A stretch of 64,000 bases of DNA. Source: Gadus chalcogrammus. Lineage: Eukaryota > Chordata > Actinopteri > Gadiformes > Gadidae. The stretch lies in the NCBI RefSeq assembly GCF_026213295.1, contig NC_079419.1, positions 25,576,111 through 25,640,110 of the forward strand. The letters are read 5' to 3'. The notes beneath the pieces are model-generated. The model searched no databases. It saw only the letters and a program-made list of their open reading frames with translations, and was not told the DNA's origin. A program made the position numbers and the translations under genes. The first letter of the stretch is position 1, and every line of letters begins with the position of its first letter. This document shows, piece by piece, positions 1 to 64,000 of the stretch.

Positions 1-165
1 TATGTGTTGACAATGAATTAATATCATATCTTTTTTCACTCCAAATGCAATATCACTAATATGCATGAATTAATTCACATATTATATGTGTGAATTTGAT
101 AATGTTATCAACTGAAATCAAATATATCTAAGATTAACCCTCTATGTTTCACTATCATTTGCAGA

Positions 166-3100
166 ATGACAAAGCCTAAGAAGAAGCGATGCCCCTCATG
201 CCAGGCCGAAAATTCTGTTGGAAGGAAGACATGTTGCCAGTGTCTCCTCCCCCTTCCCCGGAAGAACAAGCTCCCAGATAATTTGCAGATGGACAGCTGG
301 GCATCCTCTGCAAAGTCATACAGAAACGGTGCCAGGGCTATAAATTCAGCCCAGCTATCTGTGAGTTTAAATTACTGTAATTCAACAAAGGTTTTGGCCT
401 CTGAGACAATAACATAATGTTCTTATTTGTCAATTTGTCCTCCTTTTAGGTAAAGTGAAACCACCATAAATCCTGTAACAAACCATGACTTTCATCATTG
501 ATCAATATGCCTGATATACTGATCACCGGATACCTGATCATATATAACCTAATAATAAGATAATAGGCTGCCTCTTTAAAAAAAAAATAGGAACAACTAA
601 TTTAAAATGACCCATAATTTGTTCTAATTAAATTGAAAATTCAACAGCTGCCTTTTACAAAGTGGACAAACACCCCCACCTTTGTTCATGACTATGCCGC
701 CACATGCAGCTTCACATATTTGTTGGTTTCCTGATCATCTGCTCAGGATGGCATATTCAGGTTATCTTGTGTATGTGGCGGGCCTGCAGTGCTGCCGGGC
801 CGCTTACAAACACACACACACACACAAACTGAGCGGGGCAGACAGACTATGCAAACCATTTTTTATCATCTCTTAATAGGTTGTGTTTTCTGTGATGTGA
901 AATTAATGACTGTGTGTCTCCAGAACACATTTCAATCATTTTCAAAACTTTATTTAAAAAAAAAAACTTTTAGTTTATTGATTTTTCCTTAACAGTTATG
1001 ATTTACTAACCGGTTACAGGGGCACACCCCTAATTTTGACAGACAACACAAAGTTAAGCTAATAATAAGCAAAGAGTCTAAGCTCTTGAGTTGATGCTGA
1101 TTATCCTCACCTGTAAATGCCAATACTTGTGTTATGCTAATTTGTTAAGCAAAGGTGTAAATGCATATATTTTCTTCATTGTATTTCCTGCAGGTCTTAA
1201 AACTAAATGCCCTTGGTCGGAAACCCCTACTATTTCTTGGAAATCCTGGCCGCAAAGGAAAATCTGTGGGGGACTTGATTCACTTTATCCCCACAGATAA
1301 CGTGTTGGTGAAGGATATCATTTCCAAAATGAGCAAATGCTATGAGCTCCTCCTGACAAGTAAGATCATCCTTGTTAAAGATACATACATTATACAGTTG
1401 AGGACACAATTATTAGCCCCCCTATGACATTTTTTTATTAGGAAGTTAGCTGCAGGCCGGCAGGGCATCAGTCAAAAGCAGCGACATCCGTGTTATCAGA
1501 TGTATGCGGTGAAATTAAAACGGAGGACAGAAACCCAAACTATAATCTTGAACATATATATAATAAATTAGTATTTGTAAAATTGAGGCTAAATTAAATA
1601 GGTTGTTCTAAATGTTTTGGGAGGAGTTCTTCCGTGGCTCATATCAGATTTTCTTTTATACTGTTTCAGTGTTGCAGGGCTGTGCTCCACAAGCAGCTGT
1701 GCCCCCCCTGGAAAACAGCGGTCCACCAGCCCCTCCTGTGTGCTCTCAGCCTCCTCCAGAACCCTTCTCATCCCCTCAAACTCCTCCATCCTTCTCCAAC
1801 TCCCAACCACCTCCATCCTTCTCATCCCCTCAAACTCCTCCATCCTTCTCCAACTCTGAACCTCCTCCATCTTTCCACAACTTAGAACCTCCTCCATCCT
1901 TCTCCAACTCCCAACCTCCTTCCTTCTCATCCCCTCAAACTCCTCCATCCTTCTCCAACTCCCAACCTCCTTCCTTCTCATCCCCTCAAACTCCTCCATC
2001 CTTCTCCAACTCCCAACCTCCTTCCTTCTCCAACTCCCAACCTCCTCCATCCTTCTCAGACCCTCAAACTCCTCCATCCTTCTCTAACTCTGAACCTCCT
2101 CCATCTTTCCACAACTTAGAACCTCCTCCATCCTTCTCCAACTCCCAACCTCCTTCCTTCTCTAACTCTCAACCTTCTCCATCCTTCTCCAACTCCCAAC
2201 CTCCTTCCTTCTCTAACTCTCAACCTTCTCCATCCTTCTCCCCTCAACCTCATCCATCCCTCTCCAACTTTGAACCTCCTCGATCTCCAGCCTCCTCTTC
2301 CAAGAAGAGGCCCAAAATAAAAGGTTTGATTTACTCTGCATAAATGTTGATGCTATATAAATGTATTACATTGTTAGGGTTTTCTAATTAACACAATATA
2401 CTTCATGTGATTTGTATTAATCTTTTCTACTTTATCTTTTTAGAATGCAGAAAACACAAAAATCAAAAGGTTTTCCTGTTTCAACGCATTGTTGATAAAC
2501 GTGTTTTAAACGTAAGTTAAAAACAAGTGTTTTTTTTAATTATGAAACATTTGCAACGTAGTCCTTATATGCTTCATAAGACAACACATAATGGTGTATG
2601 TTGAGGATGGATTGAGGGCTTTTAGTTTAGTACATTTACTGCGTTTTTCCATCTGCACTTTTTGCTGGCCAAGCCAAGCCGTTCAGATTTTGTTGCCCAT
2701 TACCACGAGAGTCGGATCCAGGATGGACTTTATCTGGAGTGGGGCCAAAAGCGCCCTGGCCCTGCCTCTAAAAATAAGCGAGCTGAGCTGCTCCTATTTT
2801 CGGTACTCCTCGCATGGGGTACCAAGCTGTCTGAAAGGGTGCCGAAAAGATGAAGCTATACACTGCCGTCAGTTGATTGGTCGAAAGAATAACTTTGGCC
2901 TTAAAAGAGGCCTATGTGTAGTCACCTTTGCAGGAGTGAAGAGAGTATTGTGTTTAGAGAAAAGGATAACATGAACGTTATGGCATATTTGGCTATAACA
3001 TGTAAAATTGTTAGGTTACCAATTTCTACAGGATTTTGTGTTGGACCATTTAAAAACAAATGCAACTCATACTGTTGGACCCAGATAGACAGTGTTTAAA

Positions 3101-3809
3101 ATTTGATGCTTAATCCTTGTATTAAATAATACATTCTAAGTTGTGTGGTGATAGTAGGTATTTGGAGATGGATAAATCACACAATACAGCTAAATTGACC
3201 ATCTGTCTCTACAGGAAATGCCTTTCTCTCACAACTACTTCTGTCATATTTTCTGATGTCATGCCTTTCAGGGAAAAGAAGAGGTGAAAGTCTCTTGGAC
3301 ACCATGCCCCAAGTGGTAAGTTTGACTGGAAACAAAGGATTTATAAAACATGTTTAAAGCTATAGTGTGTAACTTCTGTCGGGGCCCAAGAGGAATTCTG
3401 AGTAATTACAACAACACTGTCGGTGCATCTACATGAGGTACACTTTTGCTGATCGCACATCAATTGTATCCCTTCTGCTGTACGTCCAGGTTTTTTATGA
3501 CTAATACAATCAACAACTTTAACATTTCTTGGGCTCTTTTCTGGGCTCCTTCACCAGTGTCAACACTGCCCTACTGAGAAATAAAGAGAGAGTTTTGTGG
3601 AGCTGTTGGGCTTAATCAACTCTGTGTAAATTCATTGGACAATGGCACAAATGTTACAGACGAAAGTAACGCACTATAGCTTTAATAAGAATGTTATAGA
3701 TAAAAAAAGTTCATCCTTTAACCTTCAATTACTGTTTTTTATTTCATTTCTTGACAGTGGGAAGAAGTGGGACGATTCATGGGAGCCAGACAGCCAACAG
3801 TTTAGCTAA
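166..3809 (+). CDS. Accessory zinc-ribbon/proline-rich protein of the KDZ transposon, E1 copy
   Basis: Six exons (166-360, 1194-1359, 1670-2323, 2444-2511, 3272-3315, 3758-3809) with GT-AG boundaries join in frame to 1179 bases, or 392 residues plus stop. The start is the first ATG of exon 1. Residues 9-26 hold a C-x2-C...C-x2-C zinc-ribbon-like cluster after a lysine-rich start. Residues 66-120 are a compact basic segment. Residues about 121-338 are a proline/serine repeat of PPSFSNSQ-type units. The C-terminus has a second cluster, CPKCGKKWDDSW. I do not recognise a named family. Its conservation in both copies, next to the transposase and convergent with it, suggests an accessory or DNA-binding role for the transposon; that role is inferred. 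Splicing is predicted by eye. Confidence 0.75.
1750..2290 (+). repeat. Coding minisatellite in exon 3 of the accessory gene (E1)
   Basis: Imperfect pyrimidine-rich units read as PPSFSNSQ, PPSFSSPQT and PPSFHNLE peptides. Unit lengths are multiples of three, so the reading frame is kept. The same array is at 55587-56127 in E2. Confidence 0.85.
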
Positions 3810-6800
3810 ATCTATTTTATTTATTTATGTATATTATTTTATTTGTTTGATATTCCTGTTTCTTTGGAAGTGTTTATTACACACAAACACACACATACAT
3901 ACACAGACATCTTTCAAAAGTGATGCATTTATTAAATAAATTGTTGTTACTGCCTCGTGCGTTTGTCCATTTTATTGCATTTATAATTATATATATATTT
4001 TGAAATACAATGATTGAAAAGTTTTTGCTAAGCTCTGACTGTTAATTGTGTAACAATATGACAAAAGGTGAATTATTATTTTAAATCGTTTTGGTGTTTG
4101 TGTACATAGATTTGAGTGTCTGGAGTGCTCACAAACCCAGAAATGTGAAACGATTTACTGCCTCAGTGAGAAATCATGAGATGCTCCTAGCTTCCTATGA
4201 CACACGGCAACACAAGTCTCACTCCCTACTCGTCAGAAGTGTGACGCATGGCCAAGGATCCCTGGCGTCAAGTTCCAACGAAAGATGTGTACCTTTTGCG
4301 TTGTTTTTCAATGTGGGGGTCCAATTCGGTATCACGCCAAAGCGTGAGTGGAGGAATAGCACAAACGGGGCGAGTGGTTCTCCCAGCATTTGGTGAAATG
4401 GTTAGGTAGCCTATATTAGTATTTAATATAATAAATATTAATACTTATTATCTGAATGGGAAATGCAATATTTTAGGACAGATTCACCATTCAACGTGTT
4501 TCTAATAACATTTCTAGCGAGAAATGTACTTTATACCTGCATAATCTTCAGTCACTGAATGTGTCAGATCTTTAGTTTGATAGTCATTAGGACGATTTTA
4601 TGGTCTCGCTAGCATGTTTAAACGACGTCAGGTTGCTAGGGACGCGACGATCTAATTGTGGGCCAGCCGAGGCTGACACATAAACCAAATTTGACCTATA
4701 ACCAAATGTATGATAATGCTGTATGTATAGCCTAATTTTTTATGTTATAAATATTTTAATATTGTCTAGAAGCCCTTGGATAATCCACCTGAATTTGGTT
4801 ATTCTTTGGTTATTATTTTCAATGGTCATATACAGATCTTGTTCTAAAGATAATTGAATAAGAGCTATGGTCTTCTTATAATATTATAACTAAATAATTG
4901 TATATTTATATATAGAATATATATTTTAATATTTAATTAATTACATATTAAACCAATTGCATTTCGATTGGGAGATTATTTTTTTAGAAAAAGTGTGTGT
5001 GTGTGTGTGTGGGGGGGGGGGGGGAACTCTCTAGTTATGGATTCGTCAAAACAACAATTTCCGATTTATCCGATTTTTAAACCAAGTCGCGCACGGCTCT
5101 AATGACATGCCCTATTATTTTCAATGGGGCTGCGGCTACGTCACTTGACTGTCATGGTTGCTATAGTGATTGCTATCGATAACCCTCTCCTCCAAACCAC
5201 GTTAACGAGGGCGGCAACTGAGCTACCGTAAATTAAATGGTGTTGTTTTTGTCGTAAACAAGGGTCCGCTGGCTAGGAAATAGACAGATATTCAAAATTT
5301 CATTCAAAAGGCACCTTGGAATATGTTTCTATTATCCGCAGATTAGATTTACTTTTGTAATGAACTTGATTCGTTTTTTTAAATCGCTGTCTGGTGGCTT
5401 GTTACGTCACTCTCAGATATGCGCATGTAGAGATTTTATAGTGACACAGCCTATAACCTATTCTTGAAAGCAAAACAAGGTTATAGATTTAACGAGGCAG
5501 GGTTACTTGAAACAATGAATTAAGTATCATGGTGAGAGGTCATTCATTCCTCCTCCTGAGTGTGCTTCCTATTTATGTCAAATGTACCCCTACTGTCCAC
5601 AAGCACCCCCATTAACAAATAAGCTATAGACCTGGGGTTTCTTTCATATCAAAGGGGGTCAGAAAGGACGCATATTATCAACTTTTATCAAGTAGGGCTC
5701 CATCCCTACAGGAAAGGCTCACACAAGTGACTAAGCAAGTGCTCCATCTCGTTGCACCTCACCCAGCGGCTCGCTTGCAAGATTTTGGGCTGAAGTTCTT
5801 CCCAGACCTACACCCTAGCCATCCAACATGCATATCTGAGAATCAGGCCTCTCTTTAATAATGACAAAAAGTTATGTGAGAAATACACATTAACTTTTTG
5901 TTATCTCATAAGCGGCGTGGTGCCGGCTCCTATTGACCTTTTGACCCCAGACTTCAAAAACGTGGCCACAGGCCAGCTGTGTCTACACACCTTAAGCCAC
6001 AAATGTACACCTCTATCCCACAAAAAATGGGGACGAGAAACTAACCTTTGACTTATGTACATTTACTATACTGTTGGAGGTCACGCCCCTTTTCCGACCT
6101 TTTCGGGATAGCTAGGGATGCTTAAATGTTTACACACATTTCCCGGGGCCCCAAGAACGACATATCCGAGATTTGGAGTTCTAGCCCTTAGAGAAAAAAA
6201 GTTTTCCCAAATGGAGTGTCATTTGGACAAAGCCCCTCAGAAGTGTTGCCTGTAAGACCTAATGGTTCAGAATGTGGTGGAAAAAGTTTTTGAGATAGGA
6301 AGGTCCTACCGCCCTGAAATTTGAATACCTTATTCTAGTGCCTAACTGGGACCCCCGCACCGAAACTTGGCCCGGTCGGACCCCGAGGGCCGGAAGGGGA
6401 GGCCCCCCACTTCCTAACCTCGGGGTCCGACCGGGCCAAGTTTCGGTGCGGGGGGCACTGTGGGGACCTCCAGTCCCACTTCTCATTCTAACTCGGCCGC
6501 GCCTCATCCAGAACTCCCCGCTGATTGGCCACCTCCAGGCCGGGTCCCCGGATCCGTCCCTCAACCCCGCCTCCAGTGACTCTTTCCCAGCAAAACGTCC
6601 TCGGGACAGCCCCGCTGATTTACCACCTCCGGGCCGGGCCTTTTATTCTATAGAGCTCATCGTCTCTAGAGGTTTTTATTGATAACGTTTTTATCTGTTC
6701 AGTAGCCTACTTTATAACTGTTTTGAAAAGTGCTATATGAACCAAGTCTTTTATTAAATTCTGATAAATAGACAAGAGATGGCACAGAGGAGACAATTCT

Positions 6801-6989
6801 ATAAGACATAAAACAAATAATCAGCTTTGGAAAAAGCTTTCTAGTGCACTTGAAGGAAGTTAAAGGATCAGACAACATTTAGGCAAAAACACATTTATTA
6901 GTTATTTCACAAAGGTTTTAAAAGGCAGTTAAATAGAGTATGAAATCAATTAAAAATAATTTGGTAAATAATCAAAGCATAGCCATTGT
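3810..6989. other. Intergenic region between the convergent transposon genes (E1)
   Basis: No convincing gene. It holds a (GT)n-(G)n tract near 4993-5024, AT-rich stretches near 4900-4960, a segment at about 4440-4650 related to 39485-39625 in the spacer, and a GC-rich perfect hairpin at 6352-6454. Short open frames here have no recognisable domain. Confidence 0.6.
6352..6454. repeat. Perfect 36-bp stem GC-rich hairpin (E1)
   Basis: Arms 6352-6387 and 6419-6454 are exact reverse complements around a 31-base loop. The counterpart in E2 is 51423-51525. It lies about 0.5 kb beyond the transposase stop codon. Confidence 0.85.
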
Positions 6990-9900
6990 TTAAAATGCAT
7001 CATCCGAAATGTCAGAGTCATTGTCCGAGTAGTCATCAGAAGTGTCCTGGGAGTTGATCATCTGTGCCCCCTCTGCTGCAGTCAACACTTGTAGGTAGCA
7101 GTGTCTCGCGTTAGCCATCATTTTTGTGATGAAGTGCCGTTTCTTTTTGATCATGCACTGTAGACCAGTCAACCCTTCCTCAGTAAGGCCCCAAGGTGAA
7201 TCTTGAAGGTTATGAGAAAGCCAGTATTAGTAAAATGATCACCAGTCTTTGATGTGCATATAAATGTGATGCAAGTTAAAAACATACGTTCTGTTGTAGC
7301 CCTTGAAACAAGGCAGGACAGCTCTTTTAGGGAGTCAGCACGATTCCCCAGAGACCTCCAGTGCTGATTCATCTCCCTCTGAAGAATCATTTTCTCCTCC
7401 TGGATTCTTTTCCCTGCCATGACCAGGTCAAATGCTCTCCTCTTGGTCCGAAGGTCAACAGAGTCTGAAAAGCATTTATAAAAAAACATTAACTCATATT
7501 CATGAAAGATGAGCATTCAACAAAGAAGTTAGATGGAGATCGATTAGAGGCATTAGGTGTGCCAAATTTGCTGGAAGTATTTAAAATTCAAACTAGCAAC
7601 TGGTGAACCTACCACTGTGTGGTAGCTGCCATGGCCAAGCCGTCTCTCCAGACAGAATGTTTTCAAAGCACAGAGTCTCTGTTGTGGGAACCATTCCGTT
7701 GTACTTCTCCACCACAGAACTCAGGAACCCCCTCTCGTCCCGGATCTTGCGGCGGATCCTGGCACGACCTTTGTTGCTGTCGCAGTCTTTGTAGAGACGC
7801 TGCGACCGTCTCTTAATACTGGCAACCAGCACCTCGACCCTGCTGGCCAAGGCGGCAACATCAGTCGTGTTGATGGTTGTTGCTGTAGAGAGGAAATGCG
7901 TGTTACATTTTAAGTGACTTCTAATAACGGTTTAATTTGAATGAATACTTCAGAAAGACTAGGTAGAATGTTAGAGGATATTATCGCCAAGAGTCTGAAA
8001 CTCTGTGCTTACAAAACTTATAATTTCCTCACCGTCTGCCCAATCCTTCACGTCACTGACCCAGTCCTCCATCTGGTTCTCTGTGACGTCCAATTCGGTC
8101 TTCATGGACTCCATGTTCCGCTTTTGGGCATCCAGAGCTTTTGTGGTCTACAAATGACAAAATAATTAGAGTAAATAAAAATAATTAAGTAAATTCAGTG
8201 TACAGCCTCAATATCTGCTAACAAAACTTAAAAAAAAAAAGATGTTAATACCCTCAGATATCTGCGGGACAGTGAGGTGGCCAAGTTGTCAGTCTTTTGC
8301 TGATTCCAGCGCATGGCCAAGAGGGTGAGCATGTCTGTGCGTCCTGCAGCATAAAATGATGGCGTTATCTAGTGTTAACTTCAGCTTATTTCTTGTACCC
8401 ATGTTCATACTTTATAGCCATTCACCTGCTTTGGACATGTGTTTGGTGGTCACTGCTATCCGAGAGAGGAAGGCATTGACCTGCTCTACCTCCTCCCCTA
8501 GTGTCAATCCAGCCCCCTCTTGATAGGCACCACTCCATTTTACCTGTTTAAAATGCATAAAAAACAAAGCATGTTATGACATGTCAATATTGACGTGAAT
8601 GTGTGGATATTCACATAAAGTGATTCACTTGGTAATGATTGCTTACGTCACATTTGTAATCGTGGGCTTTGGCATGGAACACTGAAAGGAAGGGCTTCAT
8701 GCTGAGCAGATGCTGGAGCTCTGGGCAGCTTCTTGCAACCTTGTTGAGGTAGGGCCAGTATTTACATGTGACATCCATGCAATAAAAGGTCGGCGTGAGG
8801 TTGGCCAGCTTTCGTTGTATGTACAGGGGATATGCAAAGATCTCTCCCCTGAACATATTGAGGGCACATAGGAGCAGCCCATGCCGACACACAGCAAGCT
8901 CCAGTCCCTCTTCATCCAGCTTGCTGGCAGATTTTTTGGAGGTCTCTCGAGCCGCCGACCATTCCCCCCCACAAACGCCTCTTCCGGGCACCTACAATAT
9001 AAACATTTAAAATGGTCAAAAGGGTTACCTAAAAAAAAATCTTGAATAGGAGATTATTGTATTCATGTTTATATAATTATAGTCTGCAATATTACATGCT
9101 TGGTTGTGGTGTGAATGTAGTTCACAAATTTTGCGACGTCGTCATCCTTCGCGATGAAGACGCCATCAAATATGGCCTGTTCCTCAGCACTAAATAAAAC
9201 AGGTTAATTGGTGCATATTAGGAGGCTGAACTTTTGTCATTAGTTCAAACACTGACATTATAAATAATTTATAGTACCTAGATGCATTCTTGAAGCGGTA
9301 ATGCTTGCGGTTACCATCCACGGAAACCGCAAGCATATCCGGGCTGCAGGCAGGACAGGTGAATGGCTCCTCCTTGCATATGTTGTCCATCTCATATTGG
9401 ACAGCCTCCCACTCAAAAAAGCTTTTGGCGAAGGTGTCAGCTGAGATCTTCCCAGTCTGTCTCAAAAAAAAAAAAGACATCAACGGCTAATGAGATTTTT
9501 AAGCAGCATACAAATAAATAAAAAAGGACAGATAACTTCAATACTCACACGGCCAAAGCGGACAGTTCTCTGATCCAACATTTTTAAAAATGCCTGACAG
9601 GACAATCCAGGTGCTGCCATTTTCATTTCTTCAAATGAAGCAAAAACATCAGTTCCATAAATGGTGGCAAAGTTCAGGGTAGCTGGCCAGTAGTCGCTGT
9701 GAAGAATGCCGTCAACACCAGCAGTCCATGTGGCTTTGCACGCTTCACATGCCAACTCAGGCATGCTGAGCTCATGTCTCCCTTAAAAAACAAATATAAA
9801 AAGGGAATTACACACTTATTTACTTTTTATATAATGCATTACTTAAAGAGCCCATGCCATTAAAATCACATTTTTCCTGTTGTTTGTTAAATAACATAGG

Positions 9901-12900
9901 TCTGAATAAGTTTGTGAGCTGTGGTAAGTTTGAAATCTATGCAGTTTGTCTGCTGAATGCAATAGGCAATGAAAGGGAAAAGGCAGAAGAATGAGCCAAT
10001 CTGGATAAGGTGACACTGTGACGTAGCGTTGTCAAACTATTATTCATGGCCCTGCCCACTTGGTTGGTTCGTAACCACCCACAAGAATTCTGAAGGAGTC
10101 GTGATTGAGCTAGTGCTAAATGCTAATACGTGTATGGTAGTTGCTTAGTTCGTAGTAACAGGCTAGTTACAGAATTTTGAATGCAATGGCCGAACGACAT
10201 CGAAGTACATGAACTGCGACATGCTGCCTGCCGCCGGTTGCCGCGGCGCGAGGCACCACCGCCGCGAACCACCACCGCCCGGCAGCGGGCAGCCGGGCGG
10301 TGGTGCCTTGCGCCGGCAGCAGGCAGCAGGCAGCAGGCAGCGCGCGGTTCTGTCTACTACAGATTGATGTGGAAGTGGAAGAACCAGAGACGTCGGAGAA
10401 CCCGACGAAGTCCTTTGTGATTCATTATATCGTCTGGACGTGCACACAGCTTTTGGCCGTGATAATATGTATTATTTGATATAGATATCTATGTATTATA
10501 TGATATTATTTAGATATAGAGCTCCAGGACTGTAACGCAAGTGTTGTACACTTCCTTGTTATTTGGATAACCGTTCTGCTGTCGGACTCTCGTCTATGGT
10601 ATTTCTACAACTAGACCCGTAGTGGGGGTTATCTCAGCCATGGTTGAGAATGAATTGGGGGAAAGGAACTTTGGCTTTGACTCCCTGAAGTCATGAACCA
10701 CGACATGGAGGAGAAAGGGATTGTTGACCGCGGTCGTCTCCCGCCGGAGCTTCGCTGCCGATGGACCACCGCCTCGGCTTCAGGATGCGGTGATTAGCGC
10801 TGACCGCTGCCGAGGCGGCGGGAAGCAGGGCTCAAGCGGGATACATTCGCGGCCAACAATCCCTTTCTCCTCCATGTCGTGGTTCATGTAGCCTACTTCA
10901 GGGAGTCAAAGCCAAAGTTCCTTTCCCCCCCAATTCATTCTCAACCATGGCTGAGATAACCCCCACTACGAGTCTCGTTGTAGAAATACCAGAGACGAGA
11001 GTCCGACGTGTTATGCCATAACACCAACAGCAGAACGGTTATCCAAATAACAAGGAAGTGTACAACACTTGCGTTACAGACCTGGAGCTCTGCTCTATAT
11101 CTAAATAATATCATATAATACATAGATATCTATCTCAAATAATACATCACGGCCAAAAGCTGTGTGCGCGTCCAGACGATATAATGAATCACAAAGGACT
11201 TCGTCGGGTTCTCCGACGTCTCTGGTTCTTCCACTTCCACATCAATCTGAAGTAGACGCGGTCGTTTGAGATTCATAATAACCTATCGTCTGGAGGCTCA
11301 CACAGATTTTGGCCGTGATAATATATATGATATGATATAGATATCTATGTATAATATGGGTTTCTAAGAGCCATTGCGATACATCCACCGTAAACAGAGC
11401 GCATGGTACTGTGGCTACAAGCTGCTCAGGGCCAGGTGATATTATATATTATATAGATATCTATGTATAATATGGGTTTCTACGAGCCATTGCGATACAT
11501 CCACCGTAAACAGAGCGCATGGTACTGTCAATGGCTACAAGCTGCTCAGGGCCACACCCCCACCCCCCTCCTTGACCTGCCTTGACACGCCCACCGAAAC
11601 AGCGCGTTTGGGGGAAGCTCAATGTGCGACTGTTTCGGAGTGACTGTAACTCTGCACCACGGCTGAATTTCGGGGACGTCTTTGAATACTGTGTTTGTGG
11701 CCCACTAATACCTATATTAAAGCATCATAAAATAGAATGGCATGGGATCTTTAAGTAATTTTAAGATTTCCTATACAAAGCCATCATAAACCTGTGGCAG
11801 TAGTTGAGAAGGGATTGCTATTATTAAAAATAAACTTTTCAAACAGGACAAAAGTTACACGTTCTCACCATTCATTGTGATCACAGCCACAGCTTTTCCT
11901 GGTTTGAGCCTCAGTGCCTCTGTTGGACAACCACAGATTTGGCGAGGGATCTCCACAGGTACATACCGCACTAAAATAAATCAAAGGGAAAAAAAAGTGA
12001 ATTAGGAATCATTTGTAACAGGGAAAAACATTGTACCCATGTGATAAAAAGTTTACCAACCAAGCTTCTTAAAAAGTATTCTTAGTAGAATTTAAATTGG
12101 TAATATACTTTAAATCGCGTTGAATGAAATGTGAAAATTAAATACTGTTTTTTATCGGACTATCAGTTTTATGGAAGTATCAGTGTTTGAAGTTACTCTG
12201 CAGTCTGTCAACTTCAAAATGACAGAGCACATAAACTCTAAGGATGAGGGATACCTTAAATCAGAAAATATGGCCCCACACATGCGCGCCCAAACACACA
12301 CATGTTATTTTGTACTTAAAATACATTGTACAGAACTTACCACACTGGCAAAGGTCCATATTCTGTACAGTAGTTGTTGGGGGCAATGGCTGGAAAAATC
12401 CCAAAGTACTGGCATCTCGGTTGTGAAGGGGGTGTCTGGTGTGCATGACGACGTCGCACTCCGCACAGAATAAGGGCCGTGGTAGACAATCACGACAACG
12501 AACAACAGCTAAATTGCTCCAACACTGTTGGCACTTTCGGGTTCCCACATTTTCTTGTGCCAGTGCGGTGTTAACCAGACGAGGTCTCGCTGCCTTCCAG
12601 CTCTCCGAAGAATTGCTCTTTCTTGTGCTCCAGTTTAATGAAGCAGAAAGAGAGGCTTGTGGGGTTGGTGATTCCACCCCATCTCCTGTTGCATCGCTCA
12701 ATGATTGCTGGAGATCTCGTAGAAATCCATCTGTTAAAATAGTACAAAAGAGTCCGTTTTTTATTTAAAGTGTCTTTATGGAATGGCTGTTAAAAGGTGA
12801 AATTACTATTACCATGTTCATAATTACTGCAACATGGACTTTACATCTTAACTCTGTAACACATACATCATACAGATACAAGTAAGAATTTCCTATTAAT

Positions 12901-13568
12901 TAATGTTCACCAATTATTAAAAAGAAATGTTTTACATACCAACGTTATCAGGAGCAAAGACCACCTCAGAGTTTGAGTCAGGAGCATTTTTGTTGGGATG
13001 AGTCTTCTGCTGTTGAAGTCCACTGCTGTTACCAGCTGTAACTGAAGAAAAAAAAGAAAAAAAAAGACAATAATTTATAGTATAGTATGTAGAGTATAAT
13101 AGCACACACTCACTGTTAAGCATTTATCTAGATTTGACTGTTTAGAAGCGACAAGTAGACCTTTTTGATATTTGATGGGGCTGAAAAAGGGTAGAACGAA
13201 AAATGTATTTGGTTTGCAAATGAGTCATCTAAATATTGGTTCTGGTTTGCCTCCGCCGATACCATACACATCAAGCTTTAGGTTTTCCTTGATTTTAGCG
13301 TGCCTAAAATCTGGGATCTTTAAACATCAAGAATGCAAAAACAATACTGACCCTGATTGGACTGATTCCTAGCTGATCGTGGTCTTGCATGAATTAAGTT
13401 CCCGTCACTGGTTCTCTTCTTCCACCTCATGGTTGGCGGTGCTGCTGCTTGCTCATCCTGCACCACAGCAATCAAGTCATCAACCCCTTGGAGGACATCA
13501 TTGACCTCTTGCTGAACAGCCATGTTATCCACCCTCGAAAACAGATTCTGGAGTTCTGAATCACTCAT
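6990..13568 (-). CDS. KDZ-superfamily transposase, E1 copy
   Basis: This is the mirror of the E2 gene. Its 14 exons run, in transcript order: 13568-13352, 13041-12940, 12730-12341, 11970-11869, 9781-9549, 9456-9278, 9189-9096, 8991-8647, 8543-8426, 8343-8252, 8147-8033, 7882-7613, 7464-7288, 7201-6990. The predicted protein has 881 residues. The Cys/His cluster, the DGN, DVTC and GEE catalytic-type motifs and the acidic C-terminus are all present as in E2. I found no frameshift or stop in the exons, so both copies look coding-competent. The tetranucleotide repeat just upstream of the start differs in length from E2, so an upstream in-frame extension seen in E2 is not conserved. This supports the ATG at 13568-13566. 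Function is inferred from motifs. Confidence 0.85.
9847..11750. mobile_element. TTAA-flanked nested DNA element in transposase intron 4 (E1)
   Basis: TTAA at 9843-9846 and 11751-11754 flanks inverted ends reading AGAGCCCATGCCATT and AGATCCCATGCCATT. TTAA duplications with such ends suggest a piggyBac- or Kolobok-type non-autonomous element. The interior is non-coding. It holds a large foldback (10355-11260), repeated TATAGATATCTA blocks and a tandem segment at 11347-11590. E2 has the same element at 46025-48020, so it was inserted before the copies separated. Confidence 0.6.
10355..11260. repeat. Large foldback (about 370-400 bp arms) inside the intronic element (E1)
   Basis: Sequence from about 10355 to 10725 recurs inverted from about 10855 to 11260. 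The arms differ by short indels: the right arm has extra bases near 11005-11035. A GC-rich centre separates them. The E2 counterpart is about 46606-47511. Confidence 0.8.
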
Positions 13569-16500
13569 GATGAAGGGGACAGACAGACAGACAGACAGAC
13601 AGACACAGGTGACAGGCAACAGAGAGCGAGAGAGAGAGAGACAGACAGACGCTTACAAGTACAACACTGCAAGGACAGGTTGACAAGACAGATGTGGCTC
13701 TTAAAAGTGCCTTTGGGTCGAGGTTTTAGAAAAAGGGTTGTTTGGGTTGGTTTGGATGACAAAAATTGCAGGACCTGTTGAGAGAGCAGAACAGAATTGA
13801 TAAACTCAAAACTATAATACCAGTGCATTTGCTCTTTGGAAAGCTGAGAACCTGTAGAATTGAATGACATCAGAATAACTGCATCAGGTACAGACAGTGC
13901 AGGGAAGGGAACAATATTGCTTTTCCTTCCAGCCGGTTACACACACCTCTAAAACCAAGCATTTTATGCATGGATATGTCAATTCGTTTTGGTCAGGGTC
14001 CTTTTGGAGACTCCAAAAAAGACCTTTGGCTACCCAAAAAGCATACTTTAAACAAAAGGTTTACTACACATGAACCCAAACATGTAGAAGCATAATATTG
14101 GTTTCAAATGAAGGCATAATCACTCAAAAATCAGATTTTTAGCTATTCCGCCTATGCAATTTTGACAAAAATGCAAAAACACAGTGCTTAAGCCATTATT
14201 TTTACTTAAAAAGTGCAAACCGCAATGGTATAAAAAACCTCATTGCTAAGGATATCAACAACGACGATAAGTTAAGAATGCACCAAGAGGGGGAGGGGGA
14301 GGGCGGCCATTTTGACCCAAGACACTAGGATACATTTGATCGGTAAACATAATTATTCCACCGAATGGTTGACATTGGTTGAAAATCCTGAGAATCTAAG
14401 CTTTCAAACGGTGTATGACATGACTATATCACTCAACCTTATGATGCCGAAAATTGACCCAGCATGTTGCGGGGAAGGGGTGGTGCAACTAAAATTCACC
14501 CGCCGGCGAAATTTGACGATTAAGTGGTTAAATCAGATGAAACCGCAATTCTAAAAATGTGCTGACAACATTAAGGCCGATTCTATTCATTCATTATAGT
14601 GGCTTAGATTTTAATATTTTCTATATCGAACAAGACACGTACCTGATTCTCAGAGGGAACACTGCAACTGGCACGAATCGTGGGGGAGTTTATATACTTT
14701 GCAGTCACGTGACTGCCATGGCAAAGAGGCCGACAAAATAGCGACGAACAGCGGCCAAATAGGGGAATTGCAGCCTTGCAGATTTCCAATACTGCAATCA
14801 ATCAACGATTTAGACCATAAATGTTCAAATTAGATATCAAGAAAAGATAAACATACTCGGAACTTGTGATCTATATACAGAACCTGCTGATGAAATACAA
14901 CTGCTTAGGATCGTTTTAGTGACACCTCCGCCAGTGTTGCCAGATTAGGGCAGATTACCCGCCCATTCTGGCAACATAGGCTTTCCCGGCAGAGAACAAA
15001 CAACATATGTGTAATCCGGGGCATATAAAGACTGGGACCAGAAAGTAATTACTTTCTCTCCATTGAAACCCATTCACATTTTTCGATCTCATAGGTCCCG
15101 TGGGGACCACCGGAAGGGGCGTGACTTCGCCACTCTAGTATTGGTGCCTTCAAACAGTCGGAGTTCCTGGGAATTTCGGAGGTTGGGACCTTCAGATCGG
15201 AGGAAATCGCCTTGAACACTCTGTGGATTTCCCTCGGAACTTCCTCTACGGAAGTAGAGGAACCCGAGCCTCCGAGTTGACGTCAAAACAATAGCTGCCC
15301 ATAGAGTGGCGAAGTCACGCCTCTTCCGGTAGAGCTCATGGGACCTATGAGATCGAAAAATATGAATGGGTGTCAATGGAGAGAAAATAATTATTTTCTG
15401 GTCCCAGTCTTTATATGACCTGGATTACACACATGTTGTTTGTGGATTTGAATGATAATTTTTCATGCAAAGAAAAGTAAAAATTTTCGTGAAGAAGATT
15501 GATAATTTTAAGTTTTATGTGAGGCCGCTTTGTGAACTACAGCTCTTCGCTGCTCTCGACGCATATGATATACGTCACAACACCCGCACTTGGAACTCGG
15601 CACAGAGATGGCGATCTCTCTGCCCCACTTCACCGCTGTTTCCAAGGGGAGGATAAAAGCATCGAAAGAGTTGAAAACCATCATAAATCGGGGCACGTGC
15701 AGAGTTTCAGTTATGCCGATGGGAAGATTGTCGGTCTTCTCCACGCCAGTCGCAGGGAGCGTGACGTCACATACGAGCCGTGTAGTCTTTCTCGTTGTGT
15801 TTTCTCTACAGCCTTTATCTGAACAGTTGCACAATAAACGGTTGAACTCTTTGCATGAAAAATTATCATTTAAATCCATAAACAACATATGTGTAATCCA
15901 GGGCATATAAAGACCGGGACCAGAAAATAATTATTTTCTCTCCATTGACACCCATTCATATTTTTCGATCTCATAGGTGCCATGAGCTCTACCGGAAGGG
16001 GCGTGACTTCGCCACTATTTCATTGACAGACTAAAGTGAACGTGCAGCAAGCACTAAGAGGTGAATTTAACACCCGTTCCAACATTTGAATTACAGCTTA
16101 AAATTATAAACATTAACTGATTAATTCTCCCTCATGTTCAACCATCGCAAGCAGTTCTAGTAACTGATTATTCTGATTCAGTTAAAAAGCGCAAAGAGGT
16201 CCCTGCGGGCATCCATACTTGTTGTTATGAAGTCTAGTCTCACGAACGACCTGTTTTCCGGTTTTATGTTATAACCTACGAACGTTTCCTGAAACGTAAG
16301 AGCTTCCGAACCTCCGAGCTGCTTTGAGGGCGGCTGCGCAGTGCACACCCAAGCATCACGTTAACGCGCATGCAGAAAGAGGATGTCACGGAAATCATGT
16401 CCGTTAGCTTTTCAATATAAATCTGTCAAAATAAAAGTCACGCAAAACAATCGTTATTTTGGGGATTCGTTTATCCGCGTGGGAAATTTGAATTGTGGCG
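13569..16500. other. Non-coding region between transposase start and inner TIR (E1)
   Basis: No convincing gene. It begins with a (GTCT)n/(GACA)n tract at about 13579-13605, then unique AT-rich DNA. The foldback family described separately occupies 15000-16016. A promoter for the transposase should lie here, but I could not identify one with confidence. Confidence 0.5.
15000..16016. repeat. Foldback MITE-like family, three inverted-repeat copies (E1)
   Basis: A roughly 170-bp arm (15305-15473) recurs inverted at 15849-16016. A third, shorter copy in the second orientation lies at 15000-15134. All arms share the GGCGTGACTTCGCCACT end and a TTCGATCTCATAGG block. There is no coding capacity. 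The counterpart in E2 is 41748-42764, and a single diverged arm is at 59077-59230. Confidence 0.75.
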
Positions 16501-17274
16501 TGTGATAGTGTGTGAACTGGTTGATATGAGTGTGTCTCAGGGCCAAATGGTGAGACTTGGCAGCTCTGTCAGTTGTGAAACAAAGCGGACGGACGTGGTC
16601 TCTATAGCAACGACCTCAGCTACCCAACACTGATCAAAAAAACGATTGTTTCTCTCAATCAAAGCACCAAACAGGACAACTGATGCCCAGAGCCTTAACC
16701 CATACATGTTGTGTAATTAACAAGGACACGTTGGTGTAGTTGTGTTGAGGAATGTCACAGATGTCACTGTAAAATCGCTGTTATTGTGCAGCCATCGGCT
16801 CTTCCGTTAGCCAATGGGATGAATGCTTATAGCTTCATATATTGCCGTGGAGGGATTACATTGTAATGAGTGGAAAAACCCCTGCGTCGAAAAAAGAAGC
16901 ACAAGGTCCTCCGTTAGCCAATGGGATGAATGCTCATAGCGTCTCTATGTGCAGCCATCGGCTCTTCCGTTAGCCAATGGAATGAACGCTCATAGCTTCA
17001 TATATTGCCGTGGAGGGATTACATTGCAATGAGTGGCAAACCCCCTGCGTCGAAAAAAGAAGCGCAAGGTCCTCCGTTAGCCAATGGGATATGAATGCTC
17101 ATAGCGTCTCTATGTGCAGCCATCGGGTCCCCCGTCAAAGGGTTACATTGTAACTAGTTGAAAACCCCATGCGTCTAAAAAAGCAGCGCAAGGGTACCCT
17201 TTTGCGTCAGAAACTGAAGCAAAAGTCACTGACCGTTCGTCAGAAATCGACGCGCTCGGAGTGAGAATGTGTTG
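16501..17274 (-). repeat. Inner TIR of E1
   Basis: This matches 40490-41263 as a reverse complement and also the right TIR of E2 at 60734-61839. It contains the 159-bp terminal unit followed by two units of about 165 bp. The outermost bases are CAACACATTC on the minus strand. Confidence 0.85.
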
Positions 17275-17281
17275 GACAGGG
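17275..17281. repeat. Half of a split target-site duplication
   Basis: GACAGGG here is the reverse complement of CCCTGTC at 61840-61846, just outside the far end of E2. Both lie in L1 coding sequence, and joining them keeps the L1 frame continuous. Confidence 0.8.
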
Positions 17282-18517
17282 GTGATGTATGCCCTATTAA
17301 GAATTTTGAATTGTATGATTCGTAGTCTCACACATTTCGAGGAGTACAAAGCCGAATTCCAAACAGATTTCCATTCAGACGCAGACTAAGAATTATTCAA
17401 ATCATGCTCCCAGGCCAGCTGGACAGGAGAGTAGGCACTAGGGGCAGTCTTAGATAACAAACCATAAATATTAGAGACCACCCCTGAGGATAGACTTGCT
17501 TGTTTTAGACGCTGGTCTACTTCCGGACATGAAGCAGATGTGGCTCCGTCTTTACATTTCTTACTAATAACCGCTGCCAGTTGGCCATAGGTAAGAAATG
17601 ATGAATGTAAGAGACCATATTGATTTTTAAGTTGTTGAAATTGAAGGGTATGGTCTTTGTATATCTGTCCAACTGACATTATACCCGCCCTCTGCCAGAT
17701 ATTATTCCTTAGGGTACGTCCTCCTGCAGAGAGGATAGGGTTACCCCAAATAGGGCAAGATGGTAGAGAGAGCCCCTCAATACCTAGTCTCCTGTGCAGT
17801 TGCTTTACAATAGAGCATGAAAACTGAATTATAATGTTATTCAGTAAGGGTGGTGGTTTTGGGCAGTACCACATTGATGCCAGGGTTATGTTTCCATTTT
17901 CAGGCATGACAGATTGCTCCAACCATTGCCAACTACCGATAGGAAAGTCATTATTATAGGCCCACGATAAGGGGTACTTTGCATTAAAAGACAAATAATA
18001 CTGAAATATATCCGGAACTCCCAAGCCTCCCATTGATCTCGGGATAATTAATTTGTTGTACCCAATTCTGGGCTTTTTATTATTCCAAAGGAACTGGGTA
18101 AAAAGTGATTTAATATCCTTAAACCATATTGGTGGGAATTTAAAAGGAATAGAGGAGATGATATGAGAGAGCCTTGGGAGAACATTCATTTTCAACGTTT
18201 CTGCTCTACCCCATAGAGAAAGGGGTATGGCCGTCCATCTACTGATGTCCCCTTTAATGGACTGGAAAATGCCAGGGCCGTTAAGGCTGAAGATTTTTGT
18301 AATAGGAGAGACAATGTTAATTCCTAAATATTTCATTCCATTTGTTTTCCAGATAAAGGGGGTATCCATTAGATCATGCTTAAAAGTATTTGAGTTAAGT
18401 GGAATAGGCTCTGTGCACAACTCTAGAAGCGAACTTCCGGTGTCGCCGGGTGTCAGCATACTAGTTTCCGGTCTACTTCCCGTATCAGTTACCACGGCAA
18501 CTATAAATAGTAAAAAG

Positions 18518-18633
18518 ATGGAAAACCCAACCAAACAACGGAAATTTAATGTTAGAAGACTTCACAAGCTTCAACGGAATGAAGGCGGATCAAACCAATA
18601 CTGCTGTGTACCGTTGTGCTCAGCTTCCAGCCG
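18518..18633 (+). pseudogene. THAP-like first exon of the IS4EU-like element
   Basis: ATG at 18518 opens a basic N-terminus followed by YCCVPLCSASS. This resembles the start of a C2CH THAP DNA-binding domain, where the first cysteine pair has C-x-x-x-C form. A possible GT donor follows at 18634. The rest of a THAP domain and any transposase core are absent, so this is a deletion remnant. The tie to THAP rests on a short motif. Confidence 0.5.
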
Positions 18634-19317
18634 GTAACACGGGTTGGTGTGTGGGAGGCTGGGAGAAAAGAGAGAGACCGGCGAGTCCCGAGCCTTGCTC
18701 CGACCCCGAAGAGCCTGAGCTACCCGTTCCGATGGTCTTAGACCATGAGTACAGTGCTACTAGTACAGTGTGTGTTGACCGTGAGCACTACAGTGCTATA
18801 CAAAAAGAGACATTTGTGGAGTTTGAGGCAATGTGAAGCTGGTGTGTTTGTGTCTGTGTGCGGCTCGCGTGCCTGCACTGTGTTGGGGCCGTGGTGGGCG
18901 CTCTAGGCTGGCGCTTTCTGCGTGTTGTGGTGGCTGACGAGGAAAGTGCGCTTGTGTGTACATTTGTGCTGTTTTTTTAATTATACATGTTTGTATTGAT
19001 TATTTGATTAAACATATGACCTCAGCTAAATCCCCCCACGGACACTGTTATAAAAGAAACAGGCGTATAACGGTTTGTTTATAACGGTTTGTTTATCGCT
19101 AGCTTCAAGCTGTGAGGCTTCTCTGATTTCTTCATGGACCTGTGGCACAATGCTCTGATAATCACCTCCGATGTTCCCTTATCTTTGCTAGACACTAAAA
19201 AATGGACACACGTTGGTACAGTTAGTACAACAACGGACAGTTAAGTGTTTTAAATACAGAAAAAAAAATGTTGTCGCTAACAAATGTTCACTAAAAAGCC
19301 GGTAGTCTGTCACCTAC

Positions 19318-19468
19318 CCTCAAAGTTACGCAAATAACTCGAAATATAGAGCTTAAATCCTTTTTCCCGCTTGCTTGTAGGGGCAAGGGAACTAGCACCA
19401 ACAATGCGGTGAACATCGTTAACATTTATTGTCGGTAGGTCTTGGAGACATCTAGAAAAGCCAGACAT
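19318..19468 (-). pseudogene. First-exon remnant resembling the YqaJ-type nuclease of ISL2EU elements
   Basis: ATG at 19468 reads MSGFSRCLQDLPTINVNDVH and runs to a GTAGGT donor at 19317. The N-terminus resembles the fish transposon proteins that carry a C-terminal YqaJ nuclease domain, from memory of that family. No YqaJ domain is left in the element. It faces the THAP-like exon, so the original element probably had two convergent genes. Confidence 0.45.
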
Positions 19469-21804
19469 GTTCACGCTATGGACTAGGTCAGTAAGTAGAC
19501 CGGAAACTAGAATGCCGACACCGTCAGTTGACTTCCGGGTTCTAGTGCACAGAGCCTATTGCCTCACTCTTGTTCCAATTTATCTTATACCCTGAAAAGC
19601 TACCAAATAAGTTAATTAAATTAAGAACTGCGTGTATGGAGGTAGTTGGCTTGCTCAGGGTGAGAAGAATATCGTCAGCATACATATTTAATTTAAAATC
19701 ATGTCCATGAATATTTACTCCGTAATTCGCAATTCGCTCTAATGGTGACTCTCGTATGTCACCATTAGAGCGAATTGCACAAGCTAATGGTTCTAATGCC
19801 ATAATGAAAAGTAAGGGACTGACAGGACAACCCTGCCTCACACCTCGTTGTAAGGGGAAAGGTTTTGAAATTAATCCATTAGTTCTGACAGAGGAGAACG
19901 GAGCACTGTACATCGCCTTTACCCAGCTAATAAGCTTGGGTCCAAAACCAAATTTTTTAAGCGTATACAGTAAATATTCCCATTCTATTTGGTCAAAGGC
20001 TTTCTCAGCATCTAAAGATGCTGCAATCACTGGCAAATTACTAGAACTTGCTTTTAATATAATCTGAAATACCCTCCTCATGTTGTTCGAAGACTGGCGG
20101 CCTGGGATAAAGCCAACTTGGTCTAAATGCACTACAGATGGTACCACCTTCTCCAGACGGAGTGCTAGTATCTTGGCCAATATTTTATAATCACAGTTTA
20201 AAAGGCTTAAAGGGCGATGGTTACCCATCAAGGCAGGATCTTTGCCCGGTTTAGGCAACAATGAAATAATGGCCCGGCTCATAGAAGGGGGCATGCATTC
20301 AGATTCTAATATTTCATTAAATATGGTGAAAGCTGATCTATAAAACACTTATAAAACTCTATTCCCAGGCCGTCATCCCCTGGAGTTTTTCCTGAAGACA
20401 TCTTCATGATTGCGATCTTAATTTCGCTCTGCGTAACAGGTGCCTCCATATTAGCTCTATCCGCAGAACTGACCGTGGGGAGGTTAAATCCTCCAAAAAA
20501 ACAATCTAAGGCTTCTTCATTACAGTTATTCTTTGTGCTATATAAATTTGAATAATAATTCTTAAAAGATTCATTAATTGTAGCTGCATCACACTGTAGC
20601 ATGCCATGTTCATCTCTTATAGCGGGAATGATCTGTCTGTTTTCTATTTGCTTCAGTCTGTTAGCTAGCATTTTCCCTGCTTTGTCTCCGGATTCAAAGT
20701 ATGTTTTCCGCAAACGGAAAAGAGCAAATGCTGTCTCCTCATGTGCAAGTTTCTGCAAATTCGCCCTAGCAGTAAGGAGTAAGTTCCTCAGATCTAAGTT
20801 GGATGGATCTCGCATATGCAGCTCTTCTAGAGTCTTGAGTTCGAAGTTTAATTTTGATTTCATCTCTCTGCGTTTTCTATTCTCTCCCGAAGAAAAACTA
20901 ATTAACCAGCCCCTGCATGTCGCTTTAAAAGCCTCCCAGACAGTGGCGATACTTGATACAGAGTATAAATTTATCTCAAAAAAATCCTTAATTTTATCCT
21001 TCATGGGCAGTGTACAATTTTCATTTTTGAGTAGCATTGTATTAAGTCGCCACTGTTTGGATTTGCACGGGTTGGATGGGGGGAAAAATGTGACGGACAC
21101 TGCAGCATGATCACTAACTAAAATACTATTCATTTTGATCTCAAGAACATTCTGGATCAGATTTGACGACATCATTATGTAATCTATCCTGGAGTAGGAA
21201 TTATGAGCCCCGGAATAGAAAGAGTACTCTCTAACATCTGGGTGGACTAGGCGCCATATATCAGTTATACCAAGCTCAGATTGGAATTCCCTCAAGGCTG
21301 TTGATATGTTTTTATCTGAAGGGAGAGGTTGACTCGATCGATCCACTATAGGGTCACACACAGAATTGAAATCACCACCTATAATAAGAGGGCTTCCATA
21401 GACCGTGCTATCGTTGGGCACAGAGAGGCAAAGAATTTAGATTGTAAAATATTTGGTGCATACACATTTACTAATGTTACCTTTTCATTCTGTAGCCAAC
21501 CTGACACAATTATATATCTTCCCTCTTGATCAACATGTACACTAGAAGATTTAAAAGGCATGTTCTTAGAAATTAAGATACTGACTCCTCTGCTAGCTTT
21601 TCCTCCAGGGGAGGAAAATAACTGCCCCACCCAGTTCTGTCTTAACTTTTTAGCTTCAGTCACATTCAAATGAGTCTCCTGTAGCATAGCGATATCACAA
21701 TTTAGAGATTTTAAGTACAGCAAAATCTTGTATCTTTTAATTTTATCCTTGATGCCATTTACATTCAGACTGATCAAAACTATTTTGTTCAATCGTGTAT
21801 CCAT

Positions 21805-22737
21805 CTAAAATAGGGCGGCAAACATATCACTCAAAACTGGTACATATGCGACTCCGAGGGGGATGTAGGCACAGGGCACGCACCGACCCCACTGGGGGAT
21901 TAAACATAGAATAATCAGGTGTCATCGTTGCATCAAGGGAGGGCAAGGGGAACATATAATCAACAATAAAGGACAGCACAAAATACAACACAAGCTTGTT
22001 CAAAACAAAACATAAACATATAACATAAAGGCTGACATTGCGAGGGAGAGGAGTATTCGCCCTCATCGCCAGCGCGTGAAGATTGTGAGGCTTCGTTCAG
22101 GCCGGCACCAATTTCATAACATTTTTCTAATCTACACCTTCATTAGAGCCCCACCGCTCCCCCAAAAAAGAGGGTACTGCCTTATAGTCATCGAGGAGAA
22201 AATTAAGAGTAAATAAAGGGGGGCCTTTTCACCATCCCTCAACATAATGTATATTAGCCTCAGGCCAGAAATATGATACAACAAGCACACAAAACTTTTG
22301 TTTACCTACTCATACGCAATGCCTAAAACGTTGAATGGAGTTGTAGGAATACATTTTTTGTGATATTTCAATACCAAGTACACAGTCAAGTTCCCATGCA
22401 TGTCCCAAAAAATTAATGGTGGTTTTTTGATCAAATATCCCAACTCTTTTAGCTGTTGAAGTTCACTTGCATCACTGGGGAAATTCTGGAGCCTTCTCTT
22501 GTAGGCTCATGTGTTTTGAAATGTTTCCTAACTCTTAAGTAGAAGTATTCTTGCCCGAGAGAGAAACCAAGGGAAAAGGGCTGGAGAGTTTGGGAAATAA
22601 GTGGCATTTCCATAATAAAATAGTTCCAAAGAGACGATTTGGACTTTGGTTCCTTGATTGCTGTACATTTTCCTTCCACTACATTTAAAACAGAAAATAA
22701 AAAATAATGTTCAACCTACATCTCCATCTCCCCATGT
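21805..22737. other. Gene-free DNA upstream of the L1 fragment
   Basis: No supported gene. Part may be L1 5' sequence, since the L1 start is not clearly bounded. No ORF1-like coiled coil was found. Confidence 0.4.
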
Positions 22738-22740
22738 ATA

Positions 22741-22801
<61 letters not shown>

Positions 22802-22850
22802 TATATCCTATATATTATATATATATAATTATATATACTATACATGCCTC
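22738..22850. repeat. (TA)n tract
   Basis: A long run of TA dinucleotides with a short interrupted continuation to about 22850. Confidence 0.9.
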
Positions 22851-22899
22851 ATTTTGTAAGTCATCCACAACCCCCACCAAATCACCTATTTGGTAGGGG

Positions 22900-22923
22900 T
22901 TGGTTAGGGTTAGGGTTAGGGTT
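22900..22923 (+). repeat. Short interstitial TTAGGG-like repeat
   Basis: About three GGTTAG-type units. It directly precedes a CCTAGTCTGG motif that may be the end of a small DNA element. Confidence 0.7.
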
Positions 22924-22924
22924 T

Positions 22925-23214
22925 GCCTAGTCTGGCTGAACGGAAGTGGATAGCGTCTATTGCCTAGCGTCGGATTTCAACGCTACTCCTCCCCTTCCAG
23001 TTGCTGGCATTTCCCCCCCGGCACTATTTTGCATGGACACCGCTGCTGCTTCCCAGGCTTAGCCCCGCCCTAGACAATTGTGATTGGTTTAAAGAAATAA
23101 AAACAGGCCCGCCCAATTTCCCCACGGATAGACGGCTCGAGGTAGCGTGGTTCCAGACCATTCTTCTTGCTGTAGTTTGGTCTGGCTTTGCGAGACTAGG
23201 GTTGGCCTGGTTAG
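22925..23214. mobile_element. Possible MITE with CCTAGTCT ends
   Basis: The left end reads CCTAGTCTGGCTG and the right end, inverted, CCTAGTCTCGCAAAGCC. It is about 290 bp and non-coding. Similar ends are common in fish hAT-like repeats, as I recall. I could not define a clean target duplication. Confidence 0.4.
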
Positions 23215-23217
23215 GGT

Positions 23218-23266
23218 TACCAGGCCAATTTATTTATATCTCACCTTATAAATAAATTGGCCTGGT
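23218..23266. repeat. AT-rich hairpin
   Basis: CCAGGCCAATTTATTTAT recurs inverted as ATAAATAAATTGGCCTGG around a loop of about 10 bases. Confidence 0.85.
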
Positions 23267-24293
23267 TCACCTAGCGGCCTTTTTTGTTCTACTTACTGGC
23301 TCGGAGGGGGAACTGAATGTTTAATGCAGCATTCTGTTACCCAAAGCCAACTAGAACCAACAAGAAATCAAGCTAAGGGAAAAAGGCCAATGGGTACAAT
23401 TTTCCCCGAATTTATGTTGGCCTAAAATCACCAGTTAGAAGTATGCATTCCTTAATTAGTCATGACAAAACCATGATTCAGTGTTCCTGTTACATTGTCT
23501 GTGGTATCCAGAATCCTCAATAGAAAAATAATTAGGTTGGAAGCAGTGTCCCCGCTGTCCAGCAGTTGGATGACACTGAGACCATTGTACAGGACCCTCC
23601 ATCTCATGTTTTATCTCTGCGAAAAAACTTAAACTGGAGTGGATTACGTTTTGAGAAGGAGCCAAGAGGTCATTTAAATCATGAAATCAACTCAAACAAA
23701 CAGGATTTAAGCGTTCTGTGTGATGTCATGGGCTGGATTCAATGTTACGTAACTTCCTGGCGAAAAAGAAAAAGCGCCGGGGGGCTCAACTTTTTCCCAG
23801 TCTCAGATTGTTTGGATAAATTCGGTGGCCTTCCGTCCTTTTTTTAAAGATTCCCCTCCCCTTGACCAAGAGAGTCGAGAGCCAATCACCTCTGTTGGTG
23901 TGTGTTGGTGTGTGTTGGTGTGTGCGGCGTCACGCTGCGAGGCTGGACAGGCAATGAAGCTTCCGAAAAGAACATCAGCAGACTCTGGGTCCGGGAATAG
24001 AGGGTAGTTATGGAGGCGGACTTCAGACGTGGCTGCTGGACCACGAGGACATCAGCTCTTCAATGTCCTTTATTTTGAGTTATATGCTGCTGCTGGTTTC
24101 ATGCAATCCAGTCCTCGACTTACAAGTCGACAAGTTTGAAAGACTTTAATCTTACAAGGGTCTGCTGTACTGGATAACAACCAAAATAAACACTATGAGC
24201 TATTAAATGTGTGGCAAATAGGATGAAGCCCATTCGGACTCCAACAAGTTAATTTATGTATTATGAGTATTGATCCAAGAGTTTGTGACAGCC
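23267..24293. other. Gene-free DNA
   Basis: No supported gene. A short GTTGGTGTGT triplication lies near 23890-23920. Nothing else stands out. Confidence 0.5.

Positions 24294-24378
<85 letters not shown>
24294..24378. repeat. (CA)n microsatellite
   Basis: A nearly pure CA run. Frames through it give only Cys-Val or Thr-His repeats and are not genes. Confidence 0.98.
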
Positions 24379-24380
<2 letters not shown>

Positions 24381-24830
24381 ATGTTGCTGTGATAAGGGCG
24401 ATGGGACTGTGAGGACAAGGTCATGTCTAGTTGTTGGTTCAGGAGTAGTGACACTGGCTTCAAAAGGCAAGATCATTACTGGGAAAGACCCTCTCTCTCT
24501 GTCTTTATGACTCTCTTCCAGCTCCTGTCTATCACATCTCTCTCACCCTCTCTCTGTCTTCATGTCTCTCTTCCAGCTCCTGTCAATCACATCTCTCTCT
24601 CCCTGTCTATTTATGTCTCTCTGGCTGCTGATATCTGCCCCGGGCCACTCAAACAGGACATGTATGTACGTAGACATATACATATGTTTAGAATATATAC
24701 ATGTGTTTACTCTGTACTTATCTCATGAGAGACAGTAAGAGTGTGCTTATTGCATCAGTGATGCTTTCTAAAGGCTTTCATGTTTTGTGGTTTATTATTG
24801 AAGGATCTAGTGACACTATGCATTCTTGCA

Positions 24831-24832
<2 letters not shown>
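24379..24832. other. Gene-free DNA with CT-rich duplicated segment
   Basis: A CTCTCTCTGTCTT...TCTTCCAGCTCCTGTC block occurs twice at about 24490-24610. No gene was seen. Confidence 0.5.
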
Positions 24833-24910
<78 letters not shown>

Positions 24911-25010
24911 GGTGTGTGTGTGTGTGTGCGTGTAGTTGTGTGTGTGTGCGTGTGTGTGTGTATGTGTGTGCTCGTGTAGGTGCACGTGTGTGCGTGTGTT
25001 TGTGTGTGTA

Positions 25011-25053
<43 letters not shown>

Positions 25054-25065
25054 GTGTGTGCACAT
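24833..25065. repeat. Long interrupted (TG)n microsatellite
   Basis: A pure TG run to about 24907, then TG with interspersed substitutions. Confidence 0.98.
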
Positions 25066-25487
25066 ATATGTTTAAGCAAAATGGAAAACTCAACATCAAG
25101 GCTGCCGGATTCGGAGTGCGCTCCGACTGGCTAGATCTCAACGATCTCTGCCACTGCAACGGATTACATCTTTCCTGCGTAGGCCCTGACGGAGCGACAG
25201 CTCCCCTCTATTTATGATCCTTAAAGACCAGAACGCAGCCAAACATCTACTGATCAAACACGCAAGAGCCTCTCTACTCCAGCACAGTCAGACTAACGTC
25301 AACTAACGTCACTAACTTTGGTCGAGCCTTAAATTGCAAGGGAAGTTAGTAGCACTGGCTTACGCAGAGCATTCTGGTTCTCTAATTACTAATTATTCCA
25401 TTTCAGAGGACATCTTAATCTTTATGGTTAAAGCGCGACTGCAATGTCTTGCAACAAAATACAAACCTAGAAATATGGTACCCGTCC
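25066..25487. other. Gene-free DNA
   Basis: No supported gene or repeat boundary. Confidence 0.4.
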
Positions 25488-25790
25488 AGAGCTGTCAGTT
25501 AAACGCGTTATTAACAGCGTTAACGCAAACCAATTTTAACGGCGTTAATTTTTTTAACACGCGATTAACGCAAATTATTATTTTTTAAAAAATAACGTTT
25601 TTTTTGTTTTTTTTGTTTTTTTTGGGCTCAAAACAAAGAAGCAGTAGCCTGACTGCTTCTCTTGATAAGAGCATTAAAATGAGAAAAATTAATGGGACAA
25701 AGAATTCAAGGGATATTTAGCATAGAAAAAAAATATATGATTAATCGCGATTAATCGTGATTAAATATTTTAATCGCTTGACAGCCCTAG
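25488..25790. mobile_element. MITE-like repeat with GCTGTCA-type ends
   Basis: The left end AGAGCTGTCAGTTAAACGCG and the right end, inverted, AGGGCTGTCAAGCGATTAAA form imperfect terminal repeats. GTTAACGC/GATTAACGC motifs recur inside. It is non-coding. A common fish dispersed-repeat architecture; superfamily not assigned. Confidence 0.55.
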
Positions 25791-26690
25791 TCAAAACACA
25801 ACCATACTGCATATTCCACCAAAATTAACAGGAGAATGAAACAGCACATTCTGATTGGATGTCATCATTACAAAGGACTGTATGTGGCCAGGCATGACTG
25901 ATTGGTTGACGTGGTTGTAAAGGATCTAGAAATAATAAATCAAGGACATGACTGTAAGACCTTTAAACATAGTGCTGTTAAAATGAAGTGGTTCCATTAT
26001 AATGTACCTGACAATGATTACTTTAAAAGCACTCCAGTCATTGTAATTGTAAACTAGACTCTGAAAACTCTTATTATTGAGGTGGGCTGTTGCTTCGATT
26101 TGTATATGGACACCTGCTACTACTCTAAATTAGGCTACTGAAATACCAGCCACTGGTAAGTCATATATGCCATCTAGGTTACCAATGCAAACTTATATCT
26201 TTAATCTTCAGAAGCTTAGGTCCTATCCACAAAGATTTGGTTAGAGGACTGCGGTTGGGGGGGTTACATAAGAAGGAAGCCAAAAGATTGGCAACATTTT
26301 GCTCTGTTTAAGCTACCATAGGTAGTATGCAAATCTGGAGACAAAGATGTTTTGTTTATCCATAAGTGTTCGGTCTAATATCTTATTAACTTATCATGGA
26401 GGTCTTGTAAATGCACGTGAGCTTGATGAACTTGTTACATTATCAATATTTCTTTTGATAATGTTAATTTGTAATAATCGTTCTTTGTAAATTTGGATCC
26501 AAATAAAAGCATTTAAATGTGTGTGTGCACATGCATTTGTGTGTGCATGTGTATGCATGTACTGGTTTGTGAGGGTAATCGGGTAATTGTAGTTTGGAAG
26601 TGCGGAGGAAGGGCCAGGATTAGCAGCGCTGTGTGCTTTGTAATGTCTCTATGAGAACACTGGGAATTCAGCCACCCACCTGGCCTCCTC
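25791..26690. other. Gene-free DNA
   Basis: No supported gene. Ends in a short TGTGTGCATG-rich stretch near 26518-26560. Confidence 0.4.
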
Positions 26691-26935
26691 CTACGTACTA
26701 CTACCTTTTACCTTCCAGCGCTCCCACCTCCCACCTCACCTCCATACCGCTCCACCCCCCACCTCCCCTCCCAGCCCCCACCTCCCACCTTACCTCCCAC
26801 CTCACCTCCTACCCCCCCCCCACAACCCCACCTCACCCCCCACCTCCCGACCCATCCCTTTTCTCCCCCTTACCTCCCCCCCCCACCTCACACCTCACCT
26901 CACACCCCCACCCCTCCCCCCCAAGCCAAAATTAA
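26691..26935. repeat. C-rich CACCTCC minisatellite
   Basis: Imperfect CACCTCC/CACCTCA units with long C runs. The proline-rich open frame through it is compositional. Confidence 0.85.
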
Positions 26936-28685
26936 ATAAACACAAAGAAGCATTACAGTACATGTTGTTCAGCTCTCCTTCACAACCTCACTCCTGAGGA
27001 AGGAATGCGCACAATCATGAAGGCCATGTTTCCACCTCGGTGGCCAGTAATGACACTCCTTTCCCAGGAGCCTGTACTACATAGATGGGGGTTGTTTTCT
27101 GCAATTAAGTCCTTCTACTGGCTTACTGTACTCAACAGCTCACATTTGACTTCTTCGCTTTCTGTCCCGGGACTCACACATAAACGACTCGATCAAAGGA
27201 TTGTCGCCAACTACTGTTTGTCTTGCTTCAGAATTTCCCTTCTAGAGAATTCCAGAGGCCCCTTCCATAATGTTTAGCCTCACTCGCTGTTTCTCTAATG
27301 TTGTCAATTCTGTTTTTAGCATCAAAACAGCTATTAGCGGCTTCAGCTACAGCGAGGGTGTTTAGATAACACACACACCCAACCGCCCACCTCATCAAAA
27401 CACGGCTGAAAAAACGGTTGTTGTAACTATTTGTCTCTTGACTGCTTTGTTTTCTTTTCCTATTCATCAACGACGAGACCCTTTTAGGACGGTGGGAAAA
27501 CCAACGTTGAATTCAGCTCAATAATAATTGGGCAGCTGTTATCCTTTAAACTACACCTGTGAGAAAGTTCTGGAGACAAAAGCATCGTATTCTATCACTT
27601 TAAACTAAACTAGGACCTTTATCAAGTGCAATCAATCATTAGAAAGGAATTAGTACATTTCCCAACACCAGTTCAATGGCAGGTGTTATACAGACCAAGT
27701 CTTCATTACTTACATTCAGCTCCCATGGTTGTGCTTTGTCTTGTCTGCCTATGTTTGAGATCTTTGTCCCCCTAATTTCTCGATTTCATACCCTCTCTGT
27801 CTGTCAGCTCAAATAAGGGAAATCCGAGGATTATCAGAGGATTATTGCTATACAATAGCTTGCTGTTATCTGCTAGCTCTTTGTTTTCCACTATAAACAT
27901 GGTAACCACGATCAAATTTGTTTAAAGAATGTATTTATTTATTCATGTATTTATTTTAACACCAGGGCGACCTACTATGACTGATATTCCGGTGTGTGTT
28001 CGGAAGGATTTCTGTAAGTCCCAATACATGCCTATAAACAATAAAATCATAATCAATAAGGTCTGCATTGAATCATAAATGAAGGACTAGGGAACACTTT
28101 ATCTGAATCCTCGGCATGAATCCAACACACATTTGATTCCAGGGTGTATTCAGTTCACAGCTCATGGATTCCTTTAGCGGTGGAAGGAGAGGAACCCCTC
28201 CAGTTTGCGGTGGAACAGGATATGTTCTGTTGTTCACAGCAGACTGGGGAGAAAAGTCTGCCGCACTGAGGCCACAGCCTTGCGACACCATCCATCCAAG
28301 TTAACGTTGTGCAAAGAATATCCTGATCTGCAGCGAGAAACATAATGTGAACAAGACCAGGATGGTATTTTTTACCACCAATATCAAGGGGGGTTAATGG
28401 GTTACCAATGTCTGCCTCCTCCTATTCCAATACAATATACAATAAATTTATGACCAGGGTGGGTTGCCAGAGTGAGACCTTTCTCCACCGCAGTCTCTCA
28501 AAGTCTTATCACATGCTTCATCTGCTTTCCCACACTGCCGCCACCAGTGTCTGCAACCCGCTCTCAGTGGTTTGTTGTACTAGCTCTGCTGTCTTTTTTG
28601 CATATCAGCATTATTATTATGTTGATTATTATTGTCTGTTAGAGATCGTTTTTTCTTGTTTTGTTGCACCTTGAAAAACAGGTTT
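26936..28685. other. Gene-free DNA
   Basis: I see no domain, splice-supported exon series or clear element boundary in this 1.75 kb. Confidence 0.45.
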
Positions 28686-28866
<181 letters not shown>

Positions 28867-30259
28867 TGTGTCTTTGTATCTGGGAGACCATCGAAATTCA
28901 GCTTGGCTCACCTGACACCTGTCATCTGAGTCAACGGTTTTTCACGCATAAAGTGAGCCGCCCGAGGATTAGCGGCCATTGTTTACACCCAAAACACAGG
29001 TTGTTGTCTTCCTCACACAAACTGTTGCGTTTGGTTTTAATTTTGCTGATGTGTCTGTGAAGAAAATGTTATCTTTGATGCAAGCAAGCAAGGCTGATTG
29101 TTTGGTGTTTACACCTGGTTTTGTGGCACACCTTTACGTGGAATCCCACAACCACTTTATTTATTGCCATATTTTAATAATCCTATTTAGTTAAGTGCAT
29201 GTGTTTAATCCCATTTAGTCTAGACTCTAGTGTATGTGAATAATACTACAGATCAATGGCATTTAATTAGAATGCCAGGTCAGATGATTGCATTAATCCT
29301 AATGCTCCTTTGGATTTATTATTATATTATTTATATTATATATATATATAAATCCACCCATTGTCTCATTGAAGATGCTGGTTAATCGCTGTCTGTATCG
29401 TCCCAAAATTAGCCATTTTTCATCAGGAATACTAATCTAAGATAAGATATGTATGAATCAACTAAGATCAACCAACCACACTGGAACACCTTTTAACTTT
29501 AGAACCGTAAACAAAGACCTCTGAAAGACTTTTCATAGCTGAAATTTGTGTCAGTTCATTATTTCTCTCATAAATAAACTGAGTGTCATCAGCTTTGTAG
29601 CTGTATAGGTTCAATAAACGGCCACGCTTCATACTGATGTCTTTTTGTATATTTATTTTTCTTTTAAACTCTCTCTCTCTAAAACGGTAAACTTTAATAA
29701 ACAGAAAAAACACCGTGACAACGTTAGCGCCATAAACCTAATACAGAGTTCATCTTCTTCTGAAACCCATGAGTCTGTGACTGGTTTTATATCTCTGATG
29801 GCGCGTTTTCCCATAATTCCCTGGGATAGATATTTAAACAAACTCTTAACACAAAGCAATGACACAATATCTATTTTTAACAGTACAACTTAAATCATTT
29901 TTAACCAAAGAATAAAATCATGAATTCAACAAATAATAAATACATATTAAACAATTAATGTAAATACATATTTAAATCTCTAATGTCCAGACTGTCTCTG
30001 AGACAGTTACACTCCCACCAGTTACTATAATTTATGATACATTCAAATAAATCTTGTAACTTCTTAATCAATTATGAACACGTGTAAGACCTTTAACTCA
30101 TAGCCTTCTGGATTCTCACTATAGCTGTATGTGGGTTTTAAATGAACTACAGACAAACATCTCATTTGCTTCCTATGAGTACAACTAATTTATGAATGGG
30201 ACGTGCAAGCATTGATGAATTAGTAAGCATTTGATCCCCTTTGTCTAGAATCCTATTTC
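28867..30259. other. Gene-free AT-rich DNA
   Basis: No supported gene. A short TATATA stretch lies near 29325-29352. Confidence 0.45.
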
Positions 30260-33200
30260 CTATTTGCACTGATTTTGTGCCCGATTTAAAAGCGCCAGAC
30301 TGGCACTCCTTCTCTCTTCAACACTGACTGGGCCGGTCTCTTTGGTTCTTTTTGCTAAGCGCTGGATCCGACCTACAACGTTTAAGGCAGTATGCCATTT
30401 TGAAAAGCGCTCAAGCATGACTAGAAGACTTTCTTCATTCTCTACTTGTGTGTGTAAAACCTGTGTCGTCCTTACTTCAGGGTCTCCCACCATGAGCTGT
30501 GGAGTTACCGTTGGTGTGACTATCTCCCTTTCCCCCAGGAACTCTGGACCAGTAGGCCAGTTTGAGTTAATCAGTTTGGTCACACTGAGGCCTCTGGAGG
30601 CGTGATCAGCTGGATTTTGATCGGTGCTGACTTTAAAGGAGAAATTGTCACTGCTTACACACCACCTTACTCGTAACACTGTCTGCATGGGAAGCTCTCC
30701 GAGGCTGAGATCCACATCATGAACTCCACCTGCCCGTTCGCTTTCAGGGATTGACTCTAAGACTTCTCTGCTGTTTGAAATGAACTTATGGAGATGCAGT
30801 TTTCCCTTTTCAGACAGGCTTTGTGCTTCTCTCACTAACTGGATGGCTGCATCCTCAGATTCCACACTGGCTAGGCCATCATCGAATAGGCCCTCCATGA
30901 ATTGAATGTAGTCTTCTTTGAATTTTGAGTTTTTATCAAGTTTTCTTTTCAAGTGCTTCAGCCGCACCAGAGCTAGCCTCTTGTTTTCTGGCAGTTGTGT
31001 GCGTGTCTTAAAAGGCAATGGCATCTCAAGGTGCCCATCTGCGTTTTGATGAACCGTCCTGTTTAGCAACTGCATGAAGTGTGTATCATCTTTTGATATG
31101 CTCTTTTCACGGTGGTTACTATCTCTGAAGTCAAACTCAAGGGCTTTGATTACAGTAGCTGGTGTCAATGGTGGAAGTTCTTTGACTGCTATGCGGTGAC
31201 ACAGGCCGGTTACCTCGGCTGACCTTGCACCTCGAGATGAGTTTCCGACAATACTCCAGCCCAGGTCGGTTTTGATGGCATATGGTTCATCGTCTCTTCC
31301 AGTAATGACTGAGCGTGGAGCTAATGCTCTGGAACAATCATAGCCAATGAGAAGTCCCACCTTGCAGTCCATTAATTCTGGTATTTCCTGTGCCATTCCT
31401 TTCAGGTGATTCCACCTCTCAGCAGTTTTTGGTGTGGGAATGTGGGAGCGCTCAAGGGGAATGAAATCTGTAGTATATGCAGGCGGCAAGTTGATCCAAT
31501 CTTTGGATGATAGCCCTCTTACTCTAAGACTGCTAACTCTTGCACTCTGAATAATGGAGTCTTTTCCCATCATAGTGTTAAGCTTTAACTTTACTGGCTC
31601 TGAGCTTGCTCCTAGTATTTGGCACACCTCTTGATCTACAAAGGTGTTACTACTCTGAGTGTCAAGTAAAGCATATGCAAGTCTCTCTGTTTCAGGAGTC
31701 TTTGTTGAAGAAATCCAGACGGGCACTATCATAGATGTGCTCCCACCATCACTTCTATCTACACAGCAAGACAGGGAAGATGTTTTCTCCTCAACCTGCC
31801 AAACATTTGGAACTCTATCTGCTGGTGGACGGTCTTCATGTAGTGCCGTGGATGATGTTTCTTACATATTTTACAGGTAGCCTTTTGTTTGCAGTCTTTC
31901 GAGCTATGCCCTTTTCTAAAGCAGCCAAAACAGAGATTGTTGTCAAATATGATCTGTCTCTTGTCGTTTGCAGGCTTACTGGCAAACGTCCGGCATTTGT
32001 GGATGGAATGACCTTCGCCACAGCATGTGCATTTGATTGAGTAGGAGGATGTGTTTGACACATTATTTTCATTAAAGCTGTTATTTTGGGCACTATCTGT
32101 TGCTTTGATGTCAGAGATAAATGCATTAGCCTGTGGACGCTTAATATCTCGAGAGGGCTTTTCTTCCACAAGTTTTAAAGCGTTAAGTGATGTCATGGGG
32201 TTACAGGCAATTTCTCGGCAAATTCTTTAAATGTAGGATATTCTTCTCTTTGTTGTAGTTGCTTTGTTACGTGACGATTCCAACGAGATGTAATCCAATC
32301 TGGAAGCTTTTGAAGCATTTTCTGATTTGCCTCGCAATCGTTCAGCACCTGCAATCCCTTCACATGTGGCATGGCTTTGCTGCATGCTGACAAGAAGTCA
32401 CTGAACTGTCTTAGCTTTCCTGAATCTCTGGGGCTTATTTTTGGCCAGTTATTTAGCTTTTTCTCTAAATGCACGCTGGATTACAAAGGGATGACCGTAG
32501 CGAGCTTGCAGTGTCTCCCAGGCTTGGTCATAAGCTTCGTCATCCTTTCTAAAGAAGGTTCCTTCTAACACAGAACGTGCCTCACCACCAATGTACCTTT
32601 GCAGATAAAATAATTTGTCTGCTGCGTTAGTGCATCGTCGCTCTATCAATGTTTTAAAGCTCGTACTCCACTCTAAGAAACTAAGTGGATCCCCTGAGAA
32701 AATTGAGGGCTCGGGAGCAGGAAGTCTAGTGAGGACCATTGAATCATGTAGGGCTTCTATTAACAGTGTTTCATATTTAACAGTGTTCGTTTGTTCAACG
32801 TTGTTATTGCACGATAGCTCTCTCTTTATGTTTTCAGGTGGTACTAAAGGACCAGTAGTTGTCTCAACATGCCCTACTCTACCTCTGTCATGAGTTTTGC
32901 TCCCTTCAGCTTCAGAGTACACTCTAAGTTTAGCAGCCATTACTTGCAGATCTCTCTGATTTTCCAGTCTATTAAGTTCTTGTTTTTGAGCAGCTGTTGC
33001 ATCCTCCATTTGTACTTCTGCTTCTTTTGCGGTTAACTGTGCAGCATACTCTGCTCTTTTGAAGGTGATGCTCTGCCGCTCTGATGAACAGCTTGACTTA
33101 AGGCTAGGGGCTGTACGGTCGATCACGGATGCCTCAAATATAGACTGTGCATACTCTATCAAGCACCATGTGAAGTCTAGCATTTTCACCCTTTTCATTG

Positions 33201-33650
33201 AACTCTTCTAGACCCACTTCACTCATACGCACTTTCAATAGACCCATCAAATCTACTGTTACTGCTACACAAGAATCGATCTTTCTTCGAATCTGATGAG
33301 GAGGTGCTAATTGCAATCGTAGGTTTTCATATGCATCTTTAACTTGATTTTCAAGTCCCTCTACCGCATCCATCATGTCGGCTAACTCGTCTTCAGTGCA
33401 ATAATTTTTAAGTTTTTCACGTGTAGTTCTAACTTCCCTTTTCCAGCATTCATATAGCTTGGTGAATTTGTGCTCCCTTACCTATTTCTTGTTCCTTTAG
33501 TTCTAGCGTTTTGGGGGTTGATTTTCTTTCCCTACTAGATTTTCTTTGCTCTGGGCCAACTGTTATTGAAGTGGCATCAGGTTGTAAACACTCTTGAGAG
33601 GATCTTCTAATTTATCACCTTCTGACTTTTCTCCATGAACTGACATCTTA
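30260..33650 (-). pseudogene. BEL/Pao-type LTR retrotransposon gag-pol remnant
   Basis: Reading leftward, fragments appear in BEL/Pao order. First is a coiled N-terminal gag region (33376-33134), then a DUF1759-like gag segment (about 33198-32193, in two frames). A zinc-knuckle region follows (32196-31759), with one canonical C-x2-C-x4-H-x4-C, and then a DUF1758-like aspartic protease region (31732 onward, LLDTQSSN). The pol part keeps short pieces before and after the reverse transcriptase, but the RT core is missing. A second internal jump goes from the A17-peptidase-like segment to a region just before the integrase. Frames change between gag segments. No LTRs were recognised. It is an old, deleted copy. 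Confidence 0.85.
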
Positions 33651-33901
33651 ACTTAAGATATCTATTTTAAACTTGTATAGGGTACACTCAAAATATCTTA
33701 ATGAACTACATAAATGCTTAACTTGTATAGGCTCAGGGGCGGATCTAGAAAAATATTCATGGGGTGGCAAGAGGGGGACAGGAGATTTTGAGGGGTGGCA
33801 TGCTCTGGCAGAAGTATATACAGTATGCCAATTTAATTAAAGCCATATCAATCAATATTTACTTGGAAAGCCCCCACATTTAAATATTTAGACTCAATAA
33901 C

Positions 33902-36790
33902 TCATCTCATCTCATCTCATTTTCGTCCGCTTATCCGGGGTCGGGTCGCGGGGGGAGCAGCTCAAGCAGGGGGCCCCAGACTTCCCTTTCCCGGGCCACA
34001 TTGACCAACTCTGACGGGGGGATCCCGAGGCGTTCCCAGGCCAGTGTTGAGATATAATCTCTCCACCTAGTTCTGGGTCTTCCCTGAGGTCTCCTCCCCA
34101 CTGGACGTGCCTGAAACACCTCCCAAGGAAGGCGCCCAGTGGGCATCCTTACCAGATGCCCGAACCACCTCAGCTGACTCCTTTCTTAGTAAAGGAGCAG
34201 CGGCTCTAATCCGAGTTCCTCACGGATGGCTGAGCTTCTCACCCTATCCCTAAGGGAGACGCCAGCCACCCTTCTGAGAAAACTCATCTCGGCCGCTTGT
34301 ACCCGCAATCTCGTCCTTTCGGTCATCACCCAGCCCTCATGACCATAGGTGAGGATAGGAACGAAAATCGACCGGTAGATCGAAAGCTTTGCCTTGCGGC
34401 TCAGCTCTCTTTTCGTTACAACGGTGCCGTAAAGCGAACGCAATACCGCCCCCGCTGCTCCGATTCTCCGGCCAATCTCGCGCTCCATAGTACCCTCACT
34501 CGCGAACAAGACCCCGAGGTACTTGAACTCCTTCACTTGGGCTAAGGACTCATTTCCTACCCGGAGTAAGCAATCCATCGGTTTCCTCCTAAGAGTCATG
34601 GCCTCAGATTTAGCGGTGCTGATCCTCATCCCAGCCGCTTCACACTCGGCCGCCAGCCGATCCAGTGAGTGCTGAAGGTCACAGGCCGATGATCCCATGA
34701 GGACCACATCATCTGCAAAAAGCAGTGACGAGATCCTCAGACCACCGAACTGCAACCCCTCCCCACCACGACTACGCCTCGATATCCTGTCCATGTATAT
34801 CACAAACAGGATTGGTGACAAGGCGCAGCCCTGGCGGAGACCAGCACCCACTGAGAACGAAACTGACTGGCTGCCGAGGACGCGAACACAGCTCTCGCTT
34901 TGGAAGTACAGGGATTGGATGGCCCTGAGGATAGACCCCCTTACCCCATACTCCCGCAGCACCTCCCACAGTTTCTCCCGGGGGACCCGGTCATACGCCT
35001 TCTCCAGATCCACAAAACACATGTAGACCGGATGGGCATACTCCCAGGCCCCCTCCAGGATCCTTGCGAGAGTGAAGAGCTGGTCCGTAGTTCCACGTCC
35101 GGGGCGAAAACCGCATTGTTCCTCTTCAATCTGAGGTTAGACGATCGGCCGAACCCTCCTTTCCAGCACCTTGGAGTAGACTTTACCAGGGAGGCTGAGA
35201 AGTGTGATACCCCGGTAATTGGCACACACTCTCTGGTCCCCCTTTTTGAACAGGGGAACCACCACCCCGGTTTGCCACTCCTTTGGCACTGTACCCGACT
35301 CCCACGCGATGTTGAATAGGCGTGTCAACCATGACAGCCCCTCAACACCTAGAGCCTTTAGCATTTCTGGCTGGATCTCATCAATCCCTGGGGCTTTGCC
35401 ACTGCGGAGATGTTTGACTACCTCAGTGACCTCCACCAGGGAAATTGACGACGAAACACCATCAACCTTGAGCTCTGCCTCCAACATAGAGGGCGTGTTA
35501 TTCGGATTCAGGAGTTCCTCAAAGTGTTCCTTCCAACGTCCGACGACCTCCTCAGTTGAGGTCAACAGAGTCCCATCCTTACTGTACACAGCTTGGATGG
35601 TTCCCCGTTTCCCCCTCCTGAGGTGCCGGATAGTCTTCCAGAAACACTTTGGTGCCGACCGAAAGTCCTTCTCCATGGCCTCTCCGAACTTCTCCCACAC
35701 CCGCTGCTTAGCCTCCGACACGGCAGCAGCTGCAGCCCTTCGGGCCTGTCGGTACCCTGCAACCGAGTCAGGAGTCCTCCAGGATATCATATCCCGGAAG
35801 GCCTCCTTCTTCAATCGGACGGCTTCCCTGACCACCGGTGTCCACCACGGTGTCCGAGGGTTACCGCCCCTTGAGGAGCCTAAGACCCTGAGGCCACAGC
35901 TAGCCACCGCAGCTTCAGCAATGGAGGCTTTGAACACCGCCCACTCCGGCTCAATGCCCCCAACCTCCACAGGAATGCCAGAAAAACTCAGCCGGAGGTG
36001 TGAGTTGAAGATACCTAGGACGGGGGCCTCCTCCAGACGTTCCCAGTTCACCCGCACTCCTCGTTTGGGCTTACCAGGTCTATCCGGAAATTTCCCCCAT
36101 TCCCTGATCCAACTCACAACCAGATGGTGGTCGGTTGACAGTTCCGCCCCTCTCTTTACCCTAGTGTCCAAAACATGCGGCCTCAGATCAGATGACACGA
36201 TCACAAAATCGATCATTGATCTTCGGCCTAGGGTACTCTGGTACCAGGTACACTTCCGAGCACCCTTATGTTCGAACATGGTGTTTGTTATGGATAATCC
36301 ATGACTAGCACAGAAGTCCAATAACAAACGACCGCTCGGGTTTAGATCAGGGAGGCCGTTCCTCCCCACCACGCCTCTCCAGGTGTCTCCATCGTTGCCC
36401 ACGTGGGCGTTGAAGTCACCCAGCAGAACTACGGAGTCCCCTACTGGAGCCCCATACAGGACTCCATTCACGGTCTCCAAGAAGGCCGAGTACTCTGAGC
36501 TGCTGCTTGGTGCAGACGCACAAACAACAGTCAGAGTTTTCCCCCCTACAACCCTTAGGCGCAGGGAGGCGACCCTCTCGTCTACCGGGGTAAACTCCAA
36601 CACCGTGGCGCTCAGCCGGGGATTTATGAGTATCCCCACACCCGCCCGGCGCCTCACGCCCTTGGCAACTCCGGAGAAGAATAGAGTCCAACCCTTATCC
36701 AGGAGTATGGTACCAGAGCTGAGACTGTGCGTGGAGGTAAGCCCCACCAGATCTAACTGATAGCGCTCCACCTCCCTCACAAGGTCAATA
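33902..36790 (-). pseudogene. Second non-LTR retrotransposon (endonuclease + RT), 5'-truncated, dead
   Basis: Reading leftward, an AP-endonuclease segment ([30 protein letters not shown]) is followed by a reverse transcriptase ([54 protein letters not shown]). The C-terminal tail is ERSQLRWFGH then GRPRTRW. The frame is continuous except for two in-frame TAA stops, one just before the CGFRPGRG block near 35137 and one near 34186. The 3' end carries a short (ATGAG)n tail at about 33902-33921. The endonuclease start is missing. Clade not resolved (RTE-, I- or Nimb-like are all possible). Confidence 0.85.
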
Positions 36791-38029
36791 ACGGACTCAA
36801 TGACATTATATTTAATTTATTGTGGGATGAGTAAAGCCTTACATTTAAACATAAAAGGTTTCAGACAAAATTTAATAAATTATTACTGAATAATTACAAA
36901 ATCAACCTGCCTTACAACAAACACCTGCACTATTACACCCGCAGGGGCATGGGGCTAAAAATATATGCAAAGAGAGCTGCAATATGTACTTTAGTTAACA
37001 ATAAGTTCGTATTGGTCCATGAGATATTCCTATCAGATGTCAATCATCAGTCCAACTTGAGTGCAAATATCACTTTATTCACAGATTCCAATAATTTACA
37101 TACAATGCCACCCTCAAAGTGTGGTGACATAGAATAACTCCCAAAGTAGAGTGTATTACCTGCATGCTTGGAAGAGCCAAATGGGGATTCAGGGGAAGAT
37201 TTCCCTCTCTTTTTTTTTTAATATCTTTAATTTCTAAGTATTTAAGACCTTTTGGGTTTACCTTATTATTTTTTTTGCTCTTGATGTGAAGCTTGTTTTA
37301 TTATTAATTATTGATGAGTTATATTGGTTTATAAAAGTTCAGACAGGTGTGCAACCAAGTAGATTAGAGATGGCCATTTGTAAATAATTTACAGAAGATG
37401 ACTTGCATTTTGTTGTCCAAGTACCTGTTACTTGGTTCAATGACAATAAAGTTGAATATAATCAAATCGAATGACTGTTGATACAAAAGGAGGCACATGA
37501 AGTTAACGGTCAGGAAAACCAGCTGAGTGTAGAAGGGTTTGTGTTTGTTAGCGCGTCTTTAGCGCAGATTGCAATTCTTATTGCAGCCTGCAGGGTTATG
37601 CGAGAAACATACGGAGGGACGCGGTCGTTGAGCTCCGCCGCCCCACATTGCATGCAGTGGCGGTTCTACGTCCAGTTACGCCCCGGGCAAGACTATCTTC
37701 AAGCGGAGGGGGGGGGGGGGGGTGAATTGAATCATGGTCATGGAATCGAATGGTGAATCGAATCATGGTCATGGAATGTGTTTGTAGACGGTTCTGCTGA
37801 CTCTGTCAGTCAGACTCAGACTCTCAAAGGATCGTGGAACTTAAGTCGGTCATCATTTGCTGACTTTATCCTGAAAGGTGAGTCAATATCGTTAATTGTA
37901 TATATTAAAAAAATACCCGAGATAAACGAAACCCTAACCCTAAAATGTAAACACCAGGCTACTCGACAAGAAAATGTAACGAACCACCTGAGGCTTTACT
38001 TTACCTCAGAGAAAATGCGTTAGTTAATA
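36791..38029. other. Gene-free DNA
   Basis: No supported gene. It holds a G-run (about 37708-37721) and a GAATCATGGTCATGGAAT duplication near 37728-37778. Confidence 0.45.
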
Positions 38030-38425
38030 ATGATATGCCGTGCGGCATATCATGCGGCATCTGCGCATAGTCAACCCGGTCTCACGAAAATACGTGACAC
38101 TGTCACGTTATTTAATCTATTGAAACGTGATCAGGGACACGTATTTTCTCATTTTTCGTGTCAAAAAGCACAAATTTCAAACCCATGTATTTCAATTGGG
38201 AGTATTTGTCGTGTCATAAGCACGACTTCCAAACTAAGGTTCTGCCCGGGAGCGTTCTCCCTAATGTCCCTTAAGGAGCTCCGTACAGAACATTTATTGG
38301 TAAAAATTGTCTGTGATAACTAACAATATGACAGCTTTTGGCCACCCGTTTCTACTTAAACTTGTCTGTGAACAATATGACAGCTTTAGGCCACCCGTTT
38401 CTACTTTCACCTTTGATTCTGAGAA
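38030..38425. repeat. Dispersed repeat with ACGTGACACTGTCACGT core
   Basis: It starts with the inverted ATGCCGTGCGGCAT motif. It then has an AACCCGGTCTCACGAAAATA block that recurs at 63953 to the window end, and in diverged form at about 63350. ACAGCTTTNGGCCACCCGTTTCTACTT is also duplicated at about 38330-38405. It is non-coding. Type not assigned. Confidence 0.6.
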
Positions 38426-39717
38426 ATTGTGACAATTCACGGATATATTAAATGCAGGTGCGCTGCTCAGGCAAACCGCGAAGGAAAAAAGGGTAGCTGC
38501 TTCATCTGTTCTTTTTAGAATTGTATGTCTTGATGTTTTGATCTAGCCATAGATCTATTGTCTTGTTTTTGGCTATGTGAATTGAAGTCCGCGTCGATGC
38601 CTCACAAGTCCAGTGTCGCGAGCGGACGTGACATCTAGAAATCATACCGTATAATAATGGGTTATCATTGATATTGATGTGTAGGGGTTGATTATAACTC
38701 GTGAATAATATTGTTTATACCACAGTCTGAGGGAATACTCGTATTCTGATTGGCTGCAGGGTGTGTATTATCTCCTGATATAGGCCTACAGACACCTGCT
38801 AAGTAGTTCCAGTCAGTGTTTAGATTCTCTACCCGAGCCCGAGCCCGACGTCGGGTCGGGTCGGGCCGATATTTCCCACCACTATCCTCGGGCCGGGCCT
38901 TTGATCGAGCGTTTTTATCTTTATTTTTTCATTGGTTTATTAGCCTAATCTGAGGAGAAATCTATGCCATAAACAGAAATATTATAGGTCTTTATTACAC
39001 GGGTCTTCTCAATGCCGTGGAACGCTCCGTTCACTTGCATGGGTCCGGTGACTTGTCAACCCCTCTGCTGATCAACACTACGAATGCTGGTAACGAATAA
39101 ATTGTAAAAAAAGACACAGCATGTGAAGTTATTTTTTCGTTTTGGCAGTAGCCGTGTAATAAGCGGGCTAATGTATAGAACGTCGCCGGTCAATATCGAA
39201 AATAAGACCCTTCAGGGCGAAGCAAGACATCTTCGCTGGGCGTCGGTGTAGCCTACTGTTCGCCCTGGTGGGGCTTATTTTCCCGATAATGACCGGCGTT
39301 CTATGCATTATCCCTTACATATATATTAAGCAGAGTAGACTAAATGTGAACAAAGTTACATATGTATTAAAAAAAATGTTGGGTTGAAATCGGGCTTGGG
39401 CTCATAATTACAGTTAATCTGTCGGGGCGGGCCGGGCTCGGACAGAACGTGCACGGGCTCGGGCTTGGTTTTCTTTATTAATCGAATGGGAAATGCAATA
39501 GGCCTATTTTAGGACCGAATCACCGTTAAACTGGTTTGGTTTCTAATAAAATTTCTAGCGAGAAATATACGTTTTACTTGCATAATCTTTAGTCAGTGAT
39601 TACGTCAGGTTGCTAGGGACGCTGCTTTCGCTAAACTAGTAGCTCACGTGTTTCCTGCGTTTGTGTTATTAAACCGTTACTTTATGTAGCCCAACTTTTA
39701 ATGATATCATCTTGTTA
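38426..39717. other. Gene-free DNA with several short inverted repeats
   Basis: A GC-rich palindrome-like block (CGAGCCCGACGTCGGGTCGG) lies near 38838-38870. A foldback segment near 39175-39305 carries GGCGAAGCAAGAC and inverted GAACGTCGCCGGTCA/TGACCGGCGTTC ends. The stretch at about 39485-39625 is related to 4440-4650 in the transposon. No gene was seen. Confidence 0.5.
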
Positions 39718-40271
39718 TGCCGCTTTTCCACCGCACATGTAGCTCGACTCGACACGACACGACTCGACACGACTCGACACGGTAGCAGCGCGGGTCCTTT
39801 TCCACCGCAAATAGTACCTCCGGGACGTGGGCGGGGTCGGCTGCGCGAAAGGGCCGTGACGTATTTTTGTACGCGACGCAAACAACACCTACGTAACCCA
39901 CACATGGACAGAACCCACATAACAACAATGGAGAACATCGATGCGATGGTATTCGTGTTCGTATTATTAGCTGGCATGTTGAAGAAGTGGAATATGTTGG
40001 CTGCGGCGCTGCTATGGCTGTTACCAGCATGGTTGCCATGTCGCTCTCGTGACTTCGTCACACTCTCTGGCCAATCAGTGGCCGGCCGTCTGCCGACGTC
40101 ACCTTTTAGCATCGGCTCAGCCGCTTGGAACCTAGAGCGAGGCGGTACTAGAAAAAGCAGCCACTTCAGGTACCAGATACCATGTTTTCGCGGTGGAAAC
40201 GCAAAAAAGGCGAGCTGAGTCGAGTCGAGTCGAGTCGTGTCGAGCTGGTACCATGCAGTGGAAAAGCGGCA
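39718..40271. mobile_element. Harbinger-like MITE with TTA duplication
   Basis: It is 554 bp with inverted ends TGCCGCTTTTCCAC, extended by imperfect (CTCGA)-rich inverted arms. It is flanked by TTA at 39715-39717 and 40272-40274. A 3-bp TTA/TAA duplication is typical of PIF/Harbinger elements. The open frame inside has no transposase motif. Confidence 0.65.
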
Positions 40272-40380
40272 TTAGAAACACGTATATCCGAGAGCCAACC
40301 CAGTCGCCAAAAGCATACGTTGACAGTGTACGTTTTCGTGAACACTGGATTACGTCGCATCTCAACATAAAATAGCGTGT

Positions 40381-40383
<3 letters not shown>

Positions 40384-40460
<77 letters not shown>
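40384..40460. repeat. (CA)n microsatellite
   Basis: A pure CA run just outside the left end of E2. Under the inversion model it was originally the flank of E1. Confidence 0.98.
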
Positions 40461-40462
<2 letters not shown>

Positions 40463-40489
40463 GCATTTCGCTGCTAAAACAACAACAAC

Positions 40490-41263
40490 CAACACATTCT
40501 CACTCCGAGCGCGTCGATTTCTGACGAACGGTCAGTGACTTTTGCTTCAGTTTCTGACGCAAAAGGGTACCCTTGCGCTGCTTTTTTAGACGCATGGGGT
40601 TTTCAACTAGTTACAATGTAACCCTTTGACGGGGGACCCGATGGCTGCACATAGAGACGCTATGAGCATTCATATCCCATTGGCTAACGGAGGACCTTGC
40701 GCTTCTTTTTTCGACGCAGGGGGTTTGCCACTCATTGCAATGTAATCCCTCCACGGCAATATATGAAGCTATGAGCGTTCATTCCATTGGCTAACGGAAG
40801 AGCCGATGGCTGCACATAGAGACGCTATGAGCATTCATCCCATTGGCTAACGGAGGACCTTGTGCTTCTTTTTTCGACGCAGGGGTTTTTCCACTCATTA
40901 CAATGTAATCCCTCCACGGCAATATATGAAGCTATAAGCATTCATCCCATTGGCTAACGGAAGAGCCGATGGCTGCACAATAACAGCGATTTTACAGTGA
41001 CATCTGTGACATTCCTCAACACAACTACACCAACGTGTCCTTGTTAATTACACAACATGTATGGGTTAAGGCTCTGGGCATCAGTTGTCCTGTTTGGTGC
41101 TTTGATTGAGAGAAACAATCGTTTTTTTGATCAGTGTTGGGTAGCTGAGGTCGTTGCTATAGAGACCACGTCCGTCCGCTTTGTTTCACAACTGACAGAG
41201 CTGCCAAGTCTCACCATTTGGCCCTGAGACACACTCATATCAACCAGTTCACACACTATCACA
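40490..41263 (+). repeat. Left TIR of E2
   Basis: It has a 159-bp terminal unit (40490-40648), two subunits of 165 and 163 bp ending at 40813 and 40976, then a unique inner part. It matches 60734-61839 inverted once two extra subunits are discounted. Confidence 0.9.
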
Positions 41264-44157
41264 CGCCACAATTCAAATTTCCCACGCGGATAAACGAATC
41301 CCCAAAATAACGATTGTTTTGCGTGACTTTTATTTTGACAGATTTATATTGAAAAGCTAACGGACATGATTTCCGTGACATCCTCTTTCTGCATGCGCGT
41401 TAACGTGATGCTTGGGTGTGCACTGCGCAGCCGCCCTCAAAGCAGCTCGGAGGTTCGGAAGCTCTTACGTTTCAGGAAACGTTCGTAGGTTATAACATAA
41501 AACCGGAAAAACAGGTCGTTCGTGAGACTAGACTTCATAACAACAAGTATGGATGCCCGCAGGGACCTCTTTGCGCTTTTTAACTGAATCAGAATAATCA
41601 GTTACTAGAACTGCTTGCGATGGTTGAACATGAGGGAGAATTAATCAGTTAATGTTTATAATTTTAAGCTGTAATTCAAATGTTGGAACGGGTGTTAAAT
41701 TCACCTCTTAGTGCTTGCTGCACGTTCACTTTAGTCTGTCAATGAAATAGTGGCGAAGTCACGCCCCTTCCGGTAGAGCTCATGGCACCTATGAGATCGA
41801 AAAATATGAATGGGTGTCAATGGAGAGAAAATAATTATTTTCTGGTCCCGGTCTTTATATGCCCTGGATTACACATATGTTGTTTATGGATTTAAATGAT
41901 AATTTTTCATGCAAAGAGTTCAACCGTTTATTGTGCAACTGTTCAGATAAAGGCTGTAGAGAAAACACAACGAGAAAGACTACACGGCTCGTATGTGACG
42001 TCACGCTCCCTGCGACTGGCGTGGAGAAGACCGACAATCTTCCCATCGGCATAACTGAAACTCTGCACGTGCCCCGATTTATGATGGTTTTCAACTCTTT
42101 CGATGCTTTTATCCTCCCCTTGGAAACAGCGGTGAAGTGGGGCAGAGAGATCGCCATCTCTGTGCCGAGTTCCAAGTGCGGGTGTTGTGACGTATATCAT
42201 ATGCGTCGAGAGCAGCGAAGAGCTGTAGTTCACAAAGCGGCCTCACATAAAACTTAAAATTATCAATCTTCTTCACGAAAATTTTTACTTTTCTTTGCAT
42301 GAAAAATTATCATTCAAATCCACAAACAACATGTGTGTAATCCAGGTCATATAAAGACTGGGACCAGAAAATAATTATTTTCTCTCCATTGACACCCATT
42401 CATATTTTTCGATCTCATAGGTCCCATGAGCTCTACCGGAAGAGGCGTGACTTCGCCACTCTATGGGCAGCTATTGTTTTGACGTCAACTCGGAGGCTCG
42501 GGTTCCTCTACTTCCGTAGAGGAAGTTCCGAGGGAAATCCACAGAGTGTTCAAGGCGATTTCCTCCGATCTGAAGGTCCCAACCTCCGAAATTCCCAGGA
42601 ACTCCGACTGTTTGAAGGCACCAATACTAGAGTGGCGAAGTCACGCCCCTTCCGGTGGTCCCCACGGGACCTATGAGATCGAAAAATGTGAATGGGTTTC
42701 AATGGAGAGAAAGTAATTACTTTCTGGTCCCAGTCTTTATATGCCCCGGATTACACATATGTTGTTTGTTCTCTGCCGGGAAAGCCTATGTTGCCAGAAT
42801 GGGCGGGTAATCTGCCCTAATCTGGCAACACTGGCGGAGGTGTCACTAAAACGATCCTAAGCAGTTGTATTTCATCAGCAGGTTCTGTATATAGATCACA
42901 AGTTCCGAGTATGTTTATCTTTTCTTGATATCTAATTTGAACATTTATGGTCTAAATCGTTGATTGATTGCAGTATTGGAAATCTGCAAGGCTGCAATTC
43001 CCCTATTTGGCCGCTGTTCGTCGCTATTTTGTCGGCCTCTTTGCCATGGCAGTCACGTGACTGCAAAGTATATAAACTCCCCCACGATTCGTGCCAGTTG
43101 CAGTGTTCCCTCTGAGAATCAGGTACGTGTCTTGTTCGATATAGAAAATATTAAAATCTAAGCCACTATAATGAATGAATAGAATCGGCCTAAATGTTGT
43201 CAGCACATTTTTAGAATTGCGGTTTCATCTGATTTAACCACTTAATCGTCAAATTTCGCCGGCGGGTGAATTTTAGTTGCACCACCCCTTCCCCGCAACA
43301 TGCTGGGTCAATTTTCGGCATCATAAGGTTGAGTGATATAGTCATGTCATACACCGTTTGAAAGCTTAGATTCTCAGGATTTTCAACCAATGTCAACCAT
43401 TCGGTGGAATAATTATGTTTACCGATCAAATGTATCCTAGTGTCTTGGGTCAAAATGGCCGCCCTCCCCCTCCCCCTCTTGGTGCATTCTTAACTTATCG
43501 TCGTTGTTGATATCCTTAGCAATGAGGTTTTTTATACCATTGCGGTTTGCACTTTTTAAGTAAAAATAATGGCTTAAGCACTGTGTTTTTGCATTTTTGT
43601 CAAAATTGCATAGGCGGAATAGCTAAAAATCTGATTTTTGAGTGATTATGCCTTCATTTGAAACCAATATTATGCTTCTACATGTTTGGGTTCATGTGTA
43701 GTAAACCTTTTGTTTAAAGTATGCTTTTTGGGTAGCCAAAGGTCTTTTTTGGAGTCTCCAAAAGGACCCTGACCAAAACGAATTGACATATCCATGCATA
43801 AAATGCTTGGTTTTAGAGGTGTGTGTAACCGGCTGGAAGGAAAAGCAATATTGTTCCCTTCCCTGCACTGTCTGTACCTGATGCAGTTATTCTGATGTCA
43901 TTCAATTCTACAGGTTCTCAGCTTTCCAAAGAGCAAATGCACTGGTATTATAGTTTTGAGTTTATCAATTCTGTTCTGCTCTCTCAACAGGTCCTGCAAT
44001 TTTTGTCATCCAAACCAACCCAAACAACCCTTTTTCTAAAACCTCGACCCAAAGGCACTTTTAAGAGCCACATCTGTCTTGTCAACCTGTCCTTGCAGTG
44101 TTGTACTTGTAAGCGTCTGTCTGTCTCTCTCTCTCGCTCTCTGTTGCCTGTCACCTG

Positions 44158-44197
<40 letters not shown>

Positions 44198-44206
44198 CCC
44201 TTCATC
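41264..44206. other. Leader region of E2 upstream of the transposase
   Basis: No supported gene. It contains the foldback family at 41748-42764 and a (GTCT)n tract at about 44158-44196, directly before the transposase start codon. An open frame running into the transposase from 43895 is broken in E1 by repeat-length change, so I treat it as untranslated. Confidence 0.5.
41748..42764. repeat. Foldback MITE-like family (E2)
   Basis: The mirror of 15000-16016, with the same three arm copies. Confidence 0.75.
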
Positions 44207-47200
44207 ATGAGTGATTCAGAACTCCAGAATCTGTTTTCGAGGGTGGATAACATGGCTGTTCAGCAAGAGGTCAATGATGTCCTCCAAGGGGTTGATGACT
44301 TGATTGCTGTGGTGCAGGATGAGCAAGCAGCAGCACCGCCAACCATGAGGTGGAAGAAGAGAACCAGTGACGGGAACTTAATTCATGCAAGACCACGATC
44401 AGCTAGGAATCAGTCCAATCAGGGTCAGTATTGTTTTTGCATTCTTGATGTTTAAAGATCCCAGATTTTAGGCACGCTAAAATCAAGGAAAACCTAAAGC
44501 TTGATGTGTATGGTATCGGCGGAGGCAAACCAGAACCAATATTTAGATGACTCATTTGCAAACCAAATACATTTTTCGTTCTACCCTTTTTCAGCCCCAT
44601 CAAATATCAAAAAGGTCTACTTGTCGCTTCTAAACAGTCAAATCTAGATAAATGCTTAACAGTGAGTGTGTGCTATTATACTCTACATACTATACTATAA
44701 ATTATTGTCTTTTTTTTTCTTTTTTTTCTTCAGTTACAGCTGGTAACAGCAGTGGACTTCAACAGCAGAAGACTCATCCCAACAAAAATGCTCCTGACTC
44801 AAACTCTGAGGTGGTCTTTGCTCCTGATAACGTTGGTATGTAAAACATTTCTTTTTAATAATTGGTGAACATTAATTAATAGGAAATTCTTACTTGTATC
44901 TGTATGATGTATGTGTTACAGAGTTAAGATGTAAAGTCCATGTTGCAGTAATTATGAACATGGTAATAGTAATTTCACCTTTTAACAGCCATTCCATAAA
45001 GACACTTTAAATAAAAAACGGACTCTTTTGTACTATTTTAACAGATGGATTTCTACGAGATCTCCAGCAATCATTGAGCGATGCAACAGGAGATGGGGTG
45101 GAATCACCAACCCCACAAGCCTCTCTTTCTGCTTCATTAAACTGGAGCACAAGAAAGAGCAATTCTTCGGAGAGCTGGAAGGCAGCGAGACCTCGTCTGG
45201 TTAACACCGCACTGGCACAAGAAAATGTGGGAACCCGAAAGTGCCAACAGTGTTGGAGCAATTTAGCTGTTGTTCGTTGTCGTGATTGTCTACCACGGCC
45301 CTTATTCTGTGCGGAGTGCGACGTCGTCATGCACACCAGACACCCCCTTCACAACCGAGATGCCAGTACTTTGGGATTTTTCCAGCCATTGCCCCCAACA
45401 ACTACTGTACAGAATATGGACCTTTGCCAGTGTGGTAAGTTCTGTACAATGTATTTTAAGTACAAAATAACATGTGTGTGTTTGGGCGCGCATGTGTGGG
45501 GCCATATTTTCTGATTTAAGGTATCCCTCATCCTTAGAGTTTATGTGCTCTGTCATTTTGAAGTTGACAGACTGCAGAGTAACTTCAAACACTGATACTT
45601 CCATAAAACTGATAGTCCGATAAAAAACAGTATTTAATTTTCACATTTCATTCAACGCGATTTAAAGTATATTACCAATTTAAATTCTACTAAGAATACT
45701 TTTTAAGAAGCTTGGTTGGTAAACTTTTTATCACATGGGTACAATGTTTTTCCCTGTTACAAATGATTCCTAATTCACTTTTTTTTCCCTTTGATTTATT
45801 TTAGTGCGGTATGTACCTGTGGAGATCCCTCGCCAAATCTGTGGTTGTCCAACAGAGGCACTGAGGCTCAAACCAGGAAAAGCTGTGGCTGTGATCACAA
45901 TGAATGGTGAGAACGTGTAACTTTTGTCCTGTTTGAAAAGTTTATTTTTAATAATAGCAATCCCTTCTCAACTACTGCCACAGGTTTATGATGGCTTTGT
46001 ATAGGAAATCTTAAAATTACTTAAAGATCCCATGCCATTCTATTTTATGATGCTTTAATATAGGTATTAGTGGGCCACAAACACAGTATTCAAAGACGTC
46101 CCCGAAATTCAGCCGTGGTGCAGAGTTACAGTCACTCCGAAACAGTCGCACATTGAGCTTCCCCCAAACGCGCTGTTTCGGTGGGCGTGTCAAGGCAGGT
46201 CAAGGAGGGGGGTGGGGGTGTGGCCCTGAGCAGCTTGTAGCCACTACCATGCGCTCTGTATACGGTGGGCGTGTCAAGGCAGGTCAAGGAGGGGGGTGGG
46301 AGTGTGGCCCTGAGCAGCTTGTAGCCATTGACAGTACCATGCGCTCTGTTTACGGTGGATGTATCGCAATGGCTCGTAGAAACCCATATTATACATAGAT
46401 ATCTATATAATATATAATATCACCTGGCCCTGAGCAGCTTGTAGCCACGGTACCATGCGCTCTGTTTACGGTGGATGTATCGCAATGGCTCTTAGAAACC
46501 CATATTATACATAGATATCTATATCATATCATATATAATATATATTATCACGGCCAAAATCTGTGTGAGCCTCCAGACGATAGGTTATTATGAATCTCAA
46601 ACGACCGCGTCTACTTCAGATTGATGTGGAAGTGGAAGAACCAGAGACGTCGGAGAACCCGACGAAGTCCTTTGTGATTCATTATATCGTCTGGACGCGC
46701 ACACAGCTTTTGGCCGTGATGTATTATTTGATATAGATATCTATGTATTATATGATATTATTTAGATATAGAGCAGAGCTCCAGGTCTGTAACGCAAGTG
46801 TTGTACACTTCCTTGTTATTTGGATAACCGTTCTGCTGTTGGTGTTATGGCATAACACGTCGGACTCTCGTCTCTGGTATTTCTACAACGAGACTCGTAG
46901 TGGGGGTTATCTCAGCCATGGTTGAGAATGAATTGGGGGGGAAAGGAACTTTGGCTTTGACTCCCTGAAGTAGGCTACATGAACCACGACATGGAGGAGA
47001 AAGGGATTGTTGGCCGCGAATGTATCCCGCTTGAGCCCTGCTTCCCGCCGCCTCGGCAGCGGTCAGCGCTAATCACCGCATCCTGAAGCCGAGGCGGTGG
47101 TCCATCGGCAGCGAAGCTCCGGCGGGAGACGACCGCGGTCAACAATCCCTTTCTCCTCCATGTCGTGGTTCATGACTTCAGGGAGTCAAAGCCAAAGTTC

Positions 47201-50200
47201 CTTTCCCCCAATTCATTCTCAACCATGGCTGAGATAACCCCCACTACGGGTCTAGTTGTAGAAATACCATAGACGAGAGTCCGACAGCAGAACGGTTATC
47301 CAAATAACAAGGAAGTGTACAACACTTGCGTTACAGTCCTGGAGCTCTATATCTAAATAATATCATATAATACATAGATATCTATATCAAATAATACATA
47401 TTATCACGGCCAAAAGCTGTGTGCACGTCCAGACGATATAATGAATCACAAAGGACTTCGTCGGGTTCTCCGACGTCTCTGGTTCTTCCACTTCCACATC
47501 AATCTGTAGTAGACAGAACCGCGCGCTGCCTGCTGCCTGCTGCCTGCTGCCGGCGCAAGGCACCACCGCCCGGCTGCCCGCTGCCGGGCGGTGGTGGTTC
47601 GCGGCGGTGGTGCCTCGCGCCGCGGCAACCGGCGGCAGGCAGCATGTCGCAGTTCATGTACTTCGATGTCGTTCGGCCATTGCATTCAAAATTCTGTAAC
47701 TAGCCTGTTACTACGAACTAAGCAACTACCATACACGTATTAGCATTTAGCACTAGCTCAATCACGACTCCTTCAGAATTCTTGTGGGTGGTTACGAACC
47801 AACCAAGTGGGCAGGGCCATGAATAATAGTTTGACAACGCTACGTCACAGTGTCACCTTATCCAGATTGGCTCATTTCTTCTGCCTTTTCCCTTTCATTG
47901 CCTATTGCATTCAGCAGACAAACTGCATAGATTTCAAACTTACCACAGCTCACAAACTTATTCAGACCTATGTTATTTAACAAACAACAGGAAAAATGTG
48001 ATTTTAATGGCATGGGCTCTTTAAGTAATGCATTATATAAAAAGTCATAAATATAAATAAGTGTGTAATTCCCTTTTTATATTTGTTTTTTAAGGGAGAC
48101 ATGAGCTCAGCATGCCTGAGTTGGCATGTGAAGCGTGCAAAGCCACATGGACTGCTGGTGTTGACGGCATTCTTCACAGCGACTACTGGCCAGCTACCCT
48201 GAACTTTGCCACCATTTATGGAACTGATGTTTTTGCTTCATTTGAAGAAATGAAAATGGCAGCACCTGGATTGTCCTGTCAGGCATTTTTAAAAATGTTG
48301 GATCAGAGAACTGTCCGCTTTGGCCGTGTGAGTATTGAAGTTATCTGTCCTTTTTTTATTTATTTGTATGCTGCTTAAAAATCTCATTAGCCGTTGATGT
48401 CTTTTTTTTTTTTGAGACAGACTGGGAAGATCTCAGCTGACACCTTCGCCAAAAGCTTTTTTGAGTGGGAGGCTGTCCAATATGAGATGGACAACATATG
48501 CAAGGAGGAGCCATTCACCTGTCCTGCCTGCAGCCCGGATATGCTTGCGGTTTCCGTGGATGGTAACCGCAAGCATTACCGCTTCAAGAATGCATCTAGG
48601 TACTATAAATTATTTATAATGTCAGTGTTTGAACTAATGACAAAAGTTCAGCCTCCTAATATGCACCAATTAACCTGTTTTATTTAGTGCTGAGGAACAG
48701 GCCATATTTGATGGCGTCTTCATCGCGAAGGATGACGACGTCGCAAAATTTGTGAACTACATTCACACCACAACCAAGCATGTAATATTGCAGACTATAA
48801 TTATATAAACATGAATACAATAATCTCCTATTCAAGATTTTTTTTTAGGTAACCCTTTTGACCATTTTAAATGTTTATATTGTAGGTGCCCGGAAGAGGC
48901 GTTTGTGGGGGGGAATGGTCGGCGGCTCGAGAGACCTCCAAAAAATCTGCCAGCAAGCTGGATGAAGAGGGACTGGAGCTTGCTGTGTGTCGGCATGGGC
49001 TGCTCCTATGTGCCCTCAATATGTTCAGGGGAGAGATCTTTGCATATCCCCTGTACATACAACGAAAGCTGGCCAACCTCACGCCGACCTTTTATTGCAT
49101 GGATGTCACATGTAAATACTGGCCCTACCTCAACAAGGTTGCAAGAAGCTGCCCAGAGCTCCAGCATCTGCTCAGCATGAAGCCCTTCCTTTCAGTGTTC
49201 CATGCCAAAGCCCACGATTACAAATGTGACGTAAGCAATCATTACCAAGTGAATCACTTTATGTGAATATCCACACATTCACGTCAATATTGACATGTCA
49301 TAACATGCTTTGTTTTTTATGCATTTTAAACAGGTAAAATGGAGTGGTGCCTATCAAGAGGGGGCTGGATTGACACTAGGGGAGGAGGTAGAGCAGGTCA
49401 ATGCCTTCCTCTCTCGGATAGCAGTGACCACCAAACACATGTCCAAAGCAGGTGAATGGCTATAAAGTATGAACATGGGTACAAGAAATAAGCTGAAGTT
49501 AACACTAGATAACGCCATCATTTTATGCTGCAGGACGCACAGACATGCTCACCCTCTTGGCCATGCGCTGGAATCAGCAAAAGACTGACAACTTGGCCAC
49601 CTCACTGTCCCGCAGATATCTGAGGGTATTAACATCTTTTTTTTTTTAAGTTTTGTTAGCAGATATTGAGGCTGTACACTGAATTTACTTAATTATTTTT
49701 ATTTACTCTAATTATTTTGTCATTTGTAGACCACAAAAGCTCTGGATGCCCAAAAGCGGAACATGGAGTCCATGAAGACCGAATTGGACGTCACAGAGAA
49801 CCAGATGGAGGACTGGGTCAGTGACGTGAAGGATTGGGCAGACGGTGAGGAAATTATAAGTTTTGTAAGCACAGAGTTTCAGACTCTTGGCGATAATATC
49901 CTCTAACATTCTACCTAGTCTTTCTGAAGTATTCATTCAAATTAAACCGTTATTAGAAGTCACTTAAAATGTAACACGCATTTCCTCTCTACAGCAACAA
50001 CCATCAACACGACTGATGTTGCCGCCTTGGCCAGCAGGGTCGAGGTGCTGGTTGCCAGTATTAAGAGACGGTCGCAGCGTCTCTACAAAGACTGCGACAG
50101 CAACAAAGGTCGTGCCAGGATCCGCCGCAAGATCCGGGACGAGAGGGGGTTCCTGAGTTCTGTGGTGGAGAAGTACAACGGAATGGTTCCCACAACAGAG

Positions 50201-50887
50201 ACTCTGTGCTTTGAAAACATTCTGTCTGGAGAGACGGCTTGGCCATGGCAGCTACCACACAGTGGTAGGTTCACCAGTTGCTAGTTTGAATTTTAAATAC
50301 TTCCAGCAAATTTGGCACACCTAATGCCTCTAATCGATCTCCATCTAACTTCTTTGTTGAATGCTCATCTTTCATGAATATGAGTTAATGTTTTTTTATA
50401 AATGCTTTTCAGACTCTGTTGACCTTCGGACCAAGAGGAGAGCATTTGACCTGGTCATGGCAGGGAAAAGAATCCAGGAGGAGAAAATGATTCTTCAGAG
50501 GGAGATGAATCAGCACTGGAGGTCTCTGGGGAATCGTGCTGACTCCCTAAAAGAGCTGTCCTGCCTTGTTTCAAGGGCTACAACAGAACGTATGTTTTTA
50601 ACTTGCATCACATTTATATGCACATCAAAGACTGGTGATCATTTTACTAATACTGGCTTTCTCATAACCTTCAAGATTCACCTTGGGGCCTTACTGAGGA
50701 AGGGTTGACTGGTCTACAGTGCATGATCAAAAAGAAACGGCACTTCATCACAAAAATGATGGCTAACGCGAGACACTGCTACCTACAAGTGTTGACTGCA
50801 GCAGAGGGGGCACAGATGATCAACTCCCAGGACACTTCTGATGACTACTCGGACAATGACTCTGACATTTCGGATGATGCATTTTAA
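44207..50887 (+). CDS. KDZ-superfamily transposase, E2 copy
   Basis: Fourteen exons: 44207-44423, 44734-44835, 45045-45434, 45805-45906, 48095-48327, 48421-48599, 48688-48781, 48886-49230, 49334-49451, 49534-49625, 49730-49844, 49995-50264, 50413-50589, 50676-50887. All have GT-AG borders and total 2646 bases (881 residues plus stop). Residues 173-209 form a B-box-like Cys/His cluster (CQQC, CRDC, CAEC, HTRHPLH), like the cysteine clusters associated with KDZ transposases. A second Cys group is near 236-260. The core has VDGN (D395), CRHG (474), MDVTC (D512), HAKAH (about 543) and LGEEVE (E571/E572), a plausible DDE set for the RNase-H-fold transposase. Residues about 620-670 look helical/coiled. 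The tail is acidic (DDYSDNDSD). It should cut and paste the element by acting on the TIRs in the nucleus. Activity is inferred. Confidence 0.88.
46181..46348 (+). repeat. 84-bp tandem duplication present only in E2
   Basis: GTGGGCGTGTCAAGGCAGG recurs at 84-base spacing (46181 and 46265). E1 has one unit at the matching place near 11530-11600. It is the largest difference I found between the copies. Confidence 0.75.
46606..47511. repeat. Large foldback inside the intronic element (E2)
   Basis: The mirror of 10355-11260, with about 370-400 bp inverted arms around a GC-rich centre. Confidence 0.8.
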
Positions 50888-53800
50888 ACAATGGCTATGC
50901 TTTGATTATTTACCAAATTATTTTTAATTGATTTCATACTCTATTTAACTGCCTTTTAAAACCTTTGTGAAATAACTAATAAATGTGTTTTTGCCTAAAT
51001 GTTGTCTGATCCTTTAACTTCCTTCAAGTGCACTAGAAAGCTTTTTCCAAAGCTGATTATTTGTTTTATGTCTTATAGAATTGTCTCCTCTGTGCCATCT
51101 CTTGTCTATTTATCAGAATTTAATAAAAGACTTGGTTCATATAGCACTTTTCAAAACAGTTATAAAGTAGGCTACTGAACAGATAAAAACGTTATCAATA
51201 AAAACCTGTAGAGACGATGAGCTCTATAGAATAAAAGGCCCGGCCCGGAGGTGGTAAATCAGCGGGGCTGTCCCGAGGAAGTTTTGCTGGGAAAGAGTCA
51301 CTGGAGGCGGGGTTGAGGGACGGAGCCGGGGACCCGGCCTGGAGGTGGCCAATCAGCGGGGAGTTCTGGATGAGGCGCGGCCGAGTTAGAATGAGAAGTG
51401 GGACTGGAGGTCCCCACAGTGCCCCCCGCACCGAAACTTGGCCCGGTCGGACCCCGAGGTTAGGAAGTGGGGGGCCTCCCCTTCCGGCCCTCGGGGTCCG
51501 ACCGGGCCAAGTTTCGGTGCGGGGGTCCCAGTTAGGCACTAGAATAAGGTATTCAAATTTCAGGGCGGTAGGACCTTCCTATCTCAAAAACTTTTTCCAC
51601 CACATTCTGAACCATTAGGTCTTACAGGCAACACTTCTGAGGGGCTTTGTCCAAATGACACTCCATTTGGGAAAACTTTTTTTCTCTAAGGGCTAGAACT
51701 CCAAATCTCGGATATGTCGTTCTTGGGGCCCCGGGAAATGTGTGTAAACATTTAAGCATCCCTAGCTATCCCGAAAAGGTCGGAAAAGGGGCGTGACCTC
51801 CAACAGTATAGTAAATGTACATAAGTCAAAGGTTAGTTTCTCGTCCCCATTTTTTGTGGGATAGAGGTGTACATTTGTGGCTTAAGGTGTGTAGACACAG
51901 CTGGCCTGTGGCCACGTTTTTGAAGTCTGGGGTCAAAAGGTCAATAGGAGCCGGCACCACGCCGCTTATGAGATAACAAAAAGTTAATGTGTATTTCTCA
52001 CATAACTTTTTGTCATTATTAAAGAGAGGCCTGATTCTCAGATATGCATGTTGGATGGCTAGGGTGTAGGTCTGGGAAGAACTTCAGCCCAAAATCTTGC
52101 AAGCGAGCCGCTGGGTGAGGTGCAACGAGATGGAGCACTTGCTTAGTCACTTGTGTGAGCCTTTCCTGTAGGGATGGAGCCCTACTTGATAAAAGTTGAT
52201 AATATGCGTCCTTTCTGACCCCCTTTGATATGAAAGAAACCCCAGGTCTATAGCTTATTTGTTAATGGGGGTGCTTGTGGACAGTAGGGGTACATTTGAC
52301 ATAAATAGGAAGCACACTCAGGAGGAGGAATGAATGACCTCTCACCATGATACTTAATTCATTGTTTCAAGTAACCCTGCCTCGTTAAATCTATAACCTT
52401 GTTTTGCTTTCAAGAATAGGTTATAGGCTGTGTCACTATAAAATCTCTACATGCGCATATCTGAGAGTGACGTAACAAGCCACCAGACAGCGATTTAAAA
52501 AAACGAATCAAGTTCATTACAAAAGTAAATCTAATCTGCGGATAATAGAAACATATTCCAAGGTGCCTTTTGAATGAAATTTTGAATATCTGTCTATTTC
52601 CTAGCCAGCGGACCCTTGTTTACGACAAAAACAACACCATTTAATTTACGGTAGCTCAGTTGCCGCCCTCGTTAACGTGGTTTGGAGGAGAGGGTTATCG
52701 ATAGCAATCACTATAGCAACCATGACAGTCAAGTGACGTAGCCGCAGCCCCATTGAAAATAATAGGGCATGTCATTAGAGCCGTGCGCGACTTGGTTTAA
52801 AAATCGGATAAATCGGAAATTGTTGTTTTGACGAATCCATAACTAGAGAGTTCCCCCCCCCCCCCCACACACACACACACACACTTTTTCTAAAAAAATA
52901 ATCTCCCAATCGAAATGCAATTGGTTTAATATGTAATTAATTAAATATTAAAATATATATTCTATATATAAATATACAATTATTTAGTTATAATATTATA
53001 AGAAGACCATAGCTCTTATTCAATTATCTTTAGAACAAGATCTGTATATGACCATTGAAAATAATAACCAAAGAATAACCAAATTCAGGTGGATTATCCA
53101 AGGGCTTCTAGACAATATTAAAATATTTATAACATAAAAAATTAGGCTATACATACAGCATTATCATACATTTGGTTATAGGTCAAATTTGGTTTATGTG
53201 TCAGCCTCGGCTGGCCCACAATTAGATCGTCGCGTCCCTAGCAACCTGACGTCGTTTAAACATGCTAGCGAGACCATAAAATCGTCCTAATGACTATCAA
53301 ACTAAAGATCTGACACATTCAGTGACTGAAGATTATGCAGGTATAAAGTACATTTCTCGCTAGAAATGTTATTAGAAACACGTTGAATGGTGAATCTGTC
53401 CTAAAATATTGCATTTCCCATTCAGATAATAAGTATTAATATTTATTATATTAAATACTAATATAGGCTACCTAACCATTTCACCAAATGCTGGGAGAAC
53501 CACTCGCCCCGTTTGTGCTATTCCTCCACTCACGCTTTGGCGTGATACCGAATTGGACCCCCACATTGAAAAACAACGCAAAAGGTACACATCTTTCGTT
53601 GGAACTTGACGCCAGGGATCCTTGGCCATGCGTCACACTTCTGACGAGTAGGGAGTGAGACTTGTGTTGCCGTGTGTCATAGGAAGCTAGGAGCATCTCA
53701 TGATTTCTCACTGAGGCAGTAAATCGTTTCACATTTCTGGGTTTGTGAGCACTCCAGACACTCAAATCTATGTACACAAACACCAAAACGATTTAAAATA

Positions 53801-54067
53801 ATAATTCACCTTTTGTCATATTGTTACACAATTAACAGTCAGAGCTTAGCAAAAACTTTTCAATCATTGTATTTCAAAATATATATATAATTATAAATGC
53901 AATAAAATGGACAAACGCACGAGGCAGTAACAACAATTTATTTAATAAATGCATCACTTTTGAAAGATGTCTGTGTATGTATGTGTGTGTTTGTGTGTAA
54001 TAAACACTTCCAAAGAAACAGGAATATCAAACAAATAAAATAATATACATAAATAAATAAAATAGAT
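50888..54067. other. Intergenic region between the convergent transposon genes (E2)
   Basis: The mirror of 3810-6989. AATAAA-type signals follow the transposase stop near 50980. The hairpin is at 51423-51525 and a (C)n(CA)n tract at about 52854-52884. No gene is supported. Confidence 0.55.
51423..51525. repeat. Perfect 36-bp stem GC-rich hairpin (E2)
   Basis: The counterpart of 6352-6454. The arms are identical between copies even though three single-base differences lie within about 250 bp of it. Confidence 0.85.
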
Positions 54068-57000
54068 TTAGCTAAACTGTTGGCTGTCTGGCTCCCATGA
54101 ATCGTCCCACTTCTTCCCACTGTCAAGAAATGAAATAAAAAACAGTAATTGAAGGTTAAAGGATGAACTTTTTTTATCTATAACATTCTTATTAAAGCTA
54201 TAGTGCGTTACTTTCGTCTGTAACATTTGTGCCATTGTCCAATGAATTTACACAGAGTTGATTAAGCCCAACAGCTCCACAAAACTCTCTCTTTATTTCT
54301 CAGTAGGGCAGTGTTGACACTGGTGAAGGAGCCCAGAAAAGAGCCCAAGAAATGTTAAAGTTGTTGATTGTATTAGTCATAAAAAACCTGGACGTACAGC
54401 AGAAGGGATACAATTGATGTGCGATCAGCAAAAGTGTACCTCATGTAGATGCACCGACAGTGTTGTTGTAATTACTCAGAATTCCTCTTGGGCCCCGACA
54501 GAAGTTACACACTATAGCTTTAAACATGTTTTATAAATCCTTTGTTTCCAGTCAAACTTACCACTTGGGGCATGGTGTCCAAGAGACTTTCACCTCTTCT
54601 TTTCCCTGAAAGGCATGACATCAGAAAATATGACAGAAGTAGTTGTGAGAGAAAGGCATTTCCTGTAGAGACAGATGGTCAATTTAGCTGTATTGTGTGA
54701 TTTATCCATCTCCAAATACCTACTATCACCACACAACTTAGAATGTATTATTTAATACAAGGATTAAGCATCAAATTTTAAACACTGTCTATCTGGGTCC
54801 AACAGTATGAGTTGCATTTGTTTTTAAATGGTCCAACACAAAATCCTGTAGAAATTGGTAACCTAACAATTTTACATGTTATAGCCAAATATGCCATAAC
54901 GTTCATGTTATCCTTTTCTCTAAACACAATACTCTCTTCACTCCTGCAAAGGTGACTACACATAGGCCTCTTTTAAGGCCAAAGTTATTCTTTCGACCAA
55001 TCAACTGACGGCAGTGTATAGCTTCATCTTTTCGGCACCCTTTCAGACAGCTTGGTACCCCATGCGAGGAGTACCGAAAATAGGAGCAGCTCAGCTCGCT
55101 TATTTTTAGAGGCAGGGCCAGGGCGCTTTTGGCCCCACTCCAGATAAAGTCCATCCTGGATCCGACTCTCGTGGTAATGGGCAACAAAATCTGAACGGCT
55201 TGGCTTGGCCAGCAAAAAGTGCAGATGGAAAAACGCAGTAAATGTACTAAACTAAAAGCCCTCAATCCATCCTCAACATACACCATTATGTGTTGTCTTA
55301 TGAAGCATATAAGGACTACGTTGCAAATGTTTCATAATTAAAAAAAACACTTGTTTTTAACTTACGTTTAAAACACGTTTATCAACAATGCGTTGAAACA
55401 GGAAAACCTTTTGATTTTTGTGTTTTCTGCATTCTAAAAAGATAAAGTAGAAAAGATTAATACAAATCACATGAAGTATATTGTGTTAATTAGAAAACCC
55501 TAACAATGTAATACATTTATATAGCATCAACATTTATGCAGAGTAAATCAAACCTTTTATTTTGGGCCTCTTCTTGGAAGAGGAGGCTGGAGATCGAGGA
55601 GGTTCAAAGTTGGAGAGGGATGGATGAGGTTGAGGGGAGAAGGATGGAGAAGGTTGAGAGTTAGAGAAGGAAGGAGGTTGGGAGTTGGAGAAGGATGGAG
55701 AAGGTTGAGAGTTAGAGAAGGAAGGAGGTTGGGAGTTGGAGAAGGATGGAGGAGGTTCTAAGTTGTGGAAAGATGGAGGAGGTTCAGAGTTAGAGAAGGA
55801 TGGAGGAGTTTGAGGGTCTGAGAAGGATGGAGGAGGTTGGGAGTTGGAGAAGGAAGGAGGTTGGGAGTTGGAGAAGGATGGAGGAGTTTGAGGGGATGAG
55901 AAGGAAGGAGGTTGGGAGTTGGAGAAGGATGGAGGAGTTTGAGGGGATGAGAAGGAAGGAGGTTGGGAGTTGGAGAAGGATGGAGGAGGTTCTAAGTTGT
56001 GGAAAGATGGAGGAGGTTCAGAGTTGGAGAAGGATGGAGGAGTTTGAGGGGATGAGAAGGATGGAGGTGGTTGGGAGTTGGAGAAGGATGGAGGAGTTTG
56101 AGGGGATGAGAAGGGTTCTGGAGGAGGCTGAGAGCACACAGGAGGGGCTGGTGGACCGCTGTTTTCCAGGGGGGGCACAGCTGCTTGTGGAGCACAGCCC
56201 TGCAACACTGAAACAGTATAAAAGAAAATCTGATATGAGCCACGGAAGAACTCCTCCCAAAACATTTAGAACAACCTATTTAATTTAGCCTCAATTTTAC
56301 AAATACTAATTTATTATATATATGTTCAAGATTATAGTTTGGGTTTCTGTCCTCCGTTTTAATTTCACCGCATACATCTGATAACACGGATGTCGCTGCT
56401 TTTGACTGATGCCCTGCCGGCCTGCAGCTAACTTCCTAATAAAAAAATGTCATAGGGGGGCTAATAATTGTGTCCTCAACTGTATAATGTATGTATCTTT
56501 AACAAGGATGATCTTACTTGTCAGGAGGAGCTCATAGCATTTGCTCATTTTGGAAATGATATCCTTCACCAACACGTTATCTGTGGGGATAAAGTGAATC
56601 AAGTCCCCCACAGATTTTCCTTTGCGGCCAGGATTTCCAAGAAATAGTAGGGGTTTCCGACCAAGGGCATTTAGTTTTAAGACCTGCAGGAAATACAATG
56701 AAGAAAATATATGCATTTACACCTTTGCTTAACAAATTAGCATAACACAAGTATTGGCATTTACAGGTGAGGATAATCAGCATCAACTCAAGAGCTTAGA
56801 CTCTTTGCTTATTATTAGCTTAACTTTGTGTTGTCTGTCAAAATTAGGGGTGTGCCCCTGTAACCGGTTAGTAAATCATAACTGTTAAGGAAAAATCAAT
56901 AAACTAAAAGTTTTTTTTTTTAAATAAAGTTTTGAAAATGATTGAAATGTGTTCTGGAGACACACAGTCATTAATTTCACATCACAGAAAACACAACCTA

Positions 57001-57711
57001 TTAAGAGATGATAAAAAATGGTTTGCATAGTCTGTCTGCCCCGCTCAGTTTGTGTGTGTGTGTGTGTTTGTAAGCGGCCCGGCAGCACTGCAGGCCCGCC
57101 ACATACACAAGATAACCTGAATATGCCATCCTGAGCAGATGATCAGGAAACCAACAAATATGTGAAGCTGCATGTGGCGGCATAGTCATGAACAAAGGTG
57201 GGGGTGTTTGTCCACTTTGTAAAAGGCAGCTGTTGAATTTTCAATTTAATTAGAACAAATTATGGGTCATTTTAAATTAGTTGTTCCTATTTTTTTTTTA
57301 AAGAGGCAGCCTATTATCTTATTATTAGGTTATATATGATCAGGTATCCGGTGATCAGTATATCAGGCATATTGATCAATGATGAAAGTCATGGTTTGTT
57401 ACAGCATTTATGGTGGTTTCACTTTACCTAAAAGGAGGACAAATTGACAAATAAGAACATTATGTTATTGTCTCAGAGGCCAAAACCTTTGTTGAATTAC
57501 AGTAATTTAAACTCACAGATAGCTGGGCTGAATTTATAGCCCTGGCACCGTTTCTGTATGACTTTGCAGAGGATGCCCAGCTGTCCATCTGCAAATTATC
57601 TGGGAGCTTGTTCTTCCGGGGAAGGGGGAGGAGACACTGGCAACATGTCTTCCTTCCAACAGAATTTTCGGCCTGGCATGAGGGGCATCGCTTCTTCTTA
57701 GGCTTTGTCAT
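54068..57711 (-). CDS. Accessory zinc-ribbon/proline-rich protein of the KDZ transposon, E2 copy
   Basis: Exons in transcript order are 57711-57517, 56683-56518, 56207-55554, 55433-55366, 54605-54562 and 54119-54068, giving 392 residues. It has the same layout as the E1 copy: a basic start, a C9-x2-C12/C23-x2-C26 cluster, a conserved 55-residue segment encoded by exon 2, a proline/serine repeat, and a CPKCGKKW C-terminus. No stop or frameshift was seen. The gene faces the transposase tail to tail, with its promoter side toward the right TIR. Function unknown; a DNA- or transposase-binding partner is a guess from the zinc clusters and location. Confidence 0.75.
55587..56127 (-). repeat. Coding minisatellite in accessory gene exon 3 (E2)
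   Basis: The same frame-preserving PPSFSNSQ-type units as at 1750-2290. Unit order appears unchanged between copies. Confidence 0.85.
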
Positions 57712-59076
57712 TCTGCAAATGATAGTGAAACATAGAGGGTTAATCTTAGATATATTTGATTTCAGTTGATAACATTATCAAATTCACACATATAATATGT
57801 GAATTAATTCATGCATATTAGTGATATTGCATTTGGAGTGAAAAAAGATATGATATTAATTCATTGTCAACACATAACTATGTGGGAAATTATACTGGTT
57901 ATACAGTACATTCAAACACAAAAGACAATTTGGGTTGTGCATGGTAAAATTAACAATTACAACCAGAACTTAGTACATTTCTCTTGAACTAAAGAAGACA
58001 ACATTAGGTGGATAAGCAATATTATGGGCACTTAATTACTTTCAGGTGAACATCAGATTGTTGAAATAAGGCATTTCTTGTAAAAGACAGCTTATTGTCA
58101 AATATATGGGGAGTACTAACAACTTATGAGCAACATTATTAAATAAATACTAAATGGCAATAAATCAACAGAAAGACCACTAAGCGAGTTATACACAACA
58201 TTCAGAACAATGAAAAAAATAGATGCATCTTCTGTAAATAAGCTTAAATATACTTATTAAGATTCGTATTAAATGTCTATTTGTTAGATGGGAGAAAAAA
58301 ATGCATTTAAAGTTATTGCTTAATACCATAGACTGTATAATAGAAGCGTAATACACACTTAATATATTGTTTGTCACTGATATAAGGTGTGTATTACGCT
58401 TCGTAATACACGTTATACACGGGGGCGTTAAAAAAAATTCAGGCACCGTTATGAGGCACCGAAATGTGCGTTCTTATTCGATCTAGGTACTACCGTTTAA
58501 TCGGAACCGGTGCCCTACTGGAACCGAGTTTCGGTGCTTGGTGGTAAGGCTACATCTTACGAACGATAGTGAGCCACCTAACCTAGCAAGAAGTTTTCAA
58601 ATGTACACGCGATGCAAAAAATATGTATAGCCTATATATTAAAAAATAAGTTATATTGAAGTGTCTTTCACTCTCTCTCTCTCTCATAGACATAGGCCTA
58701 CTGCTCGTTGGAGAGATTTCAATTTAGTTAAGCCTATATTCTTAGTTAATCATATTTAAATATTTTGTACAACTTACCTGGGTCTGGTGGATCCTGAGTC
58801 CCGATTTGAAGCTCATCTACGATTCCCAAGGTGCACTGCGATTAACATCCCATCGGTGATAGGTCAATCCAATCCTATCACTTACTCGCTTACAGCGAGC
58901 AGAACTGTTGATGTTTCGTGATCATGTTTGAGACACGAGTATAATCATCGCTAACTTCTAATAAGTTCAAATTCATATTCCATTAAAAACAATAATATCA
59001 TTCCACATTTAAAAAAAAAATATATATAACCGGCGGATTTTTCCTGCTTCTTCCTGCTTGTTATTGAGCTCGTAAG
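57712..59076. other. Right subterminal region of E2 upstream of the accessory gene
   Basis: Gene-free. From 57877 onward it has no counterpart in the window because E1 runs off the edge. A GGCACCG...CGGAACCGGTGCC inverted motif lies near 58442-58545, and a short (CT)n near 58670-58684. Confidence 0.5.
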
Positions 59077-59230
59077 TCCGCCCCTTCCGGTATACCCCGC
59101 ATGGGACCTCTGAGATCGAAAAATATGAATGGGTTTCAATGGAGAGAAAGTAATTATTTTTTTCGTCTTTATATGCCGTGGATTACACATATGTTGTTTG
59201 TGGATTTTAATTAAAAATGTGCATGCAAAG
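59077..59230. repeat. Single diverged arm of the foldback family
   Basis: It matches the 15305-15473 arm, with the TGGGACCTCTGAGATCGAAA block and the TGTTTGTGGATTT inner end. It runs into the palindromic array through a CTGCTCTCGACGC segment also found in the middle of that family. Confidence 0.65.
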
Positions 59231-59316
59231 AAAACCAAAAAAAATGTGAGGAAGTTTGATAATGTCAGGGTTTTTTTAGGCCGCTTTTTGAACTACAGCC
59301 CATCGCTGCTCTCGAC

Positions 59317-60313
59317 GCGAATGATAGCGCGTCGATTTCTGACGAACGGTCAGTGACTTTTGCTTCAGTTTCTGACGCAAAAGGGTACCCTTGCGCTGCT
59401 TTTTTAGACGCATGGGGTTTTCAGCAGCCATCGGGTCCCCCGTCAAAGGGTTACATTGTAATAGTTGAAAACCCCATGCGTCTAAAAAAGCAGCGCAAGG
59501 GTACCCTTTTGCGTCAGAAACTGAAGCAAAAGTCACTGACCGTTCGTCAGAAATCGACGCGCTCGGAGTGAGTGAGAATGTGCTGCTGATGCACATTCTC
59601 ACTCACTCCGAGCGCGTCGATTTCTGACGAACGGTCAGTGACTTTTGCTTCAGTTTCTGACGCAAAAGGGTACCCTTGCGCTGCTTTTTTAGACGCATGG
59701 GGTTTTCAGCAGCCATCGGGTCCCCCGTCAAAGGGTTACATTGTAATAGTTGAAAACCCCATGCGTCTAAAAAAGCAGCGCAAGGGTACCCTTTTGCGTC
59801 AGAAACTGAAGCAAAAGTCACTGACCGTTCGTCAGAAATCGACGCGCTCGGAGTGAGTGAGAATGTGCTGGCCATCGGGTCCCCCGTCAAAGGGTTAGGC
59901 CTACATTGTAATAGTTGAAAACCCCATGCGTCTAAAAAAGCAGCGCAAGGGTACCCTTTTGCGTCAGAAACTGAAGCAAAAGTCACTGACCGTTCGTCAG
60001 AAATCGACGCGCTCGGAATGAGAATGTGCATCAGCAGCACATTCTCACTCACTCCGAGCGCGTCGATTTCTGACGAACGGTCAGTGACTTTTGCTTCAGT
60101 TTCTGACGCAAAAGGGTACCCTTGCGCTGCTATTTTCGAAGCATGGGGTTTTCAGCAGCCATCGGGTCCCCCGTCAAAGGGTTACATTGTAATAGTTGAA
60201 AACCCCATGCGTCTAAAAAAGCAGCGCAAGGGTACCCTTTTGCGTCAGAAACTGAAGCAAAAGTCACTGACCGTTCGTCAGAAATCGACGCGCTCGGAGT
60301 GAGAATGTGCATC
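59317..60313. repeat. Palindromic array of the transposon's terminal unit
   Basis: Seven partial copies of the roughly 120-155-bp terminal sequence alternate in orientation: forward at about 59329, 59592 and 60033; reverse ending at about 59583, 59871, 60028 and 60308. They form head-to-head palindromes around a CAGCAGCCATCGGGTCCC centre. Spurious open frames with repeated ASVSDAKGYPCAAF peptides come from this array. Confidence 0.85.
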
Positions 60314-60339
60314 AGCCCTTCCTCCTCCGCCTCTTCTAT

Positions 60340-60592
60340 TCTTCTTCTTATTATTATTATTATTATCCTTCTTCTTATTATTATTATCCTTCTTCTTATT
60401 GTTATTATTATTATTATTATCCTTCTTCTTCTTATTATTATTATCCTTCTTCTTCTTATTATTATTATCCTTCTTCTTATTATTATTATTATCCTTCTTC
60501 TTCTTATTATTATTATTATTATCCTTCTTCTTCTTCTTCTTCTTCTTCTTCTTCTTCTTCTTCTTCTTCTTCTTCTTCTTCTTCTTCTTCTT

Positions 60593-60623
<31 letters not shown>

Positions 60624-60730
60624 TTATCCTTCTTCTTCTTCTTCTTCTTCTTCTTCTTCTTCTTCTTCTTCTTCTTCTTCTTCTTCTTCTTCTTCTTCTT
60701 TTCCTTCTCCTTCTCCTCCTTCTCTTCCTA
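60340..60730. repeat. (CTT)n/(ATT)n polypyrimidine tract
   Basis: About 390 bp of CTT with ATT interruptions on the plus strand, abutting the inner edge of the right TIR. The leucine, serine and phenylalanine runs in its frames are not genes. Confidence 0.97.
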
Positions 60731-60733
60731 CTC

Positions 60734-61839
60734 TGTGATAGTGTGTGAACTGGTTGATATGAGTGTGTCTCAGGGCCAAATGGTGAGACTTGGCAGCTCT
60801 GTCAGTTGTGAAACAAAACGGACGGACGTGGTCTCTATTGCAACGACCTCAGCTACCCAACACTGATCAAAAAAACGATTGTTTCTCTCAATCAAAGCAC
60901 CAAACAGGACAACTGATGCACAGAGCCTTAACCCATACATGTTGTGTAATTAACAAGGACACGTTGGTGTAGTTGTGTTGAGGAATGTCACAGATGTCAC
61001 TGTAAAATCGCCGTTATTGTGCAGCCATCGGCTCTTCCGTTAGCCAATGGGATGAATGCTTATAGCTTCATATATTGCCGTGGAGGGATATTACGTTGTA
61101 ATGAGTGGAAAAACCCCTGCGTCGAAAAAAGAAGCACAAGTTCCTCCGTTAGCCAATGGGATGAATGCTCATAGCGTCTCTATGTGCAGCCATCGGCTCT
61201 TCCGTTAGCCAATGAAATGAATGCTCATAGCTTCATATATTGCCGTGGAGGGATATTACGTTGTAATGAGTGGAAAAACCCCTGCGTCGAAAAATGAAGC
61301 ACAAGGTCCTCCGTTAGCCAATGGGATGAATGCTCATAGCGTCTCTATGTGCAGCCATCGGCTCTTCCGTTAGCCAATGGAATGAATGCTCATAGCTTCA
61401 TATATTGCCGTGGAGGGATTACATTGCAATGAGTGGCAAACCCCCTGCGTCGAAAAAAGAAGCGCAAGGTCCTCCGTTAGCCAATGGGATATGAATGCTC
61501 ATAGCGTCTCTATGTGCAGCCATCGGCTCTTCCGTTAGCCAATGGAATGAATGCTCATAGCTTCATATATTGCCGTGGAGGGATTACATTGCAATGAGTG
61601 GCAAACCCCCTGCGTCGAAAAAAGAAGCGCAAGGTCCTCCGTTAGCCAATGGGATATGAATGCTCATAGCGTCTCTATGTGCAGCCATCGGGTCCCCCGT
61701 CAAAGGGTTACATTGTAACTAGTTGAAAACCCCATGCGTCTAAAAAAGCAGCGCAAGGGTACCCTTTTGCGTCAGAAACTGAAGCAAAAGTCACTGACCG
61801 TTCGTCAGAAATCGACGCGCTCGGAGTGAGAATGTGTTG
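60734..61839 (-). repeat. Right TIR of E2
   Basis: The reverse complement of the left TIR, but with four 165-bp subunits instead of two. It ends with the 159-bp terminal unit and GAATGTGTTG. Confidence 0.9.
61021..61680 (+). repeat. Four 165-bp tandem subunits in the right TIR
   Basis: GCAGCCATCGG starts at 61021, 61186, 61351, 61516 and again at 61681 at exact 165-base spacing. Each unit contains two CCGTTAGCCAATG motifs, which could be repeated protein-binding sites. That role is inferred. Confidence 0.9.
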
Positions 61840-61846
61840 CCCTGTC
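61840..61846. repeat. Other half of the split target-site duplication
   Basis: CCCTGTC follows the E2 terminus directly. Its partner is at 17275-17281, not at the left flank of E2 (40483-40489, CAACAAC). Confidence 0.8.
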
Positions 61847-62203
61847 ACACAAGCCAAGATGGACAAAAAACATCAAGCTCTATGCTGGCATGAGTGTGGC
61901 AAGCGAGGCACATTATTACACCTGCTATGGGAATGCCCAGCTGTTAAAACACTCTGGTTGGATGTAATATCATTTTTGTCAGAGTCTTCAGATGTAAACA
62001 TTCCAGTTGGTCCCAACATATGCTTACTGGGCCTTAAGCCAGAAAATGTTGTGGGGAGGGCTGCTGTCCAGAGCTGGACATTGGGCTGTTTGTCCACAAA
62101 AAGACTCATCCTTCTAAATTGGAAGGAGCGCAAAACGGATTGCTTTAGTAAGGAAACATGGCTACAAATATATATAACTATTTTGATCCATCATCATTGT
62201 TGA
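61840..62203 (+). pseudogene. L1-type LINE ORF2, 3' end
   Basis: It encodes the L1 C-terminal zinc-knuckle-like region (CWHEC, GTLLHLLWECP) and ends at 62203. Its first codons continue exactly from the last codons of the minus-strand L1 at 17275, after counting the 7-bp duplication once. Some 3' untranslated sequence follows without a clear tail. Confidence 0.85.
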
Positions 62204-63345
62204 ATATTCTTTTCAATCTAACATTTCATGCATTGTCTATTGGAATGAATGTGGTTTCAATGGATTTAGTGTCTTCAAGAACTAACTAGCAAACTAATGA
62301 GTTCACGTCCTCCTCTTCCGTCCCTGACACTTTGAGGTGGGCACTGGGCTGAGATGTGAGGTCATATGTTGCCTGTAAACTCAGATGGTCAACTCAGCAT
62401 TTAACGACAATGGGGTGAGCTCAACACTGAGAGCAGTCTGGCTATAGCACATGAGACAGAGTTTCTTATTCCATTCATCATAGCTTACCTTTGTTTATAT
62501 GAAAGGTTAAATGTTCACTTCAAAATAATTTTAAAATCAAGGATCCAGCCGCAGTACCCATCGCTATAAAAAGGCCTCCAAGAAATGCTAAGTCACCCGT
62601 TGGACATTTAGGATTAAACAGATTAAGGTTTAATCAAAGGGTGTTTAATGATGGGGCCTGGGTACGACCAGAGGGACCTGTGGTGGTACCAGATGGTGGT
62701 CCGGGGAGAGGGACCTGTAGTTAGTAGCAGATGTGGGTCCGACAAGAGGGACCTGTGGGAGAGCAGAGCTGAACCCAGCCCCAAACCCTGGCAGACAAAG
62801 GCAGGAAGTGTCCTTTGCTTGACTGTGCTTGCGGGGACTTCCTGTTTGCTACCATGCATCCAAAAACAGACCCTGGGCTTCTGCAGTGTCCCACGCCCCC
62901 CGCCCCACCCCGACACCGTCCTGCTATGGACCTTAACCTTCGTGGCAGGGCTGTGTGCTTGTGTGCTGCACACAGACGTAAAGACACTGCCATCACAATG
63001 TTGGGTTAAAAAACAAAAACAGGTAGCCCATGTGTAGCCCACACATACACACACACACATCAAAAATGTGATGGTGCTAATAAGAAGATCACAAACATGA
63101 AAGTTCTTGAGGAGGTTTAAGGCTTAAACCCATTTCTGCATTGTTACTGTTTAGATTTAGTTATGTTGGCTCTATAGGGTGTTTACATGGCACAGAGCAG
63201 TGGCTATCTGATTAAAGAAAAAACTAATCAAACCCTAGTTTGAATATTTTAAAAGATGTAAAGATATAAAACAAAGATAAATTATTTGAATCCATACACC
63301 TTAAGGTAAAATTCACATTTACCAAACTGGCTAACCAGTAGTATC
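62204..63345. other. Gene-free DNA
   Basis: No supported gene. GGACCTGTGGT-type short repeats occur near 62670-62760. A short CA stretch is at 63046-63058. Confidence 0.45.
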
Positions 63346-64000
63346 GCAACCCGGTTTCACGCGATTTCCTGCTCATGCGCACGAACGTTAATCTATTGAA
63401 GCGTGTTTCAGAGCACGATAGTCCGACTTTTTTCGTGCTACACAGAACGAAATGTAAACCAATGCATTCTGAATGGGAGTGTTCTCAGACAATTAACGTG
63501 CTCCACAAAACGGTACGAGAGAGAGAGAAAGAGAGAGAGGGAGGGACAGAGAGAGAGCGAGAGAGAGGCTTCAGAAAGGGTGTTCTCAGATAGTACAGTG
63601 CACCCTAGTTATGTTTATGCCAAAACCACAAATGCTATATATATATATTGCCTAATTATATATATTGCCTATATATATATATATATAGGCTATATATATA
63701 ATTAGGCTATAATTATATTATTTAGCGTGTAATGAGACAATCTATAGCCAAATTGTCGAAGATGCCCGAGAATCTCCGGAGATATCAGCATGGGAAATCG
63801 GCGCATTAGACCCATGAACCTATAAAGAAAGACGTCATCTCAAGCGGGAGAGAACGTTTGCGGTGCTGGTTTGTGTCACGTAAGTACAGGGCTCTCATGT
63901 CTCATGCATTCGGCGTGAGACACACGCAATTCAACCCATGCACACGCTCGAACCTGGTCTCACGAAAATACGTGACACTGTCACGTTATTTAATCTATTG
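63346..64000. repeat. Dispersed repeat region, related to 38084-38240
   Basis: A diverged copy begins near 63350 (CAACCCGGTTTCACG, TTAATCTATTGAAGCGTG). A (GAGA)n stretch lies at about 63517-63566 and a long TATATA palindrome at 63630-63718. A close second copy of the CTGGTCTCACGAAAATACGT block starts near 63953 and is cut by the window end. Confidence 0.55.

Follow-up and report, generated by a model that had tools for sequence, protein, structure and literature searches.

The Zisupton elements of fish were reportedly described by Bohne et al. in 2012. In the portions of the later literature available to us, Zisupton target-site duplications (TSDs) are 8 bp long and Kyakuja elements have 7-bp TSDs and CA..TG termini (PMC12730594), nematode Zisupton genes are multi-exon and come with terminal inverted repeats (TIRs) (PMC9297572), and KDZ elements of ~30 kb as well as accessory genes have been published (PMC12477816). 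In the gadid family, inversions separate ecotypes (PMC12368964).

Here we analysed a stretch of 64,000 nucleotides of Gadus chalcogrammus DNA (C8:25576111-25640110 of a 629.9-Mb genome), hereafter referred to as the window. The locus is very probably explained by a giant KDZ cut-and-paste transposon with a convergent second gene (gene 2), two copies of which exchanged so that the interval between them was inverted and their TSDs swapped, either in the chromosome or in the assembly. The element is probably autonomous and recently active. The features of the first copy, copy 1, are:

40490..61839, plus strand: copy 1, a complete KDZ transposon of 21,350 bp, with both ends and both genes read
40490..41263, plus strand: left TIR of 774 bp, tip CAACAC, from inverted-repeat comparison
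44207..50887 (including the stop), plus strand: transposase gene of 14 exons, 881 aa; GT/AG splicing gives exactly 881 codons in an open frame
57711-54068, minus strand: gene 2, six coding exons and 392 codons in our own exon model, convergent to the transposase
59326..60309, no strand assigned: sub-terminal array, inside the right end of copy 1, in which TIR-tip segments alternate in orientation
60734..61839, minus strand: right TIR of 1,106 bp, tip GTGTTG, with 165-bp tandem units more numerous than in the left TIR

The outermost ends of copy 1 (40490-40838 and 61491-61839) are 100% complementary, and the inverted repeats extend inward as far as 41263 (left) and 60734 (right). Within the sub-terminal array, opposed tips are separated by 9-bp spacers, either CTGCTGATG or CATCAGCAG. 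A palindrome of 906 bp (46609-47514), about 85% self-complementary, lies in transposase intron 4 and was seen in each of the three full-length copies compared; the element thus seems to carry a nested insertion or foldback along with it.

The transposase consists of a B-box-like finger, a CxC3 region and a KDZ domain (residues 390-607). The profile search proposed by the first-pass annotation gave 8.4e-35 and 120.9 bits against Pfam KDZ (PF18758) and 1.8e-12 and 47.5 bits against CxC3 (PF18804), the cut-off being 26.6 in both cases. That annotation had called the element KDZ and noted D/D/E motifs and a Cys/His cluster. The KDZ identity and the Cys/His clusters are supported, the D/D/E residues are conserved, and the RNase-H fold match is moderate. 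The ends at 40490 and 61839, the 14-exon, 881-codon transposase and the convergent second gene also stand as first described. A quick tree of fish proteins only, with 51 rows (the window plus 50 of 120 listed proteins), does not cleanly follow fish relationships; Maylandia and Xiphophorus, for example, are placed among carp-like rows, and several forks are weak. Horizontal transfer would fit such a tree. Viral contigs scanned with the transposase alignment gave 34 stretches matching by pattern and no relatives, and those scanned with the TIR pattern gave no match.

We looked for the same ends elsewhere in the genome, where the left 411 bases have at least 95 matches (40 of 319 candidates scored). 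Out of 40 nearly full end matches, 39 were examined (three in the window, 36 elsewhere), one without the first 35 bases being left out; L039 and L040, in which no tip word was found, were then dropped, leaving 37 ends for comparison. Ten opposed pairs of ends lie within 25 kb of each other: six have direct, perfect 7-bp TSDs, two have swapped TSDs, both of them in the window, and two, both on C7, have none. Flanks match in nine of 666 end combinations, i.e. the eight TSD pairs and one further match, between C111:12925 and the left flank of copy 1 (GTTGTTG), which was taken as chance in simple repeat; its wider flanks differ. The six direct-TSD elements (one of full length and a second one on C14, and others on C12, C16, C13 and C91) bear out the expectation of further copies with 7-bp duplications, and all six pairs have the tips of copy 1, so that they do not contradict boundaries at 40490 and 61839. 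An element with the same tips in several copies (copy 2, the full-length C14 copy and the five shorter ones) is beyond chance.

The full-length C14 copy measures 21,308 bp and is 98.98% identical over its length; read through the exon map of copy 1, the frames of both its transposase and its gene 2 are broken. In the other five, the TIRs are about 98-99% alike while the interiors are other than that of copy 1, at least one containing a LINE-like reading frame. A further nearly complete copy starts at C13:25216276 and has transposase and gene-2 matches spaced as would be expected; its right end was not found. On C66, an end and the transposase are present and the copy extends to near the contig end. 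Nine ends (L031-L038 and L041, on C106, C90, C75 twice, C20, C11, C7, C5 and C115) have the outer flank aaatcttgtgaaaatc in common, and one insertion thus seems to have been multiplied within a larger repeat. On C7, L054 and L055 (C7:8012516-8015002 and 8061438-8063915) are two short derivatives about 47 kb apart and near mirror images of each other. Their outward flanks match and a direct TSD is absent, which may reflect one more inverted rearrangement at KDZ ends.

The second copy in the window, overlooked at first pass, and the sequences that adjoin the two copies are as follows:

1..17274, minus strand: copy 2, identified by sequence match to copy 1; the whole copy is C8:25572028-25593384, 21,357 bp
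17275..40489, no strand assigned: interval between the copies, 23,215 bp, inverted (or assembly-flipped) as judged from the swapped TSDs
17275..17281, no strand assigned: GACAGGG, half of the 7-bp TSD of copy 1, adjoining the left end of copy 2
17282..21804, minus strand: LINE with endonuclease and RT (domain matches), interrupted by the insertion of copy 1
40483..40489, no strand assigned: CAACAAC, half of the TSD of copy 2; its partner GTTGTTG lies just before C8:25572028
61840..61846, no strand assigned: CCCTGTC, the other half of the TSD of copy 1
61847..62203, plus strand: 3' part of the reading frame of the same LINE

Window positions 1-17274 match 57876-40490 on the opposite strand at 99.6-99.8% identity. 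This identity ends at the tip, save for one chance base, and we therefore rejected an ordinary segmental duplication. Over 21,206 aligned bases the two copies differ by 12 substitutions, and at these sites the C14 copy sides with copy 1 ten times and with copy 2 twice. The 17.3 kb of copy 2 inside the window has seven substitutions and eight indels relative to copy 1, none in coding exons, and the coding exons of the two copies are identical.

Copy 1 is flanked by CAACAAC on the left and CCCTGTC on the right. It thus lacks a TSD of its own, contrary to the first reading of this locus, and we rejected an undisturbed single insertion. On the minus strand, the left end of copy 2 is flanked by CCCTGTC, the right flank of copy 1. 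An inversion predicted that GTTGTTG would precede the right end of copy 2, outside the window, before that sequence was inspected, and it was then found there. Since the TSD halves are swapped between the copies, the 23.2-kb interval has been inverted, in the chromosome or in the assembly only. The LINE points the same way: its endonuclease and RT are encoded further upstream, on the minus strand, and when its halves are joined across a single CCCTGTC, 155 codons stay open over the join, which is modest evidence because this LINE is already split into several frames. No other copy of the 307-bp joined LINE site was found within the window or at the other loci examined. A domain scan of eight of 30 listed frames further revealed, between 17386 and 36816 in the interval, a frame with DUF1759 and no fewer than two LINEs (endonuclease and RT); all of these are on the minus strand.

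It is quite possible, if short of probable, that the flip belongs to the assembly, the 23-kb interval being misoriented and each copy truly having its own direct TSD. Inverted repeats of 21 kb with few differences are the usual setting for such an error, which would produce an identical swapped-TSD picture. On the other hand, 12 substitutions plus indels separate the copies and C8 is a contig of 29 Mb, neither point being decisive. Because the copies differ, accurate long reads could phase them.

We then turn to gene 2, whose 392 codons comprise 391 residues from program translation and a final Ser, followed by TAA, read off the sequence. Its product has a zinc-ribbon-like start, a Pro/Ser linker built of repeats and a weakly chromodomain-like end. 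The gene model of NCBI in G. chalcogrammus (P0122, 368 aa) corresponds to exons 1-2-3-5-6 of the window gene, every letter being identical. In this isoform X2 (54562-56207) exon 4 is skipped and the chromodomain-like end is thereby lost, so that the gene may switch between two forms of its protein. The ATG sits almost directly after a splice acceptor, with the end of a good donor at 58778 (57712-58778), so that a non-coding first exon is likely.

The start of the protein matches Pfam DZR at 0.004, under the DZR cut-off. For the C-terminus, 30 of 33 profile matches in the PDB (up to E 10) are chromodomains, the best at 0.0066. Pfam Chromo is found in three of seven gene-2 homologues (best 0.0013), with no match in the window protein or in P0121. 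A Foldseek search with a low-confidence model gave chromodomains in 45 of the 50 rows listed out of 104, none significant. Relatives among the matches listed come from Gadus, Boreogadus, Semicossyphus, Oreochromis, Sarotherodon, Mugil, Nibea, Acanthopagrus and Chaenocephalus. Seven of the 16 listed proteins were taken into the alignment; two of the 16, one from a thrips and one from a bacterium, seem to match by chance, via the repeat.

In the host genome, all 22 gene-2 candidates were scored, giving 19 matches at nine loci, and their neighbourhoods were compared with 90 KDZ transposase matches (from 98 candidates). At seven of the nine loci a convergent KDZ match lies less than 18 kb away: the two copies described here, C14, C13, and a diverged lineage, 53-55% identical, at C8:5.27 Mb, C5:2.75 Mb and C129. 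An eighth, on C4, has a convergent KDZ match at 37 kb, and none of the 90 matches lies near the ninth, on C2. In the 8 kb read at C8:5.26 Mb, exons 1 and 2 are present and the C-terminus was not found; a similar Boreogadus protein (P0124) has it. With KDZ convergence at eight of nine loci, gene 2 looks like a standing part of this KDZ clade rather than a neighbour by chance.

What gene 2 does is a more tentative matter. Its zinc-ribbon-like start and chromodomain-like end hint at a chromatin-binding helper that might steer insertion or counter silencing, which we regard as the likeliest role, though short of probable. It is unlikely that gene 2 is instead a passenger with no part in transposition or silencing: it is not seen in shorter derivatives that nonetheless moved, and its role is a predicted one only, but convergence to a KDZ transposase has been kept at eight of nine loci, including a lineage in which gene 2 is no more than 50-55% identical, and relatives occur in many other fishes.

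Together, these results suggest the following course of events. The 881-aa transposase would recognise the CAACAC...GTGTTG ends and cut via an RNase-H-fold D/D/E site, a chemistry suggested by its family, residues and fold. Insertion would proceed through a 7-bp staggered cut, as the observed TSD length implies, while the gene 2 product may bind chromatin, steering insertion or countering silencing. Two copies would have landed 23 kb apart in opposite orientation, one of them within a LINE. An exchange between them would then invert the interval and swap the target duplications, most simply by homologous recombination, the copies forming a nearly identical inverted repeat of 21 kb. That the transposase itself made the inversion, by cutting at both facing left ends with religation in reverse, is improbable: the breakpoints coincide exactly with the tips and no bases are gained or lost in the swapped TSDs, but recombination anywhere within the copies gives the same swap and needs no footprint-free religation. 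We also rejected a scenario in which the two facing ends inserted into the interval, as it would leave a common 7-bp TSD and the inner flanks, CAACAAC and GACAGGG, share none.

Exchange between two copies of a giant KDZ element remains our preferred reading, and the significance of the locus is threefold. Firstly, it provides a giant DNA transposon from a vertebrate whose genes are open, whose ends are exact and whose TSD length is known, together with a conserved accessory gene, so that KDZ transposition can be tested in fish cells. Secondly, the locus bears, in a gadid, the base-level mark expected of inversion between inverted transposon copies. Thirdly, if gene 2 does read chromatin, the KDZ superfamily would have a second type of epigenetic helper gene. 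Rather doubtful, by our own estimate, is the wider proposal of a fish giant-KDZ lineage with its own zinc-ribbon, chromodomain-like chromatin reader, a counterpart of the TET/JBP genes of fungal KDZ elements that would steer insertion or lift silencing, and whose long identical copies would invert chromosome segments in codfishes, which are known for their inversions.

As far as the accessible parts of the literature go, the superfamily, the giant size, the accessory genes and the idea of TE-mediated inversion are already known. The first-pass annotation thus holds for the KDZ identity, ends and genes, and missed copy 2 and the inversion; its proposal of an undescribed system gives way to the KDZ superfamily, ~30-kb KDZ elements and accessory genes already in print (PMC12477816, as excerpted). 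In the portion of the open-licence literature covered, we met neither a conserved zinc-ribbon/chromodomain-like partner gene of KDZ nor a reciprocal TSD swap of this sort. The comparisons that follow draw on partial texts of the papers cited. Like Zisupton, the element is a DNA transposon of the KDZ superfamily in fish, has TIRs and encodes its transposase in several exons (PMC12730594, PMC9297572), but Zisupton TSDs are 8 bp (PMC12730594) whereas 7 bp is found here in six of six direct pairs and both swapped pairs. It shares 7-bp TSDs and CA..TG termini with Kyakuja; however, the Laccaria elements are without TIRs, which are long here, and the described fungal ones carry a TET/JBP gene in place of the zinc-ribbon/chromodomain-like gene (PMC12730594). 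Giant KDZ elements of Ectocarpus and Chlamydomonas resemble it in size, additional genes and nested insertions common to several copies, but the hosts are other and chromodomains there occur in Gypsy, not KDZ, elements (PMC12477816). KDZ1-KDZ3 of Cryptococcus likewise have a KDZ transposase with a CxC cluster, TIRs and short TSDs, yet are ~9-11 kb long, with CxC1 instead of CxC3, TIRs of 139-241 bp and TSDs of 8 bp or 4-8 bp (PMC12810828). Finally, a gadid inversion has been ascribed to ectopic recombination of inverted TE copies in Atlantic cod, in a text where neither Zisupton nor KDZ is mentioned (PMC12368964); the inversions there are large and associated with hAT-derived MITEs, whereas the one described here spans 23 kb and carries a reciprocal TSD swap.
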